From Ilex aquifolium (taxonomy: Eukaryota; Streptophyta; Magnoliopsida; Aquifoliales; Aquifoliaceae), in contig OX637393.1 in assembly GCA_951799425.1 (NCBI GenBank), forward strand, positions 22,113,744-22,177,743: a stretch of DNA of 64,000 bases. The letters run 5' to 3'. The notes beneath the pieces were generated by a model. That model was not told where the DNA came from. It did no database searches and was given only the letters and a program-made list of their open reading frames with translations. Made by a program: the position numbers and the translations under genes. Positions 1-64,000 of this stretch are shown here, in pieces (position 1 is the stretch's first letter; each line of letters begins with the position of its first letter).

Positions 1-1501
1 ATGAACAAAAATGCTCCCCAAGCGCAAGGAGACTTTTGCGGGTCGTGTTTTACTTGGAGGTACTCCAAGGTCGTTTCCACAGGGAAGGATGTAAACCAGG
101 GGGAAAGTGATTTTGGGTGAAAGAAAGTGTAAAATCTTTTGTTGTTGAAAATTGTTTGGTGAAGTGTGTTTTGGTGAAAATGAAATGAGAAACAAACGTT
201 GGCTAACCCAAGATGTCACTCCAATAGGAATACCATCTCAACTCGAATCCCTCCTCCAATAGAGCATAAATGAATGATTGATTCGTGGGAAGGTAGGAAT
301 AAGATGGGTGAGTATCTAAGCATAAACCGTGACTAGGCCTACGAAATATCAAAGGCTCACCAACTTATCCACCCTCAACCCAGTCAAACTGAACCATAGA
401 ACTCTGAAAGAAGGGAGGAGAATGAGTTGAAATGGCATACCCAAGTGGAGGTTCCCTTTGGTTTTTCCAACTAAAGGATTTTAGCTACTCATGCTTGGGA
501 TGAAATTAACAATGTAATGAGAATGCATTGCAAAGGAATGAAGTTCTTCAATAACTAAATGCACGCAAACATTAGGTATAAGTGAAAGCAATGAATACCT
601 ATTTTAAAAGTAAGAAAAAGAAGAACTTTGATGCATTCATGGTGAAAGCTTTAAAAGAGAATTAAACTTGCAATGAACTTCTAGCAACTAGCATTAATGA
701 CATTAAATGAAGCTCTAAAGATTCTTCCAGGAGATTACAAGACAATCTATTGAAGAAAATGTAAAAATCTCCATTTTATCTCTCTAGAACACTATTCATC
801 ATCTTCTACCCAGACTCTCTCTCTCTCTATCTCTATCTCTGTAGTGTATTCAATGTTGAATAATAATGGAGTCCTTTTTCCCCCCAAAAAACGTCCATAG
901 TTTCCTCTACTAGCTGAGTGATGTGATCTTCATCCATAGGTTGTCAAGAGGGATGGGCTGGACAGGGTGGTGTAGAGCTAGCCTGCACACCCAGCTCCAT
1001 TTTTCTTCTCTCTCTATATTTATCATTCAAGCTTCAAAAGTCAAATGGAGGGTGTTGGAGGGTTGTACAATGTGATGGAGGAGTCAGAGACAAGTGGGAG
1101 AATGATTGGTGGGTCCCTAAAAAACGGCGGACCTGAGTTGCAGAGATTGGGGCAGGGATAGCAGACCGTACCGGTACCCCGAACTCCAGGGGCAGGACCG
1201 TACCGGTACGCTAAGTTCTAGTGGCCAAACCGTACCAGTACTGCGTACCGGTACGCTTCTGCTGCTTTGTCTGATTTTTCTGATTTCTTCACTCCTGAGC
1301 CATTCTTTAGCCACTCTTTCATCCTCATTCACCTCAACTCATTTGGGAAGGCTTTAAGAAGCCTCATTTAGCGCCTTTTTTCTACAAACACCAAAAATCT
1401 TCGTTAAGAACTCTAATAATACAACTCCAATCATTTAACCCCCCAAAAGCAATTGAAAATAGGATGATTAGCACCTAAAATATGCGAAGTTTTGTGCTAA
1501 T
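1..1501 (-). repeat. LTR of Athila-like type B/C, cut by window edge
   Basis: The sequence enters about 130 bases inside an LTR. It shares a strongly conserved box (about 14-95, around TTTTACTTGGA and CCAAGGTCG) with LTRs beginning near 4562, 15286, 26883, 45798 and 60951. GTACCGGTAC palindromes lie at about 1166-1258, in the U3 part if the element reads on the minus strand, as complete relatives do. It ends at 1501 with GTGCTAATCA, a proper CA terminus. The next bases (TGTAT) would be the target duplication, but the other side lies outside the window. No coding capacity. Whether it is a solo LTR or part of an element cannot be decided. Confidence 0.75.
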
Positions 1502-1657
1502 CATGTATCCCTCATGTTAAACGGACTGTGGTATATATTATTCTATTATGCAAAGAACCAATGAACCCAGTAAAGGGTAGAAGTCCAGTAGGGGTGAGAG
1601 TAAGAACTCTGCTGCTTTCTCAAAAGATGTGTCCTCCTCCTTGATGGAAGAGGACCA

Positions 1658-2425
1658 CTATTGTCGAATAACATAGGCTTTTTTCCTGGGAGCCTTGAAT
1701 TGTTGAACATCATACAATAACAGAAGTCTAGCAGAATAGGGGAGCTGGTCTGTAGCAGTATAAGTCAATGAAACACCCTGTCCTCCAATATTTGCCAAAG
1801 TGTCAGCCATTGCATTGCCTTCTCGGTATGTGTGGCATAACTTATATTTGAAATTTCTGAGAAGAGAGAAAATTAACTGAGAAAGAGTCCTGAACTTCCA
1901 AGTACTAAGAAAACCTGAATTTATCTGGTCCACAAGAACTTGAGAGTCTGATTCTATAACAAGGGGATAAACTTCAAACCCAAATTGCAACACCAATTGT
2001 AAACCATCCAATAGTGCCCTCAATTATGCCTCCATATTCGTACATACTCCATAAAAGTAAGAACCAACAAGAACAAACTGTCCCCAGTGTTTCCCTAGGA
2101 CAGCTCCTCCTCCAGACAAACTTGGATTCCCTTTAGAAGAACCATCAATGTTCAATTTAATCGATCCCTCAGGAGGCAAAGACCAACTTATGCATTTAAC
2201 TTGAATAGAAATCTGAAATTGAGAGTAAACTTTAATAACAGCAAGCATCTCCTTCTCTGTGGGAGAATCCAAAACTTTTGGTCTGATATAATACGCCTGT
2301 AGTCTCCATATTTGCATAACAACCATAAAAAGCGAAGAGGGAGGTTGCCTCTGGTCTGCAAACAGTCTCCTACATCTTTCTTTCCATACAACCCAATAAA
2401 CCAACAAGGAGATGCTTCTTAGCAA
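1658..2425 (-). pseudogene. LINE pol: RNase H-like domain (RVT_3 type), broken
   Basis: This is the C-terminal RNase H domain of the LINE polyprotein, which removes RNA from the RNA/DNA hybrid. Visible are the first acidic residue in NIDGSSKGNP, the NMEA motif with the second acidic residue, and the third in IESDSQVLVDQI; a later Asp is in MADTLAN. It opens with the familiar LVYWVVWKERCRRLF stretch. One in-frame TAA (about 2024-2026) falls right after NMEA, where the family normally carries another residue before LRALLDGL; both halves are in one frame. The product ends with a normal stop at 1658. It joins the zf-RVT region on its 5' side. Confidence 0.85.
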
Positions 2426-3440
2426 AGCGTGACTTAGAGATTCCTTGTTATAGATTCAAGCTAACCTCATCAGTCTTGTAATAGGCTCCTCATGAGTAAT
2501 CAGTTGAAAGCCCAAAACGCTGTAATTTTATCCCATAAAGAACTAACATAGCTACAATCAATGAAAAGATGAGTGGGAGTTTCTGAAGCATTACAGCACA
2601 TAGTACACCTACTGACCATTGAGACTCCACGTCTTTGAAAAGTAGAATCCATGGGAAGAATTCCCTTCACTAGCTTCCAACACATCAACTGAGCACTTGG
2701 GGGGGCGGCTTGTTTCCAAATCAATGCAGCCTGGATATTTATCTGATCATGCTGCCTGACAAGATCCCAGGCAGACTTAATAGTAAAATTACCTAGAGTA
2801 GTATGCTTCCAAATTAATACATCCTCATCAGAAGAAAGAGTTATCTGAGCGTTATGAACCTCCTGGATAAGCTGAGCATCCAAATGCTATCTAACTCCAT
2901 CAAGAAACCAGGCACCATTTACAAATAGTTCAGAAAGTTTAGGATAAGACAATGGGACAATAGATTTCCTCAAAATCAAAGGTCCCATACCAGTCCAATT
3001 ATCACACCAGAAATCAGTAGAATTGCCATTTCCAACTAGTTTCTGAGAGTTAGATGAAACGATCTCAAAAAAAAGAGCTAGAGAGGTAAATGCTCTAGAA
3101 TGACGACGACCCTGAATCCTTAGTGGATGCTGCTGCTTAAGGTATTTGTCAGCAAACAGAGAAGACTATAAAGAAGTTCCTTGTAACAATTGCCAAACCT
3201 GCTTCATTCTGAAAGTCTTTTGCACATCCTCAAACTTTCTAATACCTAGAACCCCTTCCTCTTTTGGCTTAGATATCTTATCCCAAGAACACCAATGACG
3301 TTTCCTGACTCCTGACTTTGCCGACTAAAGAAAAGAAGCCATAATTGAGTTTACCCTGGCTAAAATTCCTTTTGGCATATTCAAAGAAGCTAACAAATGG
3401 ACTGGTATCGAGGACAAAACAGATTGAATAAGTACGATAG
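2426..3440 (-). pseudogene. LINE pol: reverse transcriptase C-terminus and zf-RVT region, broken
   Basis: On the minus strand from 3440: the LINE RT tail (LIQSVLSSIPVHLLASL, then a HWCSWDKISKPKEEG motif), the link ending in GNGNSTDFWCDNW (about 2980-3030), and the zf-RVT domain, whose Cys/His cluster is CTMCCNASETPTHLFIDC (about 2500-2600). The RT catalytic core (YxDD) is absent because the 5' part was never copied or was lost. Several stops and at least one frameshift interrupt the frame (for example the stop before HLDAQL near 2884). The identification rests on motif order and spacing typical of plant L1 elements. Confidence 0.8.
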
Positions 3441-3879
3441 ATTACAAGGCAATGTATGGAAGAAAAAGCAAAAATATTCACATTTCTCTCTAGCACTATT
3501 CATCTTCTTCCTTGGACTCTCTCTTTCTATATTACAATGTATATGGAATAATGCTCAATAATGGTGAATGAAGCCTTCAAAAATGTCCATGGAGTGTCCC
3601 CAAGCCTATGTGATGTGATCCACCTCAATAGGGGCTGCCAAGGGATGGGTTGGACAGGCTAGTGCAGGCATAGCCTGCACACCCAGCATCTTCTCTCTCC
3701 TCCCTTCTCATTAATGCCCAAAGCTCCAAAAGTCCAAGCAATGAGTGTATGAAAGGATGTCTGTGTGTAAGGCATGTCAGGAATGAGTGGGAGAGTGCTT
3801 GGTGGGACCCCCAAAGTTGCAGAGCTTGATATGCAGAATCTGGGCAAACTGGGCAAAACCTTCCGGACGGTTTTGCAAG
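3441..3879 (-). repeat. LTR fragment (Athila-like, C/E type)
   Basis: Resumes as LTR sequence right after the LINE 5' end; it matches the middle of the LTRs at 1-1501 and 15286-16788 (TTCTCTCTAGCACTATTCAT region, a block of short open frames of no coding meaning, and the GTGGGACCCCCAA box). A palindrome variant CTTCCGGACGG lies near 3863. The fragment stops abruptly near 3879, where the following sequence continues the same LTR family in the opposite orientation. I take it as the left remainder of the 3' LTR of element C. Confidence 0.65.
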
Positions 3880-4561
3880 AAAGAGCATGGAAGAGGAAGA
3901 GAGAGAAAGACAGAGGCATGGTATGGTTTCAGGCATGGTTTGTCCTTGCCTGTGTAAGTGTCCAACCCCTTCCCCTGCTAGGAAGTCAGCTCACATAGAC
4001 CCTAAGGGGGGTGATGGACAAAAATGAAGTATTCTTACATCATTATTCAGCTATACAAGCTTTTAGAGAGAGAAGGTCCCAAGGAAGAAGATGAAGTTCT
4101 AGAGAGAGAAAGTTAGGTTTTTGCATTTTCTTCTCCATTTCAGTTGTAGTAAGCTTTAAATCACTTGTAATCTTTACTTCTTGCACTTTACTCTCCTTTA
4201 TTTCAAGTGTATTTCAAGTTTAGTTACACATTCTTGTATCTACCATGTTTACAATTGGGTTTTTCCTTCCAAGCTTTACTTTTGGGTATGAAATGAATTT
4301 GTCTTTGTAGTTTAACTTCTTTTTGCATTAATACAAGTTTAAATCTTCATTTCTTCGCCATGTCTTTTTACATTGTGTATGTCTTTGCATTCATTATGAG
4401 TAGCTAAGCTTTTAGTTGGCTAATCCAAGGGAGATTTCCTCTTGGTATGCTAAATCAACTCTCTTTCATTCCTCCTTGTAGTGTAAGGTGTTTGGTTTGA
4501 CTAGGTTGAGTGCGGACGTGGTTATGGGCTCTTGATACATCGTAGACTTGTCACGGGTTAT

Positions 4562-7500
4562 TGCTTGATGAAAAACGTTGTTGTTTCTAACCCCTTAATA
4601 TCATCCCTTTAATGTGTATATGGTGTATGTGTGAAGGGAGTGTCACTCTCCCTTGGAATGATATGGGAGATAGGGCAACAGAATGGTGGTAATGAAAATG
4701 TATGAAATGGAATGTGCGAAATGAACAAAAGTGCTCCCCAAGCGCAAGGAGTCTTTTTCTTGTCGTGTTTTACTTGGAATGAGTATTCCAAGGTCGTCTC
4801 TTCAGGGAAGGAAATGTCAAGTTGTGTGAAAGTGATTTTGGTGAACAAAAGGGAAAAGTGTAAAATCTTTTGTTTGAGTTTTGGTGTTTGAAGTTTGTGA
4901 CTGAAAATACAATAAAAAAAAGTGTTGGCTAATCCAAAAGGTTCACTCCAATGGGAATGCCCAATCAACTCGAAACCTTCCTCCAAGGGTTTATAGATGA
5001 ACGATTGATTCGTGGGAAGCTAGGGATAAGATGGGTCACTATCTAAGCATAAATTGTGACTAGGCCTACAGAATATCAAAGACTCACCAACTTATCCACC
5101 CTCAACCCAGTCAAACCGAACCATCGTACACCGAGAGAGAAAAGAAAATGAGTTGAATTGGAAAACCCAAGAGGAGGTCTCCCTTGAATTAGCCAACTAA
5201 AAATCTAGCTACTCATACTAAAAGGAAAGACATGCATAATGTAAATAGACATGGTATTGAAATGGAAATTAAAACTTAACTTTAAGCAAGAAAACTTGAA
5301 CTATGAATAAAAATATGCAATACCCATTTTAAGCTAGGAAATGAAGAAAACTTAAACAACAATGGTGAAATGTAAAATGTAGAACTAAACTTGCAAAGCA
5401 TTAGAAATAAATGACATTAAAGACAATAAATGAAGTTTACAAGATCCTTACAAAAGATTACAGGTGAAATGGGTGAAGACAATGCAAAAATCAAACTATT
5501 CATCATCTTCTTCACCAAAACTACTCCTAAGCTTAGGTAGCCCCCACCTTGAATGCTTGTGAATGCTGAATATATGGTGAAGGAAGACTTGCATTTTCGT
5601 CCATGGAGGGTCCCCTAGCCTGTGGGGGCAGGCTTCCCATCAATGGGAAGAGATTTGATGGCTTGGACAGGCTAGGAGCAGCCTACCCAGCAACTCTCCT
5701 AGCAGCCACCTTCTCTCCCATCCTCATTAATGCAATGGCCTCCAAAGTCTTCAACTAGGGTGTGGGAGATATGTAAATATGTAAGGAATGTCAGGGGACA
5801 AGTGGGAGAAGTGTAGGTGGGACCCCCAAGCAAGTGGAGATGATTTGCAGGCGTTCTGGGCTATTTCGGAAGAGCGCGTTGATTAGCACTTAAAATTAGC
5901 ATATTACTATGCCGTTTTAAGACTAATTGTACTTTGATGGAGTTTAAGTGATGTCATTTCAGGCCCTAAACTGAACAAGGACCCAAGAATAACAAGTACC
6001 ACACTTGGATGCAACACCAACACATTAGAGCCCAAAATTGGAGAAGCTTGGAGCACAGCCAGAACGTTCGAACGCCAACTCACGTTCGAACGTCCACATT
6101 ACACTGTAGCAGACTCAACTGCTAAGAGAAGTCGTGTTGCAGTTAGGAAAGAAGACTGAAGCTCTAAAGCACTTGAGTGTCACGTTCGAACGCCAACTCA
6201 CGTTCGAACGTGCACTTGAGTTGATTGAAGACCAGACTACTGCATAGAGTTGGAACTAAACTTTACAGAAGACCAACAGACCACTCGAGTGAAAGGGTCA
6301 GAACACATCTGGCGTTCGAATGCCCTTAGTGCAAAAACAGAAACAACGTTCGAACGCCAACTCACGTTCGAACGTTCTCCACAGACTGGCATCAGAGTTG
6401 TTGGCTTTTCGCTTGGACTTGGGTGGAAAACACTATTCCTTCACCTCCTCTTGTCTCCTCCTCTTGCCTATAAATACTCCCCTTGTTGGAGAGCTAGAGG
6501 AGCCAAGTAAAATAATTGATGGAGGCTTAGACTCCCACTCTCATTGTAGATTTAGCTTATTTTCCTTGTATGAAGTTTTTATCTTAGAGATTAGTTTGGC
6601 TTTAGTCCAACATCTCTTGCTTGTTATAAAAGTAGTTTTATGCTTATGCTTATGCTTATGCTTTCATTTTACATGCATAGAAGAGAGATAGTTCATCTTT
6701 TGGTTGAGGAAGCAACCCTCCAATTCTTGGTTGAGGAAGCCACCCTCCAAATGTGACTAGCTTTCTTCTACTTTTAATGTTCATGCATTTCACTTCCATT
6801 GCTTGAGCTTCTTTCTTTCTTAGAAGAGTGAAACTCTTCCACTTTTCTAGAGCTTTACCAAAGCCGTGAAGAGTGGAACGTGATTCACCCATTCTTTGTT
6901 AAAGATTGGCTCCGTGTTTGTTGTTACTTTATCTTTTAAGTTCTCTACTTGGAGGGATGAGCATCACTCACTTTTCTAGCTTTACCCAAGTCATGAAGAG
7001 TGAGTAGTTTCTCATTCACTCTTTAGTAAGAGGAGAAGGGCATGTATAAGTTATCCGGGAATCATATTTGTGCATTGTTTTTATGCTTAACGTTTATTTT
7101 TTCTTGTTATTGGATGATTGATTGCATCTAGCAAAGCTAAGGTACTTTGTATAACTGTGAGCTCTTTCTATGACACGGATGACTCTTGCATAGAAAGACT
7201 CATCAGTTCAAGGCAAGTACCCCGGCTAGATCCTCATGACTACCCTTCAATCCTCCTTCTTATTGTACTTCATTTAAAGAATGGAATATTAATATCATGA
7301 TTGGATGTCTTGTAGAAACACTTGCTTGTTTGTAGACGGGTTAAGTCTCGGCACAGGCAATTCTTGTAAACTTCTAGAAAGACATCGGAATCATGTTCTT
7401 AATTCTTACAATCCATCTTTATCTTCCGATTAACTTGCTGTTGACACGGGAGTTAATTGAGTTATCAAGCACAATTATGACAAACCGGATAACTAACTAC

Positions 7501-8278
7501 ATGTCCAGATCCTTGCACTAAAGAGTGACTCTTTTTAATTAGCACTTATCTCCTATTTTGTTAAGAAAATCCTATTGGAAAGAATCTTATATTCTGTCCA
7601 GAAAAACTCATATCTCACAGCAAATCTCAAGGGTTACAATCAATAGGTCTCTACCACTGCTTGCCTTAGAAATATCAACAAAAGTTCCATGTGGATTCGA
7701 CTCCGGACTCAAACCGGATTATTACTACAGCTTGACCGCCTGCACTTGGGTGTACACATTTCGGATCAAGAATACGGTTTGGCTACTGGAGTTCGGCGTA
7801 CCGGTACGCGTACCGGTACGGTTTGCCTGCTCTGGACCATTTTTTGTAGAATTATCATAACTTTTTATCCAACTGTCCGATTGAGCTGAAATTTTGATAC
7901 AATATAGAAGACATCCAGATCTACAACTTTTATGTTTTGTACTTTTTCAGATTCGAAGTAAATCATGGTCAAAAATTAGAAAAACAGCGGTACTATGTCA
8001 AAACTTCGGGAAACCAGTGGGCTAAACCTTCCAAATTTCATTTTTCTTGGTTTCTTCACCTTTAAGCCTCCAAATCCTCATTGAATGTGTCCATCTCTTC
8101 ACCACTCATTCATCCTTAGTTGCAAGGTTATAAAATCCATCATTTACGCTATAATTACCTGCAACATCGAAAATTCAATATTATTCATAATTTCGGCTAA
8201 CTCTAAGTATTTAAATACAAAGTTGAGTTAAAATGCATGTAATGAGGCCATCAAATATACAATATTTTGTGCTCATCA
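4562..8278 (-). mobile_element. Solo LTR, type B, TSD GTTAT, with a nested LTR A
   Basis: It begins TGCTTGATGAAAAACG and ends GTGCTCATCA, flanked by GTTAT at 4557-4561 and 8279-8283. The same LTR, uninterrupted, sits at 26883-28793. The insertion at 5880-7770 splits it. Strand is inferred from related complete elements that read on minus. GTACCGGTAC palindromes sit at about 7796-7823, followed by a block beginning CATAACTTTTTATCC (7856-7930) that also occurs, inverted, in LTR F (34390-34470). Solo LTRs arise by recombination between the two LTRs of an element. Confidence 0.9.
5880..7770 (+). mobile_element. Solo LTR, type A, nested in LTR B
   Basis: It matches the LTRs of element A (18767-20704, 35042-36980) from TGATTAGCACTTAAAATTAG at 5880 to TTCGGATCAAG at 7770. 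The last bases (TCA) and a target duplication are not present on the right, so its 3' end is eroded. It carries TTCGAA-core palindromes at about 6064-6380, then a TATA box TATAAATA at 6469-6476. No internal retrotransposon sequence accompanies it. Its small open frames on both strands coincide with those in the other copies and have no sign of coding function. Confidence 0.85.
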
Positions 8279-8732
8279 GTTATGCTTGAGCTTACACCTC
8301 CACATTAGTCCCTCACTTCCTACGAATCAATCAAGCACCGAGACACTATTGGTAGAATGTTTTGAGTTGATTTGACATTCCCATTGGAATGACCTCTTCG
8401 GCTTAGCCAACCTTGTTTTCATTGCATTTTTATCACAACTCCACTCACCAAAACACACAACTACAAGATTTTACACTTTTCATTCCTTTGCAAAATCACC
8501 TTCACCACAATTTGACCTTACTTCCCTGAGGAGACAACCTTGGAATACCCATTCCAAGTAAAACACGATAATTGCAAGTCTCTCTTTGCTTGGGGAGCAC
8601 TTTTTCACACACACACATTTTGCCCCATTTCTAGCATTGAACCCGAGGGAGAGTGACACTCACCTACACACAAAATCCATATACACATTTGAGGGTTCGT
8701 GTTTGGAGATTAGGGTAACACTAAGTCAAGCA

Positions 8733-8847
8733 TTCACAAAACTCCATTAGTTGATAGATTAAATGCAATTTTTCCATTTTCTCCACAAAAACAAGTATAA
8801 AATGGGTGCAATAGAGACAAATGATGTGTAATATTCTATGCTCATCA
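8733..8847 (-). repeat. Start of the 3' LTR of element C (remnant)
   Basis: The 115 bases match the right end of the LTR at 15286-16788 (AAGTCCATTAG region to GCTCATCA). On the element strand this is the LTR start, TGATGAGC. The rest of the LTR is displaced by the inverted insertion ending at 8732. Confidence 0.8.
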
Positions 8848-8884
8848 CACCCCCCAACTTGAGTTTTGCTTGTCCCTAGCAAAC
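8848..8884 (-). other. 3' polypurine tract with upstream hairpin, element C
   Basis: On the element strand: an imperfect stem TTTGCTAG / CAAGCAAA around a GGA loop, then TCAAGTTGGGGGGTG, then the LTR start. The G-rich tract abutting the LTR is the expected primer for plus-strand DNA synthesis. Confidence 0.75.
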
Positions 8885-9171
8885 TTTATTTCCAAAACTT
8901 AAAGCATAAAACTAAAACTAAAAACAATCCATTCATGCAAATCAAATCACCCAACAATCAAAATGCAAAAATCACATTGCAATTAAATAAATGAACTTGG
9001 CACGATGGAACAAAAACAACTGTGGTTCTTTCATTCATTACTTCAAAGAGTTAAGTACAAGGAGTAGAGGCCAAAAGCAAAACGGCCTAAGATCCTGGAA
9101 AAAATCTTCTACTATTTCATTTACTCTACTCCTATCTGTGTAACTAAATCAAATAAAACAAAACAAATACT

Positions 9172-10426
9172 CTACTCATCCTCCTCCTCATCTCCACTCC
9201 CCTCCTCATCACTCTCGTACTCACTACCCTCCTCATCATCGGAGTCATCATCGTGGGAGCCCTCCACCTCAACAATAGTAGAGGCCATAGGGGCAGAGGT
9301 GGAGGGTCCAGCAGTAGGAGGCAGAGGCACATCAGGGATCGGCTCTCCCGGGAAGGTTTGCTAGTATATCCTCATCATCATTAGGGATAGCTGATGCATA
9401 GTCCTGCCTAGGTCATCCATCCTACTCTTCATAGCATCCAAGCGCTGAGAAACTGTATGGGGCGAAGTAGTGGAGGATGGCCCAGCAGTGGATGGCTCAG
9501 GTCTCGGTGCTCTGGCTCTCTCGCCCCCACTCGTTGTTGTCCTCTTGCTGCTACCAGACTTCCCGATAGCTCCAAACTCCGGGGGTAGCAACACATCGGA
9601 GCCATATGCCTTGACCTTAGAATGATAGCACAAACTTATGACCAAATTGGCAAATGGGAGATTCACCTTCGGCTTGCTAGCCTTGGCGAACTCCTTCATG
9701 AAGTCCCAGATCATCCAAGCCACATCCATCTGCTTCCCCGTCATAAATGCATGGAGGAGGGTGAGCTTCTCAAGGTTTGGGGTCTTCTCCGTACCCCGGG
9801 GAGTCAAATTAAAGTGCAAAACCTTGTTCACGACCCCATATGAGTGCTTGAGGGCTCCGACTTGAATTTTCCCTTTGAATTGGGTCGGATCCTCATATGT
9901 CATTTGCACATATTCTGGGAGTGATTTTCTCCCTTGGACATTTTGTGGATACACTGGGGTATTAGGAGGAGACCTCTGGTACTTCATCAAAGTCGCTATC
10001 AAGTCTGGGCTAATCTCAAAGACCTTCCCTCTCACATTGGTCTTGAGTATGCAAAGGTCCTCGTCTATGACCGGCTCAAACCATATCCAAATACCATGCC
10101 CCTCAATCACCCTCACAACCTTGTCATTCGGCCCGAGGTTGGACATGTCCACATGACGCTCGCACGTCACATTCTTCTCATCAATGTTCTTCGCGCGAGC
10201 ATCATTTTTTTTGCTTTTTCCTCCTCTCCCCACCCTCTCCACTAGGCCCCATCTCTGTCCTCTTGTGGGAGCTCGTGCCCGCGGGTTGTGGAGAACTCGG
10301 TCCAGTTTGTTTGGTACGGACCATGTAAATGAAAAATGGCCCAAGGGCCACGAAGGGGAGAAACCACGTCCAAAATTCCTTGAAAATATCAAATGGAACA
10401 TAAGCATGCTTACCTAGACAAGCCAT
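9172..10426 (-). pseudogene. Third ORF of element C (putative plant transposon protein / env-like)
   Basis: Homologous to the third ORFs at 49746-51020 and 30031-31117. The core resembles the putative plant transposon protein family (PF20167): a VRGKVFEISPDLIATLM motif, then a helical stretch with LLHAFMTGKQMDVAWMIWD. From the first ATG in the leader (10426, context G at -3 and G at +4) the protein opens with about 34 residues including a hydrophobic segment (EFWTWFLPFVALGPFFIY), then MVRTKQT at 10324. The tail is Ser/Pro-rich and ends in an acidic run (EGSEYESDEEGSGDEEEDE). Two lesions: a frameshift in an eight-A run near 10206-10213, and an in-frame TAG at about 9361-9363 where the E copy has a Gln codon. 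Role unknown; env is a traditional label only. Confidence 0.7.
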
Positions 10427-10592
10427 TACAATGGATTCCAAGATTTTGAGGAAAATCGAAGTGAAAAGGATTTGGGGGAAATCTTTGAAAAAAAAAACTA
10501 GGGTTTTGTTAGAAATCCAATCAATAATCGACCTAGGAATGTTTTGAGAGAGATTGAATGGATGGGTGAGGGATCCTTGAAGGTTAGGGAAG

Positions 10593-10790
10593 TTTTTATA
10601 GAGAGGAGAGAGCTTGAGAGGTCGAGATTAGAGGGGAAAGTGAAAGGTTTCCCAAAAAGAAACCGACTTAAAACCCTCGTTTTCTGGGCAAAACCTATCG
10701 GTAGAATGTTCAAAACCTACCGGTAGGTTTTGTGCACTGGAAAATTCCTACCGGTAGGTTTTGACAGAAACCTACAAGTAGGTTTTCACA
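10593..10790 (-). promoter_or_regulatory. Internal promoter-like block of element C with CTACCGGTAG palindromes
   Basis: About 170 bases upstream of the first ATG of the third ORF lies TATAAAAA (10593-10600 on minus). Further upstream, 10690-10790, are four copies of a palindrome with core CTACCGGTAG inside AAACC...GGTTT, one imperfect. The same palindromes, with the same TTCTGGGCAAAACCTA lead-in, occur in the 5' LTR of this element at 16436-16550. Between the TATA box and 10426 there is no ATG on the element strand. Promoter function is inferred. Confidence 0.6.
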
Positions 10791-12614
10791 TTTTTCCAAC
10801 AATTCCCTGTGCTCCCATTTTCATTTTCAGTCCAATTTCACTCACTCTCTACACATTCTAGCAACCTATTTACCACCTCTACTCCACCAAAAACCTAACC
10901 TACACTTGTGAACCACAATTGAGTGCTCATGCCACAATAATTTATGAAATTGCAACATGATTTAAAATTTTGATGCTTTCAACACACAAGACATGGATCT
11001 CTAAATCTAACCACCAAAATGAATACCCAAAATGTAAAGCACAAATTTAAATGGTAAAGGCATTCCTAAACCTTCATAATATCTAAAGGTTGAGCAATAT
11101 TCTCCCAATTTCGCAAACATAGGGCTAATAACAACACTGTTCAAATACCCGAACAAAGTACACATGAGCATCACCATGGCTTTAAATGCTATTCTAGAGT
11201 TTGCACCTACATATTCATTTTCAAGCTCGTGTGTGTGTGAAGTGAACATGTAATTTAAGCATTTACCCAACTGAATTCTGGCTATCCAAATTTAGCTTCG
11301 ATGCAAAATTTACCAAGGGTTTCTCTCAACAATGAATCACACTATGATTATCCTGGCATGCTCTCCATGTGTATATGTGAGATAGAATCTTATGCACAAA
11401 CCGAAGTATGCTCATATATAATCCAAAAATGAAGCACATGCATAAAAAATGAAACAACCTTGGCATAATCTCATGAAAGGAATGTTAGGACACTAGATAA
11501 CAAAATTAACCTTTCTTTTTCTTTAAACGTGTGTCTTCCCCATGTTTTCTTTAGATCATTTAGGACTTTCAAGGGTTGTAATGAGGCCTTGGGGTGATAT
11601 TGAGGCAAATGAAACGAAGGAAAGAGGACAACAAAGCTTTATTGTCAACAATTTTCCTTTTTGTGGAATTTTTAGCTTATCACCTTCACCTCACTCTTTG
11701 TTTCTTTTCCCTCATTTTCCTTAACATTTTCCTTTCTTTTTCTTCTTCCACCCCTTTTTCTCCTTCTCTTCGATTTTTTTTTTTGTCTTTTCCATTCAAC
11801 ATTTTGAATTCAGCAATCATTTATCCATCTTTAGGTTTCCTCTCCATATTTTCTTCCCTTTTATGATCAATCACTATCAATTCTCGGAACAACCAAGGTG
11901 TGGTAGATTTTTATCATTATGCACTGACTTGGTCAATTGTGTGGCATGGAAACGAATTTTTTCATTTAAGGCTCAATCATGGCACTAGAGATAAATTTTT
12001 TTCCAAGGAAAAGGCTAAGGCTCAAAGAATTTCAAAGATGGCCTAAGATCATTTCTAAATAAGCATGGGGAGGCATGTTGGCATTTTAAGACAAATTTAA
12101 TCAACTATCCACATGCACTCTAACTGAAGCAAGCATAATGAGATTATTGAACAGATTTTGAGTTTGAAAAATTGTTCTATTGAATAAATATAAGTTCCCT
12201 CCAACAATGATTGACACTAAAGCTCACACGGGTACTTATTTCATCTCCACTATGCATGTCAAACACTAAAATGTGAATCCAATCCGTAAATTGTCGAAAT
12301 TACACATTCAGGGTGCACTTATAGTTGAGTTCAAAAGCAAACACATAAGTGATACTCAAGTATAGGATAAATTTCTATAATGTGCTCATGTATTTGAAAT
12401 TCAAAGCAAAGATCAAAATATCCACACACCCATGGCATTCAGACTAGGGGAATATATTTCAACATTTAGATATTTTTTAAAAAAAAATAAAAATTTTCAC
12501 ATATTTCTCAACTATTCTAAAAAAAACTCTATAGAGTATGTGAATGGTGAATTTCACCACAAAATGGTATTATTAACAAAAAAATTTCACAAATTTTTTT
12601 TGTATCCTACGATG
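10791..12614 (-). other. Non-coding region of element C between pol and third ORF
   Basis: AT-rich, with no credible coding frame. It aligns piecewise with 51511-54828 of element E (for example the CATCACCATGGCTTTAAATG block at 11170 and the block at 12163-12200), so it is an ancestral part of the element. Pyrimidine runs lie at 11690-11860. Confidence 0.7.
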
Positions 12615-12655
12615 CACCTCACCCCCCAACTTGATTCATGCATTGTCCTCAATGT
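12615..12655 (-). other. Post-pol hairpin and G-rich tract, element C
   Basis: On the element strand: CATTG / CAATG stem with an AGGA loop, then ATGAATCAAGTTGGGGGGTG. It copies the arrangement at the true 3' polypurine tract (8848-8884). The same module follows pol in E (54829-54867), D (41399-41432) and A (26679-26717). Confidence 0.65.
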
Positions 12656-12859
12656 AACAAAAATATAGAGAATGAAATGATGGACGTAAAAAGATAAGTA
12701 AGGTTAGAGAAATCCTCGCACTAAGCTTTGACAAAAATACCGTAATCTGCACATTTAAAGAAAGAAAACTACGCAAAGATGAAAGTAAGTAAACAAAATA
12801 ATTAGTAACATAAATGATAAAAGAAAGCGACTGTACACTACAATCTACTTGGACAGTTA

Positions 12860-13541
12860 TCAATCAACAAGCTCCAGGTAAACCAGATCCATTAACTCCT
12901 CCTCCACCATTTGAACCTCAAAACCTTCGAAGAATGGCTTAAGTATTTGGCCATTGACCTTGAATGTCTTGCCATCTTTGGGGTTTGTAATTTCCACGGC
13001 TCCGTTGGGGTAGGCCACCTTGACAAGATAGGGGCCATCCCAACGAAATCGGAGTTTTCCTTGGAAAATGGAGAGTCGAGAATTATTGTTTGGGCTCAAA
13101 TGTTTTTCTCACAATTGATTTATCATGAAAGATCTTTGCCCTCTCTTTGGAAATTTTTGAGCTCTCATATGCATCTCTCCAGATTTCCTCTAACTCATTC
13201 AACTCCAACTTTCTATTCTCTCTGGCCATCTCAAATTGAAGTTCCCAATTGGCCTTGTGCTCCATCTCTACCGAAAAATGACAAGTCTTTCCATAGAATA
13301 GCCTATAAGGAGACATACCTAGAATGGTCTTGTACGCGGTGTGGTAAGCCCACAAGGCATCGGTCAACCTAAGTGACCAATCCAAAGTCAGATTCTCCGT
13401 AATCTCTTTTTCTTTAGCCAGTGTGGCATTGGGTGAGACTTTTGGCAAAATGATTTTTTCAATTTGTTTGCCACTCCTTAGGGTGGTGACCACCTTGATT
13501 TGTTCGCAACTCTCCTTGGTGGGCTCGGATGACTCAATCAC
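12860..13541 (-). pseudogene. pol remnant of element C: gag-protease linker fused to integrase C-terminus
   Basis: One open frame (13083-13541) starts in the linker that precedes the protease ([13 protein letters not shown]) and runs straight into the far end of integrase ([14 protein letters not shown], then [13 protein letters not shown]). Protease, reverse transcriptase, RNase H and the DDE core of integrase are missing, and the join keeps the frame. After a frameshift near 13090 the integrase tail continues to a stop at 12860, with [18 protein letters not shown] and [14 protein letters not shown], the C-terminal domain seen also at 26090-26200 and 55070-55300. The product cannot catalyse transposition; any remaining function of the tail is unknown. 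Confidence 0.8.
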
Positions 13542-14964
13542 GTGTTGACCCCTAGGGTTTTCTTGAGGTTGAGCGGAAAATTTTCCTTTCTTTTGTTAGG
13601 ATGACCCTATGACATTAGTCAATTTTGTGATTTGAGTCTGAATATCATTGAAAACGGCGGCGGTTTGGTTGTTGATTGTTGTTTGTATTTGAATGAATTG
13701 GTGCACAAAATCCTCCAAGTTTCTTTTGTGAGGAGGTTGGTAGGTGGGTGGGTTGGATGGTCCTTGTTGACCAAACCCCTGTTGAATTGTTGGGTTTTGG
13801 GAAAAACTTTGTTGATTGGACTGGGGGTATTAAGAGCTAGATGAGGGACCATGACCATAGTAGGATTAATTTTTCTTGGGTGGAATGGAAGGCAACAATG
13901 AGCTAGACCCATGAGGAGTAGGGTTGTCATTCTTTCAATTAAAATTTGGGTGATTGCGCCACCCCGGATTATATGTATTGGAATGTGGAGAAAATGATTG
14001 CCTACTTTGGTTGAAAACATTCACTTGCTCATGATAAACCTCTTTGAGTGCTGGAATGTTTGGGCACTCCGAGAAAGAATGCTCAACACTTTTGCATATA
14101 TTGCAACACTCCTCGGCCTTAGCAATGTTAGACACTTCATGCCTCCTATTCACCTTTAGATTCTCCACCTTTCGAGACAACCTTGTGATTTTGGCAAGCA
14201 AGTCTTCTTGGTCCCGTAAATTATACATCCCTCCCCCACTTGATTGACTCACCAGAGAGGACCTTGGCACATCATTGGGATCCGTGATATCCCAAGATTG
14301 AGCATTTTGTGCCAATGTATTGAAGTAATCTAGGGCCTCATCCGGATTTTTGTTAAGAAACTCTCTGTTACACATCATATCTATGAATTGTCAGTGGGCT
14401 GGTGTAATTCCTTCATAGAAGAAACTAACTAATTGTCATGGTTCGAATCCATGATGTGGAATGGATTGTAACAACTCTTTGTATCAATCCCAACATTGAT
14501 AAAACTGCTCATTGGATTTCTCCAAAAAATTTTGAATTTGTTTCTTAAGAGTAATGGTCTTGGGCACCAAAAAATATTTTGTTTAAAAAATCAGAAAGCA
14601 TTTGTGCCCAAGAACTTATCGATCGAGGTTTCAATTAGTTCAACCAAGTTTTGGCTTTGTCTTTAAGGGAAAAAGGGAATAATTTCATGCGAGCTATGTC
14701 TTCCATGACATGATTTGTGAGAAATGTTGCAACAATTTTCTCAAATTCCTTAATGTGCAAATAAGGATTTTCTCTTTCAATTTCATGGAATAGAAGAAGA
14801 AGTTGTAACATTCCCGGTTTAACAAGGAAGGCATGAGTTTGGACTGATAGAAGTAAGCAAGATGGGGTTGTGCTTCGGGTTGGTTGAAGATAATCCCTCA
14901 TTGACCTCGCCGGAGGATCAATCTGGATATTGTTTCCCTCATTCCTAGGAGGGGGAAAATGCAC
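13542..14964 (-). pseudogene. gag of element C, broken
   Basis: N-terminal part 14635-14964 shows the Athila gag opening (SMRDYLQPTRSTTPSCLL, then ENPYLHIKEFEKI and FSLKDKAKTWLN). The middle (14380-14634) is out of frame. The C-terminal part (13935-14378) has the region NPDEALDYFNTLAQNAQSWD, a coiled-coil-like stretch, and an intact zinc knuckle CNICKSVEHSFSEC (CX2CX4HX4C, about 14075-14120), followed by NTYNPGWRNHPNF. The rest toward 13600 is in yet another frame. At least two frameshifts and several stops; gag normally forms the virus-like particle and binds the RNA. Confidence 0.8.
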
Positions 14965-15198
14965 TCAGGGGTTTGGGATTCTAGGGTTTTGCATTCCCCC
15001 TCCCCTTGGAATATTAGCATCATCATCCCCGAAGTTATCACCGGCTTCCTCGGGTGGGTCTTGGTCAAAATTCATGTTTGGGTCTATGACAAGTCTCACA
15101 AGTCTATTTTGGTCGTCCCGTCCCCACATACAAAAACACTATCCACAATTAAAATGGAAAGTAAACACAAGTATATACAAGGGAGCAACGTACCTCGG

Positions 15199-15218
15199 CC
15201 CGTGATGAGAATCACGGG
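15199..15218 (-). other. Hairpin next to PBS, element C
   Basis: Perfect 8-bp stem CCCGTGAT / ATCACGGG with a 4-base loop, about 45 bases inside the PBS, in the untranslated leader before gag. The same hairpin occurs at 60861-60880 in element E. Its position suits a packaging or dimerisation signal; this is inference. Confidence 0.6.
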
Positions 15219-15263
15219 ACTTACCTCCGTTGTCCGGAATCACCTTCTAATTGATGCTAGCCT

Positions 15264-15281
15264 TCCCCGGCAACGGCACCA
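15264..15281 (-). other. Primer binding site (tRNA-Asp type), element C
   Basis: On the element strand TGGTGCCGTTGCCGGGGA, which differs by one base from the complement of the plant tRNA-Asp 3' end. It starts four bases inside the 5' LTR. Confidence 0.85.
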
Positions 15282-15285
15282 AAAA

Positions 15286-16788
15286 TGCTTGACTTAATGT
15301 TACCCTAATCTCCAAACACGAACCCTCGAATGTGTTTATGGATTTTGTGTGTAGGTGAGTGCCACTCTCCCTCGGGTTCGATGCTAGAAATGGGGCAAAA
15401 CGTGCGTGTGAATGAAAATGTGTGTGTGCAAAAGTGCTCCTCAAGTGAAGAGAGGCTTGCAATTGTCATGTTTTACTTGGAATGGGTATTCCAAGGTCGT
15501 CTCCTTAGTGGTGAAGGTGATTTTGTAAAGGAATGAAAAGTGTAAAATCTTGTAGTTGTGTGTTTTGGTGAGTGCATTTGTGATAAAAATGCAATGAAAA
15601 CAAGGTTGGCTAATCTGAAGAGGTTATTCCAATGAGAATGCCTTGTGACAAGTCGACGGTGTATCAAGAGCCCACAACCATGTCCGCACTCAACCTAGTC
15701 CAAACACCTTACACTACGAGGAGGAATAAAGGAGAGTTGATTTAGCATAACCAAGAGGAAATCTCCTTTGGATTAGCCAACTAAAAGCTTAACTACTCAT
15801 AATGGATGCAAAGACATGCACAATGTAAAAAGACATGGTGAAGAAATAAAGATTTAAACTTGTATTAATGCAAAAAGAAGTTAACTACAAAGACAAATTC
15901 ACTTCATACCCAAAAGTAAAGCTTGGAAGGAAAAACCCAATTGTAAACATGGTAGATACAAGAATGTGTAACTAAACTTGAAATACACTTGAAATAAAGG
16001 AGAGTAAAGTGCAAGAAGTAAAGATTACAAGTGATTTAAAGCTTACTACAACTGAAATGGAGAAGAAAATGCAAAAACCTAACTTTCTCTCTCTAGAACT
16101 TCATCTTCTTTCTTGGGACCTTCTCTCTCTAAAAGCTTGTGTAGCTGAATAATGGTGTAAGAATGCTTCATTTTCGTCCATCACCCCCTAGGGTCTGTGT
16201 GAGCTGACTTCCCAGCATGGGGAAGGGGTTGGACACTTACACAGGCAAGAACAGACCATGCCTGCAACCCCACCACGCTCTTTCATTCACTCTCTTCCTC
16301 TTCCATGCTCTTCCATTCAAAGTCAGATTCTAGGTGTAGGGAGGCATGCCTGTATGTAGAATATGTTAGGGTATGTGTGGGAGAAGCAGAGGTGGGCCCA
16401 CGAAGCAATTAGAGAAGAGATTGCAGCTTTCTGGCGTTTCTGGGCAAAACCTACTGGTAGATCGATGACAAAACCTACCAGTAGGTTTTGGCAGGTGCAG
16501 CAGTAGAAGATTTCCAGTGTGCAAAACTTACCGGTAGGTTTTCACCTATTTTGGCTTTTTCTTGATTTCTTGCTATTTGGAGCCACCTATTAAGTCTCCC
16601 CTCCTTCTTTATTGTCTTTAAGCACCTGATAGAAGGCTTAATACGCGCCATTACCTACTCATTACCTACAATCACACAAAAGTCCATTAGTTGATAGATT
16701 AAATGCAATTTCTCCTATTTTCTCCACAAAAGCAAGTATAAAATGGGTGCAATAGAGACAAATGGTGTGCAATATTCTATGCTCATCA
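15286..16788 (-). repeat. 5' LTR of element C
   Basis: 1503 bases, TGCTTGAC on the left to GCTCATCA on the right (plus strand), so TGATGAGC...GTCAAGCA on the element strand. U3 (right side) carries palindromes with core CTACCGGTAG at about 16446-16545, several with single mismatches. The conserved LTR box lies at 15435-15510. Flank on the right is GGCAT, followed by the tail of another LTR. Confidence 0.85.
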
Positions 16789-16892
16789 GGCATAATGGCG
16801 TGGTATTGAATTACAAGGTATCCAGGGGTATTCCGCGGGTTGATGGGTGATCAACGGGGTAATTACGAACACCCGAATTTTGGGGCGTCACA
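16789..16892. repeat. Tail of an unrelated LTR (type G)
   Basis: Ends with TTTTGGGGCGTCACA, the typical 3' end of plant LTRs that begin TGTGACGCCCC. Element C appears to have inserted into this LTR; the other part would be left of C but was not found. Confidence 0.5.
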
Positions 16893-17868
16893 CAAACCAA
16901 TTGTTTAAACCAGTTGAATTATAGGATAACCCCCCCCCACCCCCCCCCCCCCCCCCAAGTGTAAAATGATAAGATACACTTGGACTTTTAGCTCTTTTTT
17001 TTTTTTTTTTAACAAACTAGTTGAATGGCATGTTTAATTCATGTGATTCTCTTTCTCAAATACATCCTCCCAATTGCAACAACTTTCTTGAGTTGCTTGT
17101 TTGGAGCTTCTATAGCTTGGATAATCCCAACGATTCAAATGAAAAGGATGAAAAATATGAGTGGTACACTTTATATCATTCAAGCGATCGAGGAATCCTT
17201 CATTCAAGGATGAAAATGTGTTTATTTTTCCATGCAGTTAATTCCTCTTCACGATAGTTACACTAGTTTTAAGGCATATTATTTTCATTTCATATTATTT
17301 TAAATAGAAATTCTTCTTCCATTCTCATCACTTCTAGCTCATACTCCTATATTAGGCTTTAACGTGGTTTGGTTAAGAAGCAACAAAAAATGTTTGCACC
17401 CTAAATTCTCCCTTAGTCCATAGGATTTGTCATGCATTGATTTTTGTCTTACTATTACGTATGAAGATGGTGACGAAATAAAATGAGGTGTGAATTTCCA
17501 TCAAGTTGACTTCACAAAATAGAGCATGTGAATTAGCAAAAAGTAACATGGTTTACTTATTAGTGTATTGGCAAAAATCTCATTTCTGGACTAATCGATT
17601 TTCGAATTAAGTATAATTTTGTCATTATTCTAAGATATTTTGTGTCATCTCCACCAATAAAACACTTATTATTCAAGGAATCCATTGTTACCTAGAATGT
17701 TTCGAGGGAAATAGAGATCCAAAAATTATATTTCAAAATTTCTAATGATGAAATTAACTGAACCTAACGTCTTTGTCTTAGTATTTGTTGGAGTAACAAT
17801 ATATAATTGAAGTTATACTCGTAAGCGACATCTAATGTTTTGATGTCTTCATAGTAGAATTGTTATGA
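16893..17868. other. Spacer upstream of MULE pseudogene
   Basis: No recognisable gene. It contains two C-runs (16931-16957) and a T-run (16995-17011), which are slippage-prone. AT-rich thereafter. MULE terminal inverted repeats may lie here, but I could not pair any with sequence downstream. Confidence 0.5.
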
Positions 17869-18761
17869 ATGGCTGGAAGACATGCATCTGTGATGGTTTA
17901 TTAGGGTGATAAAATTATTAAGAACGATGATGGTTTTAGGTACGATAATGATTATAAGCATGTGATAAAGATAGCTCATGACACAAGTCACTCGGCTTTG
18001 GTTGATAGGTTCCATGATGTGACGGGGATAGATAGGAATAAATATAACCTTAAGCTCATTTTTAGATTCCCTACTATATTGACAACTAACCTTTTTACAT
18101 ACATGGAATTAAAAGTTGTTAACAACAATGGTGTGGAGGCAATGTTCGATGTTGTATTTGAAAATCAAGGTGTCAACATAGTGGATTTGTATGTAAGTGA
18201 AGAGGTTAGGTCTGATGACATTGGTAGAAGTCAGGAAGGTTGGTCTGATGGTGGTCCATACTTTTCCTGCTCAGCCAACAACCGTATATCCCAATAGTTG
18301 GCCATTCAACAATGGTGGATGATTATTACACCCCTATAATAATGCAGTGTATAGAAGAATACAATCGATATACACAAGCACAGTAAAAAAAAAGGGCCCA
18401 GTACTTTTCCCGAATGCTCATCTCAGCAACACTACAATGCTACCATGAGTAACGAGCGGATGGAGACCTTGTCCAAGAACTTTTAATGCATCAAATTGCT
18501 AATAATACATATGAAGGAATGAGTGCTAATGACCGAAATGAGTTATACGCATAAGAAGAATTGCTAGAAGAATTATTGACTGATGAGTCTGATGATTATG
18601 ATGGGGTAGGTAATTCTGTCGAGGACGACGGTGAGGTTCCTATGCACGAGCCTGAGTCAAAAAATTTCACAAACATTGAATCGGACACCCAGAATGAAGT
18701 TGACAGATTTTGCAATTTGCATGAATTTAAAACATGGCATCCAACAAGACCTGAATTGTAG
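17869..18761 (+). pseudogene. MULE (Mutator-like) transposase, N-terminal part
   Basis: Starts MAGRHASV at 17869 and runs with an early stop into IAHDTSHSALVDRFHDVTG, the N-terminal region found before the DNA-binding domain in plant MuDR-type transposases. Downstream (18561-18761) is an acidic linker (LLTDESDDYDG, DGEVPMHEPES). It is interrupted at 18766 by element A; the DNA-binding domain resumes at 36981 right after the target duplication AAGGG. Several stops and frameshifts show it was already decaying or has decayed since. Known role of the family: binds element ends and catalyses cut-and-paste transposition. Confidence 0.75.
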
Positions 18762-18766
18762 AAGGG

Positions 18767-20704
18767 TGATTAGCACTTAAAATTAGCATATTACTATGCC
18801 ATTTTAAGACTAATTGTACTTTGATGGAGTTTAAGTGATGTCATTTCAGGCCCTAAACTGAACAAAGACTCAAGAACAACAAGTACCACACTTGAATGCA
18901 ACACCAGCACATTAGAGCACAAAATTGGAAAAGCTTGGAGCACAGCTAGAACTTTCGAACGCCAACTCACGTTCGAACGGCCACATTGAACTGTAGCAGA
19001 CTCAACTTCTAAGAGAATGCGTGTTGCAGTTAGGAAAGAAGACTGTGAAGCTCTGAGACACTTGAGTGTCACGTTCGAACGCCAACTCACGTTCGAACGT
19101 GCACTTGAGTTAATTGAAGACCAGACTACTGCATAGAGTTGGAACTGAACTTCACAGAAGACCAACAGATCACTCGAGTGAGAGGGTCAAAACACATCTG
19201 GCGTTCGAACGCCCTTAGTGCAAAAACAGAAGAAACGTTCGAACGGCAGTCAACGTTCGAACGACCATAATGCAAAAATAGAAACAACGTTCGAACGCCA
19301 ACTCACGTTCGAACGTTCTCCACAGACTGGCAGCAGAGTAGTTGGTTTTTTACTTGGACTTGGGCAGCATAAACTTTTCCTTCACCTCCTTTTGTCTCCT
19401 CCTCTTGCCTATAAATACTCCCATTATTGGAGAGCTAGGGGAGCCAAGTAGAAGGGTTGATGGAGGCTTAGACTCCCACTCACATTGTAGATTCAAGCTT
19501 ACATTTTCTTTGTATGAAGTTTTTATTTTAGAGATTAGTTTGGCTTTAGTCCAACATCTCCTTGTTTTTTTATAAGAGTAGTTTTATGTTTATGCTTTCA
19601 TTTACATGCAGAGAAGGGAGTTAGTTCATCTTTTGGTTGAGGAAGCAACCCTCCATTTCTTGGTTGAGGAAGCCACCCTCCAAATGTGACTAGTTTTCTT
19701 CTACTTTTATTGTTTATGTACTTCACTTCCATTGCTTGAGCTTCTTTCTTTCTTAGAGGAGTGAAACTCTTCCACTTTTCTAGAGCTTTACCAAAGCCGT
19801 GAAGGGGGGAACGTGATTCACTCAATCTTTGTTAAAGATTGGCTCCTTGTTCATTGTTATTTTATCTTTTAAGACTTCTACTTGGAGGGATGAGCATCAC
19901 CCACTTTTCTAGCTTTACCAAAGCCATGAAGAGTGAGTAGTTTCTCATTCACTCTTTAGTAAGAGGAGAAGGGCATGTATAAGTTATCCGGGAATTATAT
20001 TTGTGCTTTGTTCTAATGCTTAACGTTTATTGCTCCTTGTTTATTGGATGATTGATTACATCTAGCAAAGCTAAGGTACTTTGTATAATCGTGGGTTCTT
20101 TCTATGACACGGATGACTCTTGCATAGAAAGACTCATCGGTTCAAGGCAAGTACCCCGGCTAGATCTTCAGGACTACCCTTCAATCCTCCCTTTTATTGT
20201 GTTTCATTTAAAGAATGGAATATTAATGTCATGATTGGATGTCTTGTAGAAACACTTGCTTGTTTGTAGGGGTTAAGTCTTGGCACAGAAAATTTTTGTA
20301 AACTTCTAGAAAAACATCGGAATTATGTTCTTAATTCTCACAGTCCATATTTATCTTCCGATTAACTTGTTGTTGACACGGGAGTTAATTGAGTTATCAA
20401 GCACAAGTATAATAAACGGGATAATTAACTACATGTCCAGATCCTTGAACTAAAGAGTGACCCTTTTCATTAGCATTTATCTCCTGTTTTGTTAAGAAAA
20501 TTCTCTTGGAAAGAATCTTATATTTTGTCCAGGAAATCTCACACCTCTCAACAAATCTCAAAGGTTACAAACAATAGGTCTCCACCACTGCTTATCTCAA
20601 AAATACCAACAACAGTTCCCTGTGGATTCGACTCTGGACTCAAACCGGATTATTACTACAGCTTGACCGCATGCACTTGGGTGTACACATTTCGGATCAA
20701 GTCA
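18767..20704 (+). repeat. 5' LTR of element A
   Basis: TGATTAGCACTTAAAATTAG to CGGATCAAGTCA. Nearly the same as 35042-36980, and as the solo copies at 5880-7770 and 47682-49583. Small open frames inside it recur in all copies, including the 60- to 80-residue ones, but lack coding features. Confidence 0.95.
18955..19417 (+). promoter_or_regulatory. U3 control region of LTR A: TTCGAA palindromes and TATA box
   Basis: Nine copies of a TTCGAA-core palindrome, mostly CGTTCGAACG, lie between 18955 and 19317. They are spaced irregularly, often as pairs about 10 bases apart. A TATA box, TATAAATA, follows at 19410-19417. The same arrangement is at 35225-35692 in the 3' LTR and in the solo copies (TATA at 6469 and 48306). 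The TATA box marks the probable start of the genomic RNA about 30 bases downstream, near the GAGAGCTAGGGGAGCC block. Confidence 0.7.
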
Positions 20705-20710
20705 AGTTTT

Positions 20711-20728
20711 TGGCGCCATTGCCGGGGA
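20711..20728 (+). other. Primer binding site (tRNA-Asp type), element A
   Basis: TGGCGCCATTGCCGGGGA, one mismatch to the complement of the tRNA-Asp 3' end, six bases inside the 5' LTR. It marks the start of minus-strand DNA synthesis. Confidence 0.9.
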
Positions 20729-20933
20729 ACTTTGAAAGGTGTTTTAAGGTAAAAGGTAAAAAGACCTTCATCTTTGTATAAATTCTTTGGTTTACTGTAA
20801 ATAACTTTGTTTTATTGTCTTTATAACTGAGGACACTCCTCACTATCAAAATTTGCCGGCAGAATCTTGTGAGTCTTTGAATCAGCCTGAACCAAATTCA
20901 CCTAGATCAGTAGCAGACTCTTGTGAGGGTAAT

Positions 20934-21781
20934 ATGGCAAATAATGAAAGAAATGGAGAAGTCCCTATGAGAGAGGAGGAAGTGCCTAACAATCGAACTT
21001 TGCGGGATTACTTAAATCCCACAAGAAACAGTGTCCTTTCTTGTTTTTTATTTCCTGAAAATGCTCCCCCCTTTACTATAAAGCCGGGGACAGTGCAGTT
21101 ATTACCCCTGTTTCATGGATTAGATGCAGAGAATCCATATCTGCATATAAAAGATTTTGAGGAAGTGTGTGGAACATTTCAAGACAATTCTGAATTAGCC
21201 AAAATGAAACTGTTTTCTTGCTCTTTTAGGGATAGAGCTAAACAATGGCTAAATTCTTTAAAAGCTTTTTCGATACCTAACTGGCAGGCATTGCAAAATG
21301 AATTTTTTAGAAAGTTTTTTCCTTTGCACCGCACAAATGCATTAAAAAGGCAAATCATGAATTTTGCGGTTAAAGACGGAGAAACTTTTTATCAAAGTTG
21401 GGAGAGATTCAAAAATCTGCTCCAATCCTGTCCACATCACGCTTTTGAGAATTGGACTTTGGTAGGATTTTTCTATGACTCCTTACCCTCTAGACTACGT
21501 CAGTTTGTCGAAATGATGGCCCAAGGAGAATTTATGGGAAAAAGTCCGGAGGAGGCATTCAATTTCTTTGACACCATATCTGACAGTTCTCAGATGTGGG
21601 ACTCAGCCTCTCCTACCACTGTAGAAGCCAGACCATCTACTTCCCAAGGACGTAAATATGTCTTGAGAGAAGATGATGACTTGAGAGCAAAAATTTCTAC
21701 GTTGTCTCGAAAGCTTGAAGCTTTAGAGATGAAGAAAGTCCATCAAGTTGATGTCCCACCATCCCAACGTTCAAAGAGGTC
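20934..21781 (+). pseudogene. gag of element A, frameshifted at the zinc knuckle
   Basis: The frame opens upstream of 20853 without an ATG; the first ATG is 20934 (MANNERNGE), and an ATA at 20823 may be a lost initiator. Typical Athila gag blocks follow: RTLRDYLNPTRNSVLSCFL, ENPYLHIKDFEEV, FSCSFRDRAKQWLNSL, FFRKFFPLHRTNALKRQI, SWERFKNLLQSCPHH, GFFYDSLPSRLRQFVE, and GKSPEEAFNFFDTI. Near 21745-21755 a deletion removes most of the CCHC zinc knuckle and shifts the frame; only its last Cys and CPTIPTFKEV remain in the following frame. The RNA-binding knuckle is therefore gone. Gag forms the particle that encloses the RNA. Confidence 0.85.
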
Positions 21782-23554
21782 TTGTTGGAACAGACACATG
21801 CAATTTCCAACTTCAACAAACCTTACTCCAACCCATATTCTGAAACATATAATCCAGGGTGGCGAGACCACCCTAACTTCAGTTGGAAGAACACACAACC
21901 AATACCCATGAACCAACAACAAGGCTCATACCCACCACCTCAAGGACCTCTTGCATATCAACCATACCAACCACCACAAAAGAGGAGCCTTGAGGACACA
22001 TTGAATCAGTTCATGCAAAGCCAAATAAATTATAACAATAATTCCACACAGGCTTTCACTGATTTCAAAACTCGGACCACTCAATCTTTTGAGGATCTTA
22101 AAAGCCACATCCAAAAGTTGACTCAATCCATGGTCACACACGAAAATGGCAAGTTTCCTGCCCAACCAAAGCAACCACAAGGCCAATTCCATGTAGGGAA
22201 CCCTTCAACAACAGGAAACACACAAGACGAAGCCCAAGTTGTCACTACACTAAGAAGTGGCAAGGTGATTGACAAGAACATTAGAGACATACTCATCCCA
22301 AAGCCAAGGCCTGAGTCAATCCCAGTCAACCCATCATCTGAGCCTGAACCAATTGAGAATGAACTTGAAGAAGAACCTGAGCCTATGATTAAACAAGAGC
22401 CAGAACCTTTCGAGGAAAAAGAACATTCGTGTTCCGTTCCCGCTCCTTTCCCTCATAGACTCAAAACCAAACAGAAGTTGAAAAATCAGTCTAAAATTTA
22501 CGAGCTTTTTAAGCAAGTAAATATCAACATCCCACTTCTGGACCCAATCAAACAAGTCCCATCTTATGCCAAGTTTCTAAAAGACTTGTGCACAATCAAG
22601 AGAGGTCAGAATGTTCAAAAAAGAGCCCTCCTAACAGAACAAGTCAGTGCCCTTCTTCAACATAAAACCCTTCCAAAATACAAAAACCCAGGGTGTCCGA
22701 CTGTGTCATGTATCATTGGAAACTTCAGGATTGAACAAGCACTGTTAGACCTTAGACCCAGTGTTAATTTGCTACCCTACTCTGTCTATCAGCAGTTGGG
22801 TCTGGGTGAACTCAAACCCACTTGTGTCACACTTCAGTTGGCCGACAGATCTATCAAAACCCCTAGAGGCATTGTTGAAGATGTGCTTGTCCAAGTGGAC
22901 AATTTTGTCTTCCCTGTTGACTTCATTGTTCTGGATACTCAACCAGCAATACATTCGGAGAACCAAATTCCCGTCATTCTTAGTCGACCATTTCTAGCAA
23001 CTTCCAATGCACTAATCAATTGCAGGAATGGAGTCATGAAATTAACTTTTGGGAATATGACTCTCGAATTGAACATTTTCAATATTGCTAAGCATCCAGA
23101 AAAAGAAAAGGAAGAAAGGGAAATAAACTCCATTGAATCTTTGATACAGGAACATCTGAATGATACATTCTGTGAGGACCCTACTGAATCTTCTCTGTTA
23201 GAGCTCATCTCATCTGAAACAATAGATGATGACCCAAATCCACAAAGTTGCCCTACTCATGCTGTTGAGACATGGGCCCCCAAATTCGAAGAGATTTCAC
23301 CAAGTGGCACAAAGCCAATCTCATCAAGTGATAGGCCACCAAAGCCTGAATTGAAACCTCTCACATCTGACCTCAAATATGCATTCTTAGGAAATGACGA
23401 ATCATACCCAGTGGTAATTTCATCTAAACTCACAGACTTGCAAGAGTCTAAATTGATTGAAGTTCTTCAAAGCCATAAAAGCACCATTGGATGGACCATC
23501 ACTGACTTGAAAGATATAAGCCCGTTAATCTGTAATCATGCTATATACCTTTAA
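21782..23554 (+). pseudogene. gag C-terminus and protease of element A
   Basis: Continues gag in a second frame (YNPGWRDHPNFSWK, then a Pro/Gln-rich stretch), the linker [14 protein letters not shown], and the retropepsin domain from about 22690 (ALLDL...NLLPYSVYQQLGLGELKPT, LADRSIKTPRGIVEDVLVQV, VILSRPFLATSNALI). The residues that follow the catalytic Asp (22748-22750) are Leu-Arg-Pro, whereas element D has Leu-Gly-Ala at the matching place, so the active-site turn is destroyed. The frame ends in an in-frame TAA at 23552-23554; RT follows in the same frame. Confidence 0.85.
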
Positions 23555-25009
23555 GAGGATTCAAAACCCTCTCGTCAAATGCAGCGACGACTAAACCCTC
23601 ACATGAAGGAAGTAGTGAGAATTGAGGTACTCAAGCTTTTAGATGCGGGGATAATCTTCCCCATCTCTGATAGCAAGTGGGTTAGTCCAACCCAAGTTGT
23701 GCCAAAAAAGTCTGGGGTCACAGTGGTCAAAAATGATGCAAATGAACTAGTACCAACTCGAGTCGTCACAGGATGGCGAATGTGCATTGATTATCGAAAA
23801 TTTAATTTGGTAACTAGAAAAGATCATTTTCCTCTTCCATTTCTTGACCAAGTCCTAGAGAGAATTGCAGGCCATGTATTTTACTGTTTCCTAGATGGGT
23901 ATTCAGGGTATAACCAAATTGAGATGGCACTAGATGATCAGGAGAAAACAACCTTCACATGCCCCTTTGGCACCTTTACATTTAAAAGGATGCCATTTGG
24001 ACTTTGTAACGCTCGTGCAACATTCCAAAAATATATGCTAAGCTTGTTCAGTGATATGGTTGAAAATTTTTTGGAAGTATTCATGGATAATTTTTCTGTA
24101 TATGGTGATTCCTTTGAATTGTGTCTGACCAATCTGGAGAAAGTGCTAACCAGATGTAAGGAAGCCAATCTAGTGCTTAATTGGGAAAAATGCCATTTTA
24201 TGGTAACACAAGGCATTGTCCTTGGTCACATTGTGTCGTCTGAAGGCATGAAAGTTGACAAGGCAAAAATAGATCTGATTGGAAATTTGCCTGCCCCTAA
24301 GACTGTAAAAGATGTCCGATCTTTCCTAGGGCATGCATGTTTTTACAGGAGATTCATAAAAGATTTCAGTACCATAGCAAAACCCATGTGTCACCTTCTA
24401 AGTCAGGATGTAATCTTTGATTGGAATGAAGCATGTCAAAAAGCCTTTGACAAGCTAAAAGACATGTTAATTTCTGCCCCAATAATGCAACCCCCTGACT
24501 GGAATCTACCCTTTGAACTAATGTGTGACGCAAGTGATTATGCTGTAGGTGCTGTATTGGGACAAAGAAAAGATAAGAGACCCCATGTGATTTACTATGC
24601 AAGCAAAACTTTGAATGATGCCCAAATGAATTATTCAACAACTGAAAAAGAATTGTTTGCTGTAGTTTTTGCATTAGAAAAATTTCGTTCTTATCTTGTT
24701 GGTTCTTCTGTTATTGTATTCACTGACCATGCAGCCCTAAAATTCTTGCTCACAAAAAAGGACGCCAAGCCAATACTCTTGAGATGGATACTCTTGCTCC
24801 AAGAGTTTGATCTTGTTATCAAGGACAAGAAAGGCGTCGAGAATGTGGTGGCAGATCATCTGTCCAGACTAACATATGAATTTCATGAGAATGGACTGCC
24901 AATCAATGAGAAATTCCCCGATGAACAATTGTTCATGATTGACAAGACACCATGGTACGCAGATATTGCCAACTATCTACTAATACCTTCCCTCCATCCT
25001 TTACCATGA
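23555..25009 (+). pseudogene. Reverse transcriptase and RNase H of element A
   Basis: In the same frame as the protease after the TAA. RT motifs in order: [60 protein letters not shown] (first catalytic Asp), [13 protein letters not shown], and FMDN at 24083-24091, where the family has two Asp (FMDD/YxDD type). The second catalytic Asp is thus Asn, a single G to A change. RNase H follows ([40 protein letters not shown]), with its acidic residues present. The frame is lost near 24985, and the track stops at 25009. The RT is predicted inactive. Confidence 0.9.
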
Positions 25010-26256
25010 TGGACAAAAAGAAATTTCTGAGGGAGGTTCGTAACTTCTTTTGGGAAGATCCCTACGTATTCAAGTACTGTAAGGATCAAATCATAAGACG
25101 TTGCATCACCGCTCATGAAAGTAGTCAGGTAATAACATTTTGTCATTCTGAAGCATGTGGTGGTCATTTTTCATCAAGAAAAATCGCTGCAAAAATATTG
25201 CAGTGTGGATTTTACTGGCCCACACTTTTCAAAGATGTCCATGCCTTTTGTTTAACTTGTGATAGATGCCAAAGGTTGGGAAACATTTCTAAAAGAAATA
25301 TGATGCCCTTAAACCCCATTCTAGTAATTGAAATTTTTGACTGTTGGGGCATCGATTTTATGGGACCATTTCCCCCTTCCTTTGGCTATCTATACATTTT
25401 AGTGGCTGTAGACTATGTATCCAAATGGGTTGAAGCAATTCCATGCCGAAACAATGATCACCAAACAGTGATCAAGTTTTTGAAAGAAAATATTTTGTCC
25501 CGGTTTGGAATTCCAAAATCAATCATAAGTGATGGGGGTGCTCATTTTTGCAATCGTCCCTTCTGGAATTTGATGAAAAAATACTTGATTTTTCACAAAA
25601 TTGCAACCCCTTATCATCCACAGACCAGTGGACAAGCTGAGTTAGCTAATCGGGAGATCAAATTAATTTTGGAAAAAACGGTGAATCCAGACCACAAAGA
25701 TTGATCGTTAAGACTAACTGATGCACTCTGGGCGTACCGTACTACTTTTAAAACAATTTTAGGCATGTCTCCTTATCGATTAGTCTATGGAAAGCCATGT
25801 CACTTGCCTGTGGAATTGGAACATAGGGCATATTGGGCCATTAAAGCAATGAATTTTAACTTGGACAAGGCTGGACTAGCAAGGAAACTTCAGATAAATG
25901 AATTGGAGGAATTGAGAAATGAAGCATATGAAAACGCTAAGATTGCTAAAACTAGGATGAAAATTTTTCATGACAAAAACATTGTGTGGAAATCTTTTGA
26001 GCTTTCTCAAAAGGTCTTGTTATTTAATTCAAGACTCCGCCTCTTTCTTGGTAAATTGAAGCCAATATGGACTGGGCCTTACATTGTCAAAAAGGTGTTT
26101 AGACATGGAGCAGTTGAAGTGAAAAATCCATCAAACGGTAATATCTTTACTGTTAATGGTCAGCGGTTGAAACCATTTTTGGAGGATTTTGTTAAAAATG
26201 TGGAAACCATTCTTTTAATGGAACCAGAAAACTCCTCCGAGAATCGTGCCTGCTGA
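24985..26256 (+). pseudogene. Integrase of element A
   Basis: After a frameshift near 24985: [16 protein letters not shown], an HHCC zinc-binding region ([11 protein letters not shown], then [11 protein letters not shown]), and the catalytic core with all three acidic residues ([15 protein letters not shown], and the Glu in [11 protein letters not shown]). An in-frame TGA at 25702-25704 replaces the Trp found there in C and E. The frame continues with [20 protein letters not shown] and the C-terminal domain [18 protein letters not shown], to the stop at 26254-26256. No chromodomain is visible, as usual in Athila. Its role would be inserting the DNA copy. Confidence 0.88.
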
Positions 26257-26678
26257 CACTTAAGTGGATTGGGTCAGGAAAAATCTAACCCAACCCGACC
26301 CACTGGGCCGCCTTTATAAGGCACCCACTTTTTCTCCCAGCCGTCGTTGTTGGCCCCCCCCCCCCCCACCATTTTTTTTTTCTTCTTCTTCTTCTTCTGT
26401 TTCTGTTCTTCTTCGTTTTCTCTATTTTTTTTACACAACCCATGACCACACACTCCACAAACACAATCTTTTGCTTCATGTTTTGCATTTTAATATTATA
26501 TTTGCTCATGGGTATCCTTCTCTTGTTCGCACTAACACACAAGGATTTTCAGCCTACCCGAAACCCAGATCTGCGCACAGACGAGTAATTTGTGTATTTT
26601 TATTTGTAGGTTTCAGCAGATGAACATATCTCTACCATTCAACCTCATCTCCAAGATCCGTGAACTGGTAAATTCGAA
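26257..26678 (+). other. 3' non-coding stretch after pol, element A
   Basis: No coding sequence. A C-run (26356-26368), a T-run and a CTT repeat (26381-26398) lie in it. Confidence 0.6.
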
Positions 26679-26717
26679 ACATTGGGGACAATGTTCAGTT
26701 TAGGTTGGGGGGTGTGA
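26679..26717 (+). other. Post-pol hairpin and G-rich tract, element A
   Basis: ACATTG / CAATGT stem around GGGA, then TTTAGGTTGGGGGGTGTG. It has the same arrangement as the true 3' polypurine tract at 35006-35041, but is 8.3 kb from it in the present sequence. Confidence 0.65.
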
Positions 26718-26882
26718 GAATACAGTTCATATTTACCCGTAAATTTTTAAATTTTTTGTTGTTATTGTTGTTGTTATTCTGATCATTTTATGTACCTTGT
26801 CTTGTATAAATTGATGATTATGTTTGTGAGTCAGCATCAATCGTCTTTGTGACTGGCAGACGTTAAAGAACCAGATAGTGAG

Positions 26883-28793
26883 TGATTGATGAAAAACGGT
26901 GTTGTTTCCTAACCGCTTAACATCATCCCTCAATGTGTATATGGCTTATGTGTGAAAGGGAGTGTCACTCTCCCTCGGGGTGATGCAAGAGATTAGGCAA
27001 CAACGGATTGGTGGAAAATGGAATGAACAAAATGTGAATGAAATGTGGGTGTGTGAACAAAAGTGCTCCCCAATCGCAAAGAGTCTTTTATGTGTCGGTG
27101 TTTTACTTGGAAAAGTATTCCAAGGTCGTCTCCTCAGGGAAGGAAAGTTCGAGTGTGTGAAAGTGATTTTGGTGAACAAAAGGGAAAATGTAAAATCTTG
27201 TGTTTGTGTTTTGTGAGTGAAGTTTTTGAATGAAAATGCAATGAAAATAAATGTTGGCTAATCCAAAGGGTCATTCCAATGGGAATACCAACTCAACTCA
27301 AAACCTTCCTCCAAGGGTTTATAGATGAACGATTGATTCGTGGGAAGCTCGGGACAAATGGAAATGAGGATCTAAGCATAAACCGTGACAAGTCTACGGG
27401 ATATCAAAGCCTCACAACCAAATGGAGGTGAGGATCCAAGCATACCCCGTGACAAATGCCTACGGGATATCAAGGACTCACCACCACGTCCACACTCAAC
27501 CTAGTCAAACCGAACCATCATACACCGGGGAGGAAAGAAAATAAGTTGAAATGGAGGGCCCAAGAGGAATTCTCCCTTGAATTAGCCAACTAAAAATCTA
27601 GCTAGTCATGCATAAAGGAAAGACAAGCATAAAGTAAATGGACATAATGAAATGGAGCATGAAACTTGAACTAATACAAGAAAACTTAAACTAAGAAGAC
27701 AAATATGAAAAACCCAATTTAAAAGCTTGAAATGAAGAGAACTTAAATAACAATGGTGAAATCTAGAATATTCAACTAAACTTGCAAAGCACTTGAAGTA
27801 AATGACATTAAAAGTAATTCATGAAGCTTACAAGAGTATTCAAGAAGATTACAAGTGAAAAGATGGAAGAAAATGCAAAAACATAAATTTCTTACACTAT
27901 GGCACTATTCATTGTCTTCTTCATGGGATTTTCTAAGCTTAGGTAGCCACACCCTTTGCAATGCTGAATAATGCTGAGTATATGGAGTGTGAGCCTTCAA
28001 ATTTTGTGCATGGTGGTCCCCCCTAGCTGTGTGAAAGGCCTCCATCAATAGGGGGCTGAATGGATGGGTGTTGCAGGCTAGGACAAGCCTCCCCCAGGCT
28101 ACCCCTTCTCTCTCATCCTCATTAATGCAATGGCCTCCAAAGTCTTTTAATTGTGTAAGGGAGGCATGAAAATGTGTAAAGAAATGTTGGGGGGCAAGTG
28201 GGAGAAGTGTAGGTGGGACCCCAAGCAAGTGGAGATGAGTTACAGGCGTTTTTGGGCTGTTCGTACACTAGTAGCTTCGGCGTACCGGTACTGAGTACCG
28301 GTACGGTACAGTACCGGTACGACGTACCGGTATGATTTTTCTACTCCAGACCAGTCTTCGTAAAATTGGCATAACTTTTGATCCAACCGTCCGATTGAGC
28401 TGAAATTTTGACACAATACAGAAGACATCCAGATCTACAACTTTCATGTTTTGAAATTTTTCAGATTCGAAGTGGATCATGGTCAAAATGGAGGAAGAAC
28501 GAGGCTCTTCAACCCAGTGGTGTGGCTGCTGGCGCTTTTGTTCCCAAACACCAATACCTCCTTGATTTCTTCACTTTTAAGCCTCCAAATCTTCATGTAA
28601 TGTGTACATGCCCTCACCACACATCCATCATAGTTGCAAGGTCCTAAAATACATGATTTAAGCTATAAAAACATGCAACCTCGAGAATTCAACATTATTC
28701 ATAAAATCGGCTAACTCTAAGTACTTAGATACAAAAGTTGAGTTAAAATGCATGTAATGAGGCCTTGAAATATACAATATTTTGTGCTCATCA
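26883..28793 (-). mobile_element. Solo LTR, type B, TSD GTGAG
   Basis: TGATTGATGAAAAACG to GTGCTCATCA, 1911 bases, flanked by GTGAG at 26878-26882 and 28794-28798. It is the uninterrupted version of the LTR at 4562-8278. Palindromes with GTACCGGTAC core cluster at 28279-28332, followed by the CATAACTTTTGATCC block. It inserted after element A. Strand inferred from relatives. Confidence 0.93.
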
Positions 28794-28798
28794 GTGAG

Positions 28799-29489
28799 TC
28801 TTAAAGCTTAGAAATCATGGATGTTAAACTTTTTTGGTTTAGTCTAGGAGTTCTACGCACTTTTCCATCTGATGTGCATACTGTAATCATGAGAAAAGCA
28901 AGACTAGTAAGGAAGGCCAAAATCCAAGAAAAACAAGCGAAACCCCTCTGTGGCAGAAGCAGCTTTGCCAAACGGCGTCGTGCCAAAAGACTTGGTGCTT
29001 GTAAATAGTGTGGCAGAGTCTTTCACGATAAAAGATACAACCAGTGTTCTGAACCAATCTCCAGTCGCACACTCGATCGATTAGACTGAATAGTGAATGG
29101 GCTGAGTAAGGATTACCCTGATACGTCATACTATTCCGGTACTTTGCTTAACCGGTTTGTGAGAGAGGAAGTTGGGAGAGTCACTGGTTGTCCGTTCTAC
29201 ACAGACACAGAGGGAGACTCGGATTAGATAATTTTCTGTAGGAAATGTGAACTTTTGTTGGGGGTGAAAGCCAAATGTCCGAATTTTCTTGTAAAAAGTG
29301 TAAAAATCATTTTGTATAAACTCTTTTTGACTAGAATGAAAATATGGGTCGAGTAAGGAATGTCCCAAAATACCAACCTGAAGCGTGGGTAGGGGCTTAT
29401 CCTGAGACACCATAGGTTTTTGATTTAAAATTGTGTGTTTGGCCCTTTTTAATTGTGTATAGTGTAGTGGAGAAATTTTTTTGATTTTT
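28799..29489 (+). other. Non-coding region of element A before the third-ORF promoter
   Basis: AT-rich, no supported gene. Small frames (for example 28817-29008) show no family resemblance and are not conserved in C or E. Confidence 0.55.
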
Positions 29490-29815
29490 GATTCAACGTT
29501 CAAACGCCAGGTGACGTTCGAACGTCAGCCGCTTACAGTACCCAGCCTCTGATGAAGCTTCTGATGAAACTTCAAAGTACTGGGAGCTCAGTCCGTTCAA
29601 ATGTCAATAGATCGTTCAAACGAGATTAACGTTCGAACGCCAATAGAACGTTCGAACGAAGAGAACCTACAGTACTTTGACCTCTGATAAAACTCAAAAG
29701 TACTGAGAGCTCCTTACGTTCGAACGCCAAACCACGTTCGAACGATCTGCTTAAAATCCTTCTACACACGTTCGAACGTTACTAACGCTCGAACGTCACG
29801 ACTCATGCTATAAAA
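29490..29815 (+). promoter_or_regulatory. Internal promoter-like block of element A with TTCGAA palindromes
   Basis: Ten palindrome-like sites, seven with an intact TCGAA core (mostly CGTTCGAACG), lie between 29493 and 29797. TATAAAA follows at 29809-29815. From there to the ATG at 30031 the leader has no ATG at all. This repeats the arrangement of the LTR U3 of the same element: palindrome array, then TATA box. It strongly suggests a separate transcript for the third ORF. Confidence 0.65.
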
Positions 29816-30030
29816 TCCTGGTTCGTCTTCTTCATTTCAAAACCCTCCAAAACCCTTGAAAACCCCAAAAACCCTTGGTGACTCTTCACTACCCAGACCC
29901 CAAAACACCTTTCATTCTCCATTTTTACATAAAATCAACCCTCCCAAGACCATTCCCATATCAAAAACCTCCATTTTCACAAAGAAATTCAAGATTTCAA
30001 AGCCCTAAAAACTCAAAAATCGAAACCACC

Positions 30031-31117
30031 ATGCCAAGAGTCAAGCTTCCTGCCAGGCGCAACCCAAACACCCAGGAGCCCAATTTCATCGAGGAGGTGG
30101 TGGAAGTACGAGAAGGAAGGCCACCACTCACGCTAAGATACGACAAGACCCAGTTCCCCACAGCTTTGAAAGCTGACAGGTACGACAATTTTTACCAAAA
30201 ACATGTTGTGGTGTGTGTGAGAGATGTAGTTTTGACTGATTTTGTTGAATTGGGGATAATGGCGAAGATGGAGAGAAGGGGTTGGAAGTTGTATTTGCAA
30301 AATGGCGGAGATGCCGTAATTGACTTGGTGCGGGAGTTTTACTCCAACGCGGAAATAGTCAATGGAGCATTGAGGAGCTATGTGAGGGGGATCCACATCG
30401 AGGTGGACGAGAATTACATAAGAGAGATTAGGCAAGAAGTGACTCAGGTCCCAAGTCCCACCTATCCCCCAAGAAAGAACGTAGCAATGAATGTTGTGGG
30501 AAGGGAACTGACTGGAGTACCTAATTTTTCTTGGACTCGGAAGAAACTTTTTTGACAAGGGGAGCTAACTGACAAATACAAAATGTTAAACTTGATTGCA
30601 GTGTCAAACTTTGCCCCAATTGGAAGGAAAAATGAAATTCTACCCGACATGGCCCGACTTTTGTATGATATTGGAAAAGGGCAAAGTATTGACCTCCCCT
30701 CCCTAGTTTTAACTGAGATGAAGAAAGGGTGTGACGTGAAGCGGAATTCACTTCCCTTCGGCACCCTAGTGACTGAGATATGCAAAGACCATGGGGTAAG
30801 GGTGAAGCCAGAGATGGAAATTCAAAAGCCAATGGGGCCACTGAACAAGGCTTCCTTCCGGAGAAGCCAAAGTCATAGTGGCGGCCCAGCGTCAAGACAA
30901 TAAGAGCCCCCTGCCCACGGAGTGCATGAGGTGCAAGATGGGCTTGATGAGATGGAGGAGAGAGAGAGAGAGATATCAGCCACAGGAGGCAGGGCCTAGC
31001 ACCAGCTCCCGACATTCTTTACGAGACATCATGCTTAGCATTGAAGCTAAGCAGGATGAGATTCTGAGGCTTCTGAGGGGTGGACCTGGTGGAGATGGTG
31101 GGCATGGAGGAGAGTGA
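30031..31117 (+). pseudogene. Third ORF of element A (putative plant transposon protein / env-like)
   Basis: I chose 30031 because it is the first ATG after the TATA box and has a strong context (ACCACCATGCC). The protein opens MPRVKLPARRNPN; then LTLRYDKTQFPTALKADRYDNFY, VREFYSNAEIVNGALRSYVRG (PF20167-like core) and a second half with LPDMARLLYDIGKGQSIDLPS. A TGA at 30553-30555 and a frameshift near 30890 interrupt it. After the shift come GPSTSSRHSLRDIMLSIEAKQDEILRLL (coiled-coil-like) and a Gly-rich end. Unlike C and E it lacks the hydrophobic N-terminal segment and acidic tail. Function unknown; membrane-protein features of a viral envelope are not visible here. Confidence 0.7.
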
Positions 31118-32724
31118 GAGAGAGGCACTTAATTTTTATTTAAGTGCTTCTTTTTATGAATTTCTTCTTTGATAGTTGTAAGTTTTTGCGTGATTGTGGA
31201 TAAATTGAATCGTTGATATTAATGTTAAACGATGATATTTTGAGAAATGAATGGTTCCATTTATCACTTTTATTTGTTTTAATGCATATGTAGATTTAGC
31301 TTAAAATTAGAATATGATGGAACGAATGTGGATGCTAAGAATGCTTGTTAGAGTAACTACGCACATGATCGGTTTGACACCTCGACTTATCAACCGAGAC
31401 TTAAAACCACATCTCTTGGACAATTGGTATTATTTCTATGCTTAAATTGTCAAATGTGCGTCGATATCTGTTATTTTCAAGGTACATGATGATCTGACTC
31501 GAAAATGGCATCGGTATATAACCGACATCCCTTGGAAAACCCGACATAACTAGTGGAGATAACAAAGAATACCATGGTGAGCTTCGAGCCCTACGATGCT
31601 TTCGAGAGACAATCGATGTTTACTCAAGTAAAGTCTTTCACTCTCAATTTTTGAATAGTCTCATTAATCTTGCTTTGATTGACGCAATTAAAAGCGATCT
31701 ATTGACATATCCCGCAGGAAACTTTCACATACTACACATAAATGTGCATATACTTGAGAAATGATTTTAGGTCATTTTTTTGATTTGATATTGAGCCTTA
31801 GCCATTTCTTTTAAAAAAATTATTTCCCTAGTCAGCCATGGTTGAGCCCTCAATGTATGATTTCTTATTCGATAAACCCGTATGATTACCAAGCCACAAG
31901 AAAACATACTTGACACACCATTGCTATCTAATTTTCTTGCACCCTCTTGTAAAGCAATATGACACAGAAATGCAAGGAAATGGGGAAGATTGTAGAGGCT
32001 ACTTTTCGATGACAAGAAGAATCAATGGGAACAATTGAAACAGAAAAGAAGCAAAAAGGCAAGAAATTGCCAAGAAAGTGAAAAATGTGAAAAATGAAAG
32101 AAAGAAATGTCATCTTTGGGCAAAATATCGAAAAGTTAGAAAAATGTGTGCTACACTACATAAACAGAAGATAGCTTTTGAATTCTTCTGACGTCATTTC
32201 GTTAGCCACTGACCTCTGGCCATGCTACAACCTATGAAAAGCCCTAATTGATCTCAAGTCTGTTACATGCATGTGTTGTTAATCAAAATTGGGATATGAT
32301 AAATAGTATTTCTTTAAATTGCGCCAATATTCTTTCATGAGATTATGCCAAACATGAGTAGTTGCTTCCTTAAAATTTCACTCCCTTCCTAATTGTGCAT
32401 GTGATTTTTTGATTGGCCACCTTCTGACCACATGATCTGTGAGAAACAAGTCACTATAATCGGAGCGAACTTTTGCTAAGAGTACTCTACGAGAGGTTTG
32501 TGGAATCGAAGCTATCTGTGGAAGGTGCAAAAAGGGAGTGTTTGTTATGTACAATTCCTGTGGTGTGAATGATCATTCCTACTACATTGGAAACTCCAAA
32601 TGTCAATGTAACAGATGCTAATTTTTGTATAGAATAAATACCTATGAAAGAGGGACATGAGGGATATAAGTCAAAATTGAGAGTTGGGTGCCTCAACGAC
32701 CATGATGCTAATTTACTTTAATTA
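31118..32724 (+). other. Non-coding region of element A after the third ORF
   Basis: AT-rich, no supported gene or repeat. It resumes at 34833-35005 after the LTR F insertion, up to the polypurine tract. Confidence 0.55.
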
Positions 32725-34827
32725 TGTAACACCCCAAAACACACCCTGGACGGCATTACATTCTAAAACATTCACATCATGAGAGCACTAAAATAATCCA
32801 TCAATAAATAAGACTTCATAAAGTCATCCATAAAATTTACAAGATCATCCCAAAAGAATAGGCCCATTTTGGCCTTTACATTCCAAAATTTATTTAAAGT
32901 TGCACAGCGGAATAAACAAAAGAAAACTAGGCTTTACAAGGTTCAAAATAAATATCCTAGTCTAGAACAAAAGAAAGTGTCGCTCTAGGCGTCCACCTCG
33001 GGATCCACATTCCCGTCCAGTGGAGTCTCCCAAGTAGCGGGCTCCTCGACCCCTACGTCCTCCTCTTGTAGGAAATCTGAAAAATGTTAGCGGTAGGGGG
33101 GTGAGCACAAAGCTCTGTAGAACAATTCTCTCAAACCCATACAAGGTTTAGAAAAGCATTCAAAACGGTCGGTCTCATTTCACAAATATCATACATAACT
33201 TTTGAAGTAAAGCAGTGGCATTTAATAGATCTCAAGTTTACGGAACAACAATAATTGAATGAGTAAATGAAACCACTATACATTTAGCAAAACATTTCCA
33301 AATATAATTCAGTCCTCCATTCACAATTTCGAACGATTCTTTCGGTAGGTGGCATACTTTAGGGTAACCTCCACCTCCCGTTTAGGTCATCTTTGATTCT
33401 CAAGCATCCTTACAAGGAACCTCTTGAGAATGAGTGAGCATCCTTACAAGGAACCTCTCACAATCATTACATGGCTTCCCAAGCATCCTTACAAGGAACC
33501 TCTTGGGAAGGGGGTGAGCATCCTTACAAGGAACCTCTCACAAATCACTTCATGGCTTCCCAAGCATCCTTACAAGGAACCTCTTGGGAAGGGGTGAGTA
33601 TCCTTACAAGGAACCTCTCATAATTGGGTATCACAAGCAACCCAACCAAGAATACAATCCCAACATTTATCTCCATTTACAATCATTTATCCAAAATCTC
33701 CAAATTTATGCATGTGACATTTTCCATAACAACCAAGAAATTACATGAGATCACAATAACATTATTTTGCTATTCAATATCAAACACTAAGGTGGTGATG
33801 GTTAGAACAAGGAAAATGTAAAGAGGAAAGATTCATTTTTCTTAAAACTAGGGTTTGAGAATGAGAAATGGACCTTTAATGGTTACCCAACTACTACAAT
33901 GTTTAAAACATGGTAATAAATGCAAGAGGATCAAGAATCAAGTAAATAATAGCAAGTGTATATGATTTTTAACCAAAAGAATACATATAATTTAACCCTA
34001 GTCTCAATGTAAGTGAGTGAGAGAAAACCCCTACCTTGATGTTCTTGAAGATCTAGGGTTTGATCTTGAATCACTCTTAAATCCTTTGTTTTCCCCTTTT
34101 GATCTTGTGTTTTCTCCTTCTTTATTCTTTTCTTAGGGCTCTAAGATGTTTGGGGTGAGAGTGGGATGGAAGAATGGGTCAAATGAGGCTTAAAAGGGTG
34201 TTTTAAAACACCAAAATCCCGACTTTTTCGATGCCAAGCTTCGGGCGTACCGGTACGCGTACCAGTACGGTTTGGCTACAGGAGTTCGGCGTACCGGTAC
34301 GCGTACCGGTACGGTTGGACTGCCAGATTTTTGTTCCAACTTCCAGCGCGATTTTGACCCATTTAGAGGTCGAATTGGAAAATTTGCATGAGACACACTT
34401 TTGTAGCCCTAGATGTCTACTATCTACTGTACAAATTTCAGATCAATTGGATATAAGGGTAAAAAGTTATGACCAAAATACTAGAAGGTGTCCCAACTCC
34501 TTTTTACCCAAATTTTCTCTAAGTGTGTTTTCACTCCGGAATACTTCCTAGCTTCCAATACACCTCATATTACCTCTCCCAAGGTTGTTCGACCTTCCGG
34601 ATTCAATGGACACCTTATTTTGTCCTAAAAATATTTAGAAATTCATCTAGTCACCCTTTCCAAGTTTAAACATCTTCGACACGTAACTTCCCAATCAAAT
34701 TGTCTCCATAGCATTTATCCTACGGTTTATTCTTATGTCACTACATATATCTACATCTTTACAAATATTATTTACTGTATATATATATCTCTATCAATAT
34801 ATATAAAAGAAAATTCGGGGTGTTACA
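32725..34827. mobile_element. Solo LTR, type F, TSD AATTA
   Basis: Begins TGTAACACCCC and ends GGGGTGTTACA, 2103 bases, flanked by AATTA at 32720-32724 and 34828-34832. The ends are typical of another plant LTR group. It contains a tandem repeat (33405-33625) and GTACCGGTAC palindromes (34246-34312) closely matching those of LTR B. It inserted into element A. Orientation cannot be set because the two ends are mutual inverted repeats and no internal region is present. Confidence 0.92.
33405..33625. repeat. Tandem repeat in LTR F
   Basis: About six copies of GCATCCTTACAAGGAACCTC, alternating with two different spacers (one with TTGGGAAGG, one with TCACAATCA), giving a roughly 65-base higher unit. 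Confidence 0.8.
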
Positions 34828-35005
34828 AATTAGCAATCTCATATACACATCTGTTCGACTGAAGTTTGTGGGTAACTTCACTGGAAACCCACACGAGACA
34901 ACACTCGTCCGCTAGGGTAAACCCAGTGGTTCAACGGCTTGTTGCATAAGCTAAATGCAACCGGATCACCTACGAAAATGGCATTAGGAGTAGATTTGTT
35001 TTTAT

Positions 35006-35041
35006 ATTACTAGAGACTAGCAATATTTAGGTTGGGGAGTG
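35006..35041 (+). other. 3' polypurine tract with upstream hairpin, element A
   Basis: ATTACTAG / CTAGCAAT stem (one A-C mismatch) around AGA, then ATTTAGGTTGGGGAGTG abutting the 3' LTR. Confidence 0.8.
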
Positions 35042-36980
35042 TGATTAGCACTTAAAATTAGCATATTACTATGCCATTTTAAGACTAATTGTACTTTGAT
35101 GGAGTTTAAGTGATGTCATTCCAGGCCCTAAACTGAACAAAGACTCAAGAACAACAAGTATCACACTTGAATGCAACACCAGCACATTAGAGCACAAAAT
35201 TGGAAAAGCTTGGAGCACAACCAGAACGTTCGAACGCCAATTCACGTTCGAACGGCCACATTGAACTGTAGCAGACTCAACTGCTAAGAGAAGGCGTGTT
35301 GCAGTTAGGAAAGAATACTGTGAAGCTCTGAGGCACTTGAGTGTCACGTTCAAATGCCAACTCACGTTCGAACGTGCACTTGAGTTGATTGAAGACCAAA
35401 CTACTGCATAGAGTTGGAACTGAACTTCATAGAAGACCAACAGATCACTCGAGTGAGAGGGTCAGAACACATCTGGCATTCGAACGCCCTTAGTGAAAAA
35501 ACAGAAGAAACGTTCGAACGGCAGTCAACGTTCGAACGACCATAAAGCAAAAACAGAAAAAACGTTCGAACGACAACTCACGTTCGAACGTTCTCCACAG
35601 ACTGACAGCAGAGTAGTTGGTTTTTCACTTGGACTTGGGCGGCATACACTATTCCTTCACCTCCTCTTGTCTCCTCTTCTTGCCTATAAATACTCCCATT
35701 GTCAGAGAGCTAGGGGAGCCAAGTAGAAGGGTTAATGGAGCTTAGACTCCCACTCACATTGTAGATTCAAGCTTACATTTTCTTTGTATGAAGTTTTTAT
35801 TTTAGAGATTAGTGTGGTTTTAGTCCAACATCTCCTTGTTTGTTGTAAGAGTAGTTTTATGTTTATGATTTCATTTACATGCATAGAAGAGAGTTAGTTC
35901 ATCTTTTGGTTGAGGAAGCAACCCTCCATTTCTTAGTTGAGGAAGCCACCCTCCAAATGTGACTAGCTTTCTTCTACTTTTATTGTTTATGTACTTCACT
36001 TCCATTGCTTGAGCTTCTTTCTTTCTTAGAGGAGTGAAACTCTTCCACTTTTCTAGAGCTTTACCAAAGCCGTGAAGTGTATAACGTGATTCACTCAATC
36101 TTTGTTAAAGATTGGCTCCTTGTTCATTGTTATTTTATCTTTTAAGTCTTCTACTTGGAGGGATGAGCATCACCCACTTTTCTAACTTTACCAAAGTCAT
36201 GAAGAGTGAGTAGTTTCTCATTCACTCTTTAGTAAGAGGAGAAGGGCATGTATAAGTTATCCGGGAATTATATTTGTGCTATGTTCTAATGCTTAACGTT
36301 TATTTCTCCTTGTTTATTGGATGATTGATTGCATCTAGCAAAGCTAAGGTACTTTGTATAATCGTGGGTTCTTTCTATGACATGGATGACTCTTGCATAG
36401 AAAGACTCATCGGTTCAAGGCAAGTACCCCGGCTAGATCTTCAGGACTACCCTTCAATCCTCCCCCTTATTGTGCTTCATTTAAAGAATGGAATATTAAT
36501 GTCATGATTGGATGTCTTGTAGAAACACTTGCTTGTTTGTAGACGGGTTAAGTCTCGGCACAGACAATTCTTGTAAACTTCTAGAAAGACATCGGAATCA
36601 TGTTCTTAATTCTCACAGTCCATCTTTATCTTCCGATTAACTTGCTGTTGACACGGGAGTTAATTGATTTATCAAGCACAAGTATAATAAACCGGATAAT
36701 TAACTACATGTCCAGATCCTTGAACTAAAGAGTGACCCTATTTCATTAGCATTTATCTCATGTTTTGTTAAGAAAATTCTCTTGGAAAGAATCTTATATT
36801 CTGTCCAGGAAATCTCACACCTCTCAACAAATCTCAAAGGTTACAAACAATAGGTCTCCACCACGGCTTATCTCAAAAATACCAACAACAGTTCCTTGTG
36901 GATTCGACTCCGGACTCAAATCGGATTATTACTACAGCTTGACCGCCTGCACTTGGGTGTACACATTTCGGATCAAGTCA
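35042..36980 (+). repeat. 3' LTR of element A
   Basis: 1939 bases, closely matching the 5' LTR, with the same palindromes (35225-35592) and TATA box (35685-35692). Followed by the target duplication AAGGG. Confidence 0.95.
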
Positions 36981-38755
36981 AAGGGTATGGTGTTCAAGAA
37001 TAAAAAGGAGTTGGAGATGGCAGTGAAATTGTATTCATTTAAGATGCATTAACAATATGTTGTTGTTGATACAAACACAATGCTCTGGATTTTGAGATGC
37101 AAGATGCATATAGAATGTGGATGCAAATGGAGGCTACGAGCGATTTTCAAGGTGAAGTACGAAATATTTGAGATCACAAAATATGAAGGACCTCACACTT
37201 GTTTCTACCCACGGTTGAACCAAGACCACTGTCAGATTGATGCGGGCTTTATTTCTCGATTTATTAAGGGTTTGGTTCGGGTTACACCAGATATAACAAT
37301 TTTTGTTATCATAGAAATGGTGAAAAATTAATATTTGTATGTGATAACGTACAAGAAGGCGTGGAATGAAAAAAATAAGACCATAGCAAAGATTTTCGGT
37401 GACAGGAATAGTTCTTACAACATCTTGCTCAAGTTTATTGGTGTTCTTGTGAAATACAACCCCGAGATGATTGTAAGGTGGCAGTACAAAGCTCGTGCTC
37501 CCACATTCAACATATTTGACAAAGTGTTCTGGGCTTTCAAAGCTCTGATTGATGGATTTGTTCATTGTCGGCCAATAATGGGCATTTGATGGCACATTTG
37601 TAAATGGCAAGTAAAAGCATAAGCTTTTGATTACTATTGGTATTGACGCCCATAAATAAACTTTTCCTTTGGCATTTGCGTTTGTTTATGAGGAGACTCG
37701 TGAAAGTTGGGGTTGGTTCCTATATCATCTATTCCAGTCTATTATGCCGAATAGAGCTGGTATATGCTTAATATCAGATCGACATAAAGGTATAATCTCA
37801 ACAGTTAAGCAAGTTGATTTTGGGTGAAATGAGTCATATGCCTATCACCGTTTTTTTCTTAGGCATGTACAAAGCTATTTCGACACAACTTTCAAGAACA
37901 CATATTTAAAAGATCAAGTGTGGAATGCTGGGGCAGCACATCAGATTCACAACTTTAATTTGATAATGGAAGAAATTTAAAATGTAGAATCCAAGGCGTG
38001 GGAGTGGTTAGATAAAATTCCAGCACAACAGTGGACACTTGCCCATGATGGTGGCCGACGTTATGAAACAACCAAAATCAATGTTTCTGAGGTGTTCAAT
38101 GGTGCATTGAAAGGTGCAAGGATCCTTCCCATCACTGCATGTATTAAATTCATATTTTATCGGCTTGCAAAATACTTTTGTGAGCGCCGTGAGCATGCAC
38201 AACGCTGTATAGACAATGGTATGGAGTACTTCCCAGATGCAATCGAATTTATGTGACCCAACTAAATCAAAGCTGGAATGTGTAATGTTACACAATTTCA
38301 CATGTGACGGGAAGTTGCAGAGGTGGTCACTACGAATGGTAATACACATGTTGTGTTATTAATGACTAAACATGTACTTGTGGGAAGTTTATAATTTATA
38401 AAATGTCTTGTTCTCATGTTATGGCTGCTTGCTCGCATTTTCATGTTAGCTCTTGGCATTTAATCAATCAAGTATTCAACATCCAGGCACTTGAGTCGAT
38501 TTGGGCACCTGAACTTCATCCTCTACACCACCAAGATTATTGGGATGATACTGATGGCCCTACATTATGCCCTAATAGGTCCTTGCATTGAGGACACATA
38601 GGACATCCATAGACATCGCGTATACGCAATGAAATGGATTTCCCAAGAGAAGGGCGCAAAATAAACCACTGTAGTATTTGTTTACAAGCAGGGCACGATC
38701 GTCAAACATGTCCAACAAATAACCAATCAGCTTCTTCAATGGGTCATCCACTATA
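36981..38755 (+). pseudogene. MULE transposase: DNA-binding, catalytic and zinc-finger parts
   Basis: Continues the gene split by element A. In order: MuDR DNA-binding domain (GMVFKNKKELEMAVKLY, LRCKMHIECGCKWRLRA, YEGPHTC), then the transposase domain in pieces (GIDAHK, FAFVYEETRESWGWFL, ISDRHKGI containing a catalytic Asp, WNAGAAHQIHNF, ACIKFIFYRLAKYF), a SWIM-type zinc finger (CSHVMAACSHF, about 38403-38440), and a C-terminal CCHC knuckle (CSICLQAGHDRQTC, about 38668-38710). At least ten stops and several frameshifts make it non-functional. Bases 38756-39009 after it are AT-rich and empty. Confidence 0.85.
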
Positions 38756-39014
38756 AATATCTTATGTCTGTGTGGTTATTTAACTTTTACTTATTGCTTT
38801 ATGAAATGTATAAGTGAATTTGAAAATTTGTACGTTGTGATGTTAAACTTTATGTATTAAGAATGCCCCCTAATGTTGTGTCTAGGCTGTATTTTTATTT
38901 TTTCGAAGAATTATTGATTCAGATGTTAATTATTATTAATAGTGTTACTTTATTTATTTATTAACTATGTTATTTATATATTAATGATGTTATGTTTTTT
39001 TGTGCGGTGATGTA

Positions 39015-40339
39015 TGTTGTCCGAATTTGATATTGACAATTTACGTGCAAGTATATACGATCAACAAGTAATAAAGTGATAAGTAGAGTATCGTTCCCAC
39101 GGAGAATTATTGCTAATAACTTTCAAGTACTAACTTTATATCAATTCGATTTTATTTAAACAATTGAAATTGAACTATGGAATTACTAATTTAAGACTAA
39201 ATCTAAAATTACTGAACAATGAGTGATTTTACCGGATAAAAGAATTTAAGATTACAACTTCCCCTAATGCTTCGTATAAATCTTTTCACTCTCTTTCCAG
39301 TAAATTGATCAAAATAAGTTGTTAACTGAGACTTCAAAATTATTTATCAAACCTCTTTCGATAGTTAGATAAGCATATCTCTCCCAATTAAATTGCTATA
39401 TTCCTATGCAAAATAAGTTGGAATAGATTCATTAAGTTCAAACTCTCATAAAAGTTACACACGGCATATAGGTATATTCATATCCTATACACAAACCCAG
39501 CTATTCAATCCTAAGAAGAATAAACTAGACGCATGTCATCATATTCCGATCTAAAACTAGAATTCATCTCCCAATTTCATCTAAGTTATCAAATTAATTG
39601 TTGGCCACGCAATCATATACTAAGCACAAAATATGACAAACAACTCATATATGATCAATAAAACTAGAAACGAGAGTATATCAATTTATCTAAACATTAG
39701 GTTCCGTTGCAATCTTAATAAAAATTAGTTCTTAGTGTAATTGAAGAATATCATTATCAAATTAAACAACATCTTAGAAAATCAAGAATTTAAAGTAAGA
39801 GAAAAGGAATGAAAACTTAGTTGCAATCTTCAATCTCTCTCTAGCCTTCAATCCCTATTTTCTTTGCGTCGTTTCTTTCGATTCTTGCCTTCAATTTTCT
39901 ATCAATCCTTGGTCTTCTTCTTATGTTTTCAGCCCCCAAAATCAGTCTATCCCTTTCCAACTCAAACCCTAGCATATATGTAGCATTAGGGTTCAATTTT
40001 GGGTCAAAAGAAGTCAGAATTCGCGTCCAAAGCCAACACAAGCGCCTAGGCGCTGGAAGGACACTACATGGGTAGTATGTGGGCGCCCCAGCGTTGAAAA
40101 GGCGCTGCCCCCTTTTAAGCCTAAATCCTCCCTTGTTGCTTAGCCTTCAAAAATCCAACATTTAGGCTCCAAATTGACCTTGTTTCCTTCCAAATGATCA
40201 TGTTTGCTTCCAAATGATGAGTCCTACCAAATAACATAAAAACACACAAAATAAATAAAAAAGAGCATAAAATAATTGAAAACTTGCAAATTTCTCAAGC
40301 CTAAAGTACTCAATTCGTAGGTATAAAACCCACTCATCA
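39015..40339 (-). repeat. 3' LTR of element D
   Basis: TGTTGTCCG (left) to CTCATCA (right), 1325 bases; on the element strand TGATGAGTGG...GGACAACA. It does not share the conserved box of the B/C/E LTRs and has no CCGG or TTCGAA palindrome array. Confidence 0.95.
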
Positions 40340-40376
40340 AATACCCCCAAACTTAAATGTTTGCTTGTCCTCAAGC
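40340..40376 (-). other. 3' polypurine tract with upstream hairpin, element D
   Basis: Element strand: GCTTG / CAAGC stem around AGGA, then AAACATTTAAGTTTGGGGGTATT next to the LTR, split here as ATTTAAGTT and TGGGGGTATT. Confidence 0.75.
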
Positions 40377-41398
40377 AAAATACTAACAAAAACTATAAAA
40401 ATTAACCAACCAACTACTCAAGCAATGGATCAATATGAATCTGAATAATGGCCCCAAAAAGTTGCTACAAATAATAATTCACGGGAAACTTCAAAACAAT
40501 GCAAAGTCCAACAGCTCAACATACTCCTTAATTTTACCTCCGCTCATGGCCCTTTAAATACATGTGCTTATACAAACTATTCAAGCTAGTCATCACCCAG
40601 ATACATTTACGTAATCAAATGCTTCATAGGAGATACTCAATATCAACTCTATGAACTTACCTTTCACGTCAACCTGTGCTAATTAAGGCAAACATATAAC
40701 TAGAAGGTACAAAGATTTTTTTTTCTTTTTCATTCATTCGGTGAGTGCATTTTATGCTCCATCTCACCTCTTATTGAGCGAGTGCGTTTTACGCTCCACC
40801 TCGCCTTTTCTTGAACAAGTGCGTTTTACGCTCCATCTCGTTCTCAACATGTGTTTATAAGTGAGTGCGTTTTACACTCCATCTCTACTCACCACATGCC
40901 CCTTTCTTTTGTTTTTTTTTTCTTCTTCCTATTTTTTTTTCTTTCTAACTCATGAAGGATCAAATCAAAATAATTTTCCAAAAACTCTCTCTTTTTTTTT
41001 TTTTTTTTTATACTAACCCATCATAACCAATATTTTCCTCAAACTTATATGAATCCCTCAATTCGCTTTGAATGATGCTTAAATAAGTTTTCTAGAGTTT
41101 CAATGATATCTCCCACAAGCATTTAACCAAATAAATTCTCTAAATAATAACTAACCAAATAGATGGGTATGTGCTCATGCATGAAAAAATCATAACCAGT
41201 GTAAAACCAACTAGTATGTTAAACTACAAACTCAATATGCTCATCAATTTCCCTTGAATTGACAATTAATCCATTTCATCATTGGCCATGATAAAATTCA
41301 CTCAACCCATTGCTCAAGTCATTTTAAAAAATGTTATTTAAAGTGCAAAACATGCTATCTAAATGCATACCTAATAATGCAAATGCAAACAAGAAAAC
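40377..41398 (-). other. Non-coding 3' region of element D with a short repeat array
   Basis: No gene. At about 40738-40890 four degenerate copies of a GAGTGCGTTTTACGCTCCA unit occur, each an imperfect inverted repeat. T-runs at 40913 and 40990 flank it. No third ORF is present in this element. Confidence 0.7.
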
Positions 41399-41432
41399 AG
41401 CCCCAAACTTAAACTAAACATTGTCCTCAATG
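41399..41432 (-). other. Post-pol hairpin and G-rich tract, element D
   Basis: Element strand: ACATTG / CAATGT stem around AGGA, then TTTAAGTTTGGGGCTG. Matches the module in A, C and E. It lies 1.06 kb from the true polypurine tract. Confidence 0.65.
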
Positions 41433-41776
41433 TATAAAGTAGAAAAAATTAAGACAGAGGACTTCCCTGAGACGTCGCTAGTTCGCATCATCGTCAGCGT
41501 CCTCATATTCTGCTGAGTTGGGAGTGTATTCGGGAAACATCGGTGGGCTGTTCTTGGCTCCTAGTAAGGCATTGTGTGTGCTCCAACTTTATGTTCAATC
41601 CTTGGGACCTGCAAGCAATTGACATACCAATTAAAATGCACTAACTAACTAACTAACTACATTATTTATTATAAAAAACTAAAATAAAATAAAATGAAAT
41701 AAAACTTAGAAACTAAAATTTGGGTTGCCTCCCAATTTGCGCTTGTTTATAGTCTTCAACCTGACTACTTCCTGTT

Positions 41777-42103
41777 TCATCCCGGGTCGACATGTGTAAT
41801 TGAAGTCTTTGCATGATCAATGTTGCCGCCCCAATATTGCTTCAGCCTCCGCCCGTTCACCTTGAAAGTTCTTTTCGAATTGGCTTCCTTGACTTCAACC
41901 GCTCCATGCGGGAACACCTCCTCTTTATATATCTTGGCGTTCTTAAGGGGATATGAAATACAGCTTTGAACGAATACCTCATTCACTGCCTTTTCAACTA
42001 CATCAACCCGAGAACATTCTTCTGCTTCCTCTGGAAATTTCATAGCTGAAAATACATTGAATGTAACCTCTTGATCTTGGACTCGCATAGTTAGCTCACA
42101 TTT
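41777..42103 (-). pseudogene. Protease-RT linker fused to integrase tail, element D
   Basis: The frame starts in the linker after the protease (MRVQDQEVTFNVFSAMKFP, EECSRVDVVEKAV) and passes directly into the end of integrase (KIYKEEVFPHGAVEVKEA, FKVNGRRLKQYW). RT, RNase H and the integrase core are missing, and the frame is kept. It is preceded in the same frame by a TAG at 42104-42106. C shows a different deletion with the same overall result. Confidence 0.8.
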
Positions 42104-42106
42104 CTA

Positions 42107-42892
42107 TACATCAATAAGTGTTCTCCTCGTTGCTAAGAATGGTCGCCTAAGAATAATAGGTATCTCTCTATCTTCCTCACAATCTAAGACTATGAAATTA
42201 GCTGGAAAAATGAACTTATCCACTTTCACTAGAACGTCCTCAACTATGCCCCTTGGATAAGTGAGTGATCTATCCGCAAGCTGCAGTGTAACATTAGTAG
42301 GCTTCGCTTCCTTCAAACCCAATTTTTGATAAATTAAGAGTGGCATCAAGTTAATACTAGCTCCCAAGTCACACAATGCTTTCCCAAAAAATTGACTGCC
42401 TATTGTGCATGGAATTGTAAAGCTGCCCGGATCTTTGAGCTTTGGTGGTAGCTTCTTTTGAAGAATAGCCATGTACTCCTTCGTAAGTGCCACTGTCTCA
42501 AAATCGCCTAGTTTTCTCTTCTTTGACAAAATTTCCTTCAAGAATTTCACGTAGTTAGGCATGTTTTCAACTGCTTCTGCGAAAGGGATATTTATTTGGA
42601 GTTTCTTAAACACTTCCATGAATTTAGAGAACTGTTTATCCCACTTTTGTTTTTGCAAACGTTGTGGAAACGGCATGGGAAGCACAATAGGTCTCGGATT
42701 ACCTCCATTAAAACATGCAACTGGTTCCTCTTCTTTCTTTTCATGTTCTACATCCTTGCTATCTTTTTCTTCACCCTCACTATCATCTCCATGTGATTGT
42801 CTTGGAGTTCCACCAACAACCTCAGGTACTTCTTTTCCGCTTCGTAATGTAATAACATTGCAGTGCTCCATACCTTCCCTCTTAGGATTGAT
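42107..42892 (-). pseudogene. Protease region of element D
   Basis: Contains the linker NVITLRSGKEVPE, the SMEVFKKLQINIPF-like block before the protease (FMEVFKKLQINIPFAEAVE), and a retropepsin domain with the catalytic motif DLGASINLMPL intact (about 42350-42380), LADRSLTYPRGIVEDVLVKV, and IILRRPFLATRRTLID. It is separated from gag by the in-frame TAG at 42893-42895. Protease would cut the gag polyprotein. Confidence 0.85.
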
Positions 42893-44071
42893 CTATGTAT
42901 CACTAGGTAGAGTGCCTTGAGGTCGGTTGTTAATGGCAGTAGCAAGTTGACCCATTTGGTTTTCCAGGTTTCGGATTGATACATCTAGATTGTTCATCCT
43001 TGTCTCATTCTGTGCTATGTACCTGGAAAGCAGCTCCTCCAAATTTGACTTCTTTTCCTGCTGTGGTGGAGCTTGATTCTGAAAGTCTGGTGGGTATGAT
43101 TGTCTTGGAGCAGAAGGTTGGGCTTGATTATTATTCCAAGAAAAGTTCGGATGAGTCCCCCAACCAGGGTTATAATTGTTGGAATTATTGCTATAGTGCT
43201 GCCTGTTGTGGTTACCAATGTATTGTACCGACTCTAGACTAATTGCACATTGATTGCTCGAATGGTTCCCGGCACACAATTTACAAACAATTGCCGGACT
43301 CTGAATAGGTTGCACTCCTAAAACATCAATCTTCTTTGTCAATGTAGCAACATGTGCAGCCAATGCAGTAACTGCATCAACTTCATAAATCCCTACTACC
43401 TTTGGCTGATTGATCCTTGTAGAAGGCCAATGATAATTATTTGCAGCCATTGTCTCAAATAACTCATATGCTTCATCGAAATTCTTCCCCATCAATGCCC
43501 CTCCTGCAGTTGCATCGATACTAGTTCGGGTAGCACTAAACAACCCATTGTAGAACGTTTGAACTTGCAACCAATTAGGAATACCATGGTGAGAGCATTT
43601 TCGGAGTAATTCTTTGAATCGCTCCCAAGCTTCATAGAGAGTCTTAGAATCATGTTGTGCGAATGAAGTGATGTCGTTCCTCATCCTTGTAGTTTTAGCT
43701 GGTGGAAAGAATTTAGCTAAGAATTTTTGAGCTAAATCTGGCCACGTAGTAATAGAACCCGATGGCAATGAATGCAACCAACTCTTCGCCTTATCGCGAA
43801 GTGAGAAAGAGAAAAGTCGGAGTCTAATCGCATCCTCAGAAACCCCATTGTATCTGAATGTGTCGCATATCTCCAGAAAACTCACCAAATGATCGTTTGG
43901 GTCATCGTTAGGCAAACCCCCAAACTGCACTAAATTCTGAATCATTTGAATGGTACCCGGCTTGATCTCGAAATTGTTTGCTTGAATTGCGGGTCTTTGA
44001 ATGCTCGATTGTATTTCCCTCACAAGTGGCATAGCATAATCCCTTAACAATTTCTATTCATCTTTAGCCAT
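42893..44071 (-). pseudogene. gag of element D
   Basis: The ATG at 44071 (MAKDE) is followed after five codons by TAG (44054-44056), then the frame runs uninterrupted to TAG at 42893. Blocks: LLRDYAMPLVREIQSSIQ, FEIKPGTIQMIQNLVQFGG, DDPNDHLVSFLEICDTF, FSLRDKAKSWLHSLPSG, FLAKFFPPAKTTRMRNDI, EAWERFKELLRKCSHHG, QTFYNGLFSATRTSID, and a zinc knuckle CKLCAGNHSSNQC, then NNYNPGWGTHPNFSW. About 390 residues, a normal length. Apart from the amber codons it is the best-preserved gag here. Confidence 0.88.
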
Positions 44072-44282
44072 AGTTTGATTATTTACTTCTTGACACTGCT
44101 TTCGCAAGTTTCGGAGCCTTCTTTCGATTTCGTCTTCGTACCATAGTAGCTCATGACCTGTAGACCGTGTTTGCATACAAAATTTAAGAGTACTTGCGAA
44201 AGCAATTAAAATAGAAAATTAAATAAGTTTAAACTAAGATCAAATTGATTTAAATTAATATTGAAATAATTACTAGAATAAA

Positions 44283-44300
44283 TCCCCGGCAACGGCGCAA
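44283..44300 (-). other. Primer binding site (tRNA-Asp type), element D
   Basis: Element strand TTGCGCCGTTGCCGGGGA, one mismatch to the complement of tRNA-Asp, six bases inside the 5' LTR. Confidence 0.88.
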
Positions 44301-44306
44301 AAAACT

Positions 44307-45631
44307 TGTTGTCCGAATTTGATATTGACAATTTACGTGCAAGTATACACGATCAACAAGTAATAAAGTGATAAGTAGAGTATCGTTCCCATGGAGAATT
44401 ATTGCTAATAACTTTCAAATACTAACTTTATATCAATTCGATTTTATTTAAACAATTGGAATTGAACTATGAAATTACTAATTTAAGACTAAATCTAAAA
44501 TTACTGAACAATGAGTGATTTTACCGGATAAAAGAATTTAAGATTACAACTTCCCCTAATGCTTCGTATAAATCTTTCCACTCTCTTTTCAGTAAATTGA
44601 TCAAAATAAGTTGTTAACTAAGACTTCAAAATTATTTATCAAACCTCTTCCGATAGTTAGATAAGCATATCTCTCCCAATTAAATTACTATATTCCTATG
44701 CAAAATAAGTTGGAATAGATTCATGAAGTTCAAACTCTCATAAAAGTTACACGCGGCATATAGGTATATTCCTATCCTATACACAAACCCAACTATTCAA
44801 CCCTAAGAAGAATAAACTAGACGCATGTCATCATATTCCGATCTAAACCTAGAATTCATCTCTCAATTTCATCTAAGTTATCAAATTAATTGTTGGTCAC
44901 ACAATCATATACTAAGCACAAAATATGACAAACAACTCATATATGATCAATAAAACTAGAAACGAGAGTAGATCAATTTATCTAAACATTAGGTTCCGTT
45001 GCAATCTTAATAAAAATTAGTTCATAATGTAATTGAAGAATATCATTATCAAATTAAACAACATCTTAGAAAATGAAGTATTTAAAGTAAGAGAAAAGGA
45101 AAGAAAACTTAGTTGCAATCTTCAATCTCTCTCTAGCCTTCAATCCCGATTTTTTTTGCGTCGTTTCCTTCGATTCTTGCCTTCAATTTTCTATCAAACC
45201 TTGGTATTCTTCTTATGTTTTCAGCCCCCAAAATCATTCTATCCCTTTCCAACTCAAACCCTAGCAGATATGTAGCATTAGGGTTCAATTTCGGGTCAAA
45301 ACAAGTCAGAATTCGCATCCAAAGCCAACACAAGCGCCTAGGTGCTGGAAAGGCGCTGCATGGGCAGTATGTGGGCGCCCTAGCGCAGAAAAGGTGCTGC
45401 CCCCTTTTAAGCCTAAAGCCTCCCTTGTTGCTTAGCCTTCAAAAATCCAACATTTAGGCTCCAAATTGACCTTGTTTCCTTCCAAATGATCTTGTTTGCT
45501 TCCAAATGATGAGTCCTACCAAATAACATCAAAACACACAAAACAAATAAAAAATAATATAAAATAATTAAAAACTTGCAAATTTCTCAAGCCTAAAGTA
45601 TTCAATTCGTAGGCATAAAACCCACTCATTA
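44307..45631 (-). repeat. 5' LTR of element D
   Basis: 1325 bases, the same length as its partner. The outer end reads CTCATTA, so the first dinucleotide on the element strand is TA instead of TG, a later mutation. Followed by the target duplication ATGTA. Confidence 0.95.
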
Positions 45632-45646
45632 ATGTATGTTGTGGAC

Positions 45647-45797
45647 ATGGATCGTGATCCGCGCTCATTACTACATCCAGATCCTGATGATGCATCCATA
45701 TTATCATTACAATGTGATCATCGCACGACTCCTATTTGGGAGGACATTTAGCTCCCACATTTACATTGTAGACGATCTGAGGCTCCACTTCGTGGAG
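45647..45797 (+). pseudogene. Plant-mobile-domain (PMD/MAIN-like) gene fragment
   Basis: Frame from ATG 45647: MDRDPRSLLHPDPDDASILS, LQCDHRTTPIWEDI, one stop, then LPHLHCRRSEAPLRGV. This resembles the start of plant proteins with the plant mobile domain (related to MAIN and to the long-form phosphatase 7 homologues), which typically have LQxxHRSxxIW and LxCRR. The fragment ends at 45797, where element E begins. If element D is removed, it lies about 280 bases after the MULE transposase on the same strand, so it may belong to the same transposon. Assigned from motif memory; moderate certainty. Confidence 0.55.
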
Positions 45798-47507
45798 TGC
45801 TTGACTTATTCCGTCAACCCTAATCTCCGAGCATGATTTCGGTTGTGTGTATGTGGCATATATGATTAGGTGAGTGTCACTTTCCCTCGGATATCATGCA
45901 AGAAATGGGTTGAACGTGTGTGTGGATGAAAATGTGTGCGTGTGTACAAAAGTGCTCCCCAAGCGTAGAGAGACTTTCGAGTATCGTGTTTTACTTGGAA
46001 TGGGTATTCCAAGTTCGTCTCCTCAGGGAAGGAAGATGAATTGTGTGAAGGTGATTTGATAAAAATGAAAAGTGTAAAAATCTTGTGAATTGGTGTTTTG
46101 GTGAGTGAAGATTGGTTGTAGAAATGCAATAAAAACAAGGTTGGCTAATCCGAAGAGGTCATTCCAATGGGAATGTCAAATCAACTCAATTCATTCAACC
46201 AATGGTGCCTAGGTGCTTGATTGATTCGTAGGAAGTGAGGGACTAATGTGAAATGTAGGCTCAAGCATACCTTGTGACAAGTCTACGGTGCATCAAGAGC
46301 CCACAACCACGTCCGCACTCAACGTAGTCAAACCAAGCACTTTACACTACGAGATAGAATGGAGAAGAGTTGATTTAGCATACCCAAGAGGAAGTTCCCC
46401 TCGAATTAGCCAACATAAAGCTTAGCTACTCATGGTTGAAGTAAAATCATTCATGATGTATAGAGACATGTAGAAGAAATGGAAATGAAAATGAGTTGAA
46501 AATGAAACTTAGAACATATATTAAAGCTAGGAAGAAGTAAACTACAAAGAGAAATTCATTTCATACCAAAATGAAGAAGTTGCAGAGTATACCCAGCAAA
46601 AAATGTAAGAGTGCAAGAACAATAGATTAAACTCGATTACACTTGAAATAAAGGAGATTACAATGCAAGAAATAAAGATTAAAAGAGTCTCACATCTTGT
46701 TACAAGTGAAATTGGTGAAGAAATTGCAAAAATCTAAGCTTTCTCTCTCTAAAACTATGTCTGCTACCTTGGGAGCTTCTCTCTCTAAAAAGTGCTGAAA
46801 CATGGTCTGTAGTTGGTAGTCTTTCCATTTTCGTCCATGAGAGGTATATGTTCTATGTGCTACAGAGATTCAATGATTTGGGGAGGTTTGGAAGCCTGCA
46901 CAAGCAAGGTGCAGACATGCTTGCAGTCCCCCTTGTCCTTGACCAACTTCCCTCTTTCTCTCTTTTCTTCCAAATCCAGACTCTTGTGTAAGAATGACAT
47001 GTTTGCAGGTAGATGATGTCAGGGTAGGTGTGGGAGAAGTGTAGCTGGCCCCCCCCCAAGCAATTGGAGTTGAGTTGCAGGTTGTTTGACATTTCTAAGC
47101 AAAACCTTCCGGAAGGTCGATGCAAACATTCCGGAAGGTTTAGGCAGGAACAGGGAAAACAACAATCCAGTGTCTCAAACCTTCCAGAAGGTTTTGGCAG
47201 GGGTTGAGGCAGTTCAAAGTGCAAACCTTTTGGAAGGTTTATGACGAAACCTTCCGGAAGGTTTTCACCAGAATTGTCTTTTTCTTGATTTATTCACCTT
47301 CCTAGCCTCCCTTTAAGCTACCCCCTCATCTCCATTGACTTTAAGCACTACGATGGGGGCTTGACTCAAGCCATAATCAACTCTTTACCTACAATCACAC
47401 AACAACATCATTAATTGGTTTCTTAAACACATTTCTCCCCAATTCCACAACAAAAGTATAAAATAGTATAAAAGACATACATAATATGCAATATTCTATG
47501 CTAATCA
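45798..47507 (-). repeat. Left (3') LTR of element E
   Basis: TGCTTGACTT to GCTAATCA. Palindromes of CTTCCGGAAG type lie at 47104-47268 (six sites, some imperfect) in the U3 part. Shares the conserved box at 45950-46030 with the other B/C/E LTRs. Confidence 0.85.
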
Positions 47508-47544
47508 AACCCCCCAACTTGAGTTTTGCTAGTCCCTAGCAAAC
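47508..47544 (-). other. 3' polypurine tract with upstream hairpin, element E
   Basis: Element strand: TTTGCTAG / CTAGCAAA perfect stem around GGA, then CTCAAGTTGGGGGGTT adjacent to the LTR. Confidence 0.8.
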
Positions 47545-47681
47545 TTTATTTTCAAACCGCAAGGTATACAACTACAACAATCTCATTCATACTAGTAAAT
47601 ACTCAAACATTCAAAATGCAAAAATCACATTGCAATTGAAGAAATGGACTTGGGCAATATAAAATGAACAATTGTGGTACT

Positions 47682-49583
47682 TGATTAGTACTTAAAATTA
47701 GCATTTTACTATGTCTTTTTGAGACTAATTGTACTTTGATAGAGTTTAGGTGATGACATTTAAGGTCTTAAAGTGAACAAGGACTCAAGAACAACAAATA
47801 TCCATTTGAGTGTAACACCTGCACATTAGGGAACAAAATTGGAGAAGCTTGGAGCACGCCAAGAACGTTCGAACACCAACTCATGTTCGAACGTCCACTT
47901 GAACTGTGAGCAGACTTGACTGCTGAGAGAAGGCGTGTTGCAGCCAAGAAGGAACACTCTGAGGCTTTGAGGCACTTGAGTATCACGTTCGAACGTCCAC
48001 TTGAGTTGATTGAGGACCAGAATACTACATAGAGTGTGGAAATGAACTTCACAGAAGACCACATGCCACTTGAGTGAGAAGGTCAGACCACATCTGGCGT
48101 TCGAACACCCATACAGCAAAGACAGAAGAAACGTTCGAACGCCAGACAACGTTCGAACGCCCATAAAGCAAAAACATATACAACGTTCGAACGCCAACTC
48201 ACGTTCAAACGTTCTCCACAGATTGGCTGCAGAGTAGTTGGTTTTTCACTTGGACTTGGGTGACATACACTATTCCTTCACCCCCACTTGTCTCCTCCTC
48301 TTGCCTATAAATACTCCCATTGTTGGAGAGCTCAAGGAGACCAAGTAGAGAGGTTGATGGAGGCTTAGAATCCCACTCATATTATAGAATTAGCTTACAT
48401 TTCCTTGTATGAAGTAGTTGTTCTAGAGATTAGTTTGGTTTTAGTTCAACATCTCTTAGCTTGTTATAAAAGTAGTTTTATGCTTATGCTTTCACTTACA
48501 TGCATAGAGGGAGATAGCTTACCTTTGGTTGTGGATCACCCTCCAAAAGTGACTATCTTTCTTCTACTTTTAATTTGTGTATCATTCACTTCCATTGCTT
48601 GAGCTTCTTTCTTCCCTTAGAGGAGTGAAACTCTTCCACTTTTCTAGAGCTTCGCCAAAGCCATGAAGGGTGGAACGTGATTCACTCATTCTTTGTCGAA
48701 GATCGGCTCCCTGTTTAGTGTGCTTTGCTTTGTGATCCCTCTACTTGGAGGAATGAGCATCACTCACTTTTCTTGCTTTACCAAAGCCATGAAGAGTGAG
48801 TAGTTTCTTATTCACTCTTTAGTAAAAGGAGAAGGGCATGTATAAATTATCCGGACGTTATATTTGTGCAATTTTGATTATGCTTAATTCTTTATATTCC
48901 CCATGCTTATTGAATGATTGATTGCATCTAGCAAAGCTAAGGTACTTTGTATAACCAAGAGTTCTTTCTATAACATAGATAACTCTTGTATAGAAAGACT
49001 CGTTGGTTCAAGGCAAGTACCCCGGCTAGATCTTCATGACTACCCTTCAATCTTCACCATTATTGTGCTTCAATTAAAGAGTGGAAATGGAACATTAATG
49101 TCATGATTGGATGTCTTATAGAAACACTTGTTTGTTTGTAGACGGGTTAAGTCTCGGCACAGACAATTCTTGTAAACTTCTAGAAAGACATTGGAATCAT
49201 GTTCTTAATTCTCTTAATCCACCTTTATCTTCCGATTAACCTGTTGTTGACACGGGGGTTAGTTGAGTTATCAAGCACAAGTGTAACAAACCGGATAATT
49301 AACTACATGTCCAGATCCTTGAACTAAAGAGTGACTCTTTTACATTAGATCTTATTTCATATTTTGTTTAGAAAATTCTCTTAGAAAGAATCTTATATTC
49401 TGTCCCGGAAATCTCACACCTCACACAACTTCAAATCTTAAGGGTTACAATCAATAGGTCTCCACCACTGCTTACCCCAAAACACCAAGAAGAGTTCCCA
49501 GTGGATTCGACTCCGGACTCAAATCGGATTATTACTACAGCTTGACCGCTTGCACTTGGGTGTACGCATTTCGGATCAAGTCA
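47682..49583 (+). mobile_element. Solo LTR, type A, TSD GTACT
   Basis: TGATTAGTAC to GGATCAAGTCA, 1902 bases, flanked by GTACT at 47677-47681 and 49584-49588. TTCGAA palindromes at about 47861-48215, TATA box at 48306-48313. Inserted into element E in opposite orientation. It is more diverged from the LTRs of element A than they are from each other. Confidence 0.93.
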
Positions 49584-49745
49584 GTACTTTCCATTAATCA
49601 CTTTCAAAAGTTCAGTACAATGAGTTAGTGTTCAAAAATAAAACAGTCAAACATCCAAAAGACACTTCTACTAGGCCGATAAACTAACCCTAATTGTGTA
49701 TAACCTAAAATCAAAAGAAATAACAAAAATAACACGATGACACAA

Positions 49746-51020
49746 CTACTGGTCGTCCTTGTCTCCATCATCCTCCTCCTCACCATCATCATCACCATCG
49801 TTCCCAGACTCACCCTCTTCACTACCCTCCTCCTCGTCATCATCGTCGTCATCGTCGGAGCCTCCCATCTCAACAACCGTAGAAGGTATGGGAATGGAGG
49901 TAGATGGTCCAGCTGGAGGCGGCGGAGGTCTACCAGGGATGGGCATGCCCGGGAAAGTGTGTTGAAATAGCCTCGTCACCATCAATGACAGTCCATGCAT
50001 CGTGGTCTCCAATGCATCCAAACACTACGACACGGTGCAGGCTGGGGCAGAAGTGGAAGGTGCAGAGGATAATGGCCCAGCAGAAGATGGCTCCATTCCC
50101 GAGGCACTGGCTCTCTCACCCCCAGTCTTCGCTGCCCTCTTGTTACTACTTGACTTTCCAATTGCACCGGTCTCAGGGGGCAGCAGCACATCATGTGTGT
50201 AGGACTTGACCTTGCAATGACTGCACATCCTGGTGACAAGATTGGCAAAGAGGAGATTCGCCTTCAGCTTTGCAGCCTGAGCAAACTCCTTCATCTCCTC
50301 CCAGATCAAAAGCGCCACATCTAACACCTTACCTGGCATAAAAGCATGGATTAAGGCTAGCTTCTCCACATTCGGGTTCTTCTCGGACCCCCTAGACATC
50401 AAATTGTAGTGGAGGACTTTGTTCATGACCCCGTAGGAATGCTTGAGGCCCCCGACTAGAGTTGTCCCCTTGAATTTGGTCGAGTCCTCGTAGGTGAGCT
50501 GGACATACTCAGATAGGGTCTTAATCCCTCCGACATTGTGTGGGTACACTGGGGTGTTGGGGGGCGGGCTCTGATACTTCATCAAAGTGGCAATCAAATC
50601 GGGGGTCACATCAAAGGTCTTCCCCCTCACATTTGTCCTAAGGATTGAAGCATCCTCGCCTAACACCATCAGTTTCCTATAAAACTCCCTACACAATGCT
50701 AAGTTATAGCCACTAATTGGCTCAAACCAAATCCCTAATCCATGCCCTTCTATAATCCTCACCACATCATTGTTCGGACCAAGTGTGATATTGTCCACAA
50801 ACCGCTCGCAAGTCACATTTTTCTCATTTATCCTTTGCTTGCGAGCATCATGTCTCACTTTCATCCTCCTTTCCTCCCTGTCCCTGCTACTCGGGCCCTC
50901 CACATTCCTCTTGTGGGAGCTAGTGCCCGCGGGTGGTGGGGTATCCGGACTCGTTCGCTTGGTGCGGGCCATGAAGATCAACAGTGCCCCCAAGCCAAAA
51001 AACATCAAAACCCACATCAC
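49746..51020 (-). pseudogene. Third ORF of element E (putative plant transposon protein / env-like)
   Basis: Frame 51020 to 49746 with one in-frame TAG (50022-50024), where the C copy has CAG. The start is uncertain: an ATG at 51020 gives a hydrophobic lead (MMWVLMFFGLGALLIF) and the ATG at 50972 gives MARTKRTSPDTPPPAG. A further ATG at 51074 aligns with the first ATG of C, but a TAG follows. The core has CREFYRKLMVLGEDASILRT, NVRGKTFDVTPDLIATLMKY, LIHAFMPGKVLDVALLIWEE. The tail is Ser/Pro-rich, then a long acidic run (GGSDDDDDDDEEEGSEEGE and on). Best preserved of the three copies. Function unknown; the basic start and acidic end suggest a nucleic-acid- or chromatin-related protein as much as an envelope. 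Confidence 0.72.
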
Positions 51021-51349
51021 AAGCCACTACACAGGCTCAAAGGCATCAAGAGTGATCCTTCCTATGTGAGCCATTGCAAAGGATTTGAAGGTTTTGGACA
51101 AAATCAAAAGGAACTTGAGATTTGGGAGAAAAAAAGAAACCTAGGGTTTTAAAGGAACTCCACAATTTTCGGTAAAATCCACTCAATAACCAACCCTAAG
51201 CAATAGCAGAGTAAGATTTGAGGGCTTGGGTGAAGTATTTTGAAGTTTGGGAGAGGTTAGAGGGAGAGGAGAGAGCTTGGGAGGTTAACATTTAAAGGAA
51301 ATGTGAAGAGTTTCCCAAACAAATAGAACTTAAACCCTCGTTTTTAGCA

Positions 51350-51510
51350 TTCTGGGCAAGACCTTCCAGAAGGTCGATGAAAACCTTCCGAAAGGTTTTG
51401 CTCACTACTGAGGCAAAAGCTGTCCAGTAGTGAAAACCTTCCGAAAGGTCAATGCAAACCTTTCGGAAGGTTTTGCACACTGGACAAAACCTTCCGGAAG
51501 GTTTTGCCTT
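51350..51510 (-). promoter_or_regulatory. Internal promoter-like block of element E with CTTCCGGAAG palindromes
   Basis: Five sites of CTTCCGGAAG type, two or three perfect or with one mismatch, at 51362-51505, upstream of the third ORF. They start with TTCTGGGCAA and CTTCC, then GAAGGTCGATG, exactly as in the left LTR at 47090-47130. The place where C has its TATA box is mutated here (CCCTCTAACC). This suggests the promoter is decayed. Confidence 0.55.
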
Positions 51511-52913
51511 TGCTGCAAAACCATTCCTATGCTCCAAATCTCACTTCCAACCCAACTTATCCCACTCCTTGACATTCTAACAACCTATCTATGACATCTA
51601 ATCTACCAAAAACTTGAACCACAAATGTGAACCACAATTGAGTGATCATGCCCAAAGTCATTTCCGAAATTGCAACATGATTTAAAATTTTGATGTTTTC
51701 AAAATAAAAGACATGGATTTCTAAGTTTAACTACCAAAACGATTACCCAAAATGCAACACATAGATTCAAATTTCAGGGGCATTCCTAAATCTATCAAAT
51801 ATCAAAAGTTGAGCAATATTCCCCCATCCTACAAGCCTAGGGTTGCATGACGACATTGTTCAAATACCCGAATCAAGCACACATGAGCATCACCATGGCT
51901 TTAAATGCTATTCTAGAGCATGAACCTACACATTCATTTTCAAACTCGTGTGTGTGTGTGAAATGGACATGTAATTTAAACATTTACCCAACGAAATTCA
52001 CATTCACTTGGCTATCTAAATTCAGTTTCGATGCAACCTCACCAAGGGTTTCTCTCAACAATGAATCACACTATGGTTATCCTGGCATGCACTCCATGTA
52101 TATATGTGAGATAGAATCTTTTGCACAAAACAAAGTATACTCACATCTAATCCAAAAAGGAAGTATATAAATAAGAATAAAACAACCTTGGCATAATCTC
52201 ATGAAAGGAATTCTAAGGCATTAGATAGCAAAATCAACCTTTCTTGTTCTTTTAAAAGTATGCTTGCCCCATGCTTTCTCTAGATCATTTAGGTCTTTAA
52301 GGAGTTATAATGGAGCCATGGGATGATTTGAGGCAAATGGAATGAAGGATATAGGATAACAAATAGGGTTGTTCCAAGTGCATGACGTTTATTTCAAAAA
52401 GATCTCCTTTTTTATGGGATTTTCAGTTTATACCATCATTTCACTCTTTATTTATTTTTCTTTCTTTTCCTTAACATATTCCTTTTTTCTTTGATCATTC
52501 TTTCTTCTTTCACCCTTTTTTTCCTTTTCTTGGATTTTCATTCTTTTCCTTTCAACTCTTTGAATTCAACTTCATTCATCCCTTTGGTTGAGTTTCTGCA
52601 CCACAATTCCTTCCCTTTTATGATCATTCATATTTAGCTCTTAGGAACTTTTTATCATTTTGCACTGACTTGGTCAAATGTGTGGCATGGAACTGAATTT
52701 ACAATTGAGGCTCAATCACGGCACTAGGGATAAAATTTTCACAAGAAAAAGGCTAAGGCTCAAAGTAAATCAATGATGGCCTAAGATCATTTCTAGATAG
52801 GTATGAGAGAGCATATTGCATTTCAAGACAAATTCAATCAACTACTCAAATGCATCTAACCAAAACAAGCATAAGAAGATTATTGAACAAATTTGAAATT
52901 TGAAAAATTGTTC
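51511..52913 (-). other. Non-coding region of element E between pol and third ORF
   Basis: No coding sequence; aligns with 10791-12190 of element C. It continues after the hAT insertion at 54395-54828. Confidence 0.7.
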
Positions 52914-52921
52914 CTTGAGTA

Positions 52922-53670
52922 CAAGGATCGAAATTTCGTTTCGAAGTACCGTTTCGGTCAGCTCAAAAACGGAAACGTTTCGAAAACGCAAAAAAAATAT
53001 GAAAACACGTGGAAACACAAATACAATTCATTTATTTATAAAGATAAGCTAAATAATTGATTAATTCAACATGTTTATTGGGTTAATATCTATTTATACA
53101 AGAATAAATTTAAATTGGAGGAAAAAAAAGGCTTGACATAAGGCGGAAATCACTTAAATTAGTTTCAAACACTTAATTTTTATCAATTAAACAGATTATA
53201 TTCATTCTACAAATTAAATATGACATGTATAACACTTTTAAATTAAAATATAATAATGTAGTTGGTATTAAATGTAATTGCAGTGAGTATTAACTATTAA
53301 ATGTAATTGTCGTGGGGTAGTAAATATAATTGCACTGGGTATTAAATATTAAATGTAATTCAAGTTGGGTATTAAATGTAATTGAAGTGGGTATCAAATG
53401 TAATTGCAGTGGGTATTAACTATTAAATGTAATTGTAGTGGGGTAGTAAATATAATTGCAGTGAGTATTAAATGTAATTATATTGTGATATTAAATGTAA
53501 TTGTAGTGGATATTAACTATTAAATGTAATTGTAGTAGGTATTAAATGTAATTATAGTGGGTATTAAATATAATTACATTGGGGTATTAATTATTAAATG
53601 TAATTACAATAGGGTATTAAATATAATTACTGGGGTATTATATATAATTATTCATACTTATAACAAAAAG

Positions 53671-53701
<31 letters not shown>

Positions 53702-54386
53702 GGCAGATGACGCACAATAAACCCACAACGATCAGAGAGACGAGAGCCAAGACAAGAGGCGATGGGCCCGATGTCGGTGAGAGAGAGAGAGAGAGAGAAG
53801 AACATACCGGTGGTCGCAGGCGCTGCTCGTGGTCGCAAATCGTGGTCACAGACTCGCAAATCGTGGTCGCAGCGATGAAGACAACTCCCAAGCCCTAGAA
53901 CATACCGGTGGAAAATGACTGGATTTGCTCAAATCTGGACTCAAGGAGGTAAGTTACCGAAGCATTTTCCTTCAATTTCTGGTCTATAGTCTCTGTCTCT
54001 TCGATTTCGATTTCGCTTGGTGCTTTCTCCCTCTCTCTTCTCTCTGTTTTTTTTTTTTTTTTTTGCTTGGAAGACCTGAACTTGGACGGCTTGGCATGTG
54101 ATTTCTGTGCTTGTAGGACCTGTATTCTGACATTTTCTTGTGGAATCTTTAGCTTTCTCGGAGCTTTTTTTTTTTTTCTTTTGGCCTGGAGTTCTTCTGC
54201 TTTTTTTTCTTTCTGAGATTTTTGTGACCATTATTGCTTCGAAACAGTACTGTTTCGACCGAAACGGTCCGATATAGTAAGGTTTCGACCGAAACTTTGG
54301 AATTTTTTGATTCAAACCATGTTTCGTGTCGGTGTGTTGAAATTGCGAAACGTTTCGGACGTGTCGACACGAAATTTAGATCCTTG
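52922..54386. mobile_element. Non-autonomous hAT-like DNA transposon
   Basis: Terminal inverted repeats CAAGGATCGAAATTTCG (left) and CGAAATTTAGATCCTTG (right), flanked by an exact 8-base duplication CTTGAGTA at 52914-52921 and 54387-54394. Eight-base duplications and CAAGG-type ends fit hAT. Subterminal regions have many GTTTCG / CGAAAC motifs, a likely transposase-binding pattern. 1465 bases, no transposase frame; the interior has a minisatellite, an AT run (53681-53698), a GA run (53778-53796) and T-runs. Element C has the uninterrupted site at about 12165-12195. Confidence 0.9.
53258..53650. repeat. Minisatellite inside the hAT element
   Basis: About 17 degenerate copies of a unit of about 21 bases, GGGTATTAAATGTAATTGCA, some with an inserted ACTATTAA. 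Confidence 0.9.
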
Positions 54387-54828
54387 CTTGAGTAAATGTA
54401 AGTTCCCTCCAACAAGGTTTGACACTAAAGCTCTCATGGGTCCTTACCCATCTCCACTATTCATGTCAAGCACTAAAATATGAATCCAACCCTTAAATTG
54501 CCAAAATTACACATTCAAGGTGCACTTAAGGTTGAGTTCAAAAGCAAACACATATGTGATACTTAAGCATAGGATGAACTTCTATAATTAGCTCATGTAT
54601 TCAAGGTTCAATGCAAAGATCAAAATATCAACATACCATAACACTCTAAATAGGGGAATACATATCAACATTCAAATATTTTTCACAAAAAAATTTCAAA
54701 TTTTCCGCATAATTTACAACTATTGTAAAGAAAAATCTGTAGGATATGTGAAAGGTGAATTTCACCACAAAATTTGGTATTATGAACAAAAAAATTTCAC
54801 AAAAATTGGTGTATCATGCAAATGGTGC

Positions 54829-54867
54829 ACCTCACCCCCAACTTGATTCATGCATTGTCCTCAATGC
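54829..54867 (-). other. Post-pol hairpin and G-rich tract, element E
   Basis: Element strand: GCATTG / CAATGC stem around AGGA, then ATGAATCAAGTTGGGGGTG. The outer G-C pair replaces the A-T pair of A and D: a compensatory change. Confidence 0.65.
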
Positions 54868-55069
54868 AACAAAAAAGATATGATATACAATGAAGGACTT
54901 TAAAAGATAAGTAGGGTTAGAGAGCACCTCGTATGGAGCTTTTGGCAAAAACACCATAATCTGCACATTGAACGAAAATATTATACAAAAAAATAAAGGA
55001 AGTGAACATAATAACTTGGAAATTAAATGATAAAGTAAAGCGACTGTACACTAAAATCTACATGAACAG

Positions 55070-55978
55070 TTAATCCTCCAAAAGATCCGGGTAGACCAAA
55101 TCAACCAATTCTTCCTCCTCCCTTTGACCTTCAATACCCTCGAAAAATGGCTTAAGTCTTTGGCCATTGACCTTGAATGTCTTGCCATCCTCGGAGTTGG
55201 TGATTTCCGGCTCCATTGGGGTAGGCCACCTTGACAAGATAGGGGTCATCCCAACGAGATCGAAGTTTCCCTTGAAAGATAGAGAGACGAGAGTTGTACA
55301 AGAGCACTTTTTTTGTCCAGGCTCAAATGTCTTTCTTCAAATGGATTTGTCATAAAAAATCTTAGCCCTTTCTTTTGAAATTTTTGAGCTCTTATACGCA
55401 TCTCTTCAAATCTCTTCTAATTCATTCATCTCCAATTTTCTATTCTCTCCGGCCATTCTCAAATTGAAGTTCAAGGTCTTGATGGCCCAGTAAGTTTTGT
55501 GCTCCATTTCAACCATCAAATGAAAAGCCTTGCCATAGACGAGGCTATAGGGTGACATGCCTAGAATGGTTTTGTAAGCAGTGCGGTAAGCCCATAGGGC
55601 ATCGGTTAACCTAAGTGACCAATCATTCCTATTAGGGTTCACCGTTTTCTCTAGGATGTTCTTGATCTCCCTATTGGCCAACTCGGCTTGACCATTGGTT
55701 TGTGAGTGATAAGCGGTGGACACCTTGTGTGTGATGCCATACTTGTGCATTAAAGATGCAAATGACCTATTACAGAAATGAGAACCGCCATCACTTATCA
55801 TAGCACGAGGCATCCCGAACCTCAAAAAGATGTTCTCTTTTAAGAACTTGACCACGACCCGGTGGTCATTGGTCTTGGTTGGGATAGCCTCCACCCATTT
55901 GGACACGTAGTCCACTGCTAGTAATATATATAGGTAGCCAAAAGATATTGGAAAGGGACCCATAAAGTCGATGTCCAA
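55070..55978 (-). pseudogene. Integrase of element E: catalytic core and C-terminus
   Basis: From 55978: [20 protein letters not shown] (first Asp), ISDGGSHF (second Asp), [13 protein letters not shown] (Glu), then [18 protein letters not shown] and [20 protein letters not shown] at 55403-55405 stands where C has Trp (EEIWRDAY). The C-terminal domain continues to a stop at 55070 ([20 protein letters not shown]) with at least one frameshift near 55230-55320. All three catalytic acids survive, but the frame does not. Confidence 0.85.
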
Positions 55979-56831
55979 CAGTCAAATATCTCAATAACAA
56001 GTACAGGGGAGAGGGGCATCATGTTCCTTCGGGTCACACTACCCAATCTTTGGCACCTATCACATTCCTTACAAAATGAAACACAGTCTTTGATTAAAAA
56101 GGGCCAATAAAAACCTGATTATAAAACATTTGCCGAGGTCTTCTTGGAAGAGAAGTGGCCACCACAAGCCTCAGAGTGGCAAAATGGAAAGATTTCCCAT
56201 TGTTTATTTTTTGGTACGCATCTTCTCATCACTTGATCTGGGAAATACTTGAACAAGTATGGGTTGTCGAAGTAGAAATACTTCATATCCGCCATAAATC
56301 TCCGTCTATCCTCCGGGCTCCAGTGCGGTGGTATTTGTCCTGTAGTAAGGTAATTGCAAATGTCAGCATACCAAGGACAAACATAATGAATAGAAAGTAA
56401 ATGCTCATCAGGAAAAGAGTCAGGGATAGGAATATGCTCATCGGCATCTTGAACCACAAGTCGAGATAAATGGTCCGCCACCATGTTCTCCACTACCTTT
56501 TTGTCTTTGATTGTCAAGTTGAACTCTTGGAGTAGGAGGATCCACATAATGAGTCTCGGTTGTGTATCCTACTTAGAAAAAAGATAATTCAAAGCAGAGT
56601 GATCGGTATAGAATACTATAGGTGAACCAATGATATAAGACCAAAATTTATCCAATGCGAATACTACGGCTAGCAACTCTTTCTCGGTGGTGGTGTAATT
56701 CATTTTTGCCTTGTTTAGAGTCTTGCTAGCGTAGTATATTACATATGGTCTCTTGTCTTCCCTTTGACCGAGCACTGCTTCGACCGCGTAATCACTCGCG
56801 TCGCACATAAGCTCAAATGGTAAGTCCCACT
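55979..56831 (-). pseudogene. RNase H end and integrase N-terminus of element E
   Basis: RNase H from [21 protein letters not shown] through TTEKELLAVVFALDK and YTDHSALNYLFSK, then a TAG (56566-56568), [25 protein letters not shown], and the integrase N-terminal part ([31 protein letters not shown]). A frameshift lies between 56119 and 55978. The 5' side ends at the LTR H junction (56831); RT, protease and most of gag are absent. Confidence 0.85.
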
Positions 56832-57052
56832 TGTTAGACCCGATCATGCATTGTATGCATATTAACATAATTATGTGGGTTAGATTTCAATTATATGAAA
56901 CTATGAAAATAGTAGTGGGTTGATTTCGAAATCACTTACGAACTTGGGGGGAGGCAAGCGTAATTACCCAATTAAGTGAGTCATCTTTACATGTGTTAAC
57001 TTAAGAAGTAGGTGAGTCATTTTGATGGCTAGGTGGTTGTGTGTTGTGTTTG

Positions 57053-57096
<44 letters not shown>

Positions 57097-58868
57097 TAAG
57101 GTGTAGAAAAGTGTGTTTTTAAACAATAATTCAGTGTGTGTGTGTGTGTGTGTGTTTTCTTCTTTTCTGAACCTAGAGTGATGGCGAGTAAAAATAAAGA
57201 GGAAAAAATTATATGAGTGTGTTTCCTTTAAGCCAAGAACAAGGAGGAAGAGAGGGAGAGAGAAATAAGCTTGGTGGGTCCTCCTAGTCCAAGCCGAGAG
57301 GGAGAAGAAAGAAGGGAAAAGGAGGAACAACCACCATGCCAAACCAAAAGTGAGAGAAAATAAGAAGAAGGTGAAGGTAAGAGTGTGTGTACATGTGATT
57401 AAAATTTAATCATGTGTGTGTGTTATGTGTGGGCTGTTTTATTTTAATTTAATGGGCTGTTTTATTTTAATTTTAAAACTGATTTTTGTGAGTTTAGTTA
57501 AGTGTGTTGAACATAATTTAGGGGCCGTTAAGAATGGGTTTTAAATGGATATTCAATCGGGTGCGAGAAAAGTATGGAAAATGACCATTTGAGATGTTCG
57601 GGATGCTTTTCGTGGGCTAGGTTGAAACCAAAATTATGGGAGTGAAATGGGGGGTTTAAGGGTTTAATTAAGGGGCTGTTTAGTATGATTAAATGTGTGT
57701 GTGAGTTTAAGTGTGGCTGTTTTAAATAAAAAGTGCGATAGAGGTTGGAAATGGGTGCCGGTGACGCCGAAACCCTAATTTATAAATGTTATTATCACAT
57801 GTGTGAATTTTAATCCAATTGACCCGAAATTTTTCATCCTGCATTTTTAATTGATGCTTGATGTGATAATGTAAATTTTGAATGCAAATGAATATAATAT
57901 CCGGCGCGAAATGTATGAATTGCCGGAAGTGCGGGTTTAGGATTCGGGGTTGAAATGTGTGAAAATGAGCCCTGGTCAATGTGTTTGACCTACTTAATCC
58001 TAATTGTGATTAATGTGAGTGATTTTGGAGATTTGGAGAGAAAATGTGATCCCTAAATCTAATGTGCCAGTATGTGAGTGGACGGTGCGGTAACCGGGGT
58101 TACCGGGGCACTTTGGGATTAATCATCTTGCATGCATTAGTGCATGGTTAACTATTAGATGTGATAAAAATATTGATACTGTAATTACAAATGTGTTAGG
58201 TGGAACAGGTAGGACATATGGTGTTGAGACAGATACGGAAACACCGAAGGGATCCACCGATAGGTTTGAAGGCCCATAGATTTGTACACTTGAGGTGGGT
58301 GTATATCTTTATATGTTTTGAAAATGCTATTATAAGATGATAGAAATGATAGAATTTAATAGCATTTTTCCAGGATTATGTGATATGTGCTTATGTGATT
58401 GAATGATGTTTTGTACTGTGTATTGTGAATTGTGGAAATGTGGCGCACTGTCTGAGACAGGAGCGTCGATGCCTGATCACTGGGCATACAGTGGTGTGCT
58501 AGCACTGTGGTGTTCCTGGGAGGTTCGGGAGACACGGATCCATGTGCGATCGATTACCCGATGAGGGGTAGTATGGATGTGATGTGGCTTGTAAATTCTT
58601 TGGAATTGGATTGATACTCTTGTTTGATGCGTGTATCTACGTAATATCTACATACTTCAGTGTATTACTATCATTTTCATTTCATATACAACATGTATAC
58701 TCACTGAGCGCGTGGTTTAGCTCACACCCATATAGCTTCTCCTTTTCAGATACTATAGAGGGAGATACAGATCATTCCATTGTCTAGTCGGTTGAGTCTT
58801 GTACAATGTTAGTGTGATATTACTCAGGTTGTGTGTCTGTTAGTTATGTATTTAGTTTTAATGAGTAA
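56832..58868. repeat. Truncated LTR, type H
   Basis: Begins TGTTAGACCCGATC at 56832 immediately after RNase H sequence, and ends without a recognisable terminus near 58868, where gag-leader sequence of element E resumes. No duplication flanks it (left CCACT). No coding frame. It contains GT repeats (57055-57092, 57135-57156) and an inverted pair GGTAACC GG GGTTACC near 58095. It matches no other LTR in the window. Confidence 0.55.
57055..57156. repeat. (GT)n microsatellites
   Basis: A GT run of about 38 bases at 57055-57092 and a second of about 22 at 57135-57156. Together they produce a spurious His/Thr-rich frame on the minus strand. Confidence 0.9.
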
Positions 58869-59096
58869 GTGATTGGTTGGAGATAATCTCTCATTAACCT
58901 CACCGGAGGATCAATTGGGAGATTATTTCCTTCATTTTTTTGGGAAGGGGGGGGGGGGATTGCATTCCCCCGCCCCTTGGAAAATTAGCACCATCATCCC
59001 CAAAATTGTCTCCGGCATCCTCGGGTGGGTCTTGGTCTATATTCGTGTTTGGTCCTAAGGCACGTCTGACTAGTCTATTTTGATCTTCACGTCCCC
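58869..59096 (-). pseudogene. gag N-terminal remnant and leader of element E
   Basis: Aligns with 14880-15125 of element C (GGTTGGAGATAATC, the CCGGAGGATCAAT block, TCCTCGGGTGGGTCTTGGTC). It is the start of gag and its leader, split by the solo LTR I at 59097; the leader resumes at 60791. A G-run (58949-58959) breaks the frame. No more than about 30 gag codons can be traced. Confidence 0.65.
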
Positions 59097-60785
59097 TGAT
59101 TAACCCTAATTAGTGCATTAATGAAATAGATTAATAGGTTAATTGTATTAGTTAAATGAGTTAAAACAGTCAAAGTAGATGAAATTAGGTTTAGTGAATA
59201 AATTAGGGTTAATGCATGAAACATGTTATTTTTCAGGGTTTTGTGTGGAAATTGTGCAAAGCTAGGGGGAGCAAAGTGTCAAAGTCTAAATCAGTAGGGA
59301 GGCAAGTGTAATATCAGCAAATCAACCAAGGAAGCATGCCCAGCAAATCCAAAGGTTTAGCACCGTCCGGACGGTGGTGGTGGTGTCCGGATGGTGGCCA
59401 AACCACCTTAAGCCCCTCCTTTCTCACATTGCCTAGTTCATGCAACAGCTCTTCCCTGATTGGTCCATTCAGCCTCTACCGCCTCAAGTTCCTCTCCAAC
59501 CTCTATAAATAGCCCCCTGTAGTTTCATTTCCAAGATTCTGTGAAGTTCTTTGCCAGAGAAAGTGGAGGGAAGCCAGAGAGTCAGATATATCCAGAGAGA
59601 GTCAGATACAGTCAGTGAGTGAGAGAGAGTCAGAAATAGTAAAGAGAAGCCCTGCTGAACCACTTCCAAGCCAGCTTTCCATCCAGTCTTCCAGATAGCT
59701 ATTCTTTCTTCTACATTTCTGTTATTCCTTTCTACTTGGAGAGTTGAACCTCTCCCACTTTTGTGCCCTAATCGGTATTAAGAGTGGTCGTGTTTCAATT
59801 ATTCATCGGGGAAGGATTGTCTGTATTTTATTTTGTATTGTAATGAAACTATTTTGAACCTCTTGCTCGTCTATAGTAATGGGTTTTGAGTAGTTCACTT
59901 ATACCCTTCGGTGAAGGGTGAACATATGTACGATATTGTTTGAGTTATAGAAATGCGGATATTTTAACTATGCTTTAATGTTATATATACCTCTCATATT
60001 GAGGGATGGTTACATTTATAATTTGCTCTTGGTTATGAACACCAAGCGGTACCTAATGCTATATACCATACCATCTACTAGTTATGTACTTCATGCATAA
60101 TACAGTGATGTACATGATTAGGCTTTATGTAACAATTGATTGATTGATTATAAACGTGTTAAGTCTCGACATAGCCAATGTTTTCTATTCAATGCATAAA
60201 TCAGAATCTCGTCATCGGTAAATCATCAACCAGCCGGTTGAATAAATGTAGTATTTCTCCTGAATGTCTTGCCTTCTGATTTACTATAATTGTTTAACGG
60301 TTGCATGGTACAGAGATACCAATTGAATAATTCAAGTATTCCTCCTAAATGGCTTGTCTTCTGGTTTACTGGATTATTTAATTGATGCATTGAATATATA
60401 CCTGCCGGCTAACCTAATCAGTTGATGGATATGGTTCAATATACATCATACCTACCGATTGACTTTCCAGTAAAATGGGGGTTAATTGTTATAAGGTGGC
60501 ATTTCCAGTACTTAGCCAATATAATGCATATGGAATCCCCGAACTAAAGGGTATCTTTTCATTATTGCATTTCCACGGTTTTAATTAAGTTTATTTAATT
60601 TTTCTAAGCTCACACCACAAGTTATTTCTACTACATTTTGTATATGTAACAACTTCACCGTTTCTGTTTTGATTTCCAATATTAGCTCCCTGTGGGTTCG
60701 ATCTCGGACTTAAATCGAGTATTATATTACAATTTTGACCACTTATACTTGGGTGTATACCACTATTCAAATTGAATATGAGTCA
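59097..60785 (+). mobile_element. Solo LTR, type I (distant relative of LTR A), TSD TCCCC
   Basis: TGATTAACCC to GAATATGAGTCA, 1689 bases, flanked by TCCCC at 59092-59096 and 60786-60790. Its end resembles LTR A (TGTGGGTTCGATCTCGGACT, then ACTTGGGTGTATACC), so they are related families. In U3 it has the palindrome ACCGTCCGGACGGT (59363-59376) and a nearby imperfect repeat of it, then TATAAATA at 59504-59511. Confidence 0.92.
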
Positions 60786-60860
60786 TCCCCACACATAAAC
60801 ACTACTTACAATTGAAAGAAAGAATATTCAAAAATATGTACAAGGAGCAACGTACCACGG

Positions 60861-60880
60861 CCCGTGATGAGAATCACGGG
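60861..60880 (-). other. Hairpin next to PBS, element E
   Basis: Identical in stem and loop to 15199-15218: CCCGTGAT / ATCACGGG around GAGA, about 50 bases inside the PBS. Confidence 0.6.
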
Positions 60881-60928
60881 ACTTGCCTCCGTTGTCCCTA
60901 AATCACCTTCGAATTCGACGCTTAGCCT

Positions 60929-60946
60929 TCCCCAGCAATGGCACAA
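60929..60946 (-). other. Primer binding site (tRNA-Asp type, degenerate), element E
   Basis: Element strand TTGTGCCATTGCTGGGGA, four mismatches to the complement of tRNA-Asp. Four bases inside the right LTR. Confidence 0.75.
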
Positions 60947-60950
60947 AAAA

Positions 60951-62699
60951 TGCTTGATAGGTTTTCCCTAATCTCCAAACATGAACCCGGATTGTGTATA
61001 AGGCTTATACGAATTGGTGAGTGTCACTCTCCCTTGGGTTCAAATGCAAGAAATGAGAAAAATTGTGTGTGTTTACGAAAACGTGTGTGTGCAAAAGTGC
61101 TCCCCAAGCGTAAAGAGACTTGCAATGTCGTGTTTTACTTGGAATGGATATTCCAAGGTCGTCTCCTCAGGGAAGGAAATGTCAAATTGCTTTGAAGGGT
61201 GATTTGTAAAGAAATAAAAATTGGAAAATCTTGTGAATTTGGTTTTGGTGAGTTGTGTTTTGGTAAAAATGCAAGAAAGTAAGGTTGGCTAAGTCATAGA
61301 GGTCATTCCAATGGGAATGAAAAATTGACTCAATTCATTCAACCAATGGTGTCTAGGTGTTTAATTGATTCGTAGGAAGTGAGGGACTAATGTGGATGTG
61401 TTAGGCACAAGTATACTCTGTGACAAGTCTACGGTGTATCAAGAGCCCACAACCACGTCCGCACTCAACCTAGTCAAACCAAACACTTTACACTACGAGG
61501 AAGAATGAAAGAGAGTCGATTTCACATACCCAAGAGGAAATTCTCCTAGGATTAGCCAACTAAAAGTCTAGCTACTCATGTCAAAAGCAAGAACAAACAT
61601 AACATAAAAAGGCATGGTAGTGAAATGGAACATGGAACTTGTATTAATGCAAGGAAAGGTTTAAACTACAAGAACAAAATCATTCATACCCAAAATACAA
61701 AGGTTGAAGGGAAAACCCAAAAAAAAAAAAAAAAGAAGAGAAAACCCAATTGTAGAAATGGAAATATAAGAACATTAAGCTAAACTTGATTACAACTTGA
61801 AATAAAGGAGTTTAAAATGAAAGAGGGAAAGATTACAATTAAAATAAAGTTTACTACAATGAAAATGGTGAAGGAAATATAAAAACCCAACTTTCTCTCT
61901 CTAAAACTTCATCTTCTTCCTTGGAGCTTCTCCCTCTAAAAGCATGTAAAATCTGAATAATCATGTAAGACTTCCTTTGAATTTCGTCCATACACTCCTT
62001 AGCCTATGAGAACTCAGTTGCAATGAGTGGGGAGGGGTTGGACACTTGAACAAGCAAAAACAGGCCAAACATGCTCCTTTTATGCTTTCCCAACCACTCC
62101 CCTTCTCTCTCTTGCTTCTCCCATGCTTTCCTCTTCCAAATCTAACTTTAGGGTGTAAGAGAGCATTATAGTGTGTCAAATATGTCAGGGTATGGTTTGG
62201 ATTACAAGAGGTGGGCCCCTGTAGTAGGTGGAGTCGTGTGAGCAGACATTTGGCAATTCTGGGCAAAACCTATTGGTAAAACAACAGAAAACCTACCGGT
62301 AGGTTTTTTCAGTAAGCATTTTCTACTGGTAGGCTTTTGGCATGGCTTCCAGTAAGCATTTTCTACCGGTAGGTTTTTGGTATGACCGTAGTAAAATAAT
62401 TTTAGTAAGCATTTTCTACCGATAGGTTTTGACTGACTTCTACCGGTAGGTTTTGTTCTGCTTTAAAATTTCCTTGGTTCCTTTATGTCTTGCGCCATCC
62501 GTTAAGCCTTCCCTTCTTCCCCATTGCCTTTTAGAACTTGATGGTAGGTTTTATACATAACCTTACCTGTTCTTTACCTACAATTACACGAAACTCCATT
62601 AAATGTGAGTTTAAAAGCATTTCCCCCAATTTTCACCATAAAAGCAAGTAATATGGGTGCAAAAAGAGATACATGATATGCAATATTCTATACTCATCA
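60951..62699 (-). repeat. Right (5') LTR of element E
   Basis: TGCTTGATAG to ACTCATCA, 1749 bases. U3 palindromes are of CTACCGGTAG type (62265-62455, five sites), as in element C and unlike the left LTR. The conserved box lies at 61090-61170. Confidence 0.85.
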
Positions 62700-63690
62700 G
62701 GGTGTCCGGAGGTCATTGACTACGGCTGAAGAGAATCAACTTATGCTTTCGTTGAAGGACTTGTGCGTTAATGTGTGGAAGTGCTAGAATGACACATTTA
62801 GACCTGGGTATTTACAAGCCCTAGAGAACAATTTGAAATCAACAATTCCAAGTTGTCAGTTGGCGCTTCCCCTCATATCGAGTCGAAACTGAAAATCTGG
62901 AAGAAGAATTACAACTCCTTGTTTGTTATGATGTTGAGTTCAGGCTTTGGGTTTAATAGTACTAAGAATAAGACACTGGTTGATGGTGATGACAGTTGAC
63001 AATACTATTTGAAGGTGAAACTCGACACCCAAACTTTTTGTTAGGTTTCATGTTACTATTAACAAAAATTTTATTTTAAAAAGTTTGAAATATTGTCCTC
63101 ATATGGTGTAGAAGGATTGAAATGTAAAAAGTATGCGAGATAAGTCGTGGCCTTACTTCAATAATTGGGGAATGATATTCGGCAAGGACTGGGCAACTAG
63201 AGAATATGAGGGAGGTAGAGAACATGAATGCACAAAATCCTTTAGAAAACAATGTACCGGTGTCAAGTAGTGCAACACATAAAGGTGATCAACCACCTCA
63301 TATGGAACCAAGTGTTGCCTCCCCATGTCCAAGTAAGAAAAAGAAAGCTAAGATGAGTGGTAATGCATCTGAGGCAACTGCAAAAATTTTGTGAGACATC
63401 TCTAAGGTATTTGGTGAATATGTTTAAGAAATTCGTAAGCAGCTAGACATTATAGCACATCGAGTTGGGTATATGCACGATGTTGCTGATGCACGAAGAA
63501 GAGTGAATGCATAACTTGAGAAGATCAATGGTATATGAATGGTTGACCGACATGCTACACTTTTTAAGATTTGTTTTGACCCAGTAAATGTGGACATCTT
63601 CTTTAGCTTCCCTGAATATGAGCGCCCTATGTGGGTTGGTGGACTATTGTGGCACACACCACAACATTGATCAATATTTTCGGAAACTTT
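62700..63690 (+). pseudogene. Myb/SANT-like domain protein, pseudogene
   Basis: Pieces in order: SLTTAEENQLMLSLKDLCVN, RPGYLQALENNLKSTIPSC, HIESKLKIWKKNYNSLFVMM with SSGFGFN, then KSWPYFNNWGMIFGKDWATRE. This is the Myb/SANT-like DNA-binding domain (PF12776) of plants, a type often found with PIF/Harbinger transposons. Downstream are a Lys-rich stretch (PSKKKKAKMSG), and the C-terminal block IAHRVGYMHDVADARRRVN and FDPVNVDIFFSFPEYERPMWVG. At least four stops and two frameshifts. Its 5' end is cut by element E. No transposase partner is visible. Confidence 0.65.
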
Positions 63691-64000
63691 GATCACTGCA
63701 TGGTAGAAAATACATGTTGTTAATATGTTGGGGCTTTTTTGGACTTAATGGTAACCATATGTGGTGGGTGTGGCAGTAAATAGTGTTGGCGTTTGGAATC
63801 TTAAAATCATGAAGTAGGATGTTTTGGATAAGCTTAACAGCTGTAAATAGTGTTGGTGCTTGTGTTGGTATCTTTTGGTATGTATCTATAATATGTCATG
63901 TAAAATATGGGTTGATTTACACTTCCATGCAGGTTTGGTTATGTTATATGCATATTATTTACAAATACCTTTTGGTAATTGTAGGTTATACAATTTGGAA
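63691..64000. other. Spacer at window end
   Basis: AT-rich, with a short direct repeat AAATAGTGTTGG (63780 and 63846). No gene seen. Confidence 0.5.

Follow-up and report, generated by a model that had tools for sequence, protein, structure and literature searches.

Why would a plant retroelement keep palindromes of one type both in its LTR and ahead of its third ORF, and what would this say about the function and expression of the env-like third gene? The question is raised by a 64,000-nucleotide stretch of Ilex aquifolium DNA (hereafter the window; positions 22113744-22177743 of contig OX637393.1, from an assembly of 800 Mb in 103 contigs), most of which is made up of nested LTR elements, Athila-like Ty3/gypsy elements among them. 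An earlier note on this DNA described such palindromes in three elements (A, C, and E) and proposed that a common binding factor or gene conversion keeps the two places alike. Here, we find the architecture to be genuine and well supported in sequence, and it is best read as regulatory.

Palindrome arrays in LTRs and third-ORF leaders

Element A is complete in outline, with both LTRs, gag, reverse transcriptase (RT)/RNase H, integrase, and a third ORF (Table 1). It is Athila-like Ty3/gypsy in its Pfam domain order, i.e., gag and then RT-RNase H ahead of integrase, and in having a sense third ORF of the PF20167 type between pol and the 3′ LTR, and TTGGCGCCATTGCCGG, which follows its left LTR, resembles an Athila/Tat primer site. 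Elements C and E, both on the minus strand, have kept the third ORF, its leader, and LTRs; their PF20167 matches score over the Pfam cut-off, and that of A scores under it (35.1 of 45 bits, E=1.6e-8).

Table 1 Coordinates of elements, ORFs, palindrome arrays, and TATA boxes in the window
Feature	Positions	Strand	Remarks
Element A 5′ LTR	18767..20704	+	LTR ends and 5-bp target repeat AAGGG read; 96% identical to right LTR
Element A 3′ LTR	35042..36980	+	own palindrome array 35227-35590
A gag ORF (PF03732)	20853..21911	+	Pfam match
A RT/RNase H, then integrase	23579..25704	+	Ty3/gypsy order, Pfam matches
A third ORF (PF20167 region)	29860..31117	+	interrupted by stop codons and frameshifts
C third ORF, open stretch (PF20167)	9361..10413	-	frame broken in N-terminal part
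E third ORF, open stretch (PF20167)	50025..51020	-	Pfam match
LTR B, A type	5880..7770	+	within LTR G1, adjoining G1 palindromes; without a recognised target repeat
Solo LTR D, A type	47682..49583	+	target repeat GTACT; inserted in element E
LTR K	32725..34827	-	ends TGTAACACCCC/GGGGTGTTACA unlike other LTRs; target repeat AATTA; GTACCGGTAC cassette 34247-34312
A 5′ LTR U3 array	18952..19315	+	9 CGTTCGAACG sites (8 exact); spacings 18,102,18,112,34,18,34,18
A third-ORF leader array	29497..29795	+	9 CGTTCGAACG sites (6 exact, 3 one-mismatch); spacings 18,98,17,19,68,18,34,17
C 5′ LTR array	16450..16538	-	three CCTA....TAGG sites; LTR start 16788
C third-ORF leader array	10694..10782	-	four CCTA....TAGG sites
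E 3′ (left) LTR array	47105..47261	-	five CCTT....AAGG sites; LTR start 47507
E third-ORF leader array	51362..51501	-	five CCTT....AAGG sites
LTR F (62699 to about 60786) array	62292..62450	-	five CCTA....TAGG sites, i.e., C type
A LTR TATA box TATAAATA	19410..19417	+	94 nt past last palindrome
A leader TATA box TATAAAA	29809..29815	+	13 nt past last palindrome

Searching the window by tblastn with seven third-ORF queries (E up to 1e-4) found three third-ORF copies, and each of the three is preceded by a CpG-centred palindrome array of its own LTR's type. For A, the reported presence of one palindrome in both LTR U3 and third-ORF leader was borne out: 31 exact CGTTCGAACG matches (shuffle mean 0.00, 100 shuffles) all fall in A-type LTRs or the A leader, being divided among A's own LTRs (8 and 7), LTR B (6), solo LTR D (4), and the leader (6), where three one-mismatch sites occur as well. 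The same held for E, in which all five left-LTR and all five leader sites read CCTT....AAGG. For C, the motif CCTA....TAGG does recur at both places (three LTR and four leader sites), but the exact 10-mer CTACCGGTAG that had been reported is absent from the C LTR, whose three sites are variants one or two bases off the 12-mer. All sites of C thus differ from those of E by one symmetric base pair (A in 14/14 half-sites of C, T in 20/20 of E). The lead-in said to be shared between LTR and leader in C and E proved exact, as TTCTGGGCAA, in the C leader, the C LTR, and the E leader (also in the right LTR F), whereas the sequence read by eye in the left LTR of E is TTCTAAGCAA. The lead-in TTGCCCAGAA and the pair spacer CATCGACC are present in both LTR and leader of C and E.

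These C/E counts come from a scan that presupposed no palindrome type. With one mismatch allowed, near-matches number 7 for the C type (0.02 expected) and 10 for the E type (0.16 expected), one of the latter in an LTR fragment at 3859, and palindromic 10-mers that contain CG number 65 in the window (shuffle mean 8.1, 40 shuffles). Genome-wide, AACGTTCGAACGCC has 3314 + 3261 matches and its reversed control none. The palindrome cores found here (GTTCGAAC, TACCGGTA, and TTCCGGAA) are CCGG- or TTCGAA-centred, and the site exceeds 10 bp, the best C/E copies forming the 20-bp palindrome AAAACCTNCCGGNAGGTTTT.

LTRs J, G1, G2, and K have palindromes of a fourth type, GTACCGGTAC, and no leader of this type was found within the window. 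Its 51-bp cassette in LTR K (34247-34312) is 98% identical to that in LTR G1 (7773-7823), in families otherwise unlike; blastn-short found no other likeness outside the cassette, and palindrome cassettes may move between LTR families. Apart from the palindromes, an aligned module GTTGTAGATCTGGATGTCTTC...AAAAGTTATG is common to G1, G2, and, more weakly, K, at 7840-7980 (-), 28340-28480 (-), and 34330-34490 (+), being inverted relative to the palindromes in K.

Where they can be aligned, the E left LTR and LTR F share just 75.6% identity, and F carries the C type; this pair was therefore not taken as one insertion. Elsewhere in the window, a separate LTR pair (39015-40340 and 44307-45632, 96% identical, gag close by) offers a natural contrast, with just TCATATATGA, once per LTR, among the recurrent palindromic 10-mers. 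At 3859-4554, two oppositely oriented LTR fragments join at a CCTTCCGGACGG palindrome, possibly a recombination junction.

Agreement of palindrome types across genome copies

First-look searches listed 3987 and 5697 third-ORF candidates in the genome for the A and E queries, respectively. From these, 20 of 150 listed A third-ORF places (every fourth row, 2 to 78; 73-89% identity) and 20 of 121 listed E third-ORF places (every sixth row; 65-83% identity) were fetched with their surroundings, and A, C, and E of the window were added. Judged by the majority of sites, LTR and leader types agree in 31 of the 32 elements with both arrays readable, though, because many loci share ancestry, these 32 pairs are not independent events. 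The agreement covers 18/18 pairs of the A lineage (17 fetched and A) and 13/14 of C/E (11/12 fetched, plus C and E). The earlier view, according to which each family has its own palindromes and those of one element agree, therefore stands, and the search for unmatched pairs in other elements, which had been named as its refutation, produced one exception in 32, in an element with a rearranged LTR.

In the A lineage, a CGTTCGAACG leader array is present in 20/20 fetched loci and a downstream A-type array in 17/20. Fourteen of these 17 downstream arrays follow an A-type LTR start (0 or 1 mismatch in 21), two lie at the usual place with the LTR start not recognised (L014, L024), and one lies farther downstream, beyond a GTACCGGTAC-type array (L027); the fetched stretches of L012, L013, and L016 contain neither a downstream A-type array nor a close LTR start. 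L017 contains a further A-like third ORF at 1786-2433 (-), more distantly related (56% identity), with an A-type palindrome near the expected leader.

Among the 12 fetched C/E loci with both arrays readable, nine are T/T (L030, with a single leader site, L031, L034, L035, L041, L045, L046, L048, and L049), two are A/A (L042 and L043), and one is the mismatch (L040); in L031, L035, L043, and L045 no LTR start matched the pattern, and the array was assigned to its element by position. Types are not everywhere pure, LTR half-sites being A/T 6/2 in L043, 9/1 in L042, and 1/11 in L046. The exceptional L040 combines a T-type leader with a GTACCGGTAC-type LTR, which begins with TGAT and runs directly into G2-like sequence and so looks rearranged or recombinant. 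The remaining eight loci have a leader array alone (L032, L036), an LTR array alone (L033, L044, L047), or LTR-end or PBS-like sequence where the leader is expected (L037, L038, L039, the last with an LTR remnant bearing T-type sites). With their third ORF closely behind such sequence, L037, L038, and L039 appear to be deletion forms without a leader array.

Putative internal promoters and a proposed common factor

Spacing within the arrays is regular. The spacing of the A leader differs from simulation at p=3.5e-5, and across the 20 A-lineage loci 94/113 leader spacings of up to 40 bp are 17-19 and 18/113 are 34, while 88/93 LTR spacings are 18 or 34, although part of the LTR regularity looks like local tandem duplication. 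For C/E, the commonest spacings at both places are 21-24, 30-33, and 52-53, with 43-47 in LTRs only and other values too. Close site pairs, 17-19 bp apart in the A lineage and 22-24 bp in C/E, are separated by about two helical turns, and such pairs of symmetric sites would fit cooperative dimers.

TATA boxes follow the A-lineage arrays at fixed distances. TATAWA lies within 200 nt after the array in 14 of the 16 A-lineage LTRs examined (at 94 nt in 11), and within 60 nt after the leader array in 19/20 loci (17 at 13 nt, 2 at 30 nt, none in L021), against a background of 214/3300 60-nt windows (6.5%). The seven leader TATA columns have a majority frequency of 1.0, vs 0.93 in the array spacers. 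With TATAAAA 13 nt after the array in 17/20 loci, the A-lineage leader looks like an internal promoter. None of the 14 fetched C/E-lineage leaders has TATAWA within 200 nt of the array, so that a promoter there would be argued from position and from a common CT-rich stretch (in the window, TATAAAAA at 10600 in C and none in E), which we take to be a possible TATA-less core promoter. It also speaks against an internal promoter that the prediction made for the env of Athila is of a splice acceptor instead (PMC2829016).

The earlier note knew of no description of such a system, but one exists. Sireviruses (Ty1/copia) have element-specific palindromes, nearly all of them CpG-containing, which cluster ahead of the TATA box within the LTR's upper half; nine of 13 RM elements have ENV, and their linker holds further palindrome copies, 77/79 of them upstream of ENV, for which an internal promoter was considered supported though not conclusively identified (PMC2829016, Bousios et al. 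2010). The Athila-like arrays share with these RM boxes the element-specific palindromes in the LTR upstream of a TATA box (here in the A lineage only) and before the env-like ORF, and thus are a variant of the Sirevirus arrangement rather than unprecedented. They differ in core, as none of the cores here is the CGG-CCG one reported in all Sirevirus palindromes but that of Tnd-1 (PMC2829016). The taxa differ as well, since in A (Ty3/gypsy) RT precedes integrase. In Ty1/copia pol, integrase comes before RT. New relative to the Sirevirus report, as far as its accessible parts show, are the fixed-distance TATA box, the masked-flank control, the spacing habits, the concerted one-base-pair difference, and the test of pairing across one genome's copies. 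A Sirevirus-like architecture thus recurs in Ty3/gypsy, where the fixed TATA box makes an internal promoter concrete and testable, and the presence of arrays in two superfamilies with a third gene suggests that palindromes and third gene form one regulatory circuit.

Other systems resemble this one in part. VANDALs are DNA transposons. In Arabidopsis, they carry arrays of short non-coding motifs that are specific to related families and evolve with their reader, VANC, but the VANC21 motif is not palindromic, stands in same-orientation arrays, and has a known reader protein (PMC5735166). Foamy viruses have an internal promoter 3′ of the main genes, with Tas response elements and a TATA box, and a single factor occupies this promoter first, at high affinity, and U3 most likely afterwards (PMC3798896). 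A counterpart to this second promoter may lie in the leaders here, where a TATA box follows the array in the A lineage, though not in C/E; the transactivator Tas is known there, whereas the present system is known from its DNA arrays. Gene23, an extra gene of maize Grande located between pol and the 3′ LTR, has a promoter of its own upstream, and its product is nuclear (PMC7264820), but it is antisense, whereas the third ORF here is sense and env-like in position. Closest in coding content is sunflower Athila, in which an additional PF20167 ORF 3′ of pol has a product predicted to be nuclear, with a predicted NLS, and palindrome arrays go unmentioned in the accessible parts of the report (PMC11728184). 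The openly licensed literature searched yielded no title on palindrome arrays in Athila.

We consider it reasonably probable that one dimeric, sequence-specific DNA-binding factor serves both the LTR promoter and a putative internal third-ORF promoter of the same element. The palindromes would be its binding sites at both promoters, the LTR promoter driving gag-pol and the internal one sitting before the third ORF, and whenever the specificity of the factor, or the factor used, shifted, the sites at both promoters would be selected to follow. Protein binding, activation, and a transcription start in the leader are what we infer from arrays at both places, their match in type, their shared spacings, the fixed-distance TATA box of A-lineage leaders, the limited homogenisation of flanks, and the symmetric base-pair difference between C and E. 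Whether this factor comes from the host or from the element itself divides the explanation into two sub-cases, between which we lean slightly towards a host transcription factor.

On a host origin, which we give somewhat less than an even chance, each family would have adopted, for both promoters, the palindrome of a host factor. In C, the half-site ACCTACC resembles a MYB AC element, and in E the site TTCCGGAA resembles a heat-shock element, but neither CGTTCGAACG nor GTACCGGTAC corresponds to a host motif known to us, and one symmetric base pair changed everywhere is no obvious route between host factors. More favourable are the cassette shared by the unlike LTRs K and G1 and, in Sireviruses, near-identical palindromes in low-homology elements of distant hosts, with stress-related sites found via PLACE (PMC2829016).

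Alternatively, the factor would be encoded by the element, most likely as the third-ORF protein, and would drive its own and gag-pol expression (cf. Tas) or lift silencing (cf. VANC). This is a tentative and rather unlikely reading, though the sites lie directly ahead of the third ORF, and family-specific shifts in specificity would come more easily if the binder co-evolves in the same element. The protein itself speaks on both sides. It has a basic N-terminal part, NLS-like by eye, then the PF20167 domain and, in 5/6 pieces reaching the C-terminus, an acidic end (net charge -10 to -24 in the last 40 residues; in C and E past a stop in the present DNA), and its sunflower counterpart is predicted nuclear (PMC11728184). 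Against this, the C-terminal end of A is not acidic (net -1), and a hydrophobic stretch precedes an internal MARTK/MVRTK-like start in C (10459-10205, -), E (51083-50950, -), and the database protein P0005, which is more like an env-like anchor. AlphaFold models (mean pLDDT 35.0 and 43.5) had no usable fold, a sequence search of the PDB returned no relative at E up to 1, and neither thus gave a DNA-binding fold. The cassette that unlike LTR K shares with G1 likewise argues against an element-encoded factor. The M[AV]RTK[QR]T start of C and E resembles the histone H3 tail, and two forms of the third-ORF protein possibly exist. Protein searches with the third ORF returned P0001-P0005 only; viral contigs gave no match to the paired A palindrome or the third-ORF alignment, and a single one (L001) to the C/E palindrome.

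In a bolder version, slightly more doubtful still, the third ORF would encode the element's own transactivator or anti-silencing factor, specific to its family and reading a code of palindromes at two promoters of that element; upon a shift in the protein's specificity the code would change everywhere together, ending cross-activation between related families, and the env-like gene of Athila and Sireviruses would be a regulator, not an envelope. For candidate binders of any origin, the one-base-pair difference is a ready test of specificity.

Flanking sequence and the one-base-pair difference

Gene conversion or template switching might also copy arrays between LTR and leader without any shared function, as agreement within elements and the occurrence of TTGCCCAGAA and CATCGACC at both places would allow, and Athila families recombine often (PMC2410132). 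The flanks make this improbable. With palindromes masked, LTR and leader of the same element show z of 2.1 (C), 0.9 (E), and 0.1 (A), whereas C and E compared at the same place give z 24.3, for LTR-LTR and for leader-leader. Over 14 C/E loci, z within elements ranges from 0.1 to 6.7 (median 2.2), while between elements at the same place the median is 32 for leaders (lowest -1.2) and 37 for LTRs (lowest 2.3), based on 39 random pairs each and a set of loci that includes L037, L039, and L040, which lack a proper pair. Flanks weakly alike within an element and strongly alike between elements at the same place argue against long-tract conversion or recent duplication as the cause of the match between LTR and leader. 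Some loci do show moderate similarity within the element, z exceeding 3 in 5/11 properly matched C/E loci (highest 6.7, L041), and a weak shared background therefore exists; the shared core of TTGCCCAGAA and CATCGACC hints at an old duplication from which the two arrays arose.

Conversion is further opposed by the behaviour of single sites. At apparently the same LTR position, the site is of the T type in L043 and half-and-half in L042, with all other sites in both of the A type, as expected of change site by site. The two options offered earlier thus fare unequally: selection for a common factor is the better one, because flanks and spacers have not been homogenised to a large extent, and conversion beyond about a palindrome's length finds no support, while tracts of about one palindrome may still have been converted.

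Conservation of the palindromes likewise favours a common factor, though not in every comparison. When LTR A is aligned with LTR D, palindromes show fewer differences than flanks at CpG columns (5/48 vs 28/68, p=3e-4) and at non-CpG columns (0/32 vs 219/1727, p=0.027), a difference that is not significant alone over all columns (5/80 vs 247/1795, p=0.063), and in A-lineage leaders palindromes are only slightly more conserved than spacers (0.958 vs 0.930). That the palindromes work as structures in RNA (for dimerisation or packaging) or mark hot spots of recombination or insertion, instead of being DNA sites, is very improbable, since, despite the insertion of B beside the G1 palindromes, the rearranged junction at a palindrome near 3872, and plant LTR elements reported to target palindromes (PMC6911290), it leaves TATA boxes, spacings, and the position before the third ORF unexplained. 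The U3 of the 5′ LTR, moreover, is absent from the genomic transcript, which tells against a role in RNA.

Selection for a common factor would also account for the way in which C and E differ. In the four sites alignable between them, the diagnostic base pair differs in 8/8 cells and other positions in 7/40 (p=1.7e-5). The agreement of C and E flanks place by place indicates that arrays stood at both places before the families split, and that the sites of one branch then changed alike. Co-variation of palindrome types within elements beyond phylogeny, which the earlier note named as a check, is not demonstrated by these loci, as the A/T difference maps to a single clade split and counts as about one evolutionary event, probably one switch. 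In the third-ORF tree, C, L042, and L043, all of the A type, fall into a single clade (support 0.948), which also includes the database protein P0001 and an L015 element with A-type leader sites.
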